From Desulfobacterales bacterium (GTDB lineage Bacteria; Desulfobacterota; Desulfobacteria; Desulfobacterales; JAIPEE01), in contig JAIPEE010000024.1 of assembly GCA_021737275.1 (NCBI GenBank), forward strand, positions 1-59,101: DNA of 59,101 nucleotides. Reading direction: 5' to 3'. The position numbers and the translations under genes are program-made. Numbering within the stretch: the stretch's first letter is position 1; every line of letters starts with the position of its first letter. This document shows, piece by piece, positions 1 to 59,101 of this stretch. The notes under the pieces are model-generated. The model ran no database searches. It was not told the origin of the DNA and was given only the letters and a program-made list of their open reading frames with translations.

Positions 1-276
1 AAACTCCATGATTTTGAACTTAACACATGTAAAACCATAAGTCTAGTTTTATTATAATTATTTCTATAAGTTATAACTATCAGATTTCAAAAGGTATTCC
101 AGCAGGTTAGAGGTCCGTCTCTACCCCCTGAATGAATACCTATTTTTTATATTTATATTGACACAAAGAGAGCCCCTACCCTATGCTGATAAAATTTTGC
201 AGCTCAACTTATAAATAGCAAATTATCTCTTTGTAAAAGCAGAGTATATGAAAGTAATATTGAAAGGGCATGGTAA
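1..276. other. Intergenic, no gene seen
   Basis: AT-rich sequence upstream of the first complete gene. No coding stretch with a ribosome binding site is visible. It probably holds the promoter of the gene starting at 277, but I cannot pick a convincing -35/-10 pair. Confidence 0.4.
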
Positions 277-1410
277 ATGGACCATCACATATCGTTTTCT
301 AAAAATAAATCCCATATAAAAATATTTTCAAAAAAAATCGTGATTATTATAACGCTTGTTTTGGGGATAATGGCAGGCATTATTTTTTTTATCACGCAAT
401 CCACCACAGCCTCAAACAATAATAGCCTTTCTAAAGATTCTTTTAAAAGTGAAATTGAATTTCTAACATCATTAGCAGTTTCAGCATCCTATTTTAAACA
501 AACTGCTGTGACAGATTATGCAAAAGCCATAATTGCCATATCTACTGAACTGGGGATGGAAAATTTACATCATATTGACACTTCAATCTGGAAGGCAACA
601 CAATCTCAAATAGGCTGGGCACTCTTTTTTAATTCAGCAGTAAAGGTATACGCAGGTGGTGATGTAAAAGCTCCAGTTATTGGTTATTATAATCCCTATA
701 ATGATATTTTTCTTATTACAGCATGGTCAGAGGATGAGGGCATATACAAAATTGCTGATGCAGAGTTGCTCATGGGTGACTTCATTCGTAATGAAAAGGA
801 TGCCCTTGATGTGATACCTTTTTGGCTGCGAGGTGAAATGCATCGACCTGAAACACTCGGCCGCAGTGTTGCATTATCCCTACTGGCATTTGAGAAAGTT
901 TTTAATAAAACCACGTCAGATACATGGCGTGAAAAATTGCCTGTACTAACAAATCAAGACGGTTTAAATGAAATCAACTACTCCTTTGCCGCTCTCAGGC
1001 TTAACGAACATTTAATAAACATTCTCAGTTTTTCTTATGCAAAAACAAACAATCAACAGCTTGAAAGTTGCAAAGCGGCCACAATCGAAGCTATCGACAT
1101 TGCATGTAACGGCAATATAGATGATATTTTAAACACTGCCGATGGCACTTTGGAAACCACAGCCAAACGCCTTAAAGAGATCCATCCGGAATGGTTTGCC
1201 ACCTTGAAGGTTTGCGCAGTATTGACAAATTCTAAAGAGGGTCTTGTTTTACTCTCACCAACTCAACCAACAAACGGTAGTCTTACAATCTTTTTTAAAG
1301 AAACCCACGACAAGCTTCAGATAAAACGGATTGACTTAGTCGATTATCAATATTTTTATGAACAAATGAGCTCTCTTCAGGGCAACAATAGTGAAGGAGG
1401 TTTAGAATGA
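277..1410 (+). CDS. Membrane-anchored protein of unknown function
   Basis: I do not recognise a family. The 377-residue product has a basic N-terminus followed by one hydrophobic helix at about residues 20-42 and then a soluble, mostly extracytoplasmic region with no Cys cluster or obvious catalytic motif. This topology suggests a single-pass inner-membrane anchor with the bulk in the periplasm. The stop codon overlaps the start of the downstream PASTA protein by four bases, so the two are very probably translationally coupled and work together at the cell envelope. A purine-rich stretch with GG lies just before the ATG. Function cannot be assigned. Confidence 0.75.
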   Translation: MDHHISFSKNKSHIKIFSKKIVIIITLVLGIMAGIIFFITQSTTASNNNSLSKDSFKSEIEFLTSLAVSASYFKQTAVTDYAKAIIAISTELGMENLHHIDTSIWKATQSQIGWALFFNSAVKVYAGGDVKAPVIGYYNPYNDIFLITAWSEDEGIYKIADAELLMGDFIRNEKDALDVIPFWLRGEMHRPETLGRSVALSLLAFEKVFNKTTSDTWREKLPVLTNQDGLNEINYSFAALRLNEHLINILSFSYAKTNNQQLESCKAATIEAIDIACNGNIDDILNTADGTLETTAKRLKEIHPEWFATLKVCAVLTNSKEGLVLLSPTQPTNGSLTIFFKETHDKLQIKRIDLVDYQYFYEQMSSLQGNNSEGGLE

Positions 1411-3599
1411 ATGATCTACAACGCACCTCTGTCATACTTGTTGCGGGTTTTTTACTTTGCATTTTCTTTTTAAACTCCGCCATGGCTCAGTCGCCATCCA
1501 AATCCCCCGAAAGCATTAAAACCGAAATTATCTTCCGTTCCATGACTGCCCGGGAAAGTCAAAACTTTGATAATCAACTAAAAAACGAAAATCAGAAAAA
1601 ATCAAGTGGCCAAAAGGCTCTGGATACTTTAAATTCTTCCAGTGCCAATGCTTTATATGGCTCTGCTGATGCCATGATAGATGTGGCAAAAAAAAATAAA
1701 TCATATCTTATTGAGAATGGGAAAAAAGCCATAAAACAATTTGTAAAAAAATCTGATTCGGTTAAATCGATAGTTAGTAAAAGTAGCGGGAGTATTAAAA
1801 AAGTTCTGAAAGGGCTTGATGGACTTGATAAAGCAGGAACCGGAGGATCTTTTTTTGGTTCGGTTGTTGAAGGCGATACAGTAGGCGCTGGTGAAAGTCT
1901 ATTGAATGCTACAGGGTCCGGTTATTCTGCAGCAGCTGGTGGGAAAGCAGGTGCTTTCCTCGGCAGCATGATTGCGCCCGGCCCTGGCACTGTGGTTGGT
2001 GGCTTCATAGGCGCAGGTTTAGGTGCACTGACTTACAATGAAGTCGTCGCTCCACAAGTTGAAAAGGCAGGCGACTATGCGTCCAACAAGATTGCATCCG
2101 GTGAGGCACAGTTAAACAATAAACGACTTAAAATACAAAGAGAAATTAAGAAAAATTTTGATACTGTCTATCCCCATGGATATCTTGGTTCATATGCAAA
2201 AGATCCCATTACAGGTATGATTTATGAACTTAGACCTGATGTTCTCTACCAAAAGGCCGAAAAAATAAGACAAGCTAACAGTAAAGAATTAAAAGAGAAG
2301 GTTGATCAGGAAATTTTAAATAATAAAAAAAAGATGACCTGGGAATTCACTCCTTCCAAAACAGAACCTGGACAACAAACAGCCTTTAAAGTTAAAAAGG
2401 TTGTACCAGATGTTAGAAATGAATCGCTTAAAGATGCTTTTAGCATTCTCAAAAATGCGGGTTTCATCTTAGGCTCCCCCGAGGGCGGAGATCCTGCCCC
2501 GTCCAAAAAACTTGTCGGGCATGTTCAGATGCAACTTCCAGCAGGTGGTCAACCACAGTATCAGAATAAACCCGTTGTTCTCACCCTTTATAGCGACATT
2601 AAAGTACCCGATGTGGTTGGATTGAAGGCTATAGATGCATTGAAAAAACTAAGAATGGCTGGTTTTTCAATGTCACCTCAAGGATGTGACCCACCACCGA
2701 CAAAAGAGTTGAGCCTTCTTGCCAAAGAGCAAAAGCCTGAAGCAGACACACCGAGCAAAGGCTATGACAGTGTCACGGTAACTTTCTATCCTGAGTATCA
2801 AAACCCTGTCGTCCCCGACATAACAACCTTTGAACTCTCTGCGGCGCAAGATATCCTTGAAAAGATAGGGATGAGGTTAAATCCTGAGCCCCTCTGGGGA
2901 GAGCAGGCCACTACCAGAGAGCAGGTTGGAATTATTCAAAAACAGCAGCCTGCCGAGGGAGAACCCATTGAACCCGAAGGAGAGGTAAAGGCCTGGATAT
3001 ATTATACTGCTGTGCCAAAAGTGATTACAATGTCTAAAATGGATGCTGAATCAGCAATGAAGGCTGCCTGGTTTGTGCCAAAGTTGGTACAGGGTGAGGC
3101 TGTTGAGTATAAAGAGAAATGGGGTACTATTTATTCGCAGACCCTGGCACCTGAAAAAAAAGTTGCCAAAGCCGGCATGGCGGTCACGCTTAAATTTTAT
3201 GAAAAACCAAAGAAAAGTTCTCAGCCTACAATAGTCGGGTACTGGGAGGGACATGAAAAAAATAATCAGCATAAAAAGGCTATTTTACATTTAGATATTT
3301 TATCAGTGGATAGTAATGGTAAATTTAAAGCCACTTTTATTTATCCGACTGCTGATTATAAGAAGCTGGTCTATGGATCCATTAAGAATAACAAAATTAC
3401 ATTCATTAGAAAAGATTCCTTTTTAGGGGACACCAAATATGATGGTATTTTAAGCACTCAACATATGATCATAGACGGGGCTCGGAAAAAGACCAGTTCT
3501 AGTCTCGCTAGTGCCCTCTTAGCGGTTTCTAATCCAGATAAAAAAGAACCAGTTGATTCCAATAAACTCGAAGGATCTTTCTACCTCAAGAAAAAATAA
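1407..3599 (+). CDS. Secreted PASTA-repeat protein with glycine zipper
   Basis: The 730-residue product starts with a signal peptide (residues 1-27, cleavage likely after AMA). A Gly/Ala-rich stretch at about 175-212 (GGKAGAFLGSM, then GGFIGAGLGAL) looks like a glycine-zipper membrane-associating segment. Four consecutive PASTA-like units follow, each opening with a VP[D/K] motif: about residues 333-398 (VPDVRN), 400-465 (VPDVVG), 469-535 (VPDITT) and 536-603 (VPKVIT). The C-terminal 125 residues form a separate beta-rich domain (WEGHEKNNQHKK). PASTA modules usually sit on penicillin-binding proteins and Ser/Thr kinases, where they bind peptidoglycan or muropeptides, but neither a transpeptidase nor a kinase domain is present. 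A peptidoglycan-binding envelope role is inferred. It overlaps the preceding membrane-protein gene by 4 bp. Confidence 0.8.
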   Translation: MNDLQRTSVILVAGFLLCIFFLNSAMAQSPSKSPESIKTEIIFRSMTARESQNFDNQLKNENQKKSSGQKALDTLNSSSANALYGSADAMIDVAKKNKSYLIENGKKAIKQFVKKSDSVKSIVSKSSGSIKKVLKGLDGLDKAGTGGSFFGSVVEGDTVGAGESLLNATGSGYSAAAGGKAGAFLGSMIAPGPGTVVGGFIGAGLGALTYNEVVAPQVEKAGDYASNKIASGEAQLNNKRLKIQREIKKNFDTVYPHGYLGSYAKDPITGMIYELRPDVLYQKAEKIRQANSKELKEKVDQEILNNKKKMTWEFTPSKTEPGQQTAFKVKKVVPDVRNESLKDAFSILKNAGFILGSPEGGDPAPSKKLVGHVQMQLPAGGQPQYQNKPVVLTLYSDIKVPDVVGLKAIDALKKLRMAGFSMSPQGCDPPPTKELSLLAKEQKPEADTPSKGYDSVTVTFYPEYQNPVVPDITTFELSAAQDILEKIGMRLNPEPLWGEQATTREQVGIIQKQQPAEGEPIEPEGEVKAWIYYTAVPKVITMSKMDAESAMKAAWFVPKLVQGEAVEYKEKWGTIYSQTLAPEKKVAKAGMAVTLKFYEKPKKSSQPTIVGYWEGHEKNNQHKKAILHLDILSVDSNGKFKATFIYPTADYKKLVYGSIKNNKITFIRKDSFLGDTKYDGILSTQHMIIDGARKKTSSSLASALLAVSNPDKKEPVDSNKLEGSFYLKKK

Positions 3600-3627
3600 T
3601 GGATTCTTAATTATTTCCAGTGGTGGA

Positions 3628-4884
3628 TTACTGCCCCAAACGAATTAGAGCCTTTTTGGCATTTGAGTAACCCTTCTCGGCAGCGCTACGGTACCAGATA
3701 ATTGCCTCAGCATCATTTTTTGGAACACCCCGGCCATCTTCGTACATAGTGCCAAGGTTGTATTGTCCCATTGCGTGCCCTTGATCTGCTGCTTTTTGAT
3801 ACCATTTGGCTGCTTTTTGATCATTCCGGGTAGTCCCTGTTCCGTTAAGATACATACCGCCAAGATTATTTTGTGCAGCGGCATCTCCCTGATTTGCAGC
3901 TTTAAGATACCACTCAAAAGCAACTTTATTATCCTTTGCAACACCCCAGCCGTTTGCGTATATGACGCCAAGGTTTTTTTGAGCAGTTTCATCCCCTTGA
4001 TCTGCTGACTTTCGATACCATTGTGCTGCCTTTTGATAATCCTGGGCAGTCCCTGTTCCGTGAAAATACATACCGCCAAGATTATTTTGCGCAACGGTAT
4101 CTCCCTGATTTGCAGCTTTAAGATACCACTCAAAAGCAGCTTTATTGTCCTTTGCAACCCCCCAGCCATTCTCGTACATGATACCAAGTTTTCTTTGAGC
4201 TTTGGCATATCCCTGTTTAGCGGCTTTAAGATACCACTGAACAGCAACTTTATTATCCTTTGCAACACCCCAGCCATTCTCGTACATGATACCAAGGTTT
4301 CTCTGAGCGTCGGCATGTCCCTGTTCAGCAGCCTTACGAAACCACTCTACAGATTTAGTGCTATTTTTAGTAACCCCGTTACCAGTGCCATACATATAGC
4401 CAATACTGTTCATGGCTTCAAGGGAGCCCATGTTGGCAGCTTTATGATAAAAAGCTAAAGCCTTCACATAATCTTGGTTCTCTCCTTTGCGGCCATTGAA
4501 ATAATCCTCAGCTTTCTCATAAAGATTTTCAGCGTCCTGCGCCATTGCTTTTCCGGATAGCGGGTTTTGAGTTGTAATTTTAACAATTTGATCTTTCTGA
4601 GGCTGTCTTGTATCTTCATCGGGATCTGCTTTTATGGTGTCCGCATTTATAGCTGAAACACGCCATTTGCCCTGGAGAGGAATAAAACCAACTGATGGCA
4701 TATTAAAGCCTATAATAACTTCATCACCAATCTGCGGAATCAACTCTCCTTCAAGTTCAATTTCAACTTGTTTTCCGGTGGTTTTCAAAACCTTACCGAT
4801 CAACTCATCACCATTACTCATGGTGGTTGACAAAGTAATAACCATGACTATTGATGCCAAAAAAAATCTATTGCATATCTTCAT
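3628..4884 (-). CDS. Secreted Sel1-like repeat protein
   Basis: The 418-residue product begins with a signal peptide (about residues 1-25). A small beta-rich domain follows at 26-105 (GKVLKTTGKQVEIELEGEL), and then seven to eight Sel1-type (TPR-like) repeats of 36 residues run from about 115 to the C-terminus, with signatures such as AQRNLGIMYENGWGVAKDN and WYRKAADQG. Sel1 repeats form alpha-solenoids that mediate protein-protein contacts in signalling or envelope assembly. Several repeats are almost identical at DNA level, suggesting recent internal duplication. The gene is convergent with the PASTA gene, only 28 bp away, so a shared envelope role is plausible but unproven. Confidence 0.88.
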   Translation of the reverse strand: MKICNRFFLASIVMVITLSTTMSNGDELIGKVLKTTGKQVEIELEGELIPQIGDEVIIGFNMPSVGFIPLQGKWRVSAINADTIKADPDEDTRQPQKDQIVKITTQNPLSGKAMAQDAENLYEKAEDYFNGRKGENQDYVKALAFYHKAANMGSLEAMNSIGYMYGTGNGVTKNSTKSVEWFRKAAEQGHADAQRNLGIMYENGWGVAKDNKVAVQWYLKAAKQGYAKAQRKLGIMYENGWGVAKDNKAAFEWYLKAANQGDTVAQNNLGGMYFHGTGTAQDYQKAAQWYRKSADQGDETAQKNLGVIYANGWGVAKDNKVAFEWYLKAANQGDAAAQNNLGGMYLNGTGTTRNDQKAAKWYQKAADQGHAMGQYNLGTMYEDGRGVPKNDAEAIIWYRSAAEKGYSNAKKALIRLGQ

Positions 4885-5026
4885 AAATATGTCCTTTTCT
4901 TAAATCAAAATATAAAAACATACTGGCAAAAGCCATAAACAATATACTCAAACTATTATATTCTTGTAAGGCTTCAGGCAGCGTATTTTCTATTTTTTTT
5001 ACTATTTGATCTTCTAACCACGTTCG
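4885..5026. other. Intergenic upstream of the Sel1 gene
   Basis: AT-rich leader and promoter zone for the minus-strand Sel1 protein gene. No open reading frame, RNA gene or clear hairpin is visible. Confidence 0.3.
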
Positions 5027-5104
5027 CTAATGTTTTTTTATGCAGCCTTCCTTTTTATTCCATAATTTTTTGTGAATGTCCATGCCCATGTAATATATTC
5101 TCAT
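5027..5104 (-). pseudogene. IS110-type transposase, N-terminal remnant
   Basis: A 25-codon frame with a strong ribosome binding site (AAAGGAGG, 6 bases before ATG) encodes MRIYYMGMDIHKKLWNKKEG and then hits a stop. The GMDIHKK stretch matches the start of IS110-family (DEDD) transposases, where the Asp is the first catalytic acid. Nothing else of the roughly 330-residue transposase is present, so this is a broken insertion sequence. Recognition is from the motif alone. Confidence 0.5.
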
Positions 5105-5238
5105 CTCAGCCTCCTTTTGGTATTTGCATAATTCTGAGCAAGCTTTTCGCCTGGCAATGAATACCATCAGGGGCTTTATTCTTAATTACTTATACATTCA
5201 ATCACCCTGCCTGTTTATTTAAAGAAGAAAAGATTTTT

Positions 5239-5748
5239 TTGATGTTTAAAGTCCAGCTGTCAAAATCATTTTCACGGGCAGCTCAAGGCTTGATATCTTT
5301 AAGCGTGGCGGCAATAGTCTCATGGGTTGCTATTTTATATGTCGGCTTCACTCGTTGTCCATCAGATCCTAAAGTCTATCTTTGGGATTGGTCAAGTTTG
5401 GAAGATAAAGGTTCCAGGGCTGAAAATTTTATCGCTTCACATCTGTTGAAGGCTGTGAACTGGCGGGCAGATAATGGATTTGGTGATTACAGACTATATT
5501 TTTTAAATGATAAGGATAAACGAGAAGTTGATTTCCCGGTTACTCGAAATGATACCCCATGGTTTATGGTTGAAGCAAAACCCGGTCAGAGCAGTTTGAG
5601 CAAAAGTCTGAAGTATTTTCATGAAAAAATTGAAGTGCCACATGCCTTCCAAGAATCATTTACAGTGGATTATGTGAATGCGGATTGTTTTGCTAAAAGC
5701 CGCCCGACAATTGTGCAGGTGAAAACACTATTATCTCAGCCGGCATAA
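5239..5748 (+). pseudogene. DUF4143 (AAA_14) ATPase, C-terminal stump
   Basis: From about residue 46 on, the frame carries the characteristic tail of DUF4143 proteins: YLWDWSSLEDKGSRAENFI, then REVDFPV, then WFMVEAKPG. This tail follows the AAA ATPase domain in intact members (about 370-450 residues). The whole ATPase half is missing; the first 45 residues look like unrelated read-in sequence including a hydrophobic run. The usual substrate-facing E-x-D/E-x-K pattern of the nuclease-like DUF4143 tail is still readable, so decay is recent. It sits beside an IS110 remnant, consistent with an insertion/deletion scar. A functional short protein is unlikely. Confidence 0.65.
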
Positions 5749-5749
5749 A

Positions 5750-6532
5750 TTATTTGATCAGCCGTTCTACCTCATCAACGATTGCCGATAAAACATCACC
5801 GGCATTATCACTAACTAACGCATCACACATTTTATCACATGGCGTTTCAGAAAGATTTACGATGCAAAGGAAAGCACTATTTTCCTTTGCATAAACCGGC
5901 ATGTGGGCTGCAGGATGGACCAGCAGCGTGGAACCGACCACACAGAAAAAATCGCAATTCATGGAGAGCTGTGCCGCTCTTTCCATTTCTGCCGCCGGCA
6001 TTGCCTGACCAAATGAAATCGTATCCGGTTTCAGATACCCGCCGCAATGACATATCGGTGCCAACTCACCTTTTTGGATACGATCATATGAAGCTTTCAT
6101 GGAAGATGTTTCACTGCAGCTCATACATCTCACACGCGTTGTGTTGCCATGAAGTTCAATGATTTTCTCATCCGGCAGGCCGGAGAGCTGATGAAGGCCG
6201 TCAATATTTTGTGTAATCACCGCATCCAGAAATCCCAATTCATTTAAACGGGCAATGGCGATATGCCCTTCATTAGGTTTGGCTTTTTCAAGATCCGGAA
6301 AAAGCTCGGCCTTCTGCCGCCAGTATTCAATTCTGGATTCTTCTGATGACATAAATTCATCATAATATACCGGCCTGTATTGATCCCATATGCCGCCCTG
6401 GCTTCTGAAGTCGGGAATGCCGCTTTCTGTTGAAATACCGGCACCGGTGAAAAAGACGTTTTTCCCGCCTTCGGCAATTTTTTTTGAAATTTTTTCAATG
6501 CTTTTATTATCCATCACAGAACCTGCCCACAT
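5750..6532 (-). CDS. cobB: NAD-dependent protein deacylase (sirtuin, CobB-like)
   Basis: The 260-residue product has the complete sirtuin signature set. GAGISTESGIPDFR at 30-43 binds NAD; TQNIDGLH at 107-114; His128 in ELHGN is the catalytic base; Cys136, Cys139, Cys161 and Cys163 form the zinc site (the last two as C-H-C rather than C-x2-C, a slightly compressed pair); and VVGSTLLVHPA lies near the C-terminus. It removes acyl groups from lysines, releasing O-acyl-ADP-ribose and nicotinamide. The start lies 3 bases after the stop of the upstream amidase gene; an alternative ATG is at 6514. Two genes upstream is an acyl-CoA synthetase, a classical sirtuin target class, so post-translational control of that enzyme is likely. 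Confidence 0.93.
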   Translation of the reverse strand: MWAGSVMDNKSIEKISKKIAEGGKNVFFTGAGISTESGIPDFRSQGGIWDQYRPVYYDEFMSSEESRIEYWRQKAELFPDLEKAKPNEGHIAIARLNELGFLDAVITQNIDGLHQLSGLPDEKIIELHGNTTRVRCMSCSETSSMKASYDRIQKGELAPICHCGGYLKPDTISFGQAMPAAEMERAAQLSMNCDFFCVVGSTLLVHPAAHMPVYAKENSAFLCIVNLSETPCDKMCDALVSDNAGDVLSAIVDEVERLIK

Positions 6533-6535
6533 TTT

Positions 6536-7963
6536 TCACTTTATATCCGGCCTGATTTTTCCAAACTGTGTGACCCCCTCAAAGGCATGGGCCAACTGCA
6601 GGACTTCAAAATCCCGATGATGTTTCCCGACAATCTGGATGCCGACCGGTAAACCGTCCGATGAAAAACCACATGGTACTGAAACCACAGGTAAGCCCAT
6701 CAACGTAATCACACAGCAGATTGACATCCAGTCCAGATAGGTTCCCATTTTTTGCCCATTAATTTCACTAATCCACTCTTTTTCAACATCAAATGGCAAT
6801 ACCTGAGCTGTCGGCAATATCAGAAAATCATACTTCTCAAAAAAACTACAAACTCTGTGATAAAGTTCTGTCTGGCGTACAACAGCCTGGTTAATATCTT
6901 GTCCGGTCAGTTTCAATCCCTTTTCAATATTCCAGATAACAGTGTCCTTCATCAGGTCACGATGCTTTAGATAGTCTTCCTCAAGATCGGCAAAAATCAA
7001 TGCACGCAGTGTTTGAAATATATCCATTGATCCGCTGAAATCAGGTTCGGAATGATCTACAATACAACCGATATTTTGAAATGCGGGCAGTGCCTTTTCA
7101 CATACTTCAATGACTTCCGGTTCAATGTGAAACTGCCCCAAATCCGGACTCCAGGCAATCATAGTGTTTGAAAAATCTCTGTCCAGAGTTTCCAAAAATT
7201 GGTTGCCGGGTTCATCAATGGAAACAGGCACACGAGGATCAGGCCCCGCCATCACAGATAGTAAAAGTGCCACATCCTTAACACTTCGTGCCATTGGCCC
7301 TTCAACCGGAAGCAGGCTCCATGCATCCCGGGTTGGCCATGAGGGAACCCTGCCTGGTGATGGACGAAATCCAACCACATTACAAAAACCGGCAGGGTTT
7401 CTCAACGATCCACCGAGATCACTGCCATCGGCTATCGGTACCATCCCGGCCGCCAGAGCTGCGGCTGCTCCGCCACTACTACCCCCGGCGGATTTGTTCA
7501 GGTTATAAGGATTTCCGGTAATACCGAATACCTTATTAAATGTATGAGATCCCGCACCGAATTCCGGCGCATTTGTTTTACCAATAATAATGGCACCGGC
7601 TTTTTTTATTCTTTCCACAAAGAGCTCATCCTGATCAGGGATAAAATCCTTATAGATCAGAGAACCATAAGTTGTCCGAAGGTTTCTGGTCAGGGCCAGA
7701 TCTTTTATTGCAATGGGAAGACCAAAGAGTGGTCCGATTTCAATACCTTTTAATAGTGCACCATCTGCTGCTTCAGCCTCTAAAAGCAAATCTTCATGCT
7801 GCCGCAACGTGCAGATCGCATTAATTTTCGGGTTTACTTTGTCAATCCGCTCAAGAAATGCAGACATGACTTCTCTAACCGAAATTTCTTTTTTACGAAT
7901 CAGGGCAGCTATATTTATTGCGTCCTGATAGTAAAGAGGATTGTTTGAATTATTCTCCTGCAT
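6536..7963 (-). CDS. Amidase-signature family hydrolase
   Basis: A 475-residue member of the amidase signature family (GatA, FAAH, AtzF relatives). The Ser-cisSer-Lys catalytic triad is visible: Lys87 in PIAIKD, Ser162 in the GGSSGG loop, and nucleophile Ser186 in GSDLGGSLRNPAG. Length is normal for the family. It hydrolyses a carboxamide to acid plus ammonia or amine; substrate unknown. GatA itself is unlikely because no gatB/gatC neighbours exist. It lies between an acyl-CoA synthetase (24 bp upstream) and a sirtuin (3 bp downstream), suggesting one transcript in which the released acid is activated to its CoA thioester. Confidence 0.92.
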   Translation of the reverse strand: MQENNSNNPLYYQDAINIAALIRKKEISVREVMSAFLERIDKVNPKINAICTLRQHEDLLLEAEAADGALLKGIEIGPLFGLPIAIKDLALTRNLRTTYGSLIYKDFIPDQDELFVERIKKAGAIIIGKTNAPEFGAGSHTFNKVFGITGNPYNLNKSAGGSSGGAAAALAAGMVPIADGSDLGGSLRNPAGFCNVVGFRPSPGRVPSWPTRDAWSLLPVEGPMARSVKDVALLLSVMAGPDPRVPVSIDEPGNQFLETLDRDFSNTMIAWSPDLGQFHIEPEVIEVCEKALPAFQNIGCIVDHSEPDFSGSMDIFQTLRALIFADLEEDYLKHRDLMKDTVIWNIEKGLKLTGQDINQAVVRQTELYHRVCSFFEKYDFLILPTAQVLPFDVEKEWISEINGQKMGTYLDWMSICCVITLMGLPVVSVPCGFSSDGLPVGIQIVGKHHRDFEVLQLAHAFEGVTQFGKIRPDIK

Positions 7964-7987
7964 ACCTGTAACCCCTCGGTTTATGAT

Positions 7988-9505
7988 TTAAAAAAGTGCC
8001 TGCACTTCTTTTTTTAATATTTTTCCCATTCTGTTTTTGGGAAGATCTTTTACAAAAAGAATCTGTTTGGGACATTTCCACTGGTGTAAATGCTCTTTGC
8101 ACTGGCTTTTTATATCCTCTTCTGAAATTAAACCATCCGGTTTGACTTTAACTGCCGCAACCACCTTCTCTCCCCACTTTTCATCCGGAATGCCGACAAC
8201 TGAAGATTCAATTACATCATCGAGCTGGTTAATGACAGTTTCCACTTCTTTCGGCGAAATATTTTCACCACCCGAAATAATAATGTTCTTTATTCGATCT
8301 GTCAGAAAATAGTACCTGTCTTCATCCACATGTCCCAAGTCCCCTGTCCGGAACCAGCCGTCGTGAAACGTCTTTGCCGTCTCTTCAGGCTTTTGCCAGT
8401 AACCGGATATGATGGACTGACTCTTCAGCCAGAATTCGCCAACCTGACCCGGGGAAACATCTGTTAATGTTTCCGGTGAAACAACCCTCACGTCTAAACC
8501 GGGAAGCGGAAGGCCGATGGAACCGGATTTTTTAAGCCCGTTGAGCGGATTGGAAAAGTTCATGCCTGTTTCAGACATCCCTTCCCGTTCCACCGGTTTC
8601 TTACCGAAAGTCTGCCTGATTCTTTCAAAATCCAAAGGAAGAAGCGGGGCCGAACCGGACGCCCATAAACGGATATGGTTAAAATTGTGGTTTTCTCCTT
8701 TTAGACAATCCATCAATTTGACATACATAGCCGGCACAGCCATAAATGTTGTACAGGCAAAAGCCCCCGTATTCTCCTTCAGGCGATCAATAACAATCTC
8801 CGGTGAAAACGTATCTAACATAACAACATGGCCCCCTGCTAAAAGCGCTGTATGAAGCGCAAAACAGAGTCCATGAATATGAAAAAGCGGCAACGCATGA
8901 CAAAGCACATCGGATGAAGTAATTTCCCAAATGTTGATAATATTTTCTGCATCATTCAGCAGACTGGCCTGGGTATGAACAGCGCCCTTTGGTTTACCGG
9001 TTGTCCCTGATGTATAGATGATCACAGCGGGATCATCAGGTTTTGCTTCTGTTTCCGGGGTCTCTTTCAAAGATGAATTGGTAAAATCAATTTGATGGTA
9101 AGGCACATCCGTATCAATAATAAGGGTAGTAATATCAGGTGCAACTTCCTTTATGATATCCGCTTGCCCGGTTCCGGCTATAACCAGTTTGGCACCCGTA
9201 TCTTCAAGCATATATGCCATTTCAGATTGCCTGAATCCTGGATTCATCGGAACGGCAATGGCGCCTGTCTTTTGAATAGCGATATAGGCAACAATAAAAG
9301 CAACGGATTTAGGCATATACATAATGACCCGGTCGCCCTTTTTAAGCCCGGAAGCAAACAATGAATGGACCATCCGGTTTGAATCTGAATCCAGATCTGC
9401 ATATGAAAGTTCAGTCTCAGGAATTCCATTCCGGAAAAAGGTTATTGCTGTTTTCTCTCCATGCGTTTGAAAACTATTTACCAAACAATTTTTAAGACAA
9501 ATCAT
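7988..9505 (-). CDS. AMP-forming acyl-CoA synthetase (class I adenylating enzyme)
   Basis: The product (505 residues from the preferred ATG) has the family landmarks in order: the P-loop IIYTSGTTGKPKGAVH near residue 165, the TGD motif in GWFRTGDLGHVDEDRYY near 385, the hinge DRIKNIIISGGENISPKEVE, and the C-terminal catalytic lysine motif PKNRMGKILKK. It activates a carboxylic acid with ATP and CoA; size and motifs fit fatty-acid or malonyl/aryl-CoA ligases equally well. The longer frame to 9538 starts with TTG; I prefer ATG at 9505 because AAAGG precedes it at suitable distance. The PxxxxGK lysine is the residue typically acetylated and restored by sirtuins, one of which lies two genes downstream. 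Confidence 0.9.
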   Translation of the reverse strand: MICLKNCLVNSFQTHGEKTAITFFRNGIPETELSYADLDSDSNRMVHSLFASGLKKGDRVIMYMPKSVAFIVAYIAIQKTGAIAVPMNPGFRQSEMAYMLEDTGAKLVIAGTGQADIIKEVAPDITTLIIDTDVPYHQIDFTNSSLKETPETEAKPDDPAVIIYTSGTTGKPKGAVHTQASLLNDAENIINIWEITSSDVLCHALPLFHIHGLCFALHTALLAGGHVVMLDTFSPEIVIDRLKENTGAFACTTFMAVPAMYVKLMDCLKGENHNFNHIRLWASGSAPLLPLDFERIRQTFGKKPVEREGMSETGMNFSNPLNGLKKSGSIGLPLPGLDVRVVSPETLTDVSPGQVGEFWLKSQSIISGYWQKPEETAKTFHDGWFRTGDLGHVDEDRYYFLTDRIKNIIISGGENISPKEVETVINQLDDVIESSVVGIPDEKWGEKVVAAVKVKPDGLISEEDIKSQCKEHLHQWKCPKQILFVKDLPKNRMGKILKKEVQALF

Positions 9506-9584
9506 GCGTTTAAAGCCTTTTGCTTTTGTGGTGTTCAAAAAAATATATTTATATAGCCCTTAAACGAGCAAAAACCATTCATAT

Positions 9585-10118
9585 TTATGTTGTGGTTTCA
9601 TATTCGCAGACCTTTTCTTTGGCGGTAAAACCAATTTTTTTCTTTGGATTTTTATCATTTGCCAGTAGCTGATCAAGCGTCTCAAAAACGATGTGGAAAC
9701 GGTCCTCGGTAATTTGCTTTAATTCCATGAGCTCTCTTCTAAGATCTTTATTGTCCAGGAGAGCCTGCCTGAGTTTTGTGAATGTTCTCATTATCCGGAT
9801 ATTAACCTGTATGGCGCGTTCACAATTTAAGACAGAAGACAGCATCAATACGCCATGCTCTGTGAATGCCATTGGGGCATATCTTGTGCCGCCCCAACTT
9901 GAGGTGCCATTTTGGCACCTCAAGTTGTTATATTCTTCGGTACTCAGTTCAAACATAAAATCAGGAGGAAACCGGTCGATGTTTCTCCGAACCGCTCGTT
10001 TTAATTGTTTTGTGTCAACACCGTAAAGCTCAGCCAGATCCATATCAAACATAACTTTAATATTTCTGATAAGGTAGATCTTATTTACGATTCTTTCTAT
10101 GGGGACAATATCTTCCAT
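9585..10118 (-). CDS. ORF6N-domain DNA-binding protein
   Basis: A 177-residue protein with an ORF6N domain (about residues 8-95: IYLIRNIKVMFDMDLAELYG, RFPPDFMFELS, SSWGGTRY, AFTEHGVLMLSSVL) and a helical C-terminus likely to form a coiled coil. ORF6N relatives occur in phage antirepressor/KilA-N proteins and as solitary chromosomal genes; DNA binding is the accepted role, but targets are not known. The codons for LRCQNGTSSWG form a perfect palindrome (reported separately), which may be its own binding site. It flanks the restriction/toxin island and is monocistronic as far as can be seen. Confidence 0.85.
   Translation of the reverse strand: MEDIVPIERIVNKIYLIRNIKVMFDMDLAELYGVDTKQLKRAVRRNIDRFPPDFMFELSTEEYNNLRCQNGTSSWGGTRYAPMAFTEHGVLMLSSVLNCERAIQVNIRIMRTFTKLRQALLDNKDLRRELMELKQITEDRFHIVFETLDQLLANDKNPKKKIGFTAKEKVCEYETTT
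9895..9927. repeat. Perfect 33-bp palindrome inside the ORF6N gene
   Basis: Arms CAACTTGAGGTGCCA (9895-9909) and TGGCACCTCAAGTTG (9913-9927) are exact reverse complements separated by TTT. It lies wholly within coding sequence. Possible roles: an operator for the protein itself, a transcription roadblock, or a strong mRNA hairpin. Confidence 0.9.
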
Positions 10119-10340
10119 GCTGCTCTCATGATTATTTGGTGATAATATTGATTGTTTTTTTTAGTTTTTACGCTATCGGGTAAAATTTAATATCATAAAT
10201 CTTATTGAAATAACAGGATATATTTATAAAAATTGCGATTTCAATTTATTTCCGGCAGGATGATAAAAAAGGACCGAAAGAAAATAGAGGCTGTTGTCGC
10301 CGGGCAATTTTTACGCGGATAAGGGAAAATTGTAAGCGGG

Positions 10341-10466
10341 TATAATAGGCATGAGAATCAAACCTTGAATTGTGAAAATTAGTTATTCTCATTCATTTAA
10401 TCACAGTTCAAGGTTTGACACCACACCTTCTCCGCTAAACCAGCCTGGTAAATCAGCGGTTTTTTT
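10341..10466 (+). ncRNA. Candidate small RNA with hairpin and terminator
   Basis: A perfect -10 box TATAAT (10341-10346, weak -35) on the plus strand is followed by a long inverted repeat, TCAAACCTTGAATTGTGA at 10358-10375 pairing with 10401-10418 (17 of 18 bases). A rho-independent terminator then follows: CCGCT 10432-10436, AGCGG 10455-10459, seven Ts at 10460-10466. A transcript from about 10353 would be about 115 nt. A second, competing pair TGAGAAT (10352-10358) / ATTCTCA (10385-10391) could give an alternative fold. Both flanking genes are on the minus strand, so this is not their terminator by orientation. Expression is inferred, not shown. Confidence 0.5.
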
Positions 10467-10467
10467 G

Positions 10468-11280
10468 TCAAATTTCCGTCAAGCGGAATGAATCAGAATA
10501 TAAAATAGGCGCGCCGTTTGCTTTCTCTTGCCAAACAATTTCTCGGTGTGCAGCATCATATACGGATCGTTCGGCAGGAAAATGCTTACAGATTTGACTT
10601 ATGATTTTTTCTTCGTCGGGTGAAAGAAGCTTGGTGTTAATGATATCGGCATTTATTATTTCATCTACAAGGTCTTTGTAATTATTCAACTGTGGTCCAT
10701 ATGGCAATGCAGCATATTGAGCCCCTGTCATGCTCCTGCCAATGATCCTGAAAGCCTGCATGTCTGCATACCAAATATACTTTGCAAGAAAGAGCATTTT
10801 ATCGTCTTCTTTCAGAAGAATTTTGCCAAGGATTTCCTCAAACTTATTAGCTACAAGTTTTATACGGGATGTCGAAAATGTTCGATTCCCCGAATAAAGA
10901 TCTTCGGTATAATCGCTTTGTAATTGCCTACGCAAAGCCTCGTCCATTGCTGGTGTCTGAATTGCACCGGTTTCCCAACGTTTAATGCTTGCAATACCGA
11001 TCTTGAGTTTTTCAGCGAGCCCTTTCTGGGTAAGCCCTTTTTCTTTTCTTAAATTTTTAATTTCTTCGCTCGTCAACCAGCCCTTATGTTTCCGATATTC
11101 ATCGGCAATCGTTTTTTGTAATTCTCCAGTTTGTTCTATTGTAGCAGCCTCAAGGCCGCAATTTTTGCATACATAAAGTGTAGTTTCATATTGCAGATCC
11201 ACGCCTTTAAAAGGGGTGGTTTTGATAACTTTTGTAAGGGCCATTTCGCCATGACCTTTGGGACACTTTTTAGCAGCCAT
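10468..11280 (-). CDS. Antitoxin: zinc finger, HTH and Panacea domain
   Basis: Three modules can be read. An MqsA/YgiT-type zinc ribbon covers residues 1-45 (Cys6, His10 and CKNC at 38-41). A Xre-like HTH lies at about 73-107 (LTQKGLAEKLKIGIASIKRWE). A Panacea (SocA/DUF4065) domain lies at about 150-250 (LFLAKYIWYADMQAF, ALPYGPQLNNYKDLV). Panacea domains act as antitoxins against diverse translation-blocking toxins, and the HTH part would repress the operon. The start at 11280 is chosen over 11286 and the longer frame to 11346 because AGGAGG sits 9 bases upstream. The upstream toxin gene overlaps it by 11 bp, the usual coupling for toxin-antitoxin pairs. Confidence 0.82.
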   Translation of the reverse strand: MAAKKCPKGHGEMALTKVIKTTPFKGVDLQYETTLYVCKNCGLEAATIEQTGELQKTIADEYRKHKGWLTSEEIKNLRKEKGLTQKGLAEKLKIGIASIKRWETGAIQTPAMDEALRRQLQSDYTEDLYSGNRTFSTSRIKLVANKFEEILGKILLKEDDKMLFLAKYIWYADMQAFRIIGRSMTGAQYAALPYGPQLNNYKDLVDEIINADIINTKLLSPDEEKIISQICKHFPAERSVYDAAHREIVWQEKANGAPILYSDSFRLTEI

Positions 11281-11653
11281 TTTCATTTTCCTCCTTTTTG
11301 TCTCTGTCCTGGTGCAAAGAGACAAGCCAAAGCTCACTTTCAACAATCGCGAACTTTAGATAAACCCGGCATTTAAAGCGTTTGCTTTCGATTTTAAATG
11401 CAAACAGGTCAAGCCCTGTAATTTCTTGCTCATATGATTTCTCAGGTGGTCGTTTTCCAGCATAATGACTTGGGGAAATCTCATTTAACAGTTCAGAAAG
11501 CACATCCAGCAATTCAAGATCGATGGCATAATCAAGTTCAATGGCGTCACATGCAACCGCATCCGGTTTTATAATACTAACAAAGCCTTCCGACACAGCA
11601 TGCCGCGCTTCTATAATTTTTCCGTAGAGTTCTTTGTGTGATGGTCTGTTCAT
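11270..11653 (-). CDS. Putative toxin paired with the Panacea antitoxin
   Basis: A 127-residue protein without strong family recognition. The second half (FAFKIESKRFKCRVYLKFAIVESELWLVSLHQDRDKKEEN) has the beta-strand pattern and short charged tail of RelE/HigB-like mRNA interferases, and the gene position (immediately upstream of, and overlapping, a zinc-finger/HTH antitoxin) is what MqsR/HigB-type toxins show. Toxin activity is therefore inferred mainly from context. It starts 38 bp after hsdM, and a 14-bp perfect palindrome sits between a -35-like TTGACA and the start codon, suggesting a private promoter repressed by the antitoxin. Confidence 0.65.
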   Translation of the reverse strand: MNRPSHKELYGKIIEARHAVSEGFVSIIKPDAVACDAIELDYAIDLELLDVLSELLNEISPSHYAGKRPPEKSYEQEITGLDLFAFKIESKRFKCRVYLKFAIVESELWLVSLHQDRDKKEENENGC

Positions 11654-11660
11654 AACTATG

Positions 11661-11674
11661 GTATCAATTGATAC
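11661..11674. promoter_or_regulatory. Palindromic operator of the toxin-antitoxin pair
   Basis: GTATCAATTGATAC is a perfect 14-bp palindrome 8 bases before the toxin start. On the minus strand it directly follows TTGACA (11682-11677), so a bound repressor would sit between -35 and -10. The likely ligand is the HTH domain of the antitoxin. The -10 box itself (ATAGTT) is weak. Confidence 0.6.
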
Positions 11675-11691
11675 TTTGTCAAGTGTTTTAT

Positions 11692-13188
11692 TTAAATATC
11701 CATAATACCTTCTTCGCCAAGATCTTCTGAAATTAATCGAAACTGTTCAAGGGCCGCTTCAAGATCAACAACGATTTCCCGCGCAAGGATGCCGGGGTCA
11801 GGAAGGTTGTCGGATTCTTCGAGGCTTTCATCCTTGAGCCAGAAAAGGTCAAGACTGGCTTTGTCCCGGTTTATGAGTTCTTCATAATCATAGGCACGCC
11901 AGCGGCCGTCAGGTGTTTTATCGGACCATGTCGGTTTTCGGTTATGTCTGTTTTTGGGATTATAGCATTTGACAAAATCATCAAGATCTTCACGCTTCAG
12001 GGGATTTGTTTTGAGTGTAAAGTGAATATTTGTGCGAAGGTCATAAATCCAGAGTTTTTTTGTCCATGGTTTTTCAGATGCTGCTTTTCGATCAAAGAAT
12101 AGAACGTTCGCCTTGACGCCCTGGGCATAAAACAGACCCGTTGGAAGGCGGAGTAGTGTGTGGACATCGCATTCCTGAAGCAGTTGCCGCCGAATGTTTT
12201 CACCGGCACCACCTTCAAATAAAACGTTGTCAGGAACAACAATTGCTGCACGACCGTTTAGATTAAGCAGTGTCCTGACATGCTGTACAAAGTTAAGCTG
12301 TTTGTTTGAGGTGGTAGACCAGAAGTCTTCACGTTCTACAATATCTTTTTCTTTTGATACTTTGCCGTTTTCTGCGACGATGGTTGTACTGCTTTTTTTC
12401 CCGAAAGGCGGATTCGTCAAGACAACATTAAACCGGCTGCTCGGATCTGCGGCAAGGGAATCGGCTACGGTGATCGGCAGATTTTCATCACTGCCGATGC
12501 CGTGCAGCATCAAATTCATTGCACACAGGCGTGCGGTACTTTGCACCAGTTCCCATCCCCTAAATTTTTTTTCTTTAAGTTGTCTTTTCTCAGGCGTTGT
12601 CATGTTTGGGTATTTATTAACAAGATAGTCATGGGCCGCAAGGATAAAGCCCCCGGTCCCGCAGGCAGGGTCGCATATGGTATCACCGGGTTTTGGATCA
12701 ATCACATCAACTATGGCACGAATCAACGGCCTGGGCGTAAAATATTGACCGGCACCGGTTTTTGTATCCTGAGCATTTTTTTCAAGCAGACCTTCATAGG
12801 CATCGCCTTTAACATCAGCGCTCATTACCGTCCAGTTTTCCTTACCGATCAGGTCAACGATAAGACGCCGCAATTTGACCGGGTCCTGAAATTTGTTCTG
12901 GGATTTCATAAAAATCAACCCGAGCAACCCTTTTTCTTTTCCCAGATTTTCCAGAACATGCCGATAATGGTCAAACAGTTCAGCCCCATCCTTTTTTAGC
13001 AAGCTGGGCCAGTCATAGCCTTTTGGCACGATGCTTTTTTGTTTATAGGGCGGCTTTAACCGCTCATCCGCCATCTTCAGAAAGAGCAGATATGTCAGCT
13101 GCTCCACATAATCGCCGTAACTCATCCCGTCATCACGCAGGACATTACAATAGTTCCATAACTTTTGAACAATTTCAGCAGGACTCAT
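11692..13188 (-). CDS. hsdM: Type I restriction-modification methyltransferase subunit HsdM
   Basis: A 498-residue N6-adenine methyltransferase. An N-terminal helical HsdM_N domain (1-130, LWNYCNVLRDDGMSYGDYVEQLTYLLFLKMADE) precedes the SAM-binding motif DPACGTGGF at 173-181 and the catalytic motif NPPF at 259-262. It forms the M2S methylase with HsdS and, with HsdR, the restriction complex. Unusually, it is separated from hsdR-hsdS by an abiE toxin-antitoxin pair (gap 178 bp to abiEii), although all genes point the same way. AAGGGA precedes the ATG. Confidence 0.95.
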   Translation of the reverse strand: MSPAEIVQKLWNYCNVLRDDGMSYGDYVEQLTYLLFLKMADERLKPPYKQKSIVPKGYDWPSLLKKDGAELFDHYRHVLENLGKEKGLLGLIFMKSQNKFQDPVKLRRLIVDLIGKENWTVMSADVKGDAYEGLLEKNAQDTKTGAGQYFTPRPLIRAIVDVIDPKPGDTICDPACGTGGFILAAHDYLVNKYPNMTTPEKRQLKEKKFRGWELVQSTARLCAMNLMLHGIGSDENLPITVADSLAADPSSRFNVVLTNPPFGKKSSTTIVAENGKVSKEKDIVEREDFWSTTSNKQLNFVQHVRTLLNLNGRAAIVVPDNVLFEGGAGENIRRQLLQECDVHTLLRLPTGLFYAQGVKANVLFFDRKAASEKPWTKKLWIYDLRTNIHFTLKTNPLKREDLDDFVKCYNPKNRHNRKPTWSDKTPDGRWRAYDYEELINRDKASLDLFWLKDESLEESDNLPDPGILAREIVVDLEAALEQFRLISEDLGEEGIMDI

Positions 13189-13239
13189 AATTTTCCCTTA
13201 CATCAAATTTGTTTAATATATTGTGTGCTTAGAAGTTCA

Positions 13240-13385
13240 GGTATTAATCGAATCATTACATACAGAATATATTTTTTATCGAGTTGAAATATTTTTAGTA
13301 CCATTTTCGGTGAACCTTTCAGTGAACCTCTCGGTGAACTTTTCCCCGGCGTTTTCGCCAGCGTTTTCACCGGCGTTTTGCCGTT
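13240..13385 (-). pseudogene. Low-complexity remnant, AlbA/RecG-like regulator tail
   Basis: In the frame shifted from abiEii, the minus strand reads QNAGENAGENAGEKF and then TERFTERFTENGTK before stopping. Such ENAGENAGE/FTE repeats are typical linkers before the winged helix of AlbA_2-type (AAA_4) ATP-binding regulators. At DNA level it is two short tandem repeats (GTGAAC units at 13310-13340 and GCGTTTTC units at 13350-13380). The abiEii reading frame ends inside this repeat, suggesting that a deletion joined abiEii to the tail of a lost gene. The rest of the interval to hsdM shows no gene. Confidence 0.4.
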
Positions 13386-14398
13386 GGCTTTAATGATGCG
13401 CCACCGGTATTACGGGTTAATGTTGGCGCGGATATTGGTGCTGCCGGTGTAAGCTCAACAATATACCTTGCCACAAAAGACGTATTTGTAATCTCCGCGG
13501 CCTGAATTCGATCAACCCGGTATGATCTGTGTTCATTTGTTTTATGCTTTACTGCAAACAGGAGAATGTTTCCTGCACTCGAACGGCGTAATGAATATGG
13601 CTCGATAAGGCGAGTGTTGCCTTTATAGTGCAGGTTTACACAAAGCCTGTTTGCTGCAGCAAAACGAATTTTTTCAAGTGGCGCTTCTGTATGCCATGCC
13701 TGGGCCATTGATGGTGGCCGCCATGTTTCATCAATTGCTTCCCGTCCATAAGATATGGAATGCATAACAGCTTTCCGGCCGATGCCATGCAACCAATCCA
13801 TTACTTCTGGAAGTTCTGTCCAAAACTGTTTGAATGAGGGCAATGCAGGTAACTGATGGGCAAGCATGTTTTCCCATTCAACTTCTATCTCTTCCCGCTC
13901 AGGCCGGTTCCTGAATGTTTCCATTGTGGGAACGGAAATATTTTTGAATGCGCACTTTTTCTGAAGTGTGCTTAAAATAGTATTTTGGCTGGCTGTTAAT
14001 TCATCATGCCGATACAAATGAACAACATCATACAGATCTCTTGGACGCTCCCGCTCTGCCAGTGCTCTGATTTTTTCTGCAAAGACTTCTTCAAAGCAAT
14101 AGCTTTTTATTTGAATGCCTTCAACCGGGCAATCTGAATATGGATGATGAACACCTCTTACTACAGGGTCCAGTACCAAAATTTCATCCAAAGTTAAATC
14201 CAGATCTTCAGAAAAACGATAGGTTTCAAAGTAGCATTTCTTTAAACATGTACCACCCTTAAAGACCCAGTCTTTCCCTAACTCAGCATGGTTGAATATG
14301 CCTGCAAGTACCCACCCGAGCACATAGTCTTTTTCAATAACATTTGCCCTGAGCCCGAACTCCCTTGAAAACGCCATTATGTCAGACTTGTCAATCAA
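13367..14398 (-). CDS. abiEii: AbiEii-type nucleotidyltransferase toxin
   Basis: A 343-residue AbiEii/AbiGii family toxin. The nucleotidyltransferase core shows GGTCLKK at 48-54 and RFSEDLD at 61-67 (acidic pair for metal/NTP), followed by FAEKIRALAERERPRDLYDV, a family-specific C-terminal motif. Related toxins (AbiEii, MenT) add nucleotides to tRNA acceptor ends and arrest growth. It overlaps its cognate antitoxin gene by 8 bp (type IV-style AbiE pair, abortive phage immunity). The extreme C-terminus (residues after about 320) reads into a low-complexity repeat and is probably not ancestral. Confidence 0.92.
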   Translation of the reverse strand: MIDKSDIMAFSREFGLRANVIEKDYVLGWVLAGIFNHAELGKDWVFKGGTCLKKCYFETYRFSEDLDLTLDEILVLDPVVRGVHHPYSDCPVEGIQIKSYCFEEVFAEKIRALAERERPRDLYDVVHLYRHDELTASQNTILSTLQKKCAFKNISVPTMETFRNRPEREEIEVEWENMLAHQLPALPSFKQFWTELPEVMDWLHGIGRKAVMHSISYGREAIDETWRPPSMAQAWHTEAPLEKIRFAAANRLCVNLHYKGNTRLIEPYSLRRSSAGNILLFAVKHKTNEHRSYRVDRIQAAEITNTSFVARYIVELTPAAPISAPTLTRNTGGASLKPTAKRR

Positions 14399-15206
14399 CA
14401 GATGCCATCCTTTTCCAGTTTTCCGGAACCCACAGCCGCCAGCGAGTAATCAGTTTATCATTCGTTAGTTTCGGATCAAGCTTTGTGTTTCCTGCTGTCA
14501 GTTTTAACCGGCATTGTTCAATAATTTTCGCTTCTCCCGGTGCAAGCTTTTCAAGTAAAAATCCAAGACGTTTAAAAACTGCGCCATTTTCCAACTGAAC
14601 GCCGTATTCAATAAGTTGTTCCAGATTCTTCTTTTCAGATCGTAAATAGTTAACGAGCATATTCTTTACAGATCGTATGCCACCGCCGAAATAAGGATCA
14701 ACCAGCATATCCAGTATTGTGCGCGTAGGGTCGGACACGGATAATTTGACCTGTCCTCTCCATACAGGCTTAAGCCCGAACATGGCTTTTTCAGATACTG
14801 TGCGCAGCATAAATGCCGTGCCTTTAATATCAGGTCTTCGATCTCTCGGCTTTTGAGTTGTCATGACCATAATCGTGCTGAAAATCTGCTCAGTCAGATC
14901 AAAATATTCAGCCGCGCTCCAACCGCCAATATAACAGGGTGAAAAAAGGCGATCGGCGATCAGCCATGGATCTTCAAGCGGGATATCAGCTGTTATGGAT
15001 TCCAACGGAACAGACACATAAAGTCCACGGCGGATGCGGGACATCCAACCCTTTTTTGACCATCTGGAAAGCATTTTAGAGGCATCCGTGGCGGAAACAT
15101 TTAAAATTCCGGCCACCTCATCAACAGATGCCGTGCCTTTTGTGCTGCGAATAATCGCAGCCATTCTCCCGCGGTCAGTTTTTCCGATGCCTGTCAGTTT
15201 ATCCAT
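14391..15206 (-). CDS. abiEi: AbiEi-type antitoxin and autorepressor
   Basis: A 271-residue AbiEi family antitoxin. The N-terminal winged helix (about 15-70 from this start: GTASVDEVAGILNVSATDAS, SRIRRGLYVSVP) binds the operon promoter in studied homologues, and the C-terminal domain neutralises AbiEii. The open frame extends to 15260, but I place the start at ATG 15206. A -35-like TTGACA at 15280-15275 and a TATGAT/TGATAA box near 15265 would make translation from 15260 start inside the promoter. Two copies of a 21-bp repeat bracket that promoter. It overlaps abiEii by 8 bp and follows hsdS by about 130 bp. Confidence 0.9.
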   Translation of the reverse strand: MDKLTGIGKTDRGRMAAIIRSTKGTASVDEVAGILNVSATDASKMLSRWSKKGWMSRIRRGLYVSVPLESITADIPLEDPWLIADRLFSPCYIGGWSAAEYFDLTEQIFSTIMVMTTQKPRDRRPDIKGTAFMLRTVSEKAMFGLKPVWRGQVKLSVSDPTRTILDMLVDPYFGGGIRSVKNMLVNYLRSEKKNLEQLIEYGVQLENGAVFKRLGFLLEKLAPGEAKIIEQCRLKLTAGNTKLDPKLTNDKLITRWRLWVPENWKRMASVD

Positions 15207-15223
15207 AATATATTCAAAGCGTA

Positions 15224-15244
15224 ATAATTCATCTATTAATTGAA
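15224..15244. promoter_or_regulatory. abiE operator, downstream copy
   Basis: First copy of ATTCATC[T/G]ATTAATTGAA preceded by ATA, partly palindromic (TTCA...TGAA). It lies between the inferred transcription start and the abiEi start codon. It is 20/21 identical to the copy at 15298-15318, 74 bp away. Confidence 0.6.
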
Positions 15245-15297
15245 TAATTACGCTTATCATATACTGTTTTTATCTGTCAAGCTATATTATATATGTC

Positions 15298-15318
15298 ATA
15301 ATTCATCGATTAATTGAA
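15298..15318. promoter_or_regulatory. abiE operator, upstream copy
   Basis: Second copy of the 21-bp repeat, upstream of the -35 box of the abiE promoter. AbiEi homologues repress by binding paired sites and bending promoter DNA, which fits this bracketed layout. Confidence 0.6.
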
Positions 15319-15338
15319 CTTTATCGCACAGATTGTAC

Positions 15339-16766
15339 TTATGCGGATTGCTTTAGCGGGATATCTGTGGATTCATCATTATTGCCTTGGGGAACCAGTT
15401 TGCCGGAAAAGGCTTTTTTCAAGATGGATTGACGTAAGCGGTCGGAACGTATCAGATTTATTTCTACATCTCTTTCTAAAACTAAAATTTTAGAAAAATG
15501 CTCCTCAGTTACAGAAATAATTTCCACTTGTTCAGCTTTGGGGGGCACAGGTATTGGAAGGCCTGAAAATGATTCCTTGGTGAAATGTTTGATAGTACTT
15601 CCAGTAAACCACCGTTTAAGCCGCCCTGTTTGAGATAAAAATTCCAAGTAATAAACCAAAAGCTGCTCTTCGTAATCTCGATAAAATCGAACGCGATGAA
15701 GAGCTTTTTGATATTTCATATCGGATAAGCTGCCATCCCAGACAGCTGCCCTGCCAGGCTCGCCCCCCTCGCATACCAATACATCACCAGGCATAAGGCT
15801 ATATCTGTCTAATTCCGTATCTTTAAAGAACATTTCCAAGAGATCATCCGTATTAATTGTGCCCCAGCGTACGTTTATGTTCCGCAGATAAGATAATTTA
15901 TTACCTTTTCGGTGTTTTTGTCTATCCAACATCTTACCAAGTCGAATTTCAGCCAATTGATCTACCGATGCCCACAACCAACCATGAGGCAATTTTACTA
16001 AATTCTTTTGGTTAAGCGTTGAGGGGTCTCCATATTTCTTTTTCCACTTGTCATCCTTAGGAACCTTTCCTGCCTTTTTCATTTTAGCCAATTCTGTTTC
16101 TTCCCATTTTTTACGGCGCTCAGCTAAAATGCGTTCAAGAAGTTTGTCGGCCGGTTCAACATCCGGATGGTTTTTCCGCCATTCTTCTGTGAGCTTGCCT
16201 TCAACAGCGGCTTTGAGGACAGAGGCTTTGTATCGTTCGAGGTTGGCTTTTACGCGCTTGAGATTTTCAACAGCTTCATCCAGGCGGGAAAATTGTTTTT
16301 CGATTTCGGCGACAATGCGGTTTTGTTCGCCCTTTGGAGCAATAGAAAAATCGATTGTAAAAAGTATATTTGGATCAACATGGGGTATCCCAACACCCTT
16401 TGTATTGGTATTGATGAAATCATACTGTGATTGCAAAAAATAATAAAGGTAGCCATTATCAACAATATCTGACCATATTTTTGAAAGTGTAGAACCAACA
16501 TATCCGGCAACTCCTCTTCCAGTTAATCCAGACCTTGCTCCGTCCCAGACAATAAGAACATCACCCTTTGAACATTCTGGATAATTACCCGATTCAGCGT
16601 ACTCGACAGGAAGCCCTGTTTCAAAAGCTTTTATATTTATATATGGAATAGTCCTGTTTTTTGATATTTCTCCGGAATTTTTTGGTTTTTTACCTTTAAG
16701 TGTTTTACAAACATCTCCTAAAGGTGTCGATTTCCAGTTTTTAGGCAATTCCGTTTTCATTATCAC
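15339..16766 (-). CDS. hsdS: Type I restriction-modification specificity subunit HsdS
   Basis: A 475-residue specificity subunit with two target-recognition domains (about 1-140 and 250-410), each followed by a conserved helical spacer. The central one contains NRIVAEIEKQFSRLDEAVEN and KASVLKAAVEGKLTEEW, and the C-terminal one LRQSILKKAFSGKLVPQ. It selects the bipartite DNA target for HsdM and HsdR. Its start overlaps the hsdR stop by 4 bp (translational coupling). The recognition sequence cannot be predicted from the sequence alone. Confidence 0.95.
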   Translation of the reverse strand: MIMKTELPKNWKSTPLGDVCKTLKGKKPKNSGEISKNRTIPYINIKAFETGLPVEYAESGNYPECSKGDVLIVWDGARSGLTGRGVAGYVGSTLSKIWSDIVDNGYLYYFLQSQYDFINTNTKGVGIPHVDPNILFTIDFSIAPKGEQNRIVAEIEKQFSRLDEAVENLKRVKANLERYKASVLKAAVEGKLTEEWRKNHPDVEPADKLLERILAERRKKWEETELAKMKKAGKVPKDDKWKKKYGDPSTLNQKNLVKLPHGWLWASVDQLAEIRLGKMLDRQKHRKGNKLSYLRNINVRWGTINTDDLLEMFFKDTELDRYSLMPGDVLVCEGGEPGRAAVWDGSLSDMKYQKALHRVRFYRDYEEQLLVYYLEFLSQTGRLKRWFTGSTIKHFTKESFSGLPIPVPPKAEQVEIISVTEEHFSKILVLERDVEINLIRSDRLRQSILKKAFSGKLVPQGNNDESTDIPLKQSA

Positions 16767-19570
16767 GCCGCCAACGCCTCATTCAACTCATTCAAAATTT
16801 CGTTCAACTCAACCCCAAACAACTGAAACACTTTCCCAAGTCCACCCTCCTGAGAAAAAGGCGCATATTCAAAATCATCTGTTTCAATACTCAGGTTTCC
16901 TGCAATATGATCTTTTATCATTCCGAGCCAGCGGACCTGTTCTTCCGTAAAGTCCTGTTTCTGCTGAGCCAGCCATGCCTTAAAGTTGATATCCACTTTT
17001 TCTGGAAACGGCACAAGCTCATTTTCCTGATCCAATGCAAACCGCACAAGAGATACAAGATCCGTTAAAATGTGAGGCCCGCTTGCACCGCGAACCTTTG
17101 ATTTTTCAAGGGCCGCATATGCCAGCCAGAGATTGTCTTCACTCCAGAGATGGGGCGGTTTTCTGATGGCCTCTGCCAGTTCCTTGATATTTTCAAATCT
17201 CAGACGTGCTTTATAGGGTCGGCTGTAAAGAATTTGCAAGGCTGTAATTTCATCCTTGTTATCTTCAATGAACTTTTTAAAGGATTCGATCATGCCTTTA
17301 GCCTTATCAAGCGCCTCCTGGCTGAAGCCCGCCTCAATAACCTGGTCCTGGCTAACATGATCGATGATCTGGTCATTTTTTCTCTTCAGTTCAATTATCA
17401 ACTCTCTGAGTTTTGGATTGTGTAAGGGTATAACCGCACCCTGGATTAACTTTCCGGCGGCTTCTTTGATCTGGTCTTTTGAAAGATCAGTAACCCCAGG
17501 GTTATCTTTTTTCGCCTGCTCAACATGAAGATCCGGATTTAATGCGGTAACAAGATCTAAATTGAGTTCCTTGAGGCTTTTGCCACCCGTGATCGCTTTG
17601 ATTTTATTATTGTCTTCATCTGTCAGCTTTTTTTCGATTCGGGCAAGCCGGGCCGCAACAGTTGAAATCACATCCGTTTCAGTATTTCCAAGCGCTACCG
17701 CCTGAAGAAGTTTTTCAAGGGAGACCGCTTTTTTCTGATCCATCGGCCTTGAATCGGTTTTATCCCGCTCACAAACACCGACCGCATCCACAATAATATA
17801 ATGATCCTTGGATTTTGCATCGGGTGTTACGGCCTGAAGATCGTTGTCGTTAATTACACGAACACCACGGCCTTTCATCTGTTCAAAGAAACCGCGTGAT
17901 TTGACGGATCGCATAAAAAGCACCACTTCAAGGGGCTTGATATCGGTGCCGGTAGCAATCATATCCACAGTGACGGCGATTCTGGGGAAATAACTGTTTC
18001 GAAACTCTGCGATTAAATCTTCAGGTTTTTTGCCGGTTGTTCTGTATGTAATCTTTTGGGCAAACTCATTGCCTTTGGCAAACTCTTCCCGCACAATCGT
18101 GACAATATCTTCGGCATGGCTGTCGTCTTTGGCAAAAATAAGGGTTTTGGGCACTTCAGTACGTCCAGGGAATATTTCCGTAAAAAGCTTGTCCCGAAAA
18201 GTACTGATAACCGTTCGGATCTGATCTGTTGAAACAACATCCCGATCTAATTGATTGGGATCATATTCCAGATCTTCATCTAATTGCTCCCAGCGCACCT
18301 CTTTTGTTTCCCGATCACGCTTATCCACATAATAACCGGCTTCAACGACAGAGCCGCCTTGGGTTATGGCTGTTTTGATGCGATAAACATCGTAATTAAC
18401 ATTTACGCCATCAGCAACGGCCTCTTCGTGGCCATATTCCATAACCAGGTTTTGTTTGAAGAAGCCAAAGGTCTGCTTGGCCGGTGTAGCGGTTAACCCG
18501 ATCAGATATGCATCAAAATACTCAAGCACTTGCCGCCAGAGATTATAAATGGAACGATGACATTCATCTGTAATAATAAAATCGAATGTTTCAATTGGGA
18601 TATCAGGATTATATTCTATTGGCGGGACTTCCTTGAAAACATTTTCCAAACCCTGCACAGACTGATCTTCATCTTCCTCTGTAAGATCAGCACCTTTAAG
18701 CATGGAATATAAACGCTGAATGGTGCATATGCTGACCCTGGCTGTGGTATCCAGGGTGTTTGATGTTAACCGTTGAATAATATATTCTTCATGAAATTTG
18801 TAGTTATTGTATGGGGACACATATTGATGAAACTCTTTTAATGTCTGTTTGCCAAGATTTCCCCGATCAACAAGAAACAGAATCCTGCGCGCACCGGCGA
18901 ATTTGATAAGTCTGTATATAAAATTAATGGCTGTAAATGTTTTACCGGAACCGGTCGCCATTTGAATTAATGCTCTTGGGCGATTTTCGGCTAATGATTT
19001 TTCAAGATTTTTAATCGCCTTGATTTGAGCCGGCCATAAACCGTCTTCGATAAGCTCGGGCATATTTTTGAGCCGGGCATTCAGTGTTGATGGTTTTCCA
19101 AAAGGCACTTGTGTTTCGGAAGCCGTGCCGGGCTGGACATGTGCATCATGATTAAACCATTCTGCTAATGTATCGGGTTTATGAAAAGTGAAAACGCTGC
19201 GAGCGCGAGGATCCGGATCAAAGTCATTGGTGAAGTGAGTTTCAACACCTGTGGATTCATAGCAAAAAGGTAATGGCCGGTGCCATGCAGGAAGTTCGTT
19301 TGGTAACCCTGTTTTGTATTTATCAGATTGAGTTTCAACACCGGTGAGCGTAACACCGACCTTCTTTGCTTCTATGACACCTGCTGCTTTCCCATCAACA
19401 TATAATAGATAATCCGCAAAACCATGACCTGAATTTAATGGGAACTCCCGAATGGCCACACCTGTTTTTTCGTAGATATTGGCTTGTTTATAATCCTGTA
19501 CGGCCCATCCTGCCTGATCAAGCATGCAGTCAATTTTCTCTCTTGCTTCCTGCTCAGGTGTTTTGGTCAT
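16763..19570 (-). CDS. hsdR: Type I restriction endonuclease/translocase subunit HsdR
   Basis: A 935-residue motor/nuclease subunit. The N-terminal PD-(D/E)xK nuclease is seen as Asp53 and the EAKK motif at 67-70. The SF2 translocase follows, with Walker A MATGSGKT at 204-211, the DEAD-box variant DECH at 335-338, GLTATP, and a helicase C-terminal domain with TGTDIKPLE and GRGVR. The tail is the EcoEI-type R-subunit C-terminal domain (FTEEQVRWLGMIKDHIAGNL). It is the first gene of the island operon and overlaps hsdS by 4 bp. All catalytic motifs are intact, so the enzyme is probably active. Confidence 0.95.
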   Translation of the reverse strand: MTKTPEQEAREKIDCMLDQAGWAVQDYKQANIYEKTGVAIREFPLNSGHGFADYLLYVDGKAAGVIEAKKVGVTLTGVETQSDKYKTGLPNELPAWHRPLPFCYESTGVETHFTNDFDPDPRARSVFTFHKPDTLAEWFNHDAHVQPGTASETQVPFGKPSTLNARLKNMPELIEDGLWPAQIKAIKNLEKSLAENRPRALIQMATGSGKTFTAINFIYRLIKFAGARRILFLVDRGNLGKQTLKEFHQYVSPYNNYKFHEEYIIQRLTSNTLDTTARVSICTIQRLYSMLKGADLTEEDEDQSVQGLENVFKEVPPIEYNPDIPIETFDFIITDECHRSIYNLWRQVLEYFDAYLIGLTATPAKQTFGFFKQNLVMEYGHEEAVADGVNVNYDVYRIKTAITQGGSVVEAGYYVDKRDRETKEVRWEQLDEDLEYDPNQLDRDVVSTDQIRTVISTFRDKLFTEIFPGRTEVPKTLIFAKDDSHAEDIVTIVREEFAKGNEFAQKITYRTTGKKPEDLIAEFRNSYFPRIAVTVDMIATGTDIKPLEVVLFMRSVKSRGFFEQMKGRGVRVINDNDLQAVTPDAKSKDHYIIVDAVGVCERDKTDSRPMDQKKAVSLEKLLQAVALGNTETDVISTVAARLARIEKKLTDEDNNKIKAITGGKSLKELNLDLVTALNPDLHVEQAKKDNPGVTDLSKDQIKEAAGKLIQGAVIPLHNPKLRELIIELKRKNDQIIDHVSQDQVIEAGFSQEALDKAKGMIESFKKFIEDNKDEITALQILYSRPYKARLRFENIKELAEAIRKPPHLWSEDNLWLAYAALEKSKVRGASGPHILTDLVSLVRFALDQENELVPFPEKVDINFKAWLAQQKQDFTEEQVRWLGMIKDHIAGNLSIETDDFEYAPFSQEGGLGKVFQLFGVELNEILNELNEALAA

Positions 19571-20071
19571 CTTAAAGCCCTTTCAGCTTTAGAATTAAAC
19601 AATCGTAAAAATATTATGCAAAATAATTGCTGGTACAGCACTGAGCCATTTATGGACATTGCCGGAAGATTTAAAATGGGTTTATTTTTCAGTGCCATAA
19701 ATCACCGTTTCCATATTTATTTTCTTCAAAAGAAATTCTGTGCCTCGGTACTACTGGAAAGACTGGTTTCGTATACCACAAATTGAAGATGAAAAACAAT
19801 GTTATTATAATTATTTCTAAATATAACAGCGAAGTACTGAGTTATGAGTGCTGAGTGAAAAGCTATGAAACGTGAAGGGTGAGGGCAGGAAAAGATGAGC
19901 ACCGAGTGCTGAGCGATGAGTACTGAGAATGAAAAAGAGTTCTGAGTACTGAGTGAAAAGCAGTGAAGTGTGAGGGCAGGAAAAGAAACTCATTTTTTGT
20001 TTTACAGAGGTAAGAATATTCATGCGGGCCTGATGGCCCGCATCCTTTTCTGATTATGTGAAGGTCTGAAC
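19571..20071. other. Intergenic with degenerate repeat block
   Basis: The left part (19571-19830) probably carries the hsdR promoter; short, unrecognised coding-like scraps are present but no supportable gene. The right part holds the repeat listed separately. Together they separate the defence island from the agmatine deiminase genes. Confidence 0.4.
19843..19990. repeat. Degenerate GAGTGCTGAGTGA-type repeat block
   Basis: Short units such as GTACTGAGT, GTGCTGAGT and GATGAGTACTGAG recur about eight times, and a larger unit ending in GTGAGGGCAGGAAAAGA occurs twice (about 19880-19898 and 19970-19988, period about 90 bp). No protein frame is favoured. It resembles decayed intergenic minisatellite sequence. 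Confidence 0.75.
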
Positions 20072-21112
20072 TCAGGTTAACGGCTTCGGCTGCTGCTGCG
20101 TAATACAGTGAATGTTACCACCGCCATGAAGAAGTACTTCCGTATCTATCTGAACAATCTCATGATCCGGGAACTCTTTTTTAAATATTTCAAATGCTAT
20201 TTTATCTTCTTCCGGAAAATTATAGGCCGGTATAATGACGCCGCCATTGGCAATATAAAAATTCATAAAACAGCCTTCAAAGATTTCGCCGTTTTCAAGG
20301 ATTTTGCATGGAGAGATCATTTCAACCACTTCAATTTTTCGCCCCTTTGCATCGGTACTATTTCGAAGCGTTTCAAGATTTTCCATCAACACATCATAAT
20401 CCGGATGATTTTTATCTGTTGGTGTGGAGGCCATAACAACACCCGGGCGAATAAAGCATGCAAGCCCGTCAATATGGCCATCGGTTTCATCAATAGGAAT
20501 GTCGCCATTGAGCCAGATGATCTTTTCAACATTCAGATATTCCCTGAGATAATCTTCCACCTGCGCTTTACTTAAATCAGGATTCCGGTTTTTATTGAGC
20601 TGGCAGTTTTCCGTAACAAGCAATGTGCCTTCACCATCTACGTGAATTCCACCGCCTTCGAGTGTCATGGGACAATCAAATCGTTTAATACCGAATTTAT
20701 CGAGAATTTCTCCGGCAACCTTTGCATCGTACTCATGGGTATACTTATTACCCCATCCATTGAAGACCCAGTTCACACCGGCAACTTCACCTGTTTTGTT
20801 AATTACAAAACTCGGACCTGAATCGCGAAACCAGCCGTCATCAAGTTCTGCTTCAACTACATTGATACCTGAACCGCATAACTGTTTTACCTCCTCGACA
20901 TCAGCTTTTTTTGCAACCATATTTACAGGTTCAAATCGGGCAATTGCTTTTGCTACTTCACTGTATGCCTTCTTTGCCATTTTAAAGGCAACTTCACGTC
21001 CCTGGGGGGCATACTCATATGCCTCAACCAGACCCGGCCATGCCATCCATGTTGCCGTATGCGGTTTCCATTCAGCCGGCATATAAAAACCTTCTTTTCT
21101 CGGTGTCGTCAT
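20072..21112 (-). CDS. aguA: Agmatine deiminase (copy 1)
   Basis: A 346-residue agmatine deiminase/peptidyl-arginine-deiminase family protein. Family motifs: WPG near 25, DDGWFRDSGPSFV around 95, EGGGIHVDGEGT near 155, ETDGHIDGLA around 215 (catalytic acid and His), and the C-terminal GGGNIHCITQQQP with the nucleophilic Cys. It converts agmatine to N-carbamoylputrescine plus ammonia. The usual partner N-carbamoylputrescine amidase (AguB) is not in the window. A paralogue lies 26 bp upstream in the same direction; the two are clearly a tandem duplication and likely one transcript. Confidence 0.92.
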   Translation of the reverse strand: MTTPRKEGFYMPAEWKPHTATWMAWPGLVEAYEYAPQGREVAFKMAKKAYSEVAKAIARFEPVNMVAKKADVEEVKQLCGSGINVVEAELDDGWFRDSGPSFVINKTGEVAGVNWVFNGWGNKYTHEYDAKVAGEILDKFGIKRFDCPMTLEGGGIHVDGEGTLLVTENCQLNKNRNPDLSKAQVEDYLREYLNVEKIIWLNGDIPIDETDGHIDGLACFIRPGVVMASTPTDKNHPDYDVLMENLETLRNSTDAKGRKIEVVEMISPCKILENGEIFEGCFMNFYIANGGVIIPAYNFPEEDKIAFEIFKKEFPDHEIVQIDTEVLLHGGGNIHCITQQQPKPLT

Positions 21113-21138
21113 TTTTTAATCTCCTGTCATTTAATATT

Positions 21139-22179
21139 TTATTTATTTGGTGCCGGCTGTTGCTGTGTAATACAGTGAATATTACCGCCGCCAAATAGAA
21201 CAATTCGTGTCGGCAGTTGTACAATCTCATGGTCAGGAAATTCTTTTGTGAAAATTTCCAGTGCCGCCTGATCATATTCCGGAAAGTCAAATATCGGCAG
21301 AATGATGCCGCCGTTTGCCATATAAAAATTGGCATAAATCCCTTTGACCAGCGCGCCATTATCCAGATATTCGTAGGGTTCCTTAACTTCCACGATTTCT
21401 ATTGAACGCCCTTTTGCATCTGTTGTATTTTTAAGAATCTGCAGGTTTTCCTGAAATGAGTCATAATCCGGATGCGTCGGATCATCTGAAGTGGCCAGCA
21501 AAACCCTGCCCGGCCTTATAAAACTGGCAAGACCATCGACATGGCCATCGGTTTCCGACTGCTCCCGGTTACCATTAAGCCAGATAATCTTTTCTACGTT
21601 GAGATATTCGCGAAGATAGCCTTCCACCTCAGCTTTACTCAGATTGGGATTACGGTTTTTATTCAGCTGGCAGCTTTCCGTTACAAGCAGCGTCCCCTCT
21701 CCATCCACATGAATACCACCACCTTCAAGGACAAGCGGAGAATCATACCGTTTAATACCTAACCGGTCTAACATATCTCCGGCAACCCTGTTGTCCAGTT
21801 CATGGGGATATCGGTTACCCCAGCCATTGAACACCCAGTTTACACCGGCCACATCACCCGTTTTATTGATTACAAATGTCGGGCCGGAATCACGTAACCA
21901 TCCATCATCAATTTTGGATTCGATCACCTTGACATCCGGGCCGCACAACGAGGTAGTTTCCTCAAGGTCTTCCCTGTTGGTCAGCATATAAACAGGCTCA
22001 AAACGGGAAATAGCTTTTGCGACATCGGCATAACATTGTTTGACGGCCAGATGGGCGGCCTCAAGAGCCATAGGTGCCTTGGAAAAGGTTTCTTCTGCAC
22101 AGGGCCAGGCCATCCAGCATGCGGTGTGCGGGTGCCACTCGGCCGGCATAAAGAATTTGTCCTGTTTCGGTGTTTTCAT
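21139..22179 (-). CDS. aguA: Agmatine deiminase (copy 2)
   Basis: Also 346 residues, with every active-site motif kept: DDGWLRDSGPTFV, EGGGIHVDGEGT, ETDGHVDGLA and GGGNIHCITQQQP. It differs from copy 1 mainly near the N-terminus (WPCAEETFSKAPMALEA against WPGLVEAYEYAPQGREV) and around the C-terminal third, where substrate-side loops lie, so altered guanidino-substrate preference is possible. First gene of the pair; ATACCTCC-type purine-rich sequence (GGAGGTAT on the minus strand) precedes its ATG, a strong ribosome binding site. Confidence 0.92.
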   Translation of the reverse strand: MKTPKQDKFFMPAEWHPHTACWMAWPCAEETFSKAPMALEAAHLAVKQCYADVAKAISRFEPVYMLTNREDLEETTSLCGPDVKVIESKIDDGWLRDSGPTFVINKTGDVAGVNWVFNGWGNRYPHELDNRVAGDMLDRLGIKRYDSPLVLEGGGIHVDGEGTLLVTESCQLNKNRNPNLSKAEVEGYLREYLNVEKIIWLNGNREQSETDGHVDGLASFIRPGRVLLATSDDPTHPDYDSFQENLQILKNTTDAKGRSIEIVEVKEPYEYLDNGALVKGIYANFYMANGGIILPIFDFPEYDQAALEIFTKEFPDHEIVQLPTRIVLFGGGNIHCITQQQPAPNK

Positions 22180-22324
22180 AATAATACCTCCATAAAATGC
22201 CGCTCAAATTAAATATTGTTCTGTTTGAATGTAGTTATTAGACGAAGCAACGATTTAAGTCAACTATTTTAATTTATTTATACGATTAAAGTATAGATTG
22301 TATATATAAATTACGCTTTACGTA

Positions 22325-22888
22325 TTATCGTCTCCCTTCAAATTTTGGATTATGCTGTTTTAAATATTCATACATCACTACGGATGCAGCGATGCTGACA
22401 TTCAGACTTTCAACATTTCCAAATTGCGGAATCTTGAGAGATTTTATTCCGTCATATTCCGTTTTATCAAAACAGATGCCATACTCTTCATGGCCTAATA
22501 TAAATGCACTTTTTGAAGGGAGAGATGTTGCGGGAAGAAGTCGTTCTTCAGACGGTTCAAGCGTATAAAGTGTATAACCGCAGGATGTAAGATCATTATA
22601 ACACGCATCAAAGTCCTCATGAAATTTTGCCGGAACCGTCTTAAAAGAACCCATAGCCGGGGAAGGGTCAAAAAAATCAATGCCAACCAGATGGATCTCA
22701 TGGGCGCCGAATGCATCCGCACTTCGAAAAATTTTCCCGATGTTAAAATTAGGTTTCAGATGGTCCAGCACAATAACAAATTGATGAACGCCGTGTTCGG
22801 CCATCAGATTCCGGTTCTTATGTTTGTTAAAACGTTTTATAGCTTGCTGCCTGCCTTTACGAATACGACGCCGGAGAGATTTTGACAT
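22325..22888 (-). CDS. TrmH/SpoU-type RNA 2'-O-methyltransferase
   Basis: A 187-residue SPOUT-fold RNA ribose methyltransferase. Motif 1 is NFNIGKIFRSADAFGAHEIHLVG at about 48-70, motif 2 LGHEEYGI around 133, and motif 3 IPQFGNVESLNVSIAASVVMYEYL near the C-terminus (knot forming the SAM site). Arg in motif 1 is the usual catalytic residue. The basic N-terminus (SKSLRRRIRKGRQQAIKRFNKHK) suits RNA binding. The target nucleotide in tRNA or rRNA is unknown. It appears monocistronic. Confidence 0.9.
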   Translation of the reverse strand: MSKSLRRRIRKGRQQAIKRFNKHKNRNLMAEHGVHQFVIVLDHLKPNFNIGKIFRSADAFGAHEIHLVGIDFFDPSPAMGSFKTVPAKFHEDFDACYNDLTSCGYTLYTLEPSEERLLPATSLPSKSAFILGHEEYGICFDKTEYDGIKSLKIPQFGNVESLNVSIAASVVMYEYLKQHNPKFEGRR

Positions 22889-23059
22889 TATTAATCTTAC
22901 CTTCTAAGTTATTATTTAAAATAGTTACAATCATATATCTATCGATTATAATCTGAGCAAGGACAAAATCATACAGCTAAGCTTTAAAAAATCATGCTTG
23001 ATAAAATTTCATATGACTGTATAAGTTGCTCTTCATAAATAAAAAGTGCGAGGTGATTT

Positions 23060-23479
23060 ATGGGTGGTGATACACTTAAAACGATTAAGCTCGATAATGG
23101 CTTAAATATAAATATAATTGATGAATCAAAAGAAATGGTTGGTGATCGCTGGAAAATTTCTGTCGTGGTGAAAATTGATATTCCTGTAGAAGATCATATG
23201 CCTGACAAAAATCTGCCGGATGTTTCCCCTGCAGAACTTAAAAAGGTCATTGGTGACACGGTCATTTTTGAAAAAAAACAGGAACGGATTTTCGTTGATG
23301 ACAGGGAAAAGGATGGCGTTATATCCGGATTGATCGATTCATTTGAAAAGGAGATACTGGGATATGTTTCCAGTCCTAATTTTCCAAAACGGTTTATTGT
23401 AAAACATTATAATGAAACTTTAAAAAAAGAACAATTATCAAAACTGGCAGCAACTTCCGAAGCGCAGAAAAAGATCTAA
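23060..23479 (+). CDS. Small cytoplasmic protein of unknown function
   Basis: A 139-residue protein I do not recognise. It has no signal peptide or membrane segment. The first half is beta-rich with a charged strand pattern (LKTIKLDNGLNINIIDESKE, WKISVVVKIDIPVE), and the second half is helical and lysine-rich. The good ribosome binding site (GAGGTGAT) and normal codon use argue that it is real. It is the only plus-strand gene between 5.7 and 54 kb and is convergent with the ureohydrolase gene. Confidence 0.7.
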   Translation: MGGDTLKTIKLDNGLNINIIDESKEMVGDRWKISVVVKIDIPVEDHMPDKNLPDVSPAELKKVIGDTVIFEKKQERIFVDDREKDGVISGLIDSFEKEILGYVSSPNFPKRFIVKHYNETLKKEQLSKLAATSEAQKKI

Positions 23480-23517
23480 CGCTCTTGCCTTAAAAAACCG
23501 ATGTTTCCATTTAAGCG

Positions 23518-24459
23518 TTAGACACCCGGCAGAATACACAACATCTCATAAAGCAGGTTGGCTGCCGTAAGGGCGGTGTTACCACTTATATCATATGGCG
23601 GTGAAACTTCCACCAGATCACCGCCGACAATATTAAGTCCTTTGCAGCCCCGAATAATTTCCAGACCCTGGATAACGGTCAGGCCTCCAATTTCGGGCGT
23701 ACCGGTTCCGGGTGCAAAAGCCGGATCAAGACTGTCAATATCATAGCTGAGATAAACCGGGCCGGCACCAATCGTTTTTCTAAGTTCATCCATTAAAGGT
23801 GCCAGGGATTTATACCAGCACGCTTCAGCCTGAATGACGCGCACCCCTTTCCCCCTTGCCCACTCAAAATCTTCAGGGGAATAACCGGTTCCCCTGAGAC
23901 CGATCTGTACAGACCGCAAAGGATCAATTAATGATTCTTCGATAGCACGGCGAATGGGTGTACCATGTGCAATCTTCTCTCCGAACATATGATCATTTAC
24001 ATCCGCATGCGCATCAACATGGATCAGCGTAATTGGGCCATGCTTTTTCTTTATTGCACGCAGAATCGGCAGTGAAACCGTATGGTCACCACCCAATGTT
24101 AAGGGTGTACAGCTATATTGTAAAATTTCATCATATGCCGACTCTATAATAGCCATAGATTTTTCAAGATTAAACGTATTGATCGCCACATCACCGATAT
24201 CGGCAACATTCAGCGAATCAAATGGCGCTGCATTTGTCGCCATATTATAAGGACGGAGAAGTGAAGATTCATCCCGAATCCGGCGTGGGGCATACCTGGC
24301 GCCTGGACGGTTTGAAGTGCCGATATCAAACGGTATGCCTACAAAACAGGCGTCCAGGTCTCTGGTGTTTTCCTGCGTGGGCAGGCGCATCATTGTAGAA
24401 GGACCGCCGAATCTTGGCATTTCATTTCCACCAAGCGGTTGAAACGTTGTTTTCCCCAT
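23518..24459 (-). CDS. speB: Agmatinase/guanidinobutyrase-type ureohydrolase
   Basis: A 313-residue arginase-superfamily enzyme with both binuclear manganese motifs: LGGDHTVSLP, HVDAHADVND (DxHxD) and YDIDSLDPAFAPGTGTPE (DxDxxDP). It hydrolyses a guanidino compound to urea and amine. Stretches such as QPLGGNEMPRFGG, RPGARYAPRRIRDES, LLRPYNMATNAAPFDSL and KKKHG recall Pseudomonas guanidinobutyrase/guanidinopropionase more than classical SpeB, so a guanidino-acid substrate is a real alternative. Context with two agmatine deiminases supports guanidino-compound breakdown. Confidence 0.9.
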   Translation of the reverse strand: MGKTTFQPLGGNEMPRFGGPSTMMRLPTQENTRDLDACFVGIPFDIGTSNRPGARYAPRRIRDESSLLRPYNMATNAAPFDSLNVADIGDVAINTFNLEKSMAIIESAYDEILQYSCTPLTLGGDHTVSLPILRAIKKKHGPITLIHVDAHADVNDHMFGEKIAHGTPIRRAIEESLIDPLRSVQIGLRGTGYSPEDFEWARGKGVRVIQAEACWYKSLAPLMDELRKTIGAGPVYLSYDIDSLDPAFAPGTGTPEIGGLTVIQGLEIIRGCKGLNIVGGDLVEVSPPYDISGNTALTAANLLYEMLCILPGV

Positions 24460-24580
24460 TAACCATCTCCCTTTATTTATCCACTCGAAATCAGTACGAT
24501 TCCAGTTAAAGCGCCTGCGGCATCTGGATTTTACCTGAAACCAAGCCGCTCATTAAGAAACATATAAAAGCAACCGGAAG

Positions 24581-24615
24581 GCCCTGACAGCCCATCCGAT
24601 ACTTGCTGTCAGGGC
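24581..24615 (-). terminator. Hairpin downstream of the amidohydrolase gene
   Basis: GCCCTGACAGC (24581-24591) pairs perfectly with 24605-24615 around a 13-base loop. It lies 25 bp past the stop of the minus-strand amidohydrolase gene. The following minus-strand sequence has only short T runs (TTGCTTTT), so termination may be imperfect. Confidence 0.65.
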
Positions 24616-24639
24616 AAAAAGCATTGCTTCCTTCTATTA

Positions 24640-26346
24640 TTACTTCTCAATTCCCTGAAAGGATGGATCTGTAAATACCGGCGTTCCTTCAAACAGTGTC
24701 ATCAATACTTTTGTATCTGCAATTTCCGTTTCCGGAATATCGAACAGATTCTTTTCGAGTATCACCATATCAGCCATTTTCCCCACTTCGATCGATCCGG
24801 TGATATCCTCCACAAAATTGGCAATGGCCCCATTAATTGTAAAACTTTCAATCATCTCTTCCAATGTCATTTTCTCTTTTGGGTTCAGGACATCGTCCGG
24901 ATTACTACTTCCCGGTTCACATCTGGTGATCCCCAGCATAATGCCCACCAGGGGCGGGCTCGGAACCGTCACGGGATAATCACTGGCTGCAGCCAGCATT
25001 ACGCCGGCATCAAGAAAGCTTTTCATGGGATATTGTGCATCCGCCCGTTCTTTTCCAAGATATGGTAGAGAAATCTCATCATAATATTCTCCTTTCAAAT
25101 GCCAGAATGTCTGCGGCACACCAATCACGCCCAGATCCGCAAAGCGCGGTATGTCGGCATAATCTACGACATGAAGATGTGTTATGAGGTGGCGCGTCTG
25201 GAGTGTTCCGTTTTTTTCACGGGCATATTCCAGTGCATCAAGTGAAACCTTGACGGCAGCATCACCGATGGCATGGACATGGATCTGAAGATTTTCAGCA
25301 TCAATCTCCTGAAAAGTTTCATTGGCAATATCCGTTTCCCACAGGCTCTCACTTCTAAAATCCGGCATATGTCTGTAGGGCTCCACCAGGTATGCGGTAC
25401 TGCCTTCAACAACGCCATCGATAAAAACCTTTGCACCTGTAAGCTGGAAATGGGGGTGCTTATGGATAGCGCATTGCGCTTTCAATGCAGCCACCTGTCC
25501 GGCGCCCTTTGTCGGATCTGTTAATATGGTCCCGCGTACCCGCAACGTCAATTCATCATTGGCTGTCAATTGGTCAAACGCTTCAATGTTATTTCTTAAA
25601 TTACCATAACCCAAAAGCGTGCCCTCAGCATCAGGCATCAGGAGAAGAGCGTCATGAACTGTAGTGATCCCTTCGGATGCAGCAGTTTTCATATAGCTGT
25701 GAATCCCTCTTTTTAAACGATCAACCGGGAATGGTGGTAAAACATTGTAAATCAAATCCATGGCATTTTCCCGAAATGTGCCGGACGGTTCACCCGTATC
25801 AGGATCCCTTTCAATTACACCGCCAGGCGGATTAGGTGTGTCCTTTGTAACACCGGCCATCTCAATGGCTTTTGAATTTACCCAGACAGAATGGCCGTCC
25901 CCTGACATGAGAGATGCCGGGCGGTCGGGAACCACCGTATCGAGATCCTCTTTCCTGGGGCCAATCGGTGGAAAGGGCTCATTACCCCACCCGCCTCCAT
26001 CTATAACATCCTGATTCGGGCATTTTGTTACATAAGTACGAATTGCTTCCAGATAAGCCTCAAGCGTTGGCAGATTAGCCAACGCCACACCATCGCCTTC
26101 AGCGGTCACAGCGGATATATGCATATGGCTGTCTATAAAGCCAGGCATAACCATTTTGCCTTTTAAATCGATTACCTGTGTGTCGGGTCCGACATAAGAT
26201 TCAACACCGTCACTGTCTCCGACATAAACAATCATTTTATCAGTTACAGCAACTGCTTCGGACCAGCTTTTGTTTCTGTCAACAGTGTAAATCCGGCCGT
26301 TTTTCATGACCAGGTCAGCGGTTTTGATTCCTGATGTGTCTCCCAT
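24640..26346 (-). CDS. Amidohydrolase (YtcJ/NfdA-like), copy 1
   Basis: A 568-residue amidohydrolase superfamily protein, subgroup 3. The N-terminal beta-sandwich part (DLVMKNGRIYTVDRNKSWSE) is followed by the metal motif GFIDSHMHIS (HxH) near 75, then IHVHAIGDAAVKVSLDAL near 360, RHLITHLHVVD near 385, and the Asp of AASDYPVT near 465. Subgroup members hydrolyse N-formyl or N-acyl amides and similar C-N bonds; the substrate here is unknown. A second copy sits at 36.1-37.8 kb in the same supercluster, suggesting the pathway needs two related hydrolyses. It follows the TetR gene by 77 bp. Confidence 0.9.
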   Translation of the reverse strand: MGDTSGIKTADLVMKNGRIYTVDRNKSWSEAVAVTDKMIVYVGDSDGVESYVGPDTQVIDLKGKMVMPGFIDSHMHISAVTAEGDGVALANLPTLEAYLEAIRTYVTKCPNQDVIDGGGWGNEPFPPIGPRKEDLDTVVPDRPASLMSGDGHSVWVNSKAIEMAGVTKDTPNPPGGVIERDPDTGEPSGTFRENAMDLIYNVLPPFPVDRLKRGIHSYMKTAASEGITTVHDALLLMPDAEGTLLGYGNLRNNIEAFDQLTANDELTLRVRGTILTDPTKGAGQVAALKAQCAIHKHPHFQLTGAKVFIDGVVEGSTAYLVEPYRHMPDFRSESLWETDIANETFQEIDAENLQIHVHAIGDAAVKVSLDALEYAREKNGTLQTRHLITHLHVVDYADIPRFADLGVIGVPQTFWHLKGEYYDEISLPYLGKERADAQYPMKSFLDAGVMLAAASDYPVTVPSPPLVGIMLGITRCEPGSSNPDDVLNPKEKMTLEEMIESFTINGAIANFVEDITGSIEVGKMADMVILEKNLFDIPETEIADTKVLMTLFEGTPVFTDPSFQGIEK

Positions 26347-26423
26347 TTTAAATACCTCCCTGTTATAATGATGTGAACACGCGGTCTGCTTATCCGGATT
26401 TTTTAAATGGATGTTTGAAATAG

Positions 26424-27041
26424 TTATCGCTTTCGAATACCATTTATCAAATAGGACAAATGTTTTTCAATCAATTGATCGAGTGTATAATCGGATTTAT
26501 CAAAGTATCCATAATCCTTGTAGTAGCTTAATCCCTCCATCGTTGAAAACAAGCTGTAAGTGGCAACCATGGTATCAAGGTTCGGATCCAGTTCCCCTGC
26601 CTTGATACCGTCTCTGAAAATTGATGTCAGGATATTGTACCACTCCGCATCCAGTCTTGCCGTATATATTTTAAATGACTCTGAAAGATCCAGTTCGTTA
26701 ATATTGACGGTCAAAAAATAGGCATCATCAGATGTTTGAAAGTTAAAATAAGCTTTTGCTGAAGCAAGCAACCGGTCATAGACCGAACCCTTTGCATCTA
26801 AAGACACCTTCAACTGATCATTGGTGAGCGTGGTTGCCCTGGCATACAGCTCACCCCAGAGTTCATCTTTACTTTTGAAATAAATATAAATTGTACCGAC
26901 AGAAAGCCTGGCCTCTTTTGCAATGTCTCGAATAGTTGCTCCGGCAAAACTCTTTTTTAAAAATATTTTCCGGGCAGCCTTTACAATTTGTTCCACCCTT
27001 TCTTTTTTTTCAGCTTCATTTCTGGACCGTTTCATATTCAC
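26424..27041 (-). CDS. TetR-family regulator of the amine supercluster
   Basis: A 205-residue TetR protein. The HTH is at about residues 30-55 (ATIRDIAKEARLSVGTIYIYFKSKDELW); the rest is a helical ligand-binding/dimerisation domain. Its start overlaps the preceding methyltransferase stop by 4 bp, so the regulator is encoded inside the catabolic operon. A plausible operator is the pair of TGAAC-N3-GTTCA palindromes upstream of the first gene of the operon (39813-39865). The inducer is probably a pathway substrate. Confidence 0.9.
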   Translation of the reverse strand: MNMKRSRNEAEKKERVEQIVKAARKIFLKKSFAGATIRDIAKEARLSVGTIYIYFKSKDELWGELYARATTLTNDQLKVSLDAKGSVYDRLLASAKAYFNFQTSDDAYFLTVNINELDLSESFKIYTARLDAEWYNILTSIFRDGIKAGELDPNLDTMVATYSLFSTMEGLSYYKDYGYFDKSDYTLDQLIEKHLSYLINGIRKR

Positions 27042-28510
27042 TTTTCACTTTTCAGCTCTGCTTCATATGTTTCAATAATGTTCCGCATCGCCTCAGCAGC
27101 GCCTTCGACAAGCGGCAGCGGCTGATGGGTTTTAAGTATCCCGGCTGCTTTATCATAAGCGCGTTCGGTCAGATCCTTGCCGCCTGTATTCTTTTCCCAT
27201 CTTTCACGGCTGGCTCTGTCAAAAAGACCGGCCTGAGAAAGTTCCCGCATATGGTCCATGGTATGACGTTTTGTCATATATTCCCCGGCCGGACCGGCAT
27301 CATGTATCACATCAAGCGCCATTGTCTCTTCAGAAATTTCAAACGCCTGAACAAGCTTCATTATTCGGCTGCACTGTTCAGCGTCCATAATAAAAGCAGC
27401 ATAATCAAAAGTCAATGCGGACTCAATGGTTCCCGGCCCATAAATTATATTTGCACCGGCCATTGCAGCGGCCATTGCATTTAAACTGAAATCATAGGCA
27501 GCCTGTGCATCCGGTAGTTTACTGTCTGAAGCGCCGCCGCCAACCCAGCTTGGCAGCTTATAATACTGTGCCATTTTGGCAATAGCGACACTCAGCATAC
27601 CCTGTTCTGGTATGCCGATAGGAGAACTGCCAAGCCTCATATCCATAATGGTGGAACAACCACTGTAAGTGCATGGGGTTCCTTTTTTAACAAGCTGCGC
27701 CAGAATCAATGCACTTAATACTTCCGTATTATGCTGAACCAGGGTTCCGGCCATGGTCGCCGGCGCAGTGGCACCGGCCAGTGCCATGGTGATAATCATC
27801 ATCCCGATACCGGAACGGGCACATTCGATAATAATTTCACAACCATCCTGTACAAGTGTAAGCGGGCTGGTGGGACAAACATTTGCAGTAAAAATGGGTC
27901 GTTTTCTAAAATTATCCATACCGCCTGAGCAGGCGGCCGCCATTTCAATTATTTTCGCGGTATTTTCCTTCGACCCTAAAGCCAGAAAACCGTGTTTACT
28001 CGAATTGGTCACCATGGCTTCAAAATTATGGAGCGGCTGCGTTTCCGGCATCTTATCACCGGAACAGGCCGGGCGTTCAATTACAACCATCTCATCCAGA
28101 AAATCGGCAATACGTACAATATCAGCGACATCCTGTTTTACCGTTGGTCTGATACGCCGGGATTCCGGATCAATGATATTCATATTTTCGCCATAGGACG
28201 GCGCAAAGCCGATCCGGCTGGAATCGGCCACATAGTCATCTTCCGGCCTGCGGCCGAAAAAGGTCACCGTAGACGGCGCCCAACGGATACAGTCTTCAAC
28301 AATATGCGCCGGTATCTTGACAATTCCGTAACCATTATGGTGCTCGACAATTGCGCCTGCGCCCTCGAAAATATCAAGCGCTTCAACGGACTCAACTTTT
28401 ATCCCTGTATTTCGGAAAACCTGAAGTGTTGCATAGTGAATTGCATCCAGATCGTCTTCAGAGAAAGCATTTAATCCAAATCCTTTTATTTTGTTTAATC
28501 CTGATTTCAT
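27038..28510 (-). CDS. MttB-superfamily methyltransferase, copy 1 (non-pyrrolysine)
   Basis: A 490-residue member of the trimethylamine methyltransferase superfamily (COG5598). Landmarks: KGFGLNAFSEDDLDAIHYAT at the start, NSSKHGFLALGSKE, FRKRPIFTANVCPTSPL, the glycine-rich barrel segments MDMRLGSSPIG and WVGGGASDSKLPDAQA, and GEYMTKRHTMDHMREL near the end. The frame runs through without an internal TAG, so this is not a pyrrolysine enzyme; it belongs with the MtgB/MtpB-type enzymes that demethylate betaines onto a corrinoid protein. It is 27 bp downstream of copy 2 (tandem paralogues). Confidence 0.92.
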   Translation of the reverse strand: MKSGLNKIKGFGLNAFSEDDLDAIHYATLQVFRNTGIKVESVEALDIFEGAGAIVEHHNGYGIVKIPAHIVEDCIRWAPSTVTFFGRRPEDDYVADSSRIGFAPSYGENMNIIDPESRRIRPTVKQDVADIVRIADFLDEMVVIERPACSGDKMPETQPLHNFEAMVTNSSKHGFLALGSKENTAKIIEMAAACSGGMDNFRKRPIFTANVCPTSPLTLVQDGCEIIIECARSGIGMMIITMALAGATAPATMAGTLVQHNTEVLSALILAQLVKKGTPCTYSGCSTIMDMRLGSSPIGIPEQGMLSVAIAKMAQYYKLPSWVGGGASDSKLPDAQAAYDFSLNAMAAAMAGANIIYGPGTIESALTFDYAAFIMDAEQCSRIMKLVQAFEISEETMALDVIHDAGPAGEYMTKRHTMDHMRELSQAGLFDRASRERWEKNTGGKDLTERAYDKAAGILKTHQPLPLVEGAAEAMRNIIETYEAELKSEK

Positions 28511-28537
28511 TTTTAACTCCCGATTATAAGCGTTTGT

Positions 28538-29995
28538 TTATTTGATATCCTTTTCATAATCAGCAATAATTTGCTTCATTTTTTCAGCGGCGCCCTCCGG
28601 AAGCGGCATCGGCTTATGTGTTTCCAGAATCTGTTTTGCTTTCTCATAGGCGCACTCCACAATATCCTTACTGCCGTCAGCTTCCCAGGCCTCCCTGTTT
28701 CTTCTGTCAAAAAGTTTGGACATGGAGCTCTCTCTCATATGATTAAGCGTATGCCGCTGTGTCATATAATCGCCGGCCGGGCCGACCGTATCAATTACAT
28801 CCAGGGCAAGCGTTTCTTTATCTACCTTAATCCCCTCCATAACTTTGCTCATTCTGTGGATATATTCCGTATCCAGAATGGCTTTCGCATAATCAAACGT
28901 CAGACCGGATTCGATACTGCCGACACTGAAAATAATATTGGAACCACTCAGTGCGGCCAGCGATGTATTTTGTGCATACTCGGAAACCGCCTGCGCATCG
29001 GGCTGCTTGCTGTCTGAGACACCGCACCCGCTCCAGTTTGGCAGTTTGTAGTATTGGGCCATCTTGGTTGCGGCAGCACTTAACATACCATATTCCGGTG
29101 AACCCGTTGATGCTCCGGCTGTTTTCATATCCATAATAGTGGCACAACTGCCATACGTAAAACGTGAACCTCTGGCTGTCAGCTGTGAAAGCACCAGCGC
29201 GCTCAGAATTTCACAATTCTGTATAACTAAAGTCCCGGCAAGCGTGGTAGGTGCCGTTACACCACTTAGCGGCATTGTAATGGCCATAATACCGACATTC
29301 ATTTTTGCACACTCAACAATAACATCACATGCCATCCGTACGAGCATTAAAGGACTGGTCGGGCAAACAACGCCGGTAACAATAGGACGTTTTTTAAAGT
29401 TCTCCATACCGCCGGAACAGACAGCAGCCATCTCTACAATCTTTTGAGCATTTCCTTTTGTATAAAAACCCAGGAAGCAATGCTTACCGGTATTACTGAC
29501 CATGGCCTCATAATTGTGCATCGCCTGTGATTCAGCAGGTGTATCCTGTGCACCCATACATTTTTCAATAACCACCAACTCGTCAAGGGCATCTCCCATG
29601 CGGGTTGCTGTGGCAAGATCTTCCTTTACACAACCGCGATGTTTTCTTGTCTCAAGATCGATAAGATGGGTATTTTCACCGAAAAAAGTAAAACCGATAT
29701 TTCCAGGTTGACCCACATAATCATTTTTCGGATCACGCCCATAATATACCAAGGTACTGGGGGCAGACCGAATGGCATCTTCAACAACATGGGGAGGCAT
29801 CTTTACAATCTTGTATTTTTTACCCTGTTCCACCCTGCATCCACCGGCCTCCAGTATCTCAACAGCGTCATCGGACTCTACCTGTATACCGGTGTTTGAC
29901 ATTACCTGAAGCGTTGCATAATGTATCGTATCCAGTTCTTCTTCTGTAAAAACGTTTAAGCCAAATCCCTTTAATTCTTCAAACCCTGCTTTCAT
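28538..29995 (-). CDS. MttB-superfamily methyltransferase, copy 2 (non-pyrrolysine)
   Basis: A 485-residue close paralogue of copy 1, sharing KGFGLNVFTEEELDTIHYAT, FKKRPIVTGVVCPTSPL, LTARGSRFTYGSCATIMDM and GDYMTQRHTLNHMRE. It has no in-frame amber codon. It would transfer a methyl group from a quaternary amine to a corrinoid protein. No corrinoid protein gene is adjacent; the nearest is 10 kb away in the next operon. Differences in the substrate barrel (for example WSGCGVSDSKQPDAQ against WVGGGASDSKLPDAQ) suggest the pair handles related but different substrates. Confidence 0.92.
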   Translation of the reverse strand: MKAGFEELKGFGLNVFTEEELDTIHYATLQVMSNTGIQVESDDAVEILEAGGCRVEQGKKYKIVKMPPHVVEDAIRSAPSTLVYYGRDPKNDYVGQPGNIGFTFFGENTHLIDLETRKHRGCVKEDLATATRMGDALDELVVIEKCMGAQDTPAESQAMHNYEAMVSNTGKHCFLGFYTKGNAQKIVEMAAVCSGGMENFKKRPIVTGVVCPTSPLMLVRMACDVIVECAKMNVGIMAITMPLSGVTAPTTLAGTLVIQNCEILSALVLSQLTARGSRFTYGSCATIMDMKTAGASTGSPEYGMLSAAATKMAQYYKLPNWSGCGVSDSKQPDAQAVSEYAQNTSLAALSGSNIIFSVGSIESGLTFDYAKAILDTEYIHRMSKVMEGIKVDKETLALDVIDTVGPAGDYMTQRHTLNHMRESSMSKLFDRRNREAWEADGSKDIVECAYEKAKQILETHKPMPLPEGAAEKMKQIIADYEKDIK

Positions 29996-30036
29996 ATACT
30001 GTTCTCCTGTTTTACTTGTTTTTTTTGTTTGTTATA

Positions 30037-30876
30037 TTAACAATAAGAAATTACCACCACACCGGCAAGTGCACTGATAACGCCCACTGTTTGTAACCGC
30101 CCCATTCGCTCGCGCAGAAATAATCCGGCCAATAATATTGTTACTACCGGATAGAGGGAAGATATCACACTGACAATACTGACCATGCCTGTTTTCGTAG
30201 CTATTCCAAAAAGGAATACGGCCAGTGTATCAAAAACGCCTATTAAAATCAGAACCGGCAAATCAACCGGTCTGAATTGAAGCCTTGTTCGTGTTGTAAA
30301 AAATGCTATTGAAAAAATCGTACATGTACTTATTCGAAGGATCACTGTTGCCCAGAACGGATCCGTATTGCTTGCCGCATCCATAAAAATATAAAATGCG
30401 CCGACAGACAATGAAGCCAGTATGCCCAGCTTTATCCCTTTGGAAGAGTGTTTTTTGTCACTATCGCTGTGTTTTTCCCGTGTAATTAAAGTGACACCCA
30501 GCATGGCCAAAATAATTCCAAGCATTTGAAAAAATTCGATATAACCATTTACAACCAGATCATATACAACCGGATAAACGGCCCCGGTGCAACAGATAGC
30601 AGAAACAATTCCCATTGGACCGATTGCCATACCCCGATACCCGAAGCTTAATATTCCCACGGAAGCGATACCGGCCAGAACAGCAAAAAACATACTGCTA
30701 TCAATTGATATGTTTGTCCAGTGCATTGTCAGAACAACAGCGCTGGTAATCAGCCCGACACACTGAGTAACAATAACAACCGACAGCAATGGTATCTGTC
30801 TTGTTTTAAGACCGCCCAGAAAGCCTGTTAATCCCCATGCAAAACAGGCCAATAATGCAAAAATTACAGCTTCCAA
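30037..30876 (-). CDS. EamA/DMT-family transporter
   Basis: A 279-residue membrane protein with about ten hydrophobic helices in two EamA halves (VIFALLACFAWGLTGFLGGL; then GILASLSVGAFYIFMDAASN), normal for drug/metabolite transporters that move amino acids, amines or metabolites. The start codon is TTG (30876), chosen because AGGA lies just upstream and no in-frame ATG exists nearby; it begins 9 bp after the aconitase-X small-subunit stop. Within the operon it would import or export a pathway compound. Confidence 0.88.
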   Translation of the reverse strand: MEAVIFALLACFAWGLTGFLGGLKTRQIPLLSVVIVTQCVGLITSAVVLTMHWTNISIDSSMFFAVLAGIASVGILSFGYRGMAIGPMGIVSAICCTGAVYPVVYDLVVNGYIEFFQMLGIILAMLGVTLITREKHSDSDKKHSSKGIKLGILASLSVGAFYIFMDAASNTDPFWATVILRISTCTIFSIAFFTTRTRLQFRPVDLPVLILIGVFDTLAVFLFGIATKTGMVSIVSVISSLYPVVTILLAGLFLRERMGRLQTVGVISALAGVVVISYC

Positions 30877-30885
30877 TTTAAAATC

Positions 30886-31332
30886 CTACTTAAATATTTC
30901 TACAGTTCCGCTTTCATTTATCTTGATCCGGTCACCATTCCTGACCGTTTCAAGAAACGCATCACCCAACCGATCTATTGTAATTACGCGCTTTTCAGCC
31001 CAGACATCTGCTATGATGAGACCACCGGCGGCCAGCGAATCGATTTTTTGAGAAAACAACACTGCTTTGGGAATATTTCCCATTTCGGCCAGTCGCTGCC
31101 ACACTGCACCGCCGGAGGTGGAACCGGTTGTCTTGGGAAGGCATATTATTTTGTCTGCCAAATCTTTTCCAAAAAGTTCCGGGTTGCTGCTGTCCGCACA
31201 TATGACCTGGTCCACCGATCCGTGAATACTGGTGAAAAAACTGGCATATGTGTTGAAACCGCTATGCGTTACCACCGCCTGCCCTTCAGTAGCACCGGAG
31301 AGAACCGCTCTGCCTTTGAAAAACAAATTCAT
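30886..31332 (-). CDS. Aconitase-X small subunit (DUF126)
   Basis: A 148-residue swivelling-domain subunit of aconitase X. Motifs: FKGRAVLSGATEGQAVV at the start, the substrate-serine loop region PKTTGSTSGGAVWQRL in the middle, and GGLIIADVWAEKRVI. It pairs with the large subunit, whose gene it overlaps by 4 bp. Two-subunit aconitase X enzymes dehydrate either cis-3-hydroxy-L-proline or, in archaea, mevalonate 5-phosphate. The betaine-type neighbours favour the hydroxyproline type; this is inferred. Confidence 0.92.
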   Translation of the reverse strand: MNLFFKGRAVLSGATEGQAVVTHSGFNTYASFFTSIHGSVDQVICADSSNPELFGKDLADKIICLPKTTGSTSGGAVWQRLAEMGNIPKAVLFSQKIDSLAAGGLIIADVWAEKRVITIDRLGDAFLETVRNGDRIKINESGTVEIFK

Positions 31333-32642
31333 GCGTCCCCCCTGATATTTCCGGAAACCAGGATTTCTAAAATTTCTTTATCCGGAAAATATCTGGCATT
31401 GGTATAAGCTCTGAGTTTATTGGAGTTGGTAATAATCGTTTCATTCTCAGACAGGTTGTTGTCAAAAAGCTGCATGGAACATGCGGGACTGAATTTCACA
31501 CCAGCATTCGTAAGTTGCTGCCACGCTTTTTTGTTTTCCCTGAATTTTGCCAGCACTTGTGGTGCAGCACAAATAGTTGTTTTTATCTTAAGATTAATAC
31601 AATTTGCCGCCATTAAGGCTTCATGGATTTTAGCTGCCCACCATTCCAGCTGGTTCAGGCTGAAATGGGGGCATCCCAGATAACATTTCTCCGGTCGCGC
31701 ATTCTTCTCTTTCCATAAGACAGGATAAGATTTCAAAAGATCCTGCAATGTATTATCATCAATAATACAGGTTTTAAAATTGCCGGCTAAAAGGCCATCT
31801 CCCATTTCAAGCGCTTCCGGCGTGAGGTTTTCAACGTGATATAATCCGACTGCTCCGGCAGTTGCACATCCGGCACCCATATCATGGAGATAATCAAGGG
31901 TATTCTGATTCATATCAGAACCTAAATATCGATCAAGTCCAATAATATACGGAACATCGGCTAAAACCCTTTTTCCGATTGCCGCGCCTAAAAGCTGTGG
32001 CGGCGGCAGTTCATCAGTTCTTATCTCTATCCGCCAGGTTGCTTTCCGTTCTTCATTCAACAAAAATCCGGACAAGGGAACTTTCCCGATAATATTACAT
32101 AACAGATCCATAATGGCACCGTTACGATTAGACCTTGCCCCTAAAACCGAATTGGCAAAAATCACACATGCAGATTCCGACCAGGCTAAAATATCATCTC
32201 TTTTCGGCAGGTTTCCTACCTCGGGCAGATATGGTGTACAGGTACACGCCTCTGGAGATAAAAGGCCCAATTGCAGCATTTTCTTATCATAACGTGCCTG
32301 AGTCTGATACATTTGGTCAAGTATCTTTTTTTGAGCAGACGTCAGCCACCAGTTATCATAATCTAATGGTGCTACCGGGTCTAACGTAAAAGGCAGCCCG
32401 GCTTTCAAACCGGCCTCTATCAGGTCATCAAGCATCTCCATTGATGGCGAAATACCGGGAATGGCATGGGTAATAACAAAGTGCCCTTTTCCGGTAATAT
32501 CAACAAGCCGTTCCGCTTCCAGGGCTTCACCATAACGCACAACCGTCTCCATGATCTTCTGAAGCATTGCACCCTGTTTGCCTTCGAGAACATCTTTTTC
32601 TTGTTGTGTAAGGCTTATTTTAAGGTTGTTAAAATCTTTCAT
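31329..32642 (-). CDS. Aconitase-X large (catalytic) subunit (DUF521)
   Basis: A 437-residue catalytic subunit. Cys residues typical of the iron-sulfur site appear in ESACVIFANSVLGARSNR, GAGCATAGAVGLYHVENL and KCYLGCPHFSLNQLEWW. Expected reaction: dehydration of cis-3-hydroxy-L-proline to delta1-pyrroline-2-carboxylate, or of a similar hydroxy acid. The frame extends to a TTG at 32663, but ATG 32642 has GAGGTG five bases upstream and is preferred. It follows the flavoenzyme gene by 17 bp and overlaps the small-subunit gene by 4 bp. Confidence 0.92.
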   Translation of the reverse strand: MKDFNNLKISLTQQEKDVLEGKQGAMLQKIMETVVRYGEALEAERLVDITGKGHFVITHAIPGISPSMEMLDDLIEAGLKAGLPFTLDPVAPLDYDNWWLTSAQKKILDQMYQTQARYDKKMLQLGLLSPEACTCTPYLPEVGNLPKRDDILAWSESACVIFANSVLGARSNRNGAIMDLLCNIIGKVPLSGFLLNEERKATWRIEIRTDELPPPQLLGAAIGKRVLADVPYIIGLDRYLGSDMNQNTLDYLHDMGAGCATAGAVGLYHVENLTPEALEMGDGLLAGNFKTCIIDDNTLQDLLKSYPVLWKEKNARPEKCYLGCPHFSLNQLEWWAAKIHEALMAANCINLKIKTTICAAPQVLAKFRENKKAWQQLTNAGVKFSPACSMQLFDNNLSENETIITNSNKLRAYTNARYFPDKEILEILVSGNIRGDA

Positions 32643-32659
32643 TCTCACCTCTGTGTCAA

Positions 32660-34663
32660 TCAAATAAATCTGGCAATTTCATATGCGTCCCAAACCGCAT
32701 TCATGACATTACGAGGTTCCCGGCAATCTCCGATACGGTAAACATAATCTGCAATATCTCCTGCCTGATCTGCGAGACTTGTTTCTGATTTCATTCCCAT
32801 GGCCAGCACTACAGTATCTGCCTCAATATCTTTTTTGCCTGATTCTTTTTGATCAATCAGAACACCTTTCGGTTTAAATTCACACACCTGACTATCGGTA
32901 ATGATTGTGGTTCCACATTTTGTCAGCAAGTCCATGGTCATCATTTTAACCTGGCCCGGAACATGCGCACCGCCCGTCATAAGCGCCGGAAGCATTTCAA
33001 CAATGGTTGCCTGTTTACCCTGATCTGTCAGCCATATGGCCATTTCACAACCCACCAAACCGCCGCCGACAATTACGATGCGCTCACCTGCCGTTTTCTC
33101 ACCTTTGAGCAGATCCACCGCAGTTACCACCGAATCCTGATCGACACCCGGAATCATTGCAGGTACAATTGCGTTTGCACCGGTGGCCAAAATAACGACA
33201 TCTGGCGATTTGGATCGGATAAGGTCAGATGTGATTTCCTCATTCATAAAAATATTAACGCCGGTTTTTTCAATTTGACGTTCATACCATGCCTGCAGTC
33301 TTCTCAGATCTTTTTTAAATTCCGGCACGGCAGCCTGCTGAACCAATCCTCCAAGCATCGTCTTTTTCTCATAAAGAGAAACCTTGTGCCCCCGGATTGC
33401 AGCAACCCGTGCGGCTTCCATTCCGGCAATACCACCACCTATTATCATGACGTTTCTCGGGTCTTTTGCAGATTCCAGGCGATAGGCACTTTCCCTTCCT
33501 GATGAAGGATTGAGCGCACAGGAGATATTACGGATTTTCGCATAACTGCCAAAGCAGCCGTCATAGCATCCCACACAGGGCCGGATATCTTCAGGTTGGT
33601 TTGATTTTACTTTATCTGCCCACTGCGGATCTGCAAGAAATCCGCGACCAATGGCCGCCACATCAATCTTTCCATCCGAAACGGCCTGAGCTGCAATCTC
33701 CGGTTTATCCAACCGTCCAACGCCTACGACCGGTATTTTTACAACATCTTTTGTTTTGGCCGGCATCTCAACCATACAGCCATGCTTTTGATAATTCGGG
33801 GGATGCGGCCAGTAATGGCTCTCGTAACAGCCTGCATCAACATGAAGAGAATCAAAGCCGGCCTGTTCCAACTGCCTGGCCATTTCAAGGCCTTCTTCCA
33901 CATCACGGCCAACCTCCTCAAAAACTTCTCCGGGAAGTGCACCCTGATTGATGCCTTTCATAAAATGTTTTAACCCAAAACGGTATTGTACAGCCAGACG
34001 ATCACCAACCCGCTGACGAATGGCATCCAGACACTCAATGGGGAAACGCAATCGATTTTCAAGGCTGCCGCCATATTTATCGGTCCGATGATTCCATACA
34101 GCAGACGTAAACTGATCAAACAGATAGCCTTCGTGACCATGAAACTCTATGCCATCAACACCGGCAACGGCTATTCTTTCTGATGTCTCTCCTATGGCGG
34201 TCACAATCTTTCCGACATCTTCCATACTCAGCTCAAGGCATATGATAGACCGATCCCAAAAGTTTGGAGTTGCAGAAGCGGATACACATGGACCCCTCAA
34301 TGTGGCGGGAACTGTAACACGCCCATATCCGGCTGTCAGTTGAACAAAAACACGGACGCCAAAACTATGGGCAGCATCGCAAAGCTCTCCAAGGTAGCCC
34401 AGAGAAACGTCTTCAAGCATAGGGGCTGATGCTTCTAATGCTTCCACTTCATTTTCCACTTTAAATACCGAACAGATAATCAACCCGACACCATGCCGAA
34501 TCCTTTCAAGGTAGTAATCCACTACCCGACGATTCAGGCTGCCATCAGGATTCACCATGTAGTCTATACCCATGGGTGCCATGGCAATACGGTTTTTAAG
34601 TTTTACTTTCCCAATCTGCAATGGTTTAAACAAAACATCAAATTTGCCCACGCTAACCCCCAT
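32660..34663 (-). CDS. TMADH/2,4-dienoyl-CoA-reductase-like flavoenzyme
   Basis: A 667-residue, three-domain enzyme: an FMN-binding old-yellow-enzyme barrel (about 8-350), a 4Fe-4S motif C363-x2-C366-x3-C370-x11-C382, and an FAD/NAD(P)-binding tail (GGGIAGMEAAR near 409 and IVIVGGGLVGCEMA near 550). The family includes trimethylamine dehydrogenase, 2,4-dienoyl-CoA reductase and the demethylases of the stachydrine (proline betaine) and dimethylglycine pathways (StcD, DgcA types). Among methyltransferases and aconitase X, oxidative N-demethylation of a tertiary amine is the most attractive role, but an ene-reductase function is not excluded. Confidence 0.9.
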   Translation of the reverse strand: MGVSVGKFDVLFKPLQIGKVKLKNRIAMAPMGIDYMVNPDGSLNRRVVDYYLERIRHGVGLIICSVFKVENEVEALEASAPMLEDVSLGYLGELCDAAHSFGVRVFVQLTAGYGRVTVPATLRGPCVSASATPNFWDRSIICLELSMEDVGKIVTAIGETSERIAVAGVDGIEFHGHEGYLFDQFTSAVWNHRTDKYGGSLENRLRFPIECLDAIRQRVGDRLAVQYRFGLKHFMKGINQGALPGEVFEEVGRDVEEGLEMARQLEQAGFDSLHVDAGCYESHYWPHPPNYQKHGCMVEMPAKTKDVVKIPVVGVGRLDKPEIAAQAVSDGKIDVAAIGRGFLADPQWADKVKSNQPEDIRPCVGCYDGCFGSYAKIRNISCALNPSSGRESAYRLESAKDPRNVMIIGGGIAGMEAARVAAIRGHKVSLYEKKTMLGGLVQQAAVPEFKKDLRRLQAWYERQIEKTGVNIFMNEEITSDLIRSKSPDVVILATGANAIVPAMIPGVDQDSVVTAVDLLKGEKTAGERIVIVGGGLVGCEMAIWLTDQGKQATIVEMLPALMTGGAHVPGQVKMMTMDLLTKCGTTIITDSQVCEFKPKGVLIDQKESGKKDIEADTVVLAMGMKSETSLADQAGDIADYVYRIGDCREPRNVMNAVWDAYEIARFI

Positions 34664-34664
34664 T

Positions 34665-36104
34665 TTATCTCAAGTGCGTATCAGCACTTTTAATAATATC
34701 TTCCATTTCTTTTTTGATATCATCAGAAATAATTACAGAGCCGGCATTTTTCATAATAGTTTTCAAGTCCCGGTTTGCCCTGTATCGCAGATCATGTCCG
34801 CCTTTTAATTCCCATGCATCCCTGGTTAATCTCGTGAAGTTAATCGGCTCAAAACTGTCCCGGCAATGTTTAAACGTATGCGGGTTGGTCAAAAACTGAT
34901 CACCCGGTTTACAGTTCATCAATTCGTCCCAGGCCATAGCATCATCGTTAAAAGTCATTTCAGAAATCATGGCTTTGGCCATCCCGAATACTTCATTATC
35001 AATAACCAGTTGCACCGGACTGATAGTACAGGCGGTTTCAAGCTGTCCCGCGCCACCCAGAACACTGGCACCGGACATGGCCATCATCATCGTTCGCATA
35101 GCCCGTTCCGTCATACTTTGAGCATCAATATCCGGTGAGTCCGTTCCGGAACCGTAAGTATGTGTCGGCAAACCAAACCCTTTACTCATAAACTGAACGA
35201 ACAGTGCCGACTGTCTCATGGATTCCACGCTGGACTGAAGGCTCATACCGGTTCTCATATCTGCTGAAAACTGTAATGATGTTGAAATAATCGGAATACC
35301 GGGAGCAATAACCTGGGCAGTAGCAATCATGACCAGCTCTTCTGCCGCAGCCAGTAAAACACTGCCGGGTGCTGTGTAGGGCCCTGTGGCACCAGAGGTG
35401 GGCAAACTGCAGGATTGCAGGGGCATGCCATAATTGGCAGCCTGCTGAATAATTTCAAGATCCATATATTTAAACTTCAATGGTGTCATAGAACAAGTAA
35501 TCCAGCTGGCCAGCGGATTATCACGTAATTTACTTTCTCCACCTGCTGCTGCCGTTACCATTTTCATCAGATATTCAACAGTCTCCCCGGTATAAGGCTG
35601 GATCCAGATATGTTTTTCAGTATTTTGAAGCAGCGTCCTCAGGGCATAGATATCACAAGTCTCCGGCGGTGCATCACTCGGAACAGCATATGTACAGAAA
35701 CTGATATGATCCAGTTTACTTACTAATCTACCCCAGGAAGCAATATCATTAAGTTCTATAGGACGATATTTTCCAGTGCCGGATTCAACCCATGACTGGG
35801 CACCTGTTCCGGTTCTTGTGTGGAATGTATTTTCAGGATGAGGAAATTCAAGCCGGTGTTTCCCGTCCCTTCCGCACAGGGAAAAATATGACGGCGCGTG
35901 TTCGATCTGCTCTTCTAAAAAACGTTTTGGAAAGCGGACCATATTTGTATCAAAATCAACCCTTGCACCGGCCCTGTCAAGCAGTTTGAGTACTTGAGGG
36001 TGATTCATTTCGGCGCCACGCTTTTCAAGCAGATCGAAAACGCGCACCTTCATGAGGAGAAGTGCTCTTTCGTCCATATATGAAAATTCCATACCGGTTT
36101 TCAT
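34665..36104 (-). CDS. MttB-superfamily methyltransferase, copy 3 (non-pyrrolysine)
   Basis: A 479-residue, more divergent MttB homologue: MKTGMEFSYMDERALLLMKV at the start, ASWITCSMTPLKFKYMDLEI, SLPTSGATGPYTAPGSVLLA, HTYGSGTDSPDIDAQSMTER and GDQFLTNPHTFKHCRDSFEP. No amber codon interrupts it. The barrel and C-terminal motifs are kept, but the TSPL motif of copies 1 and 2 is replaced by TPLK, so a different substrate is likely. Its stop is 1 bp before the flavoenzyme start, showing tight coupling with the demethylase-like gene. Confidence 0.88.
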   Translation of the reverse strand: MKTGMEFSYMDERALLLMKVRVFDLLEKRGAEMNHPQVLKLLDRAGARVDFDTNMVRFPKRFLEEQIEHAPSYFSLCGRDGKHRLEFPHPENTFHTRTGTGAQSWVESGTGKYRPIELNDIASWGRLVSKLDHISFCTYAVPSDAPPETCDIYALRTLLQNTEKHIWIQPYTGETVEYLMKMVTAAAGGESKLRDNPLASWITCSMTPLKFKYMDLEIIQQAANYGMPLQSCSLPTSGATGPYTAPGSVLLAAAEELVMIATAQVIAPGIPIISTSLQFSADMRTGMSLQSSVESMRQSALFVQFMSKGFGLPTHTYGSGTDSPDIDAQSMTERAMRTMMMAMSGASVLGGAGQLETACTISPVQLVIDNEVFGMAKAMISEMTFNDDAMAWDELMNCKPGDQFLTNPHTFKHCRDSFEPINFTRLTRDAWELKGGHDLRYRANRDLKTIMKNAGSVIISDDIKKEMEDIIKSADTHLR

Positions 36105-36131
36105 AGTATGTGTTATCCTTTAACCGGAAAG

Positions 36132-37826
36132 CTACTTATCTCTGTAGATTTCTTTTCCCTCAAAAATTGTCATCAGTATATTTGTATTACTGATTTCAGA
36201 TGGCGGAATCTCAAGCAGATTTTGATCCAGAACAATAATATCAGCCTTTTTACCCACCTCCAATGATCCTGTTTCATCTTCAAGGAAATTGGCAAACGCG
36301 CCATTGATTGTATAGCTGGCGATCATCTCTTCGACACTTACCCGCTCCTCCGGGCCTAAAATCTCATTTGGATCATCAACACCGGGCTCACATCTATTCA
36401 CACCACCATGAATTCCCAGCATTGGCGGGCATGGCATACTCACCGGAAAGTCACTGGCTGACGCCATGATAACCCCGACATCCATAAAACTTTTCATGGG
36501 ATATTCCTTTTCCGCTCGCTCCCGGCCCAGATAGGGTAACTCAAGCTCTTTATAATTGGACCCTTTTTTAAACCACATGGGTTGAGGTACTCCCAATATA
36601 CCCATATCTGAAAATCGTTTAAAATCGCCCGGTGCCAGGACCTGAATATGGGTTACCTGATGACGTGAATCCCTTTTACCATTAGCTTTAACAGCACATT
36701 CATAAGCATCCAGTGTCATGGAAATACCGGCATCACCAATAGCATGAACATGGATCTGCAATTTTTCCTTGTCAAGAGCCTCAAACATTACATTCAAATC
36801 ATCAGGGTTCCAGATCGGTTCTCCACAAAAACCGGGTTTGTGATTATAGGGTTCATGCAGAAAGGCTGTTCCGCCTTCAACAACACCATCGACAAAAACT
36901 TTTGCTGATCTTATTTGAAATAGCGGGCTTTTATGATTTTCACACTCGATAAGTAATGCCGGAATCTGTGATACGCCCAATTCCGGTGATGTATGAATGG
37001 AAGCCCTGACACGCATTGTTAATTTGTTTTCTTCTGCAAGTGCAGCAAATGCAGTCGTATTCTCCCGATACCATCCGAGACCCAATAATGATCCTTTGTG
37101 CCCCGGTACAAGAACCATGGCATCATGAACAGTTGTGATACCCTCTCTGGCTGCTACTTCCATGTACGCATGCAGTCCTTCTTTTATTTGTTCAACAGTA
37201 AGCGGCGGCAGCACATTATGAATAAGATCCATTGCATCTTCCCGTAGTGTGCCGGAGGGTTCACCGGTTTCCGGGTCATGTTCGATTATACCGCCCTGTG
37301 GTGCAGGCGTATCTTTTGTTACACCGCAAATCTCCAATGCCTTTGAGTTAACCCAGATGGCATGCCCGTCTTCTGACATAAGGGATGCCGGTCGATCTGA
37401 GATAACTGCATCCAAATCTTCTTTTCGCGGCCCTATCGGCGGAAATAAAGTATTATCCCAACCATTGCCGTAAATTGCTTTCTTATCCTTATTGGCTGAT
37501 GCAAAAGCTCTGATGGCGTCCTGGTAAGCTTCAAGGGATGGCAGGTTATTTAAAATTACTGTTGCAACCAGTGATGCAGCCATTGATGGATGGGCATGGC
37601 TGTCAATAAAACCGGGGAGTACCATTCTGCCATTCAGGTCTATTATTTTTGTTTCCGGCCCGATAAAGGATTCGATTTCGCTATTACTCCCGACATAAAT
37701 AATTTTATCTCCACTCACGGCAATGGCTTCTGCCCGGCTTTTCTTTTCATCGACCGTATATACATAACCATTTTTAATTGCCAGATCCGCAATGTGTTTT
37801 TCATCGGTAACAGATTCTGAGCACAT
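36132..37826 (-). CDS. Amidohydrolase (YtcJ/NfdA-like), copy 2
   Basis: A 564-residue paralogue of the enzyme at 24.6-26.3 kb. It has the same metal ligands: GFIDSHAHPS near 78, IHVHAIGDAGISMTLDAYE near 360, RHQVTHIQVLAPG near 385, and ASASDFPVSMP near 460. Note that HxH is kept while RHLITHLHV of copy 1 reads RHQVTHIQV here. It probably hydrolyses an amide or cyclic imide in the same pathway. It is the second gene of the operon after the solute-binding protein. Confidence 0.9.
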   Translation of the reverse strand: MCSESVTDEKHIADLAIKNGYVYTVDEKKSRAEAIAVSGDKIIYVGSNSEIESFIGPETKIIDLNGRMVLPGFIDSHAHPSMAASLVATVILNNLPSLEAYQDAIRAFASANKDKKAIYGNGWDNTLFPPIGPRKEDLDAVISDRPASLMSEDGHAIWVNSKALEICGVTKDTPAPQGGIIEHDPETGEPSGTLREDAMDLIHNVLPPLTVEQIKEGLHAYMEVAAREGITTVHDAMVLVPGHKGSLLGLGWYRENTTAFAALAEENKLTMRVRASIHTSPELGVSQIPALLIECENHKSPLFQIRSAKVFVDGVVEGGTAFLHEPYNHKPGFCGEPIWNPDDLNVMFEALDKEKLQIHVHAIGDAGISMTLDAYECAVKANGKRDSRHQVTHIQVLAPGDFKRFSDMGILGVPQPMWFKKGSNYKELELPYLGRERAEKEYPMKSFMDVGVIMASASDFPVSMPCPPMLGIHGGVNRCEPGVDDPNEILGPEERVSVEEMIASYTINGAFANFLEDETGSLEVGKKADIIVLDQNLLEIPPSEISNTNILMTIFEGKEIYRDK

Positions 37827-37850
37827 ACTTTTCTCCCTTTTAAATCTTAT

Positions 37851-37888
37851 AGCGCCCTTTCCATACCAATTGAAAGAGCGCTTTTTTT
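37851..37888 (+). terminator. Hairpin with plus-strand T-run between operon genes
   Basis: AGCGCCCTTTC (37851-37861) pairs with GAAAGAGCGCT (37872-37882), one bulge, followed by seven Ts on the plus strand. On the minus strand, where the genes lie, there is no T-run after the hairpin, so it would act as an mRNA processing or attenuation structure between the solute-binding and amidohydrolase genes rather than as a full stop. Confidence 0.5.
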
Positions 37889-37922
37889 TATTCTGATTTT
37901 TCTACCTGTTACTCCAATTTAC

Positions 37923-39569
37923 TTACTTTGGATGAACATTAAAAAATGTCCACGGGTTAATCCAGTTTGATACACCACCCATAAATCCGGTTTCATAACC
38001 CTGCAGCAAATCTGTGTTTACCGGACAAAGTATATCAGGTCTGGCAAGTGTGTAATGGGGCAGATCCCTTAAAAGTATCTCCTGAAGCTTAAAACTGATT
38101 TCATTACGTTTATCCATATCATCTTCAGAATAAAGTGCGGTAATCAGCTTATCAAATTCAGGGTTCTGATAATATGCCGTATTCCAGCCGGCACCGCCGC
38201 CTTCTGTACTGCGCATGAATTCCCAAATCCAATCTGCATAGGGTCCCGGTTCCTCTCCACCGAAAGCCATGTCAAAGCCATTACCCTGCGGGTAGTAGAG
38301 AATATCGTAATAGGTATCCAGATCAAGCGCCTGAATATTTACATCCAGACCAACTTTCTTGAGCTGTTCTCTAATGAGCGTTGCAATTTTAACACTTTCT
38401 GCAGAATCTGTAGATGTCAGAAACTTGATTCGAATATTGCTTCCTTTTTTTGAATCATTTCTCAGGTTATCACCATCTGTATCCTTATATCCTGCTTCAT
38501 CAAGAATTTTCTTGGCTTTCTCAATGTCATGTTCATATTTGGGCAGGTTAGGATTATATTCCGGCAATTCCGGATAAATGAAGCTATCATGCGGCGTGGC
38601 ATACCCATGGTAAACCATCTGGATGATACGTTCCTTGTCTATTGCATGGACAATCGCTTTTCTCACTTCGAGATCACCTATGGGGCTATCTTCAGGATGC
38701 AGATTGAATGTCAGCCACAGCAGAGCAACTCCGGGAGATCTAACTATTTCAAGGTGGGGTTGCTTTTCTAAAATTTTTACGGCAAGTGGTGAAATGCCTG
38801 TATAGCCCAACATATCAATTTCACCTTTTTTGAGCGCCATATTTATCGCATCTGTTCCGCCATAGGGTTTAAACGAAATTTTATCTACAGTAGGCCTGTC
38901 ATCCCAGTATTCTGCAAATTTTTCAAAAATAATATATTCGCCTGCTTTAAATTCTTTCAGCTTAAAGGGGCCTGAACCGATCGCCTGCTTATTATCATAT
39001 TTTGTCATTTCATATTTATAACGTTTAAATTTATGCTTGGGCATGATCGGGAAAAAATTAAAAGGTGCATACTTGTGTCCAAGTTTTTGTTCAAGTTCAA
39101 AATCTATGGTGTGATCATCAATAATAACAATTGAATCTTTTACTGTTATGCAATCAAAATAACTGAATGTTGGATCAGAACCAGGCAGGTACTCCATTCC
39201 AAAAGCAATATCTTCTGCAGTTACCGGTTTACCATCATGCCATTTCATACCTTCTCTTAAAGAAAATCGCCATTTTTTACGATCTTCTGTTTCAAACTTT
39301 GTGATCGCCCTTGGTACAAGATTATATTCAGGACTTGGACCAAGCAGCCACGTCTGATCATAAAGCAGCTGCCAGAACATACAACCCTGTGATTCATAAT
39401 GCCATGCATTGGTAATTCTACATGAGTCCAGCATTTCAGAAGAGTCCCAACCGACTCTCAGCTCACTTTCAGCAAATGCAGCCGGTGAAGAGATAATCAG
39501 AATTACCCCTAAACATAATCCCAACATAAACGTTTTCATAACCTTATGCCCTCTTATGCGCTTTACCAT
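37923..39569 (-). CDS. Peptide/nickel-type ABC solute-binding protein, copy 1
   Basis: A 548-residue family-5 solute-binding protein (DppA/OppA type). Signal peptide at residues 11-33 (KTFMLGLCLGVILIISSPAAFA). Typical segments: KWRFSLREGMKWHDGKPVTAEDI, YKYEMTKYDNKQAIGSGPFKL, RKAIVHAIDKERIIQMVYHG and GGGAGWNTAYYQNPEFDKLI. Such proteins bind peptides, opines, nickel complexes or other small nitrogen compounds in the periplasm. No permease or ATPase gene is nearby. The start at 39569 has GAGGAG upstream, and two TetR-like palindromes lie about 250-300 bp upstream. Confidence 0.92.
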   Translation of the reverse strand: MVKRIRGHKVMKTFMLGLCLGVILIISSPAAFAESELRVGWDSSEMLDSCRITNAWHYESQGCMFWQLLYDQTWLLGPSPEYNLVPRAITKFETEDRKKWRFSLREGMKWHDGKPVTAEDIAFGMEYLPGSDPTFSYFDCITVKDSIVIIDDHTIDFELEQKLGHKYAPFNFFPIMPKHKFKRYKYEMTKYDNKQAIGSGPFKLKEFKAGEYIIFEKFAEYWDDRPTVDKISFKPYGGTDAINMALKKGEIDMLGYTGISPLAVKILEKQPHLEIVRSPGVALLWLTFNLHPEDSPIGDLEVRKAIVHAIDKERIIQMVYHGYATPHDSFIYPELPEYNPNLPKYEHDIEKAKKILDEAGYKDTDGDNLRNDSKKGSNIRIKFLTSTDSAESVKIATLIREQLKKVGLDVNIQALDLDTYYDILYYPQGNGFDMAFGGEEPGPYADWIWEFMRSTEGGGAGWNTAYYQNPEFDKLITALYSEDDMDKRNEISFKLQEILLRDLPHYTLARPDILCPVNTDLLQGYETGFMGGVSNWINPWTFFNVHPK

Positions 39570-39812
39570 ACTTTTCTTCTCCTCTTTTGAGCTGCAGGTT
39601 AAGAATATTAATCTTCCGGTTTTTATTTCAAAAAATCCAATTTTTATATGAACAAGCCATCTCCGGTCAAAAATGGCTTAATTTTTTGTTGGCGGGCTTG
39701 GGATTAAATTTTATCTCCGAAAGGGACAATAAAATGGAGATCAAAAAAGGGCCCGCCTATTTTAAAAGTGATTATTCCAGATCAAGAGGCCCCGGCGCTG
39801 TACCACGCCTAT

Positions 39813-39865
39813 TGAACTTTGTTCACTTAATAAGTAAAATACTTAGTGAACTAAGTTCATTAAGT
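39813..39865. promoter_or_regulatory. Paired TetR-like operators upstream of the supercluster
   Basis: Two palindromes with the core TGAAC-N3-GTTCA lie at 39813-39825 (spacer TTT) and 39847-39859 (spacer TAA), centres 34 bp apart. The second extends to an 11-bp-arm palindrome, ACTTAGTGAAC (39841-39851) and GTTCATTAAGT (39855-39865), with one mismatch. Position upstream of the first operon gene fits repression by the TetR protein encoded in the operon. The rest of the 39570-40083 interval shows no gene. Confidence 0.55.
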
Positions 39866-40023
39866 CAAGAAAAAAATGCCGGGACCTTCACCCTTATCCA
39901 TCACAGAAGCACAGGGTCCTTGCTACATAAAATTAACCGGGTATCAGCCTAAAGCCTTATCCTTGTTTTTCAGGTCAGAGTTATATTTTTTTTGATTGTC
40001 TGTATCTTTTACAAGACGTTACA

Positions 40024-40063
40024 AACAATAAGCCGTCCCATAAAAACAGGACGGCTTATTGTT
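40024..40063 (-). terminator. Strong hairpin after the corrinoid protein gene
   Basis: AACAATAAGCCGTCC (40024-40038) pairs perfectly with GGACGGCTTATTGTT (40049-40063) around a 10-base loop, 20 bp after the stop of the corrinoid gene. The following minus-strand sequence is only moderately T-rich (TTGTAACG). It most likely ends the methyltransferase-BCCT-corrinoid transcript. Confidence 0.7.
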
Positions 40064-40083
40064 GAACGGGTCGAACCAAAGAA

Positions 40084-40713
40084 TCAAGCTCTGGGAATCA
40101 GTTTTCTCGTGAGTTCGACGGCACCGGGTGCATCGGCACTGTAACCATCCGAATTGATTTTATCCGCATATGCCTGGGTCACCGGCGCGCCACCGATGAT
40201 TAATTTTGTATCAAGTCCGGCATTTTTAAAAAGCTTCACGCACTCTTCCATTGCCGGCATGGTTGTCGTCAGCAGAGCGGACATGGCTACCAGCTCAGCA
40301 CGGTTCTCTTTTGCCGCATCAAAAAATGCAGCAGGTTCCACATCCACACCCAGATCGACAATCTTAAAGCCGGCACCCTCAAGCATCATCGCCACAAGAT
40401 TTTTACCGATATCATGAAGATCCCCCTTAACTGTTCCGATAATAACGGTCCCTCTCGGCTTTGCATCCGTTTCGGAAAGATAAGGCCGAACCACCTCAAG
40501 ACCCGCTTTCATGGTCTGGGCGGCCATAAGCATTTCCGGCACAAAAAGGAAGCCGTCAGCAAATTTTTTACCGACTTCATCCATCGCGCCGATCAGACCG
40601 TCATTTAATATCACGGAAATATCCGTACCGGCATCAATTTCAATCTGAACGATATCCGCAATTTCACTGTCCTTGAACTCCATTACTGCATCAAAAATAT
40701 TCTGTATTGCCAT
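40084..40713 (-). CDS. Methyl-accepting corrinoid protein (MtgC/MttC-like)
   Basis: A 209-residue corrinoid shuttle. An N-terminal helical cap (1-85, VPEMLMAAQTMKAG) is followed by a B12-binding Rossmann domain with the cobalt-ligand motif DLHDIG at 98-103 (His100) and downstream LGVDV, SALLTTTMPAM and GGAPV. It accepts a methyl group from an MttB-type enzyme and passes it to a tetrahydrofolate methyltransferase, which is absent from the window. It is the last gene of the operon with BCCT and MttB copy 4, 42 bp after BCCT, with AGGAG before the ATG. Confidence 0.94.
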   Translation of the reverse strand: MAIQNIFDAVMEFKDSEIADIVQIEIDAGTDISVILNDGLIGAMDEVGKKFADGFLFVPEMLMAAQTMKAGLEVVRPYLSETDAKPRGTVIIGTVKGDLHDIGKNLVAMMLEGAGFKIVDLGVDVEPAAFFDAAKENRAELVAMSALLTTTMPAMEECVKLFKNAGLDTKLIIGGAPVTQAYADKINSDGYSADAPGAVELTRKLIPRA

Positions 40714-40755
40714 AATTAATCTCCTATAATTTTAAATATGAATATCATTCCTGCT

Positions 40756-42345
40756 TCAGGCCTTCCTGGCTGCTGCTTCATCGTCTTTAACCTTTTTAAG
40801 AAGCTTATATAGAGAAATCAGAATCATAATCATAATAAAGGCAAAGGGAAAAGCCGATACAATGGCCGCAGTCTGAAGCGCCTTTAAACCGCCGGTAATC
40901 AGCAGAACAATGGCCAGGGAACCGATAAGAAGCCCCCAGATTAATTTCATTGGAAGCCTTGGCTCCAGTTCTCCTTTGGACATCTGCATGGCCACAAAAA
41001 ATGATGCGGAATCAGCGGAAGTAATAATAAATATCAGCAGGTTAAACATAACCACAAAGCTGACGAGGGTGCCCAGGGGGTAAGTGCTCAGCAGGACAAA
41101 GATACCGGACCCTACATCGGCCTGAACGGCTTTCCACAGTTCGGCACTACCGGCCAGTTCACACTGAATGGCGGAATTCCCTACAATGCCGAACCAGATG
41201 GCGGCAATGGCCGTGGGTACCAGAGATGCGCCCAATATATATTGCCGCAATGTTCTTCCCCTTGATATTCTGGCCAGAAATCCACCGGCAAAAGGGCCCC
41301 AGGAGATCCACCATCCCCAGTAAAAAATAGTCCACCATCCCAGCCATTTTCCCTCAAATGCCTGGCCTTCGGGGTCTGTCCAGAAAGACATAAATATAAA
41401 GTTTCTCAGGTAGTCACCAACGGAATCCACCACCGTGTTGATCAATGTCGTGGTAGGCCCGAAAAATAAAAAGAAGAGAAGAACGCCGAAGGCAAGCGTT
41501 ATATTAGTGGTGCTTAAAATTCGAATACCCCGCTGAAGACCTGAGCAGGCCGACAAAATATAACCGGCAATCATGATCAAAAGGATAGTGACCATGCTGC
41601 CGGTACCCAATTCAATACCCAGCAGGGCAGAAAAACCATACTTGAATGACATGATACCCATACCCAGTGAGGCGCTGATACCGGCCACCGTAGCAAAGGC
41701 GGAAATAAAATCAACGACCCATCCCCAGAATCCCCGGGTGGCTTTTTCACCGAAAAGGCCGTAAAGGGAAATGCCCACGGTCATGGGTTTTCCATAACGA
41801 TAGGCAGGAATGGCAATGGCGGCACCGATAACCGCAAACAAGATCCATCCGTGGATCCCCCAGTGAAGAATACAGATCTGCTGGGCCACGGATATGGCTT
41901 CCTTGCTGCCGGCTTCCGCCAGATAAGGTGTCTGCTGCCAGTGGTACAAGGGTTCTGCAATGCCCCAGAAGATAAAACCGACGCCGACACCACAACTGAA
42001 GAGCATGGCAATCCACGCATAAAAACTAAACTCAGGCTCGTCTGAAGCTTTACCCAGCTTGATATCTCCGTATTTAGTTAAGGCGATAAAACCACCTGTC
42101 ACAATATACAGGGCGCAGATAATCAGATACAGCCACCCGAAATTTGTCGCAATTTTGCTTTGAAGCAGTTTTAACGTATTTGAAAAAGATTCGGAGAAGA
42201 AAAAGCCGATTAGCGTAATTCCCAGAACAAACAGGCTTGCAGACCAGAACAGGGGTTTGTTTATCTTGCCTAAAACGCCGGAATAATCTTCAGCCGGTTT
42301 TAACTTTGTATTTTCCGTGTTTGTGGAATTGCTTTTATTTGGCAT
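40756..42345 (-). CDS. BCCT-family betaine/carnitine transporter
   Basis: A 529-residue, twelve-helix BCCT carrier. The signature tryptophan-rich segment is present (FYWGWWISWGPFAGGFLARI, then SRGRTLRQY), as are GVGFIFWGIAEPLYHW and the soluble ends. It imports quaternary ammonium compounds (betaine, carnitine, choline, proline betaine). It sits between a non-pyrrolysine MttB gene (73 bp upstream) and a corrinoid protein gene (42 bp downstream), the arrangement of known betaine demethylation operons. The short N- and C-terminal tails argue for a catabolic rather than an osmosensing carrier. Confidence 0.95.
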   Translation of the reverse strand: MPNKSNSTNTENTKLKPAEDYSGVLGKINKPLFWSASLFVLGITLIGFFFSESFSNTLKLLQSKIATNFGWLYLIICALYIVTGGFIALTKYGDIKLGKASDEPEFSFYAWIAMLFSCGVGVGFIFWGIAEPLYHWQQTPYLAEAGSKEAISVAQQICILHWGIHGWILFAVIGAAIAIPAYRYGKPMTVGISLYGLFGEKATRGFWGWVVDFISAFATVAGISASLGMGIMSFKYGFSALLGIELGTGSMVTILLIMIAGYILSACSGLQRGIRILSTTNITLAFGVLLFFLFFGPTTTLINTVVDSVGDYLRNFIFMSFWTDPEGQAFEGKWLGWWTIFYWGWWISWGPFAGGFLARISRGRTLRQYILGASLVPTAIAAIWFGIVGNSAIQCELAGSAELWKAVQADVGSGIFVLLSTYPLGTLVSFVVMFNLLIFIITSADSASFFVAMQMSKGELEPRLPMKLIWGLLIGSLAIVLLITGGLKALQTAAIVSAFPFAFIMIMILISLYKLLKKVKDDEAAARKA

Positions 42346-42418
42346 TCGGTATCTCCTTTCTCTTTGCCTTTATCCCATAAAATCACATCGGTTTTTCCGG
42401 AATACAAGCGGTTACAGG

Positions 42419-43873
42419 TTATTTTCCGCGCACCTTTTCCATATAGGACCGGAGATCTTTGTCCAGACCCTTGTCAATCATCATTTCCGGCCGGCTTGCA
42501 AGAATCTCTTTGTATTTCCTGTTGGCACGGGTCATGACACTCTCCTTACCGGCAGCCTCCCACTTGTCATAGGAATTCCAGAAAGATACCGTGGGCAGCC
42601 ACTGATTTCTGAATCTTGAAAAGGTATCCTTGTGGGAGATGTAGCTGCCTCCCGGGCATACCTCTTTCATAACATCCAGGGACATTTCACTGTCCGAGGT
42701 ATCCACACCTTCGCAGATGCGGATGACCCGGCTCATCATCTCTTCGTCAATGATAAATTTTTCATAGGAGATGGTCATGATCGCATCCAGTACGCCGAAT
42801 ACCTGTTCAATCATGTGGCCGCCGGACATGAGACCCATTAACATATTCTGCATGGTTTCATAACCGGCCTGAACATCGACCTCCTTGGAATCGGTCATAC
42901 CGGCCATGATGCGCGTGGGCACCTTGTAAAAGTCAATGGCCATCTGCAGACATGCCGTGTTAATCAGGAACTGTTCAGGAGGCGCGTAAATACAAATAGC
43001 GGTTCTCATGTCGGCAACGGTGGAGGACGGGCAATAGACCATGGGGCACCCGGGTTGAATCAGTTGTACCAGCACATTGCCTGCCAGAACCTCTGCATTT
43101 TGTTGCACAATACTTCCGAAAAGGCTCATGGGAGAAGTTACGCCGGTCAGGGCGCAGGGCAGCAGATAAACCGGCTGATTTCTGCGGGCATACTCCATAA
43201 TGGTTTCAAGCGTTTCCGTGGCATATTTCATCGGGCTCAACGGATTGATGCTGACGCCCACACAATAATTGTTTTCCAGGTAATTTTCTCCGAATACCAT
43301 CTCCACCATATTCAGGGATTCCCTGGCTTTTTTGGCAGTGGTACAGCTTCCGATCAAAGGCTTATCCGTATGCCTTATCGTCTCGTAAAGCATATAGAGG
43401 GCCCGTTCACTTGCCTCTACGTCATCAGGCGCAACCGGTGTCGCTCCGGTGAGTTTTACAATATCACTGGCCTGGGACAGCTTCTGAAAATTGGCGTAGT
43501 CCTCCAGCTTCCCCCGGCGTTTTCCTCTGTCCATATCTTCACAGAAAACACAACCCACATTGGGATGGGGAGCAAAACCGTCTCCGATGGTCACCGACTG
43601 CACTTCATTTCTTGCCTTATGGCGATAGGTGACCGGCGCCAGATCCATGGCGTTTTCCGCCATGTCCCTGGGAATAAATACGGTTTTTCCTTCCACTCTG
43701 GCCCCGTGACGCTTGAAGACGGCAAGGGCTTCCTCGTGTTCAAAAATAGCCCCGGACTGCTCCAGGAGTTCAATGCCGGCCTCGTGTATTCTGGGTAAAT
43801 CGGCCTCTCCTACAATTTTGGTACGAGGTAGTTTTCTTGTACTTGAATTACAGAATGTATTGGATGTGATCAT
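42419..43873 (-). CDS. MttB-superfamily methyltransferase, copy 4 (MtgB/MtpB-like)
   Basis: A 484-residue MttB homologue without amber codon. Motifs: KIVGEADLPRIHEAGIELLE, HPNVGCVFCEDMDRGKRRGK, GVSINPLSPMKYATETLE, ALTGVTSPMSLFGSIVQQNA, MAGMTDSKEVDVQAGYETMQ and GGSYISHKDTFSRFRNQWLP. Together with the downstream BCCT carrier and corrinoid protein it forms a complete uptake/first-methyl-transfer unit for a betaine. It is the first gene of the operon, behind a 361-nt leader from a perfect sigma-54 promoter. AAGGAGA precedes the ATG. Confidence 0.93.
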   Translation of the reverse strand: MITSNTFCNSSTRKLPRTKIVGEADLPRIHEAGIELLEQSGAIFEHEEALAVFKRHGARVEGKTVFIPRDMAENAMDLAPVTYRHKARNEVQSVTIGDGFAPHPNVGCVFCEDMDRGKRRGKLEDYANFQKLSQASDIVKLTGATPVAPDDVEASERALYMLYETIRHTDKPLIGSCTTAKKARESLNMVEMVFGENYLENNYCVGVSINPLSPMKYATETLETIMEYARRNQPVYLLPCALTGVTSPMSLFGSIVQQNAEVLAGNVLVQLIQPGCPMVYCPSSTVADMRTAICIYAPPEQFLINTACLQMAIDFYKVPTRIMAGMTDSKEVDVQAGYETMQNMLMGLMSGGHMIEQVFGVLDAIMTISYEKFIIDEEMMSRVIRICEGVDTSDSEMSLDVMKEVCPGGSYISHKDTFSRFRNQWLPTVSFWNSYDKWEAAGKESVMTRANRKYKEILASRPEMMIDKGLDKDLRSYMEKVRGK

Positions 43874-44244
43874 CTCTCTTTTCTCCTTTCATGATTCTGT
43901 GGTTGCATCAATATTGCTATAATAGTTTGGAAAAAGCATCCGCTCTTTGAAAAATCGGCCGGCGATAAAAAAACCATAACATTTCAGCAGTGTTAAACGC
44001 CGAGTCTTCAGATGCTGTCTTTATTTTTAAAATTCATATGTACGCCTCACGCTATTGGGATAAGGTGAGTACGCACAGCTGACCTGAATACCATGCTATC
44101 CGGTATTTCCTGAAAAGTTTATGGACTTGGTTGTTTCCGGAAAATGCCTGCAAAGTAAACAGACCGGCATAGTATTTCCCTTTTTAAATCAGGTTCCGAA
44201 CCGCTTAAATCTCTCGATTTATATCGAATCAATCAAAGTATTTT

Positions 44245-44260
44245 AGCAAAGGCTGTGCCA
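44245..44260 (-). promoter_or_regulatory. Sigma-54 (-24/-12) promoter of the betaine operon
   Basis: The minus strand reads TGGCACAGCCTTTGCT, with GG at 44259-44258 and GC at 44247-44246 separated by exactly 10 bases: a consensus RpoN promoter. Transcription should start near 44234 and run into MttB copy 4 at 43873. The gene for a GAFTGA-type activator lies just upstream. The 43874-44234 leader contains no gene; a bulged hairpin near 44040-44075 is the only structure noticed. Confidence 0.85.
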
Positions 44261-44405
44261 GATGTTCATTCAGTATATCCCGACCTGTTGCTAAAAAACG
44301 ATTTATAAACTTGATATAATTATAAATTTTGAAAAACAGATGATCATTAAATTATGATTGCGATTTGTTATTATATGTTCAGAAATGTGTGGGAAATGGA
44401 AAGAC

Positions 44406-44511
44406 TATTCACAATTGAATACAATTTTTATTAAATTTTAATAAAAATATTTGATATTATTATCTTTATTACATTAATTCATAATTGAATAGTATTATTC
44501 TAAGTTGAATA
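44406..44511. promoter_or_regulatory. Three palindromic activator sites (UAS)
   Basis: A 16-bp palindrome TATTCA-N4-TGAATA occurs at 44406-44421 (perfect), 44476-44491 (5-bp arms) and 44496-44511 (5-bp arms). Centres are 70 and 20 bp apart, i.e. close to whole helical turns, and lie about 150-245 bp upstream of the sigma-54 promoter. The last one overlaps the regulator's stop codon. They are the likely binding sites of the sigma-54 activator. Confidence 0.65.
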
Positions 44512-46191
44512 ACCATCGATATATTTCTGTAATTTTCTGACAGAAGAGGCCTGGCTGATCCCCAGCGCCTTACCAACACCGATTGTAGTCCTGTAACGCG
44601 CATATGCATCCTTAACTATTTGCGCTTCAAGGCGCTCCAGGGAAAACTTTAATGTTCCCTCGCTGACAAAGGATGCCGTATTCAAATATTTGATATTGTC
44701 GGGCAATGCCGCCGGTGAGACACTGTCCCTGTCAGCGGTGATCACAACCCTTTCAATTATATTGTTAAGCTCCCGAACATTGCCGGGCCAATCATAATTC
44801 ATCAGTGCGTCAACGGTATCATTTGAAAGGGTTCGGTTTTTGCCGAATTTTTTGTTCGCCTGATTGAGAAAATGGATGATAAGCGGAAAAATATCATCTT
44901 TCCGGTCCCGTATCGGCGGTATGGAGAGGGCTACAACATTGATCCGATAATACAGATCCTCTCTGAATATTCCTGATTTAACATGCGATTTAAGGTCTTT
45001 ATTGGTTGCGGCGATCAACCTGAAATCGACCTTCACCGGTTGTGTATCGCCGATTTTGTTCAACGTTTTTGACTGGATCACCTTCAGCAGTTTAACCTGA
45101 AGATTTAAAGGCAGTTCACCGATTTCATCCAGAAAAAGCGTTCCACCGTTTGCCGTCTCTATCATACCGATCTTGCCTTTTCTTCCCGCACCAGTAAATG
45201 CGCCGGCAACATAACCGAAAAGCTCCGACTCCAGCAAATTTTCAGGAATGGCACCGCAGTTTATTTCAATAAACGGCCCCTTCGCCCGGTCACTGTTTTG
45301 ATGAATAAAGTTCGCCATCAAGTTTTTCCCAACGCCGGATTCACCCGTTATCAGCAGGTTGACATCAGCCGGTGCCACCTTGAGCGACAGCTCAATAAGA
45401 TTTTTCATCTGAGAGCTTTTTCTGATAATCTCCGGAAAATGAATGTCTTTTTTTCTGAGCGCCTCGATTTCATAAAAATATCGGGCCATTAAAATTTCAA
45501 GTTTTGCATACTGCTTTTTTATTTCCATAAATTCCGAAATATCATTGGAATAACTGATCAAGCCCTCAATTTCATTTTCTGCATTGATAATGGGGATGGC
45601 CGTACAGATATGATAGGTTTTATTCTTGAACCGGTTGACCAGGGTAACCCTGCGCTTTTCCCTGAAGGCCTTGACCGATGCTGAAGGATACCAAGCCTTT
45701 AGCTTTTCTATTTCAAATATGGTTTTACCGAGGATCTCCTCCTCTATACCGTAAAGCTCTTTATAATTAGGGACGCGCCATCTCAAAACACCCTGCCCGT
45801 CTACAATAATGACATCGTCAAAAATATATCGGACGATCGCGCCCAATATGTGCGGATTTTTATGGATATTTTTTATGACATTTTCAATATCTTGCTCATC
45901 TATTGTTTTTTCAATTATTTCAGATATGAAGACATAGACAAGGCCATCGGTCAAAGATACGGCAATACTGTTAATATCCAGCTTCCTGCCTTTAATTTGC
46001 AAAACCTGATGATTCAGCCGATCTTCAGTATCCGGCATTATAAAGCCCGGCAGCACTTTCTCTACAGAACAATTTTCAACCTTTACATCTCCGGCAAGCA
46101 ATGCGGCAGCTTTTTCATCGGCATAAACCATAATACCACATTTTACTTTTATGGTTCCCGCTAAAGCTTTGTCTTCAATCCATTCAAACAT
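44500..46191 (-). CDS. Sigma-54-dependent activator with PAS domain and TyrR-like HTH
   Basis: A 563-residue enhancer-binding protein. A sensory region with at least one PAS domain (about 120-225: FDDVIIVDGQGVLRWRVPNY) precedes a short coiled linker, the AAA+ domain with Walker A GESGVGKN (283-290), the sigma-54 contact loop GAFTGA (about 330-335), Walker B TLFLDEIGELP, and a C-terminal TyrR-type HTH (TTIGVGKALGISQASSVRKL). No phosphorylation receiver is present, so the signal is likely a small molecule sensed directly. It activates the adjacent betaine operon from the sites listed above and starts 12 bp after ogt. Confidence 0.94.
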   Translation of the reverse strand: MFEWIEDKALAGTIKVKCGIMVYADEKAAALLAGDVKVENCSVEKVLPGFIMPDTEDRLNHQVLQIKGRKLDINSIAVSLTDGLVYVFISEIIEKTIDEQDIENVIKNIHKNPHILGAIVRYIFDDVIIVDGQGVLRWRVPNYKELYGIEEEILGKTIFEIEKLKAWYPSASVKAFREKRRVTLVNRFKNKTYHICTAIPIINAENEIEGLISYSNDISEFMEIKKQYAKLEILMARYFYEIEALRKKDIHFPEIIRKSSQMKNLIELSLKVAPADVNLLITGESGVGKNLMANFIHQNSDRAKGPFIEINCGAIPENLLESELFGYVAGAFTGAGRKGKIGMIETANGGTLFLDEIGELPLNLQVKLLKVIQSKTLNKIGDTQPVKVDFRLIAATNKDLKSHVKSGIFREDLYYRINVVALSIPPIRDRKDDIFPLIIHFLNQANKKFGKNRTLSNDTVDALMNYDWPGNVRELNNIIERVVITADRDSVSPAALPDNIKYLNTASFVSEGTLKFSLERLEAQIVKDAYARYRTTIGVGKALGISQASSVRKLQKYIDGYST

Positions 46192-46203
46192 AATCAGCCT
46201 TTT

Positions 46204-46689
46204 TTATAAATCAGCAAATTTCAGTTCATGCTCAAGAAGCCAGGCCTTCCGCCAAACGCCTTCCGCATAACCGGTCAGGGAACCGTCACTGCCGATCACA
46301 CGGTGGCAGGGTATAATAATACCGATGGGATTTTTCCCATTAGCTGCACCAACAGCCCGTACAGCCTTTTCATTTTTTATGGTAACTGCAATATCTTTAT
46401 AGGATCTGGTTTCACCATATGGGATTTCAAACAAGGCTTTCCAGACTTTTTTTTGAAATTCAGTCCCGTTCGCTTCAAGCGGAACCGAAAAAACTTTTCT
46501 CTTTCCCTTAAAATATTCATCCAGTTGTTTAATGCAGACTTTAATACATTCCGGTATTTTATTCTGTATTTTAGAAATTTCATCCACGAATCCCAGGGAT
46601 ATTATATTTTGATCTGTACCAATAATTTCAATTGTACCAATTTCGGTTGGATAGGATGCAGTATATGTGACCATCGGAATTGCCTCCAT
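46204..46689 (-). CDS. ogt: Methylated-DNA--protein-cysteine methyltransferase
   Basis: A 161-residue suicide repair protein. The acceptor motif IIPCHRVIGSDGSLTGYAEG contains nucleophile Cys128 in PCHRV, and FQKKVWKALFEIPYGETRSY forms the DNA-binding helix-turn-helix with its arginine finger nearby. It removes methyl groups from O6-methylguanine. The ORF starts at 46689, with Met6 a possible alternative. The 12-bp spacing to the regulator gene suggests cotranscription; repair of methylation damage beside a methyl-transfer pathway is suggestive but may be coincidence. Confidence 0.93.
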   Translation of the reverse strand: MEAIPMVTYTASYPTEIGTIEIIGTDQNIISLGFVDEISKIQNKIPECIKVCIKQLDEYFKGKRKVFSVPLEANGTEFQKKVWKALFEIPYGETRSYKDIAVTIKNEKAVRAVGAANGKNPIGIIIPCHRVIGSDGSLTGYAEGVWRKAWLLEHELKFADL

Positions 46690-46732
46690 AGTTTTTCAAA
46701 ACCATAACGATTTTTTGAAAGGGATTCAAATT

Positions 46733-46763
46733 AAAAATGCCCCGCTTGAAGCAGGGCATTTTT
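46733..46763 (-). terminator. Rho-independent terminator after the CocE-type gene
   Basis: AAAAATGCCC (46733-46742) pairs with GGGCATTTTT (46754-46763), with an inner GCTT/AAGC pair. A/T tracts flank both sides, so it can work in both directions; it ends the minus-strand hydrolase gene 35 bp upstream. Confidence 0.85.
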
Positions 46764-46797
46764 GATATACACACAAACACTTGTATTTTAACCGGTT

Positions 46798-48573
46798 TCA
46801 GGGAATAACCGGCAAAACAATATACGAGGGATATTCATTTGAATGGTAAATCGTCTGCTTTGCAGTCTGCACTTCACTATCCATACCATATTCAGAGCCC
46901 GTATTCGGGTTTCTGTCAAACCGATCAAAATTACTGCTTGAAATCTCCACCCTGATTTGATGGCCCTTTTTAAAACAATAACCGGTTGCCCATAAATCAA
47001 TTTCATACTCATATATTTTGCCGGGTTCTATCAGTTCCCGCTTTTTAACAGACTTTCGAAAGCTTGCCCGGATGATACCTTCCTGAACCAACTGGGCATA
47101 TCCATCAGGATTTACATCCACCAGTGTTCCGGTAAAATCCGTATCTTTAGCATCAGAAGCTGCAAAAAGTTTGATCTTTACAGGACCGGCAATTTCGAGA
47201 TTTTCCTCCAGAATTTCACCTGTAAAGACGAGAACATCATGCCGGATTTCAACCGATCGCCTGTCTTTCATTTCGTCCGAAAGTCGCCACATACTGACAT
47301 CTGAAACTATTGTAACAGGATTTTCCGGGTCATAAACAAACTTGCTCAAGGTATCTTTTTCAGGTGTTACAGCAGATAATCCGCCGTCACCATACATACT
47401 GTTAGCATTTCCATCACTGGTAAAGTAGTATTTTTTAAAGTCCGTTTCCGGCAGCGGCCATTGTTCCGACTTGAGCCACTTTTCCTTACCCATGATATAG
47501 GCCTGAACTTTCGGTTCCATGTCAAAGCCATTTTGCTCACCTTTAAGGAAATGATTAAAAAACCGTTCAAGTACCCTCCAGTGATTTATTGACTGCAAAT
47601 CTTCAATTTCAATACGACCGACATGACCGGTGTCAGCCGCCGTATACTCATGGTCAAAAGGGCCGATCCGGAGCCATTGTTTATCCCTGATTTCCGGATT
47701 TTCAGCATGTTCACGAACACCGGCCCAATCGTCAATTGTTGATCTTAAAAAGGTATCGTACCACCCGCCCAGATGAAGAACCGGGATATCAATATTTTTA
47801 TAGTATTTATCAAGATTGATATTCTCCCAGTACCCATCGGAAGCCGGATGCCTGATCCAGTCCTTATAATACGGACAGGGTAGTTCAGCCTCATCAGCCA
47901 TATGAATCAGTGGAAGGTGCCGGTGATCCAGACGATCCTGGTTCTGGGTCTCCCTGTAATTCATTTCTGACGCCCAGACACCCATAGTTTGCATGCAAAA
48001 TGCACCATTATTATAAATCCAGTTATTATGGATATCCATAGATGTTGTACTGGGTGCGATACATGTCAGGTAAGGTGGATTGGCGACAGCTGCCGCCCAG
48101 CAAGTATAGCCATAATAAGATTCTCCCATCATTCCTATATTACCGCTACACCAGGGCTGACCGGCAATCCATTCAACCGTATCAAAGCCGTCATTTTTTT
48201 CATTGATAAATGGTTCCCAGTTACCTGTGGAAGCATACTTGCCACGAACATCCTGTGCCACATAAGCAAAACCTTTTCCGGCCCAGAACTTTCCAATTGC
48301 CGGCATATAACAATAATACTCTTCCTTGCCATAAGGCATTCTTGTCAGGATTGTCGGGAATTTTCCATCTTTTTCAGGTTTATATATATCGGCATATAAG
48401 ATAGTACCATCTCTCATTTCTACAGAAATATTTTTCTCTATGGCAATCGATTCTTTATCATAAATATCCGGCAAACCGCTATCGATGACTTTATTATGCA
48501 ATATAAGATGCTTTTCAAACTCCTGTCTTATTTTTTCAAATCCAAACTGAATATCAGCCTCATAATTCTTCAT
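46798..48573 (-). CDS. CocE/NonD-type (X-Pro dipeptidyl-peptidase-like) hydrolase
   Basis: A 591-residue serine hydrolase. An alpha/beta-hydrolase domain with nucleophile Ser152 in GESYYG, an acid in the segment around HLGGWYDTF, and a catalytic His in GPFDHEYTA is followed by the C-terminal jelly-roll domain (VSDVSMWRLSDEMKDRRSVE, YEIDLWATGYCFKKGHQIRV). Family members cleave esters (cocaine esterase), acyl-amides, or X-Pro peptides. The start at 48573 is preferred over TTG 48600 because GGAGGAAGTA precedes it. With the upstream solute-binding gene it may hydrolyse an imported ester or proline-containing compound. Confidence 0.9.
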   Translation of the reverse strand: MKNYEADIQFGFEKIRQEFEKHLILHNKVIDSGLPDIYDKESIAIEKNISVEMRDGTILYADIYKPEKDGKFPTILTRMPYGKEEYYCYMPAIGKFWAGKGFAYVAQDVRGKYASTGNWEPFINEKNDGFDTVEWIAGQPWCSGNIGMMGESYYGYTCWAAAVANPPYLTCIAPSTTSMDIHNNWIYNNGAFCMQTMGVWASEMNYRETQNQDRLDHRHLPLIHMADEAELPCPYYKDWIRHPASDGYWENINLDKYYKNIDIPVLHLGGWYDTFLRSTIDDWAGVREHAENPEIRDKQWLRIGPFDHEYTAADTGHVGRIEIEDLQSINHWRVLERFFNHFLKGEQNGFDMEPKVQAYIMGKEKWLKSEQWPLPETDFKKYYFTSDGNANSMYGDGGLSAVTPEKDTLSKFVYDPENPVTIVSDVSMWRLSDEMKDRRSVEIRHDVLVFTGEILEENLEIAGPVKIKLFAASDAKDTDFTGTLVDVNPDGYAQLVQEGIIRASFRKSVKKRELIEPGKIYEYEIDLWATGYCFKKGHQIRVEISSSNFDRFDRNPNTGSEYGMDSEVQTAKQTIYHSNEYPSYIVLPVIP

Positions 48574-48615
48574 TACTTCCTCCAGATAGAACAATTGCAA
48601 TATTTTAAATGAACA

Positions 48616-48653
48616 GGGCCAATATCTTTAACACCTGCTCCTGATATTGGCCC
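48616..48653 (-). terminator. Hairpin between the solute-binding and hydrolase genes
   Basis: GGGCCAATATC (48616-48626) pairs perfectly with GATATTGGCCC (48643-48653), loop 16. There is no strong T-run on the minus strand, so it is partial terminator or processing signal between two genes of one direction. Confidence 0.6.
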
Positions 48654-48699
48654 CGCACCTGTTCTTAATGCTTTCCCACCTAAATATTGTTACCTGTTA

Positions 48700-50346
48700 T
48701 TATTTTTCATGTACATATAAATATGAATGCGGGTTAATCCAGCTGGAAATTCCGCCCATCGATGTTACGAAACCATCCAACCTATCGGTTCTAACGGGGT
48801 CTAATTGTACCGGCCTTAAAAGAACGAGATTGGGTAAATCTTCATTGAGCATTTCCTGAAGTTGAAAAGACAATTTTTTGTATTTTTCTTTGTCTGTTTC
48901 CGCATAGGCCGCATCAAGCACTTTATCAAAATCAGGATTATTATAATATGATGTATTCCAACCCTCTCCGCCCCCGTCAAAGCTTCGCATATACTCCCAT
49001 ATCCATAATGCATAAGGCCCTGCATCACCGTTACCTATTGCCATGTCAAATTCATCACCTGTCGGTGTATAATACAGATCGCTAAACGTACTATTTTCAA
49101 CTACATTTAACGCTATTGATATCCCGATTTCTTTAAGATCCTCCCTGAGCACTGTTCCAATTTTTGTGTACTCTGCTATATCTGAAGAAATCATTAATTT
49201 AAATTCGAGGTCCTTTTTGGTTTCCGGGTCATTTCTAATTCCGTTTTTGTCGCTATCAATATAACCTTTTTCGTCCAGTATCTTGTTTGCCGCTACCGGA
49301 TCAAAATTATATTTTTTCAAATTGGGATTATATTCGTAAAGCTCAGGATATATAAAACTGTCATGTGGTGTTGCATATCCATGGTAAACAATTTTTGATA
49401 AATGATTTTTATCAATACCATGTGCAATTGCTTGTCTTACGGATATATCTTTCAGCGGGCCGTTCCGGTGCAGATTGAATGTAATCCATGTTGTTGTAAT
49501 TCCGGGCGATTCAATTATTTTAATGTTTTTTTCTTTTTCAAAATACTTTAACGCAAGCGGAGAAATACCATTATATCCAAACATATCAATTTCATCATGT
49601 TTCAGTGCCATATTTAAGCCGTCATTTGACCCGTATGACTTCCAAACAATCTTGTCTACTCTCGGTGACTTATCCCAATGATTTTTAAATCTTTCAAAAA
49701 CGATATATTGGCCTTCTTTAAACTCCTTCAACTTAAAAGCGCCCGATCCTATGCACTGATCGTTTTCATACTCAAACATGTTATCCTTATATTTTTCCCA
49801 TAAATGCTTTGGAAAAATTTTACGAACCTGGAAGGGGGGATATTTTCCACCAGCACCTAAAACGGTCTTCAATTCAAAATCCAATGTATAGTCATCTATA
49901 ACAACGATTGAGTCTTCAACTGTTTCAGTATCAACATAGTTCCACGCCGGGCCTGCTTTAGTTATATACTCCATGGAAAATGCAGCATCATGAGCGGTTA
50001 CCGGTTTACCATCATGAAAGAACATATCTTCTCTTATATGGAATCTATACTTTTTATTATCTTCCGTTTCAAAGCTGTCTAACGCCATAAGCTTGGCATT
50101 GTATTCCGGCGGTCCATCCAAAATCCAGAACTGGTCATATACCAGCTGCCAGAACATAACCCCCAATGATTCATAAACCCAGCTTTCATCTAATTTTAAC
50201 GATTTAAGCATATCCGACTGTTTCCAGCCGGCTCTGAGTTCGCTGTCCGCATATGCCTCTGAATTACCAATGAGTAAGGTAGCAACAAAAATGACGCAAA
50301 TTAGCAGCCCCAGCATTTTACCGAAATTGTGTTTATTTCTGACCAT
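48700..50346 (-). CDS. Peptide/nickel-type ABC solute-binding protein, copy 2
   Basis: A 548-residue family-5 solute-binding protein, clearly paralogous to the one at 37.9-39.6 kb (shared ADSELRAGWKQSDMLKSLK, FFHDGKPVTAHDAAFSMEYI, SFDGGGEGWNTSYYNNPDF). Signal peptide LGLLICVIFVATLLIGNSEAYA. The frame is open to 50484, but ATG 50346 has the strong site AGGAGGAAAGT immediately upstream. Translating the longer frame would start inside the operator. No permease or ATPase is encoded nearby. A large hairpin (TTGGCGAGCTTT, 50366-50377 with 50428-50439) lies in the leader just before the ribosome binding site. Confidence 0.92.
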   Translation of the reverse strand: MVRNKHNFGKMLGLLICVIFVATLLIGNSEAYADSELRAGWKQSDMLKSLKLDESWVYESLGVMFWQLVYDQFWILDGPPEYNAKLMALDSFETEDNKKYRFHIREDMFFHDGKPVTAHDAAFSMEYITKAGPAWNYVDTETVEDSIVVIDDYTLDFELKTVLGAGGKYPPFQVRKIFPKHLWEKYKDNMFEYENDQCIGSGAFKLKEFKEGQYIVFERFKNHWDKSPRVDKIVWKSYGSNDGLNMALKHDEIDMFGYNGISPLALKYFEKEKNIKIIESPGITTTWITFNLHRNGPLKDISVRQAIAHGIDKNHLSKIVYHGYATPHDSFIYPELYEYNPNLKKYNFDPVAANKILDEKGYIDSDKNGIRNDPETKKDLEFKLMISSDIAEYTKIGTVLREDLKEIGISIALNVVENSTFSDLYYTPTGDEFDMAIGNGDAGPYALWIWEYMRSFDGGGEGWNTSYYNNPDFDKVLDAAYAETDKEKYKKLSFQLQEMLNEDLPNLVLLRPVQLDPVRTDRLDGFVTSMGGISSWINPHSYLYVHEK

Positions 50347-50365
50347 ACTTTCCTCCTCTTTTGGC

Positions 50366-50439
50366 TTGGCGAGCTTTCCCTCTTCCGGAAAGGGATTTAG
50401 GGTAATCTTTGGCGGAAAGGGATAGGAAAAGCTCGCCAA
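50366..50439 (-). promoter_or_regulatory. Leader hairpin of solute-binding gene 2
   Basis: TTGGCGAGCTTT at 50366-50377 pairs perfectly with AAAGCTCGCCAA at 50428-50439, with further short pairs and a repeated GGAAAGGGAT inside. In the minus-strand mRNA it ends a few bases before the AGGAGG site of the solute-binding gene, so it may influence translation. On the plus strand it is followed by ATTTTTGGG. Confidence 0.5.
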
Positions 50440-50476
50440 ATTTTTGGGTTGATTGATCAACCTGAAAACCATATAA

Positions 50477-50515
50477 ATGATCACTTGATCATCTATTAGG
50501 TGATCAAGTGATCAT
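50477..50515. promoter_or_regulatory. Perfect palindromic TetR-type operator
   Basis: ATGATCACTTGATCA (50477-50491) and TGATCAAGTGATCAT (50501-50515) are exact reverse complements around a 9-bp spacer. It lies between the solute-binding gene (minus strand, start 50346) and the TetR gene (50672-51289), the expected place for a TetR operator. Confidence 0.75.
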
Positions 50516-50671
50516 TGTCAAGTTTTTTTAATTCGCCACTTTTTATTAACAAATTTTTTCGCATAATTCCCGGAGAGCATTTCCAAAAAAAGAGGATAAT
50601 GGCTTTAGAAATGTGTCCTTTAATTATTGAAGAATCTGTGATCAGAGTATTATAAAGGCCATCTTTAAATG

Positions 50672-51289
50672 CTATTTATTAATACCATTAAGAAAATAAG
50701 AGATGTGTTTTTCCACAAGATCATCAATTGATACGTTGAGATCATCCAGATATCCGAACTTTTTGTAATATACAAACCCTTCCATTGCACCATATATACT
50801 AATTGAAACTGTTAAAACATCTAGCTCATTATCAAAATAACCATTTTTTTTACCTTCATTCAGAATAGATGACATCGAATTTATCCAGTCTTTATCAAGC
50901 TCATCAAACCGCTTAAAGATGCTTTCGGAAAGCTTCAGATCATTCAAATTCATACTTAAAAGTTCAGACTCAGATCTCATCTGAACACGGACATATGCTT
51001 TAGATATCAAGAGTAGCCGCTCAAAAACAGACCCGCTTGATTTCGATGCCTCAACAAGCATATCAACATTATATTTTAGTGCCTTTTCGCATATCGCACC
51101 GTATAGCTCATCTTTATTTTTAAAGTATATATATAATGTGCCCGATGATTCCAACTTTGCTCTCCTGGCAATTTCTCGTATTGTTGTCCCTTTGAAACCT
51201 TTTTTAATAAATAGATCTCTAGCTACTTTTAGTATTGTTTCAACCCGTTCTTTTTTATCTTCTGTTTTCCTGGCGCGTTTTTTAATCAT
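50672..51289 (-). CDS. TetR-family regulator of the solute-binding/hydrolase unit
   Basis: A 205-residue TetR protein with HTH at about residues 30-56 (GTTIREIARRAKLESSGTLY). It is paralogous to the regulator at 26.4 kb (similar start RKTEDKKERVETILKVARDLF and end VEKHISYFLNGI), which parallels the duplicated solute-binding genes: each pair has its own regulator. Its own operator candidate lies 157 bp downstream of its stop. Upstream is the VWA gene, 45 bp away. Confidence 0.9.
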   Translation of the reverse strand: MIKKRARKTEDKKERVETILKVARDLFIKKGFKGTTIREIARRAKLESSGTLYIYFKNKDELYGAICEKALKYNVDMLVEASKSSGSVFERLLLISKAYVRVQMRSESELLSMNLNDLKLSESIFKRFDELDKDWINSMSSILNEGKKNGYFDNELDVLTVSISIYGAMEGFVYYKKFGYLDDLNVSIDDLVEKHISYFLNGINK

Positions 51290-51333
51290 ATATCATTCCA
51301 TTATATCAAATTATATTAAGAACTATTATATGC

Positions 51334-53040
51334 TTACCTGTAAACTTTTTCCAACATCTTTGTCACCGCTCGGGGAAGTTCCGGCACTTCATCTATGGCC
51401 TCCACCATTCCCTTTCCATACAGCCCGGTCTGTTTAATATCCATTGATATGGTAATGACATCCACACCATGTTTTTTACACTGGGACAACGCCACCTTTG
51501 TTTTATTTCTGTCCTTCGGGTACCCATCCGTAAAATGAATAATAATTTTCCGCTTATTACTTCTCTCCTTAATCATCAGCAGAGCAGATGCGATGGCCTC
51601 GGCTGTAGGTGTACCGCCATCCATCCAGATATCTCTTAGGGATAGCTTCATGGTTGAAGAGGCAAGACGTGTCAGCTGAACATCAGACCCGGCATGAAGG
51701 CCCTCACCGGTATAAGTAATTACTTCATGCCAGACCCTTGGATAAAGCGGTTTGAGGGCTTCGGAAAATATACATGCCGCCTTGTTTACATGCGTCATAT
51801 AGGGTGACATGGATGATGATACATCAATCAGGAATACAACGGCCAGAGACGGTTTTCTTCTGGTATCGCACTGTTTGAAAACGGTGTTTTTACCCACACC
51901 TGCTTTGGAAAGCCGGCCGCCGTCAATCTTGCCTTCCCTGAGGCCATGCCGCCATCGTGTCCGTAAAGAGTCAAGGCGGGCAAAGATCTGCCGCACACTC
52001 TTAATCTCTCCGGCCACCATGTCTTTGACTTTCTCGCTCGACGGTGCATCATAGAACGCATTTTTAATCTGTGTCACACAACCGCTGACACCCATCTGAC
52101 TCAGTTGAAAAGTAATGTCCTTTCCCCCGGATTCGGGCTGATCTTTTACTTTCTCAACAATAGTTTTATCTCTGGGCGGTTTTGTGAGATAGGAACATAA
52201 ATCCTGAAGCGTACCCTGGCCGCTGCCGCCTTTGATATTCTCCTGTAACCGTTCAGCAACCCGGTCCTCTTCTGCGGTGACCGCTTCGCCTTCCCCCAGC
52301 ATAGCGCTTATCAAGGCGTTAAAATCAATATATCCCAATACCCCCGGGTCCTTTTTTATAGGAAACTGCTGAAGCCACTCCCATATACCCGCTGCCATCT
52401 CAAGTCTTTCGTCTGCATCATCTACCCTTATGTACTCACGGGTTTTATCTATCAGATGATTTAATGCCTGTACTGCTTCAGAAGAAATGTCCTGCGATAT
52501 TTCCATTTCATAAAAATATATGGCCAGCCAGGCTTCAATAAGAATACCGCGTGAAAGTGCTTCATCCGGCAGGGAAAATTGCTGTCCTTTTTTTAGAGAA
52601 TGGGCAGCCCGTCTGGTCGCTTTTACATATTCCAAAAGGGTAATTGATTTTTCTTTTAACTGCTTATCTATGTAAGCATCTTCGAGAATATTATGAATTG
52701 AAGAAAATGATCTCCTGTCCTTAATATACAGCCCGGACCAGATTGAGCTGTTTTCTACAGGTGTGGACCATTTATTATGGCCGGTTTCGTGAATAGCTGT
52801 TCCAATGATGACATCCACTACCTCACCTGGAATCGGAGCACTGAAGCCTTCCAGAATATCTGCATTCAGGCCGATAAGCCTTGAAGAGTTACTGATAAAA
52901 GATTTTCCCACCCACTGAACGCCATAATTCCCATCCAGCAGCTCAACAACATTTGCCGCACCACTTAAAATGGATGACAGTTCACTGGTCCGGTCACCAG
53001 ACTTGTCTATACGCCAGTAATCAGAAAGGTTTTGGGCCAT
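51334..53040 (-). CDS. VWA-domain protein with HExxH metal site (CobT-like)
   Basis: A 568-residue protein. The N-terminal part carries HETGH at 84-88 and NILED at about 117-121, the layout of zinc metallopeptidase-like CobT relatives. The C-terminal von Willebrand A domain has an intact MIDAS motif DVSSS (Asp406, Ser408, Ser410) and FTDGYPKDRNKT later. Such proteins pair with MoxR/CobS-type AAA ATPases as chaperone or metal-insertion machines. The ATG overlaps the ATPase stop codon by 1 bp (TAATG). No cobalt chelatase large subunit is nearby, so a role in cobalamin synthesis is unlikely. Confidence 0.9.
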   Translation of the reverse strand: MAQNLSDYWRIDKSGDRTSELSSILSGAANVVELLDGNYGVQWVGKSFISNSSRLIGLNADILEGFSAPIPGEVVDVIIGTAIHETGHNKWSTPVENSSIWSGLYIKDRRSFSSIHNILEDAYIDKQLKEKSITLLEYVKATRRAAHSLKKGQQFSLPDEALSRGILIEAWLAIYFYEMEISQDISSEAVQALNHLIDKTREYIRVDDADERLEMAAGIWEWLQQFPIKKDPGVLGYIDFNALISAMLGEGEAVTAEEDRVAERLQENIKGGSGQGTLQDLCSYLTKPPRDKTIVEKVKDQPESGGKDITFQLSQMGVSGCVTQIKNAFYDAPSSEKVKDMVAGEIKSVRQIFARLDSLRTRWRHGLREGKIDGGRLSKAGVGKNTVFKQCDTRRKPSLAVVFLIDVSSSMSPYMTHVNKAACIFSEALKPLYPRVWHEVITYTGEGLHAGSDVQLTRLASSTMKLSLRDIWMDGGTPTAEAIASALLMIKERSNKRKIIIHFTDGYPKDRNKTKVALSQCKKHGVDVITISMDIKQTGLYGKGMVEAIDEVPELPRAVTKMLEKVYR

Positions 53041-53930
53041 TATTCACTCTTTACAGGAATAATTTCGATATTCTCATCAACATAGGGATTATCTTCAAGC
53101 CACTGCAGGGCTTCAAGTGCCATCTTCTTTGATGTCATATCACTTAAGGCATTTATAATGGATGTCTCGGCAGCTTTTCTCAGTGTTGCGCCGTCAAGCA
53201 TTTCTTCTGTCGTAACCAACAATTGTCTGGTTGAAATAGGAACAGGATTAACGCTTTTTCTCATCGTATTGGCATAAACAGCCAGTTTTAATGCCATATC
53301 TTCAGCAAGACCATGCTTATGGAGAATACCGGCCTCAGCCTTACAGGGCATATAGTCCAGCATAATAGTTCTGGAGAAACGGTCTCGTAATGCAGCGTCC
53401 ATCACATTTACACCGTAATAATCATCCCCCTCATTGATGGTGGCGAAAAAGACAACGCCGCCGGCGACCCTTATTTCATAACCCAGGTCATCATTCCAGA
53501 TGGAATGACGCCAGTCCAGAAGGCCGAGAATGGCACTTAAGATTTCAGGGTGTGCCCTGTTGATTTCATCCAGCAAAACGACGGCACCGGGTGTCTCTAT
53601 GGCCTGAACAAACCGGGACTTTCGATACCATGTAACACCGTCATCAAGCCGGTCTTTTCCAAACCACTGTTCATTATCAATAAAGGCGCCGCAATGCACT
53701 TCATGAAACGGACGCTGGAAGCGGGCTGCAAATTCCCTGGCCATCGTGGTTTTACCGCAGCCTTTTGAGCCGCTGATCAGAACATTTACCTGTTCACCTT
53801 TTTCGGACCGTGTCGCAATCCTGTTAAGTCGCTCCAGGTTTTCCTGCGCAATCCAGAAATCGGGCTCACCCGGTGGTATTGGGATTGAATCTCGCTTTAA
53901 ACCTGAAGCCGGTCTTTTCTTATGGGGCAT
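53040..53930 (-). CDS. MoxR/CobS-like AAA+ ATPase
   Basis: A 296-residue AAA+ protein. Walker A is GSKGCGKTTMA at about residue 55, Walker B VVLLDEINRAHPE near 112, sensor 1 ATINEGDDY around 160, and arginine finger region MDAALRDRFSRTIML near 178. It probably remodels a partner using the adjacent VWA protein as adaptor. Start 53930 is chosen over 53945 because AGAGGA stands six bases upstream of it and nothing precedes the first ATG. Confidence 0.93.
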   Translation of the reverse strand: MPHKKRPASGLKRDSIPIPPGEPDFWIAQENLERLNRIATRSEKGEQVNVLISGSKGCGKTTMAREFAARFQRPFHEVHCGAFIDNEQWFGKDRLDDGVTWYRKSRFVQAIETPGAVVLLDEINRAHPEILSAILGLLDWRHSIWNDDLGYEIRVAGGVVFFATINEGDDYYGVNVMDAALRDRFSRTIMLDYMPCKAEAGILHKHGLAEDMALKLAVYANTMRKSVNPVPISTRQLLVTTEEMLDGATLRKAAETSIINALSDMTSKKMALEALQWLEDNPYVDENIEIIPVKSE

Positions 53931-53945
53931 TACAGTTCCTCTCAT

Positions 53946-54199
53946 TTAAAATTTATTGTCACCCATTAAAAGGGAACGAATCTGATATATTAATATGATA
54001 AACGTAAACCATTTCCATAGTCAAAGTCAAAATGAACAATTAAAAATGTTATTGAAAGATGAGGATATCATCATTTTTTGATCTGCATTCAAGCTCAAAA
54101 CATCTCCGCAGACAAAACTTGTACAGCAAAAAACTATTTGATATATATCGTTTTATTATCGTTTTCACTCTAAAACTAATTATTGTCAACGGAGACCTA
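53946..54199. other. Divergent intergenic region
   Basis: Between the minus-strand ATPase gene and the plus-strand methyltransferase gene. It is AT-rich, with an open frame extending upstream from 54200 to 54059 that lacks a ribosome binding site and family signal. No structured RNA or convincing operator was seen. Confidence 0.35.
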
Positions 54200-54724
54200 A
54201 TGCGAAAGCTGAATATCGGGGGAAAATACAATTGCCAGGGTTGGGAAATCATTGATGCCATTAAAAATACGCACGTGGATCATGTTGGAAATGCTAAGAA
54301 TCTTTCCCGGTTTGAGGATAAAACTTTTACAGCAGTATATGCATCACATGTGCTTGAACATTTTGACTATGAAGGTGAAATTGAGCTTGTTTTAAAAGAG
54401 TGGTTTCGAGTTCTTGCGCCCGGTGGTAAACTTTATATCAGCGTACCGGATCTTGATGTTCTGGCAAATCTGTTTCTGGACAGGGAAAATCTTTCTGTAA
54501 ATGAACGCTTCTTTGTCATGCGCATAATGTTTGGCGGCCATGTGAATGAGTATGATTTTCATCTGACAGGGCTTAACAGGGATATCCTTGAAATGTTTTT
54601 AAGAGGTGCCGGTTTTACAAATATTATAAAGGTCGATGATTTTGGGTTTTTCAAAGATTCCAGCACCCGACTTTATAAAGGCACTCCTATCAGTATCAAT
54701 CTGATTGGTGAAAAACCGATGTGA
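54200..54724 (+). CDS. SAM-dependent methyltransferase (class I, small)
   Basis: A 174-residue class I methyltransferase-like protein. The N-terminal SAM-binding loop is atypical (LNIGGKYNCQGWEIIDAI instead of GxGxG), followed by VDHVGNAKNLSRFEDKTFTA, VYASHVLEHF (motif post II) and RVLAPGGKLYISVPD. Members of this group (COG4627-like) often act in glycan or surface-polysaccharide contexts, but none is visible here. Start 54200 has GGAG 6 bases upstream. Confidence 0.8.
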   Translation: MRKLNIGGKYNCQGWEIIDAIKNTHVDHVGNAKNLSRFEDKTFTAVYASHVLEHFDYEGEIELVLKEWFRVLAPGGKLYISVPDLDVLANLFLDRENLSVNERFFVMRIMFGGHVNEYDFHLTGLNRDILEMFLRGAGFTNIIKVDDFGFFKDSSTRLYKGTPISINLIGEKPM

Positions 54725-54960
54725 TAGGTCTAATCGATTAGGGCAAAACATCCTGCAATGTTATTAAGGCCACCCCTAAAAATTGCCCTTTGGTAGCGAT
54801 TACTGCGTTATGTAAAATCTTGAATTCTTTAAATATCTAATATATTCATACGGTTAAAAGCCTTACAGGTTTTGTACTCGTACCAAAAATTTAATTTTTA
54901 AAGGTATCCTTAATTCTTTCTTTAAAATAAAATCGGGAACTACCCAAAAGTAGTTCCCGG
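54725..54960. other. Intergenic with terminator before the att site
   Basis: No gene. It carries the terminator listed next and separates host chromosome from the integrated element. Confidence 0.4.
54934..54959 (-). terminator. Terminator of the tRNA-Val gene
   Basis: CGGGAACTAC (54934-54943) pairs perfectly with GTAGTTCCCG (54950-54959). On the minus strand it is followed by ATTTTATTTT. It lies 10 bases past the tRNA 3' end, so it is the original host terminator of that tRNA gene. Confidence 0.85.
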
Positions 54961-54968
54961 TTATTTTT

Positions 54969-55013
54969 TGGTAGGCACGATTGGATTTGAACCAACGACT
55001 TCTACCATGTCAA
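54969..55013 (-). tRNA. 3' half of tRNA-Val(GAC), att site of an integrated element
   Basis: On the minus strand: anticodon loop TTGACAT (55013-55007), stem side GGTAG, variable loop AAGTC, T-arm GTTGG-TTCAAAT-CCAAT, acceptor strand CGTGCCT, discriminator A, CCA (54971-54969). The stem partner CTACC and the whole 5' half are missing, so identity breaks exactly at the anticodon loop. That is the mark of tyrosine-recombinase integration into a tRNA gene. The host terminator is on the left, so the element lies to the right and the restored tRNA should lie beyond 59101. Confidence 0.82.
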
Positions 55014-55280
55014 AGTGTTGGAGGGCAAAAACAGCAAAAAACAGGAGATACCAAAACACAAGAATATGCAATGATTTCAGTTACTATCTTTTACATTGCT
55101 TTATCGTCTTATTTCGTGTTTTTTGTAAGTATGGTTGCAAAATGGTAGCAGATTTAGTACCTGTAAACAGACAATAACCTACCGTAATAATTAAATACTG
55201 GGGATAGGGAGTGCACCCCGAACGGTGGTTTTTCCTGAACCACTTTCCCCGGCTATCAAGGGCTCGCGACAGGAGGCGGG
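55014..55280. other. Left end of the integrated element, non-coding
   Basis: No supportable gene. A short plus-strand frame across the att site (starting MVGTIGFEPTTSTM) is the well-known spurious translation of a tRNA 3' end. The stretch probably contains recombinase arm sites and the promoter of the next gene. Confidence 0.4.
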
Positions 55281-56312
55281 ATGAATAAAGATAATCACGA
55301 TAAAATTAGGAAGAAATATGGATCGTTGGTAGTTGATTTTGTTACAGCGCAATCTTCAGATGATGCAATATATTGTCTATTCCAAAACCTAAGCTTAATT
55401 TTTGAATATAATGATTTCTTCCTTCAGAATGCCTGGAATGCCTTTCCTCGCATTAAAAAACTTGAATCATCTCTAAATAAGATAGAAAAAAAAATCATAG
55501 CACTACTAAATAAAAGAAGAGAGTTTTTGAGTTCTTTATCTTATTTGTTGTGCACGTCTCTGATGGAAATAAAGCGTTATGATAGAAAAAATAAATTATT
55601 TACTGTTTTAAAAGGTAGGGTGGATGAACGTTGCAACTTCCAATACTTTAAAGAAGATGTTCTCAGCGAAAGTTCAATTAAACAGTATTTGAATGATAAC
55701 GAATTAAACATATTAAAGGTCTATATTGAAACAGAGGAAAAAATATTAGATTTTGAAAAGACTTTCGATGGGTTTGATAAAATTAATACTATATATATAA
55801 ACAATATCGATATTTATTGGGGGCACTCTGAAATTGAAGATATAAGATGGCGAATAAAACTTCTTTTAAATGGTATCGCGTCAGGACGCAATCTTAACGA
55901 AAGCAAGATTATCAATAGAATCTTATTATATTATAGAGAGTGTCATCCTAAAATTATAATTTCTAAGGATGGGATATTAGATGAAATCCCTCCTTTTAGC
56001 GAAGAAGCCCTTCAAGAAAAACCTCAATTAAAAATGAATAATGAAGAAACTTTTAGTAATTGGCACATGCATTATATGATTCCAGTTATTTATTGTTTGG
56101 TTCAATTCCTACTCACAAATCAATATCCCTTTCTTAGGCTATGCGATGATTGCGATAATTTATATATTAAAAAAAATGCAACAACGCAGAGGTTTTGTTC
56201 AAGCAAGTGTCGGATGCATTTTAATAGTCAAAAGGCTATAAAATCCGGTAAGGCAAAAGAGTATAAAAGAAAAAAAAGACTGGAGGGTGCTAAAGAAAGT
56301 TACTATGGGTAA
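55281..56312 (+). CDS. CGNR-like zinc-finger protein of the element
   Basis: A 343-residue protein, helical and lysine-rich. At the C-terminus (about 285-325) it has LCDDCDNLYIKKN and QRFCSSKCRMHFNSQ, a C-x2-C...C-x3-C zinc module like those of CGNR/zinc-ribbon DNA-binding proteins. The rest has no recognised family. GGAGGCGGG precedes the ATG. Its AT-rich, lysine-heavy composition differs from the catabolic genes to the left and suits a mobile element. DNA binding is inferred. Confidence 0.75.
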   Translation: MNKDNHDKIRKKYGSLVVDFVTAQSSDDAIYCLFQNLSLIFEYNDFFLQNAWNAFPRIKKLESSLNKIEKKIIALLNKRREFLSSLSYLLCTSLMEIKRYDRKNKLFTVLKGRVDERCNFQYFKEDVLSESSIKQYLNDNELNILKVYIETEEKILDFEKTFDGFDKINTIYINNIDIYWGHSEIEDIRWRIKLLLNGIASGRNLNESKIINRILLYYRECHPKIIISKDGILDEIPPFSEEALQEKPQLKMNNEETFSNWHMHYMIPVIYCLVQFLLTNQYPFLRLCDDCDNLYIKKNATTQRFCSSKCRMHFNSQKAIKSGKAKEYKRKKRLEGAKESYYG

Positions 56313-56335
56313 ACGCTAATTTAAGGGTAAACGCT
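56307..56335. repeat. Short direct repeat GGGTAAACGCT
   Basis: Two exact copies (56307-56317 and 56325-56335), 18 bp apart, at the end of the zinc-finger gene. They may be a binding site for an element regulator. Confidence 0.45.
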
Positions 56336-56409
56336 TATGCCCGTTCACCCGTAAGTCTCTGTTATTCCAGCATTTTTATTGATTATATAAGTTTATAATG
56401 CTATTTATT

Positions 56410-56442
56410 AAGCCACACTGATTGTCAGTGCTGGCTTTTTTT
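56410..56442 (+). terminator. Rho-independent terminator
   Basis: AAGCCA (56410-56415) and ACTGA (56417-56421) pair with TCAGT (56425-56429) and TGGCTT (56432-56437), followed by a T-run to 56442. It ends the zinc-finger transcript before the excisionase-like gene. Confidence 0.85.
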
Positions 56443-56466
56443 ATTTCTTAATAAAGGAGAATCAAT

Positions 56467-56649
56467 ATGAATCAACAGCTTTTATCCGTAGAAGAACTTT
56501 CAACAAAACTCAACCTACCTGTTTCATGGATCTACAGCAGAACCCGCCGTAAGGGTGAAAACCAGATCCCTACAGTTCGTTGCGGAAAGTATTGCCGTTT
56601 TGATTATCAAACCGTTTTGGAATGGTTACAGGGGCTACAGGCTGAATAG
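56467..56649 (+). CDS. AlpA/excisionase-like HTH protein
   Basis: A 60-residue MerR-type winged helix protein (HTH_17). LLSVEELSTKLNLPVSWIYS forms the recognition helix and IPTVRCGKYCRFDYQTVLEW the wing and last helix. Proteins of this size act as recombination directionality factors or element regulators. AAAGGAG sits just before the ATG. It is the first gene of a run (56467-58008) with small gaps, probably one operon of the integrated element. Confidence 0.85.
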   Translation: MNQQLLSVEELSTKLNLPVSWIYSRTRRKGENQIPTVRCGKYCRFDYQTVLEWLQGLQAE

Positions 56650-56673
56650 ATTTACATTAAAAGGTGAAAAACA

Positions 56674-56880
56674 ATGGCTATATCTGATTTTTTTCAATTT
56701 GAAGTAACAGAAGAAATTAACAAATGTGTGGCTAAGGGAATGCCTTATTATGAAGCTGTAAGGTGGCTTGCAAAATCATATAGTCATGACCTTGAGCGAG
56801 AGGTGAGCCATATAGCGATAGATTCTAAATGTCATAGCGTAAAAATAGATAAAGAATCGACAGAAGAATTTAACGGGTGA
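56674..56880 (+). CDS. Small element protein of unknown function
   Basis: A 68-residue, mostly helical, acidic protein (DFFQFEVTEEINKCVAKGMP, YYEAVRWLAKSYSHDLEREV). No family recognised. Its place between an excisionase-like and a Cys-rich protein, with a 4-bp gap to the next gene and AAAGGTG before the ATG, supports it as real. Confidence 0.6.
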   Translation: MAISDFFQFEVTEEINKCVAKGMPYYEAVRWLAKSYSHDLEREVSHIAIDSKCHSVKIDKESTEEFNG

Positions 56881-56884
56881 GTTT

Positions 56885-57277
56885 ATGAAATATCGCATTC
56901 AATCAAAAGACGGTCACAAGATCGTTGACCTGAATAGAAGAAAAGCGATCCGTGAAAGGTGCTTAAACTGTTCGGCATGGGTAAATAAAGAGGTCGCAAA
57001 CTGTTCTTTTCAATATTGTGTCTTATACCCATTCCGATCCGGTCAAGGAAAACAGATTCCGAAAGATAGGAACAGCGCCATAAAAAAATATTGTTTGTGG
57101 TGCATGAACGATCAGCGTTCTGAAATAAAAAAATGCACCTGTCCAGACTGCCCACTTTTCCCCTATAGAAACGGGGGGATTGATCGTTCTCAAAATACGC
57201 CTGTCTTGTCAAAAAAAGGGGATATAGGGCTCAATTTTGAAGATAAAACTAAAACCCAATATCAGAGTATGGCCTGA
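56885..57277 (+). CDS. Cys-rich protein with a duplicated zinc-like motif
   Basis: A 130-residue protein. Two similar units are visible: RERCLNCSAWVNKEVANCSF followed by QYCVLYPFRSG, and KKYCLWCMNDQRSEIKKCTC followed by PDCPLFPYRNG. Each has C-x2-C, then further Cys and a closing C-x-L-x-P[F/Y]R. The repeat suggests an internal duplication and two metal sites. Role unknown; regulation of the element is a guess. Its stop overlaps the next start by 1 bp. Confidence 0.7.
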   Translation: MKYRIQSKDGHKIVDLNRRKAIRERCLNCSAWVNKEVANCSFQYCVLYPFRSGQGKQIPKDRNSAIKKYCLWCMNDQRSEIKKCTCPDCPLFPYRNGGIDRSQNTPVLSKKGDIGLNFEDKTKTQYQSMA

Positions 57278-58008
57278 TGTATTTTTATAAAGAAGAGATC
57301 AACAATACCAACTTTTTCCGATGGGAAAAATATCTGATTGAATCCGGTAAGTGGGCAAAATTGCCACCAGCTTCGAAAGCTGTTTTTCCAGTCATTGCAT
57401 GGCATTGTAATAAAGATGGGAATGCATTTCCAAGCGAACAAACAATTGCCATACTTTCAGGTCTATCTGAAAAAACGGTACGGGAAGGAACTAAGGGGTT
57501 GTGGGGATTTTCAGGATTTAATTTTTCGTTTTACATAACCAAGAGAGGGAAAAGGGCTAAACGATATCATATTGACCTGCCCACAAATCCAAAGAAAGGC
57601 ACGGTTTTTCCTTTTTATAAAAACATTATGGACGGTGGACACTGGCACTTGTTAAACCCAACAGGCAAGGCGTTATATCCTGTAATGCGTAATTTTGGAT
57701 TCTTTGACATTGAACAATATGCAGACTTGGAAGACCTTGATTTTTCTTTTGGGGATTTTGATGAAGTTTATCCTGATCGTAAATATGATCTATGCGAAGC
57801 AGAAAAAAGCGTTTTGGCTGAACTTGCTGGAATCAGTGAAAGGTCAGTTGATAGTGCTCTTGATAATTTAGAAGAGTTTCTTCTGGTTGAAACCATAGGC
57901 CAAGGAACTATGTGGAAAGTATATTTAAAATCTAAAGACGGTTTGTATTATACCCGTGAATGCTTGAATGAGCGGATAGAAAAATCATTCGGGCATGCAA
58001 TGAAGTGA
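57277..58008 (+). CDS. Twin HTH protein, possible element replication initiator
   Basis: A 243-residue protein with two winged-helix (HTH_36-type) modules. The first is about residues 20-75 (PPASKAVFPVIAWHCNKDG, PSEQTIAILSGLSEKTVREG) and the second about 125-215 (NPTGKALYPVMRNFGFF, EKSVLAELAGISERSVDSAL). This layout resembles RepA/Pi-type initiators and phage primosomal proteins. Four 12-bp iteron-like repeats lie 50-100 bp after the stop. It could alternatively be a plain transcription factor. Confidence 0.65.
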   Translation: MYFYKEEINNTNFFRWEKYLIESGKWAKLPPASKAVFPVIAWHCNKDGNAFPSEQTIAILSGLSEKTVREGTKGLWGFSGFNFSFYITKRGKRAKRYHIDLPTNPKKGTVFPFYKNIMDGGHWHLLNPTGKALYPVMRNFGFFDIEQYADLEDLDFSFGDFDEVYPDRKYDLCEAEKSVLAELAGISERSVDSALDNLEEFLLVETIGQGTMWKVYLKSKDGLYYTRECLNERIEKSFGHAMK

Positions 58009-58058
58009 CACCCTATGTATAGGCTATGTCAAACATGCTTTGGAAAAAAGTACCGGGT

Positions 58059-58105
58059 AAGTATCTTTTAAGAATCTTTTTAAGTATCTATTTAAGTATA
58101 GTTAT
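58059..58105. repeat. Iteron-like tandem repeats
   Basis: Four units of 11-12 bp start at 58059, 58070, 58082 and 58094: AAGTATCTTTT, AAGAATCTTTTT, AAGTATCTATTT, AAGTATAGTTAT. They sit in AT-rich DNA just after the possible initiator gene, so they may be an origin or an autoregulatory site. Confidence 0.6.
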
Positions 58106-58245
58106 CGTTCTGGTGAACTCTAACCGCCTATAAGATAAAAAATATTAAAACCCTTAAACGTAAAATATAACCCTGATGGTAGGAATGGCTCTATCACACA
58201 CATTACTTAATTAAGGCAGAAACGGTTACAACAAAGGGTGCGTTT

Positions 58246-58461
58246 ATGAGTCTATCATGTAAGACAGCCGTGAGGCATGATAAAAAATTAAACCCTTACT
58301 GTACTATTGACTTTTTATTTTATACGCCAGGTTGCTGTGCAAGGCGGCAGATTGGCTTAATAAATCATGAATTGTTGAATCCTGAGGGGGGTACGGGGAG
58401 TCCGGATTCTATTTTAACCCTTATTATTAATGGATTCCTTGCCCGGAACACACAGGCCTAA
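58246..58461 (+). CDS. Short open frame, doubtful
   Basis: A 71-residue frame with no recognised family and only a weak ribosome binding site (AAAGGGTG). The unusual composition (CCARRQ, GGTGSPDS) and its location before a structured region make it doubtful as a gene. Confidence 0.25.
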   Translation: MSLSCKTAVRHDKKLNPYCTIDFLFYTPGCCARRQIGLINHELLNPEGGTGSPDSILTLIINGFLARNTQA

Positions 58462-58487
58462 AAAACATATGTTTTAACGGTAAAAAA

Positions 58488-58504
58488 CGGCTCTTTGACA
58501 ATTG
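58488..58504 (+). promoter_or_regulatory. boxA-like antitermination motif
   Basis: CGGCTCTTTGACAATTG closely matches the boxA element of ribosomal RNA leaders (TGCTCTTTAACAAT). NusB/NusE binding to boxA protects long untranslated RNAs from Rho. Here it precedes a 600-bp stretch without genes. TTGACA inside it could alternatively be a -35 box. Confidence 0.55.
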
Positions 58505-58505
58505 A

Positions 58506-58655
58506 ATATGTGGTGCGATAACAACTCAGCCCGAAATGGTTGTAATTCACGGAAGACCTACGGCCTTGGAAAAGGTAATGCAACACCGTGCCCTCCTACG
58601 GGAGGTAGGAAGCCTAACCGGAAAATGGCAATATTTATCATGTAGGTGCACATAT
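58506..58655 (+). ncRNA. Candidate multi-branched structured RNA
   Basis: Closing stem ATATGTG (58506-58512) with CACATAT (58649-58655) encloses three further perfect short stems. They are ACAAC/GTTGT (58521-58525 and 58539-58543); CACGG/CCGTG (58548-58552 and 58586-58590, with inner ACCT/AGGT); and CCTCC-TACG-GGAGG (58592-58605). The last has a C(UACG)G loop, an unusually stable tetraloop type. No protein frame crosses it. The family is not recognised; it is not tRNA, rRNA, tmRNA or a known riboswitch that I can identify. Confidence 0.5.
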
Positions 58656-58662
58656 GATCTGA

Positions 58663-58818
58663 CAATCATAACTTTTTGTGGGTGCTAAAAGTCAAGGTTG
58701 ATAGCAAAGTATACACTTCGTAAAAACCCATATAGTTTTCCAATCATACGTTTTAAAGGGTGGCCCAAAGTCCAAGTTCATTGCAGAAAACGTAACTGGT
58801 TTTAGCTACACAATTTAA
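58663..58818 (+). repeat. Two 78-nt direct repeats in the structured region
   Basis: Copies begin at 58663 and 58741 with CAATCATA, then keep GGGTG, AAAGTC-A-GTT-AT-GCA in register. The first also forms ACTTTT/AAAAGT around GGGTG. The spaced matches, with changes concentrated between them, suggest a repeated RNA or binding module rather than coding DNA. Confidence 0.6.
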
Positions 58819-58825
58819 TATCTTT

Positions 58826-59101
58826 AGGAGTGAACTCCTTCTACCCAATTAGCAGGATAATATTTTCTAAATTTATTATCCCATTCCCAAGTTATTATTA
58901 TTCATTGTTTCCTTTTGGCATTGTAAAGGGATTGATCCCACAAAACCTGAAATACTAAAATAATTGGAGTTCACCCATTTTTTTACCAGAAGGAAAGTTG
59001 TTGCGATTGGGCAGGTTTATACCCTCTATGATGCAATGGGCCCTTACCAATACGCTTGAATATTGTGCTGATACCATCTGCCAGAGCGTAATAACGAAAA
59101 T
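58826..59101 (+). other. Hairpin-rich non-coding tail of the window
   Basis: No gene. Visible pairs: AGGAGT/ACTCCT (58826-58839); GGATAATA/TATTATCC (58855-58862 and 58874-58881); GGGAT/ATCCC (58928-58939); and a long-range pair GTGAACTCC (58830-58838) with GGAGTTCAC (58966-58974). This density of pairing suggests a continuation of the structured RNA region; it runs off the window. Confidence 0.4.

Follow-up and report, generated by a model that had tools for sequence, protein, structure and literature searches.

In both known reactions of aconitase X (AcnX) a 3-hydroxy acid is converted into a 2-enoate (PMC8184944, in the part available to us; the products are in part general knowledge). The same part of that source describes uncharacterised type II subclasses, IIc to IIf, which are without the landmark residue of either known AcnX activity. 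2-Enoates form the substrate class of the 2-enoate reductases, and the accessible portion of PMC5882074 describes this family as reductases. The clostridial members, FldZ and the Clostridium tyrobutyricum enzyme, are proteins of about 73 kDa with an OYE domain, an FAD/NAD domain and four Fe-S cysteines. Members of the MttB superfamily (MtcB, MtyB, MtpB, MtgB) are pyrrolysine-free, and the available part of PMC8604678 reports MttB relatives demethylating carnitine and gamma-butyrobetaine and a homologue demethylating proline betaine. No paper on a pair of AcnX and 2-enoate reductase was found in the literature searched.

The window (the whole analysed stretch of 59,101 nucleotides from a Desulfobacterales contig) carries eleven minus-strand genes at 24640-39569, with intergenic gaps of -4 to 96 bp. 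All of them matched their stated Pfam families, in agreement with the preliminary description. The first gene encodes an SBP_bac_5 substrate-binding protein (37923..39569; PF00496, 288 bits) with PDB relatives of oligopeptide and nickel type. It is followed by AH2, an Amidohydro_3 metal-dependent hydrolase (36132..37826; PF07969, 316 bits) for which two solved relatives were found at E <= 1e-10, both uncharacterised. Next come MttB3 (34665..36104; PF06253, 224 bits), an MttB homologue without pyrrolysine that forms a separate lineage, a 667-residue flavoenzyme of 2-enoate reductase type with FMN, FAD and Fe-S (32660..34663; Oxidored_FMN and Pyr_redox_2), the AcnX large subunit AcnXL (31329..32663; PF04412, 277 bits), which starts at a TTG or at an ATG 21 bases further in, and the small, swivel subunit AcnXS (30886..31332; PF01989). 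Each of these four genes either overlaps its neighbour or is separated from it by 1 bp. The run continues with an EamA-family transporter (30037..30876; PF00892), a family of which a gene also adjoins the flavoenzyme in locus L079, then MttB2 (28538..29995; TIGR02369, 584 bits, cut-off 525), its sister MttB1 (27038..28510; 55% identity; 577 bits against the same cut-off), a TetR-family regulator (26424..27041; PF00440) and AH1 (24640..26346; PF07969, 311 bits), an Amidohydro_3 metal-dependent hydrolase 56% identical to AH2.

On the same strand, 514 bp upstream of the run, lies the gene of an MtgC/MtbC-like corrinoid protein (40084..40713; B12-binding and B12-binding_2 domains; NCBIfam MtgC_2, 188 bits, below the cut-off of 370), which is a possible methyl acceptor. 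Beyond it are a BCCT transporter nearest to the glycine-betaine type (40756..42345, minus strand; betaine_BCCT, 511 bits, cut-off 650) and MttB4 (42419..43873, minus strand), which groups with MtgB, the glycine betaine methyltransferase, as its sister (37% identity, tree support 99/98). The eleven-gene run may be co-transcribed. Between 29000 and 46600 promoter-like sites numbered 46 versus 36.2 (sd 6.4) and terminator-like sites 28 versus 18.5 (sd 4.0), and these sites defined no transcript ends in that interval.

The AcnX subunits are encoded by separate, overlapping genes lying side by side, the arrangement of aconitase X type II, and this AcnX is the only one in its genome. The GSTSGG sequence of the swivel subunit aligned with the serine motif of AtAcnX in an alignment that covered AtAcnX and TkAcnX. 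Besides this motif, the protein retains the Glu, Ser, Lys and Tyr and three Cys, a set common to subclasses IIc-IIf in the available part of PMC8184944. Among the best 80 of 220 relatives, Glu292 and Ser293 (AtAcnX numbering) were conserved in 80/80, Lys530 in 79/80 and Tyr534 in 78/80. Asp203, the substrate-binding landmark of cis-3-hydroxyproline dehydratase, is Val here and in 79 of these 80, including loci without a nearby MttB. In the same alignment the Asp was kept in S. meliloti, in P. denitrificans and in six further rows belonging to the window's order, which served as positive control. The dehydratase belongs to the same family and the reaction expected is of the same type, but the protein also differs from it at Asn233 (Asp), Asn294 (Ala), Ser449 (Cys) and Cys510 (Met). 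The cis-3-hydroxyproline activity assumed in the preliminary description was rejected, since the substrate-binding Asp is absent. Asn79 of the large subunit, the mevalonate-5-phosphate landmark, is Asp here and in all 80 of the best 80 of 220 relatives. The account of subclasses IIc-IIf in the available part of PMC8184944 mentions neither the Val/Asp signature nor an enoate-reductase partner.

The flavoenzyme has a mass of 72.8 kDa, an OYE domain plus an FAD/NAD domain and four Fe-S cysteines. C. tyrobutyricum has only two such proteins (E <= 1e-40), with identities to it of 40-44%, and the published enzyme of that species is presumably one of these two copies in strain ATCC 25755. All three proteins share an active-site signature in which a His precedes HEGY by one or two residues and HPP comes after Tyr-Asp/Glu. 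Judged from its sequence, the flavoenzyme thus fits the 73-kDa clostridial 2-enoate reductase kind, of which it would have the activity; its gene differs in standing beside AcnX. The residue that carries the FMN in trimethylamine dehydrogenase (TMADH) is Cys30. The corresponding position is Gly32 here and Gly in 52/52 AcnX-linked relatives. The N-methylproline demethylase used for comparison was the protein annotated as HpbA in Paracoccus seriniphilus; it is 27% identical and is without the HEGY and HPP signature. The assignment as a TMADH-type, StcD/DgcA-like enzyme did not survive these comparisons with TMADH and HpbA. Relatives were also found apart from an AcnX of the window's type, with 47% identity in L193 and 39% in Enterococcus raffinosus, where no AcnX was seen within 6 kb.

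No relative was found by a single-sequence contig scan with AcnXL, while an alignment-based scan (A1) retrieved 220, of which the best 80 were retained. In 55 of these 80, the flavoenzyme gene directly neighbours AcnX in the same orientation, with a gap below 100 bp in 51; the stable unit is AcnX plus reductase, side by side. A flavoenzyme was counted if it matched at more than 150 bits on the same strand, which left 25 of the 80 loci without one, and many AcnX loci end at contig edges (L073 stops inside the flavoenzyme, and L076 is a 9.8-kb contig). Two gene orders occur among the 55 pairs, 44 upstream and 11 downstream. The paired loci span Bacillota, Chloroflexota, Desulfobacterota, Spirochaetota and others, and include the cultured anaerobes Thermoanaerobacter wiegelii, C. 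tyrobutyricum and C. luticellarii as well as Lachnospiraceae. Of three additional AcnX loci from this phylum, L161 has the flavoenzyme, and L162 and L163 do not.

Co-occurrence of DUF521/DUF126 with COG5598, that is, of AcnX with MttB, had been proposed as a check on the run. It exists but is rare, being seen in two of the best 80 of 220 loci (L074 and L076), both among the 25 without a flavoenzyme match; no MttB was seen in the 55 paired loci. Among the loci examined, only the Desulfobacterales run combines MttB, AcnX and flavoenzyme. In L074 the AcnXL and AcnXS genes are separated by those of a corrinoid protein and an MttB, and in L076 AcnXS has a convergent MttB3-type gene at a distance of 43 bp. 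Both loci fall in the eight-row subclade of the Desulfobacterales AcnX itself (L073 to L079). A selection of AcnX neighbours scanned by family gave no clue to the substrate (chemoreceptors, regulators, ABC/membrane proteins, sugar kinases, a tRNA synthetase and others), nor did the plasmid context in Rhodococcus opacus.

The three MttB proteins of the run all match the MTTB family and none of their genes contains an in-frame TAG, so the earlier view of them as pyrrolysine-free stands. The pyrrolysine column holds Ala in MttB1, Val in MttB2 and, by pairwise alignment, Gly in MttB3. By this residue MttB1 and MttB2 are not pyrrolysine MttBs, though both pass the TIGR02369 cut-off. They may have lost pyrrolysine: in the tree they are nested among TAG-coded rows (support 100/98), but an AU test did not reject the TAG rows as a single group excluding them (p 0.095). 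In a comparison that covered MtgB among the betaine methyltransferases, the run's proteins share the Pfam family of the betaine methyltransferases but differ in position, MttB3 being a distant lineage and MttB1/2 lying within the pyrrolysine clade. MttB3 is 46% identical to the MttB beside AcnX in L076 (the same locus as L067).

These data are compatible with a scheme in which the small and large AcnX subunits, with a predicted Fe-S cluster on three cysteines, would turn a free 3-hydroxy acid into a 2-enoate by dehydration, and the flavoenzyme would then reduce the double bond with NADH. The two enzymes would together remove a beta-hydroxyl group from a free acid with no need for CoA. Since the known AcnX products are 2-enoates, the substrate class of 2-enoate reductases, they count in favour of this pairing. 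The amidohydrolases may cleave an amide or a conjugate to set the compound free, and the three MttBs would pass its N-methyl groups to the corrinoid protein. As the module lies in one close run with three MttBs, an N-methylated 3-hydroxy acid is the likely substrate. The whole scheme, dehydration and reduction of the free acid with MttB demethylation in this run, is our leading reading at a confidence that stops somewhat short of even. We put forward with more reserve the wider proposal that a CoA-free module of AcnX and 2-enoate reductase, so far undescribed, is widespread in anaerobes and is joined here to corrinoid demethylation of carnitine or another hydroxylated betaine; this is possible, though doubtful. 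Carnitine is the best single guess at the substrate, albeit one that is unlikely to be right. L-carnitine would then pass through crotonobetaine to gamma-butyrobetaine before corrinoid demethylation. The net conversion would equal that of CaiC/CaiD/CaiA/CaiB in Escherichia coli, dehydration followed by reduction, whereas the Cai route, in the available part of PMC8604678, uses CoA thioesters and other enzyme families instead of free acids. Carnitine-specific NCBIfam models were reached by 0/16 genes scanned on the stretch, and the one CaiB-family match (PF02515) of the genome lies on another contig and is uninformative on the run.

Alternatively, the pair may be a general module, an electron sink for a non-methylated 3-hydroxy acid, with the MttB stretch coincidental and its substrate unrelated. 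The absence of MttB from all 55 paired loci agrees with this, as do the 33 MttB matches over 180 bits in the bacterium's own genome and the MttB3 orthologues elsewhere, which adjoin TRAP transporters and showed no AcnX match on the fetched stretch. The tight MttB3-flavoenzyme-AcnX junctions and the MttB genes inside or beside AcnX in L074 and L076, within one subclade, weigh against it, and we regard it as rather unlikely. The close run and these two loci make it reasonable to suppose one shared pathway for an N-methylated acid. This much of the preliminary description holds, but the enzyme chemistry it proposed was mostly unsupported. That chemistry, in which a TMADH-like demethylase would act with an AcnX of cis-3-hydroxyproline type to degrade an N-methylated (hydroxy)proline or a related cyclic betaine, appears distinctly unlikely. 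In its favour, an AcnX that has lost the Asp contacting the ring nitrogen could be suited to a nitrogen that bears no hydrogens, one MttB homologue acts on proline betaine, and the sigma-54 regulator upstream is nearest to PrdR (395 bits, cut-off 795). The same Val, however, occurs where no MttB is near, the flavoenzyme is unlike TMADH and HpbA, type-I AcnX falls outside the clade of this AcnX in the tree, and no hydroxyproline gene was found among the selected neighbours scanned by family.

Operation of the pair in the oxidative direction, with a saturated acid oxidised to a 2-enoate by the flavoenzyme and then hydrated by AcnX in a CoA-free beta-oxidation step, seems very unlikely. Genes for a thiolase and an acyl-CoA ligase (L075), an acyl-CoA ligase (L076) and a 3-hydroxyacyl-CoA-dehydrogenase-like protein (L074) near AcnX would suit it, but oxidation of an unactivated acid with NAD is uphill as a matter of general knowledge, and the family is described as reductases. 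Least credible, and barely to be entertained, is a mevalonate-5-phosphate dehydratase serving isoprenoid synthesis. The best solved relative of AcnXL is indeed TkAcnX (133 bits, against <= 90 for AtAcnX), and the Cys set is the same wherever it can be aligned: Cys110 and Cys283 of TkAcnX match Cys here, Cys342 lies beyond the alignment shown, and AcnXL has Cys at the AtAcnX Cys508 column. Nevertheless, the phosphate-binding Asn79 is replaced by Asp, on which ground this activity was rejected, and the adjoining genes belong to catabolic or transport families. A mevalonate-type placement, named earlier as the result that would count against the proposal, is favoured by the cysteines that could be aligned and by the best solved relative, and contradicted by the landmark residue.

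With these results, an uncharacterised clade of two-subunit bacterial AcnX gains a testable role, as a 3-hydroxy acid dehydratase with a 2-enoate reductase partner. The presence of the pair in named cultured anaerobes makes it directly testable. Should carnitine or a related compound prove to be the substrate, the run would lead from carnitine to gamma-butyrobetaine by a route other than the Cai pathway, a matter of relevance to trimethylamine precursors.

All eleven genes named in the preliminary description were found at 24640-39569 on the minus strand, with neighbour spacings of -4 to 96 bp, so that this observation stands. The end of MttB3 and the start of the flavoenzyme gene (32660..34663, minus strand) are 1 bp apart, and the flavoenzyme gene and those for the large (AcnXL) and small (AcnXS) subunits of aconitase X (AcnX) follow one another with 4-bp overlaps at each junction. 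An agmatinase-family gene (23518-24459), also on the minus strand and 180 bp downstream, may be part of the run. Upstream, 46798-51289 carries minus-strand genes for a peptidase of family S15, a further SBP_bac_5 protein and a further TetR regulator. The best-scoring model for a sigma-54 activator at 44500-46191 was that of PrdR, which regulates proline reductase (395 bits; cut-off 795). The genome (4.26 Mb) holds a single AcnX copy and 33 sequences that score above 180 bits as MttB, of which ten contain a single in-frame TAG.

The flavoenzyme had been regarded as similar to trimethylamine dehydrogenase (TMADH), an assignment that the comparison did not support. Its top solved relatives were NCR (6qkg; 266 bits), which we take to be 2-naphthoyl-CoA reductase, and 2,4-dienoyl-CoA reductase (236 bits), ahead of TMADH (169 bits). 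The column of TMADH Cys30 is occupied by Gly32 in the window protein and by Gly in 52/52 AcnX-linked relatives. HpbA of Paracoccus seriniphilus, annotated as an N-methylproline demethylase, shares 27% identity with the window protein and does not have the signature residues. This signature (His 1-2 residues before HEGY, Tyr with Asp/Glu, HPP and four Cys) is common to the window protein and the only two matches (E <= 1e-40) in the genome of Clostridium tyrobutyricum ATCC 25755, which are 44% and 40% identical to it. In the available part of the source, clostridial 2-enoate reductases, including that of C. tyrobutyricum, are described as proteins of about 73 kDa with FMN, FAD, an Fe-S cluster and four conserved cysteines (PMC5882074). 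The window protein agrees with this at 72.8 kDa and with all four Cys present; the published C. tyrobutyricum enzyme is presumably one of these two proteins. Asp takes the place of one Cys of the four in 13/52 relatives. Flavoenzyme relatives also occur with no window-type AcnX nearby, in locus L193 (47%) and in Enterococcus raffinosus (39%), and another (47%), in L194, lies about 4 kb from an AcnX of a different kind (27%).

The window AcnX is a two-subunit, type II protein. The best 80 of 220 relatives were aligned with references, with the type-I enzyme of Sinorhizobium meliloti, which shares its motifs with AtAcnX, as the guide for placing the columns, and the residues scored were those described for AtAcnX (cis-3-hydroxyproline dehydratase) and TkAcnX (mevalonate-5-phosphate dehydratase) in the accessible part of PMC8184944. 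According to that part, Asp203 of AtAcnX binds the hydroxyproline nitrogen and its Ala mutant is nearly inactive, and the Asn233/Asn79 position contacts the phosphate in TkAcnX. Among these best 80, the Asp203 column was Val in 79 and Ser in 1, the Asn233/Asn79 column was Asp in 80/80, and three cysteines, Glu292, Ser293, Lys530 and Tyr534 were present in 78-80; one of the cysteines occupies the Ser449 column, which is also Cys in TkAcnX. S. meliloti, Paracoccus denitrificans and six further AcnX sequences from the window's order served as a positive control: in this alignment they carry Asp203. In a midpoint-rooted tree, the window clade was separate from both type I and TkAcnX, the latter being partial and long-branched. 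The substrate-binding landmark was seen neither for the proposed cis-3-hydroxyproline type nor for the mevalonate-5-phosphate type, the placement named as refuting. Judged by its residues, the clade fits subclasses IIc-IIf, described in the same partial source as lacking landmark residues of both activities (PMC8184944). For the most part, the earlier reading as breakdown of an N-methylated (hydroxy)proline or related cyclic betaine through a TMADH relative does not stand.

Window-like AcnX is rare in its own class and phylum (E <= 1e-100 in 4/389 and 4/395 genomes, each count including that of the window). At L070:5963-13201, two AcnX pairs in tandem have longer large subunits (536 and 522 aa; 35-36% identity to the window's), and a relative is placed outside the clade of 57 to which the window belongs. 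A Theionarchaea contig carries a window-type pair (47%; L094:9980-11736), with no flavoenzyme match on the locus. Rhodococcus opacus PD630 has a window-type AcnX (43%) on a plasmid (L154:20034-21763), close to an LLM-class flavin oxidoreductase and with no OYE-type gene annotated alongside.

A flavoenzyme match above 150 bits adjoined AcnX on the same strand in 55 of the best 80 loci, upstream in 44 and downstream in 11, with gaps below 100 bp in 51 and of 441 bp at most. The carriers include Thermoanaerobacter, Tepidanaerobacter, Clostridium, Caloramator, Lachnospiraceae, Spirochaetota, Chloroflexota, Aminicenantota and Cryosericota. Among the other 25 loci, some contigs stop near AcnX or carry flavoenzyme fragments only (L096, L100), and others have different neighbours; in three further loci of the phylum, the pair was present in L161 and absent from L162 and L163. 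The AcnX reactions in the available part of PMC8184944 convert a 3-hydroxy acid to a 2-enoate. Since AcnX should yield 2-enoates and the flavoenzyme family reduces them, the pair is most simply read as a two-step route that takes the beta-hydroxyl off a free acid.

Co-occurrence of AcnX with MttB elsewhere, a point raised in the preliminary description, does exist but is confined to two of the 80 loci (1,304 kb in all) searched with an MttB profile. In L074 (Thermoflexia) the order is AcnXL, class-III aminotransferase, corrinoid protein, MttB, a 3-hydroxyacyl-CoA-dehydrogenase-like gene and AcnXS; in L076 (Desulfobacterales) an MttB3-type gene is convergent with AcnXS, 43 bp off. Both fall with the window in an eight-row AcnX subclade (support 98), and no flavoenzyme was seen in either. 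The nearest AcnX sisters of the window, L073 and L079, have the flavoenzyme and no MttB was seen in them, the L073 contig stopping inside the flavoenzyme gene; L079 has EamA transporter and sarcosine-oxidase-like genes nearby. Therefore, among the loci seen, all three components occur together only in the window. MttB3 orthologues (43-59%) were found in 9 of 280 other genomes of the order searched, and a 35% relative in three more. Some of these loci are short; three (L182, L184, L187) were confirmed to hold TRAP transporter genes (DctM or DctP) and two an aldehyde dehydrogenase, and in L191 a 35% relative lies beside two more MttBs and an MmgE/PrpD-type dehydratase. A carboxylated amine is therefore the probable type of substrate for MttB3, and the window is not alone in having a dehydratase next to MttBs. 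One orthologue (L183:9350-10789) is split by a single in-frame TAG at about residue 264 (counted by hand), off the pyrrolysine column.

MttB1 and MttB2 (27038-29995) scored above the cut-off of the pyrrolysine-MttB model, with Ala and Val, respectively, at the pyrrolysine position. They were placed among the TAG-coded MttBs of the genome, although an AU test did not reject a grouping of the TAG-coded rows that leaves both out (p 0.095), and a loss of pyrrolysine is possible. On the same strand, 514 bp upstream of the run, genes for a corrinoid protein, a BCCT transporter and MttB4 were found (40084-43873). This block has the appearance of a separate, ordinary module for demethylating glycine betaine, because MttB4 groups as sister of MtgB, a glycine betaine methyltransferase (support 99/98; 37% identity), and the transporter is nearest to the glycine-betaine type (511 bits; cut-off 650).

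In the mechanism proposed for the run, the compound would enter through the binding protein, whose permease is absent from the run, or another transporter, and would be released by the amidohydrolases, for which no specific substrate is put forward. AcnX would then dehydrate it, the flavoenzyme would reduce the product, and the MttB proteins would pass methyl groups to a corrinoid protein, either before or after dehydration. Carnitine is tentatively proposed as substrate, since it combines a 3-hydroxy acid structure with a trimethylammonium group; moreover, in the part of PMC8604678 available, the MttB homologues MtcB and MtyB act on carnitine and gamma-butyrobetaine, and E. coli carries out this net conversion with CoA esters, as an additional route for electron acceptance. 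Asp at the phosphate-binding position of the mevalonate enzyme would fit a positively charged tail better than a negatively charged one, a weak argument because this Asp is also kept in genomes with no MttB nearby. Against carnitine, no gene among the 16 scanned in the window qualified for a carnitine-specific model, and FldZ accepts aromatic but not aliphatic enoates, although a broader range is attributed to the enzymes of non-proteolytic clostridia (PMC5882074, as far as available). A search of literature made up largely of openly accessible papers found none joining aconitase X with a flavin oxidoreductase, or carnitine with enoate reductase and crotonobetaine. The lasting finding is the conserved pair of AcnX and a putative 2-enoate reductase, here joined to corrinoid methyltransferases.
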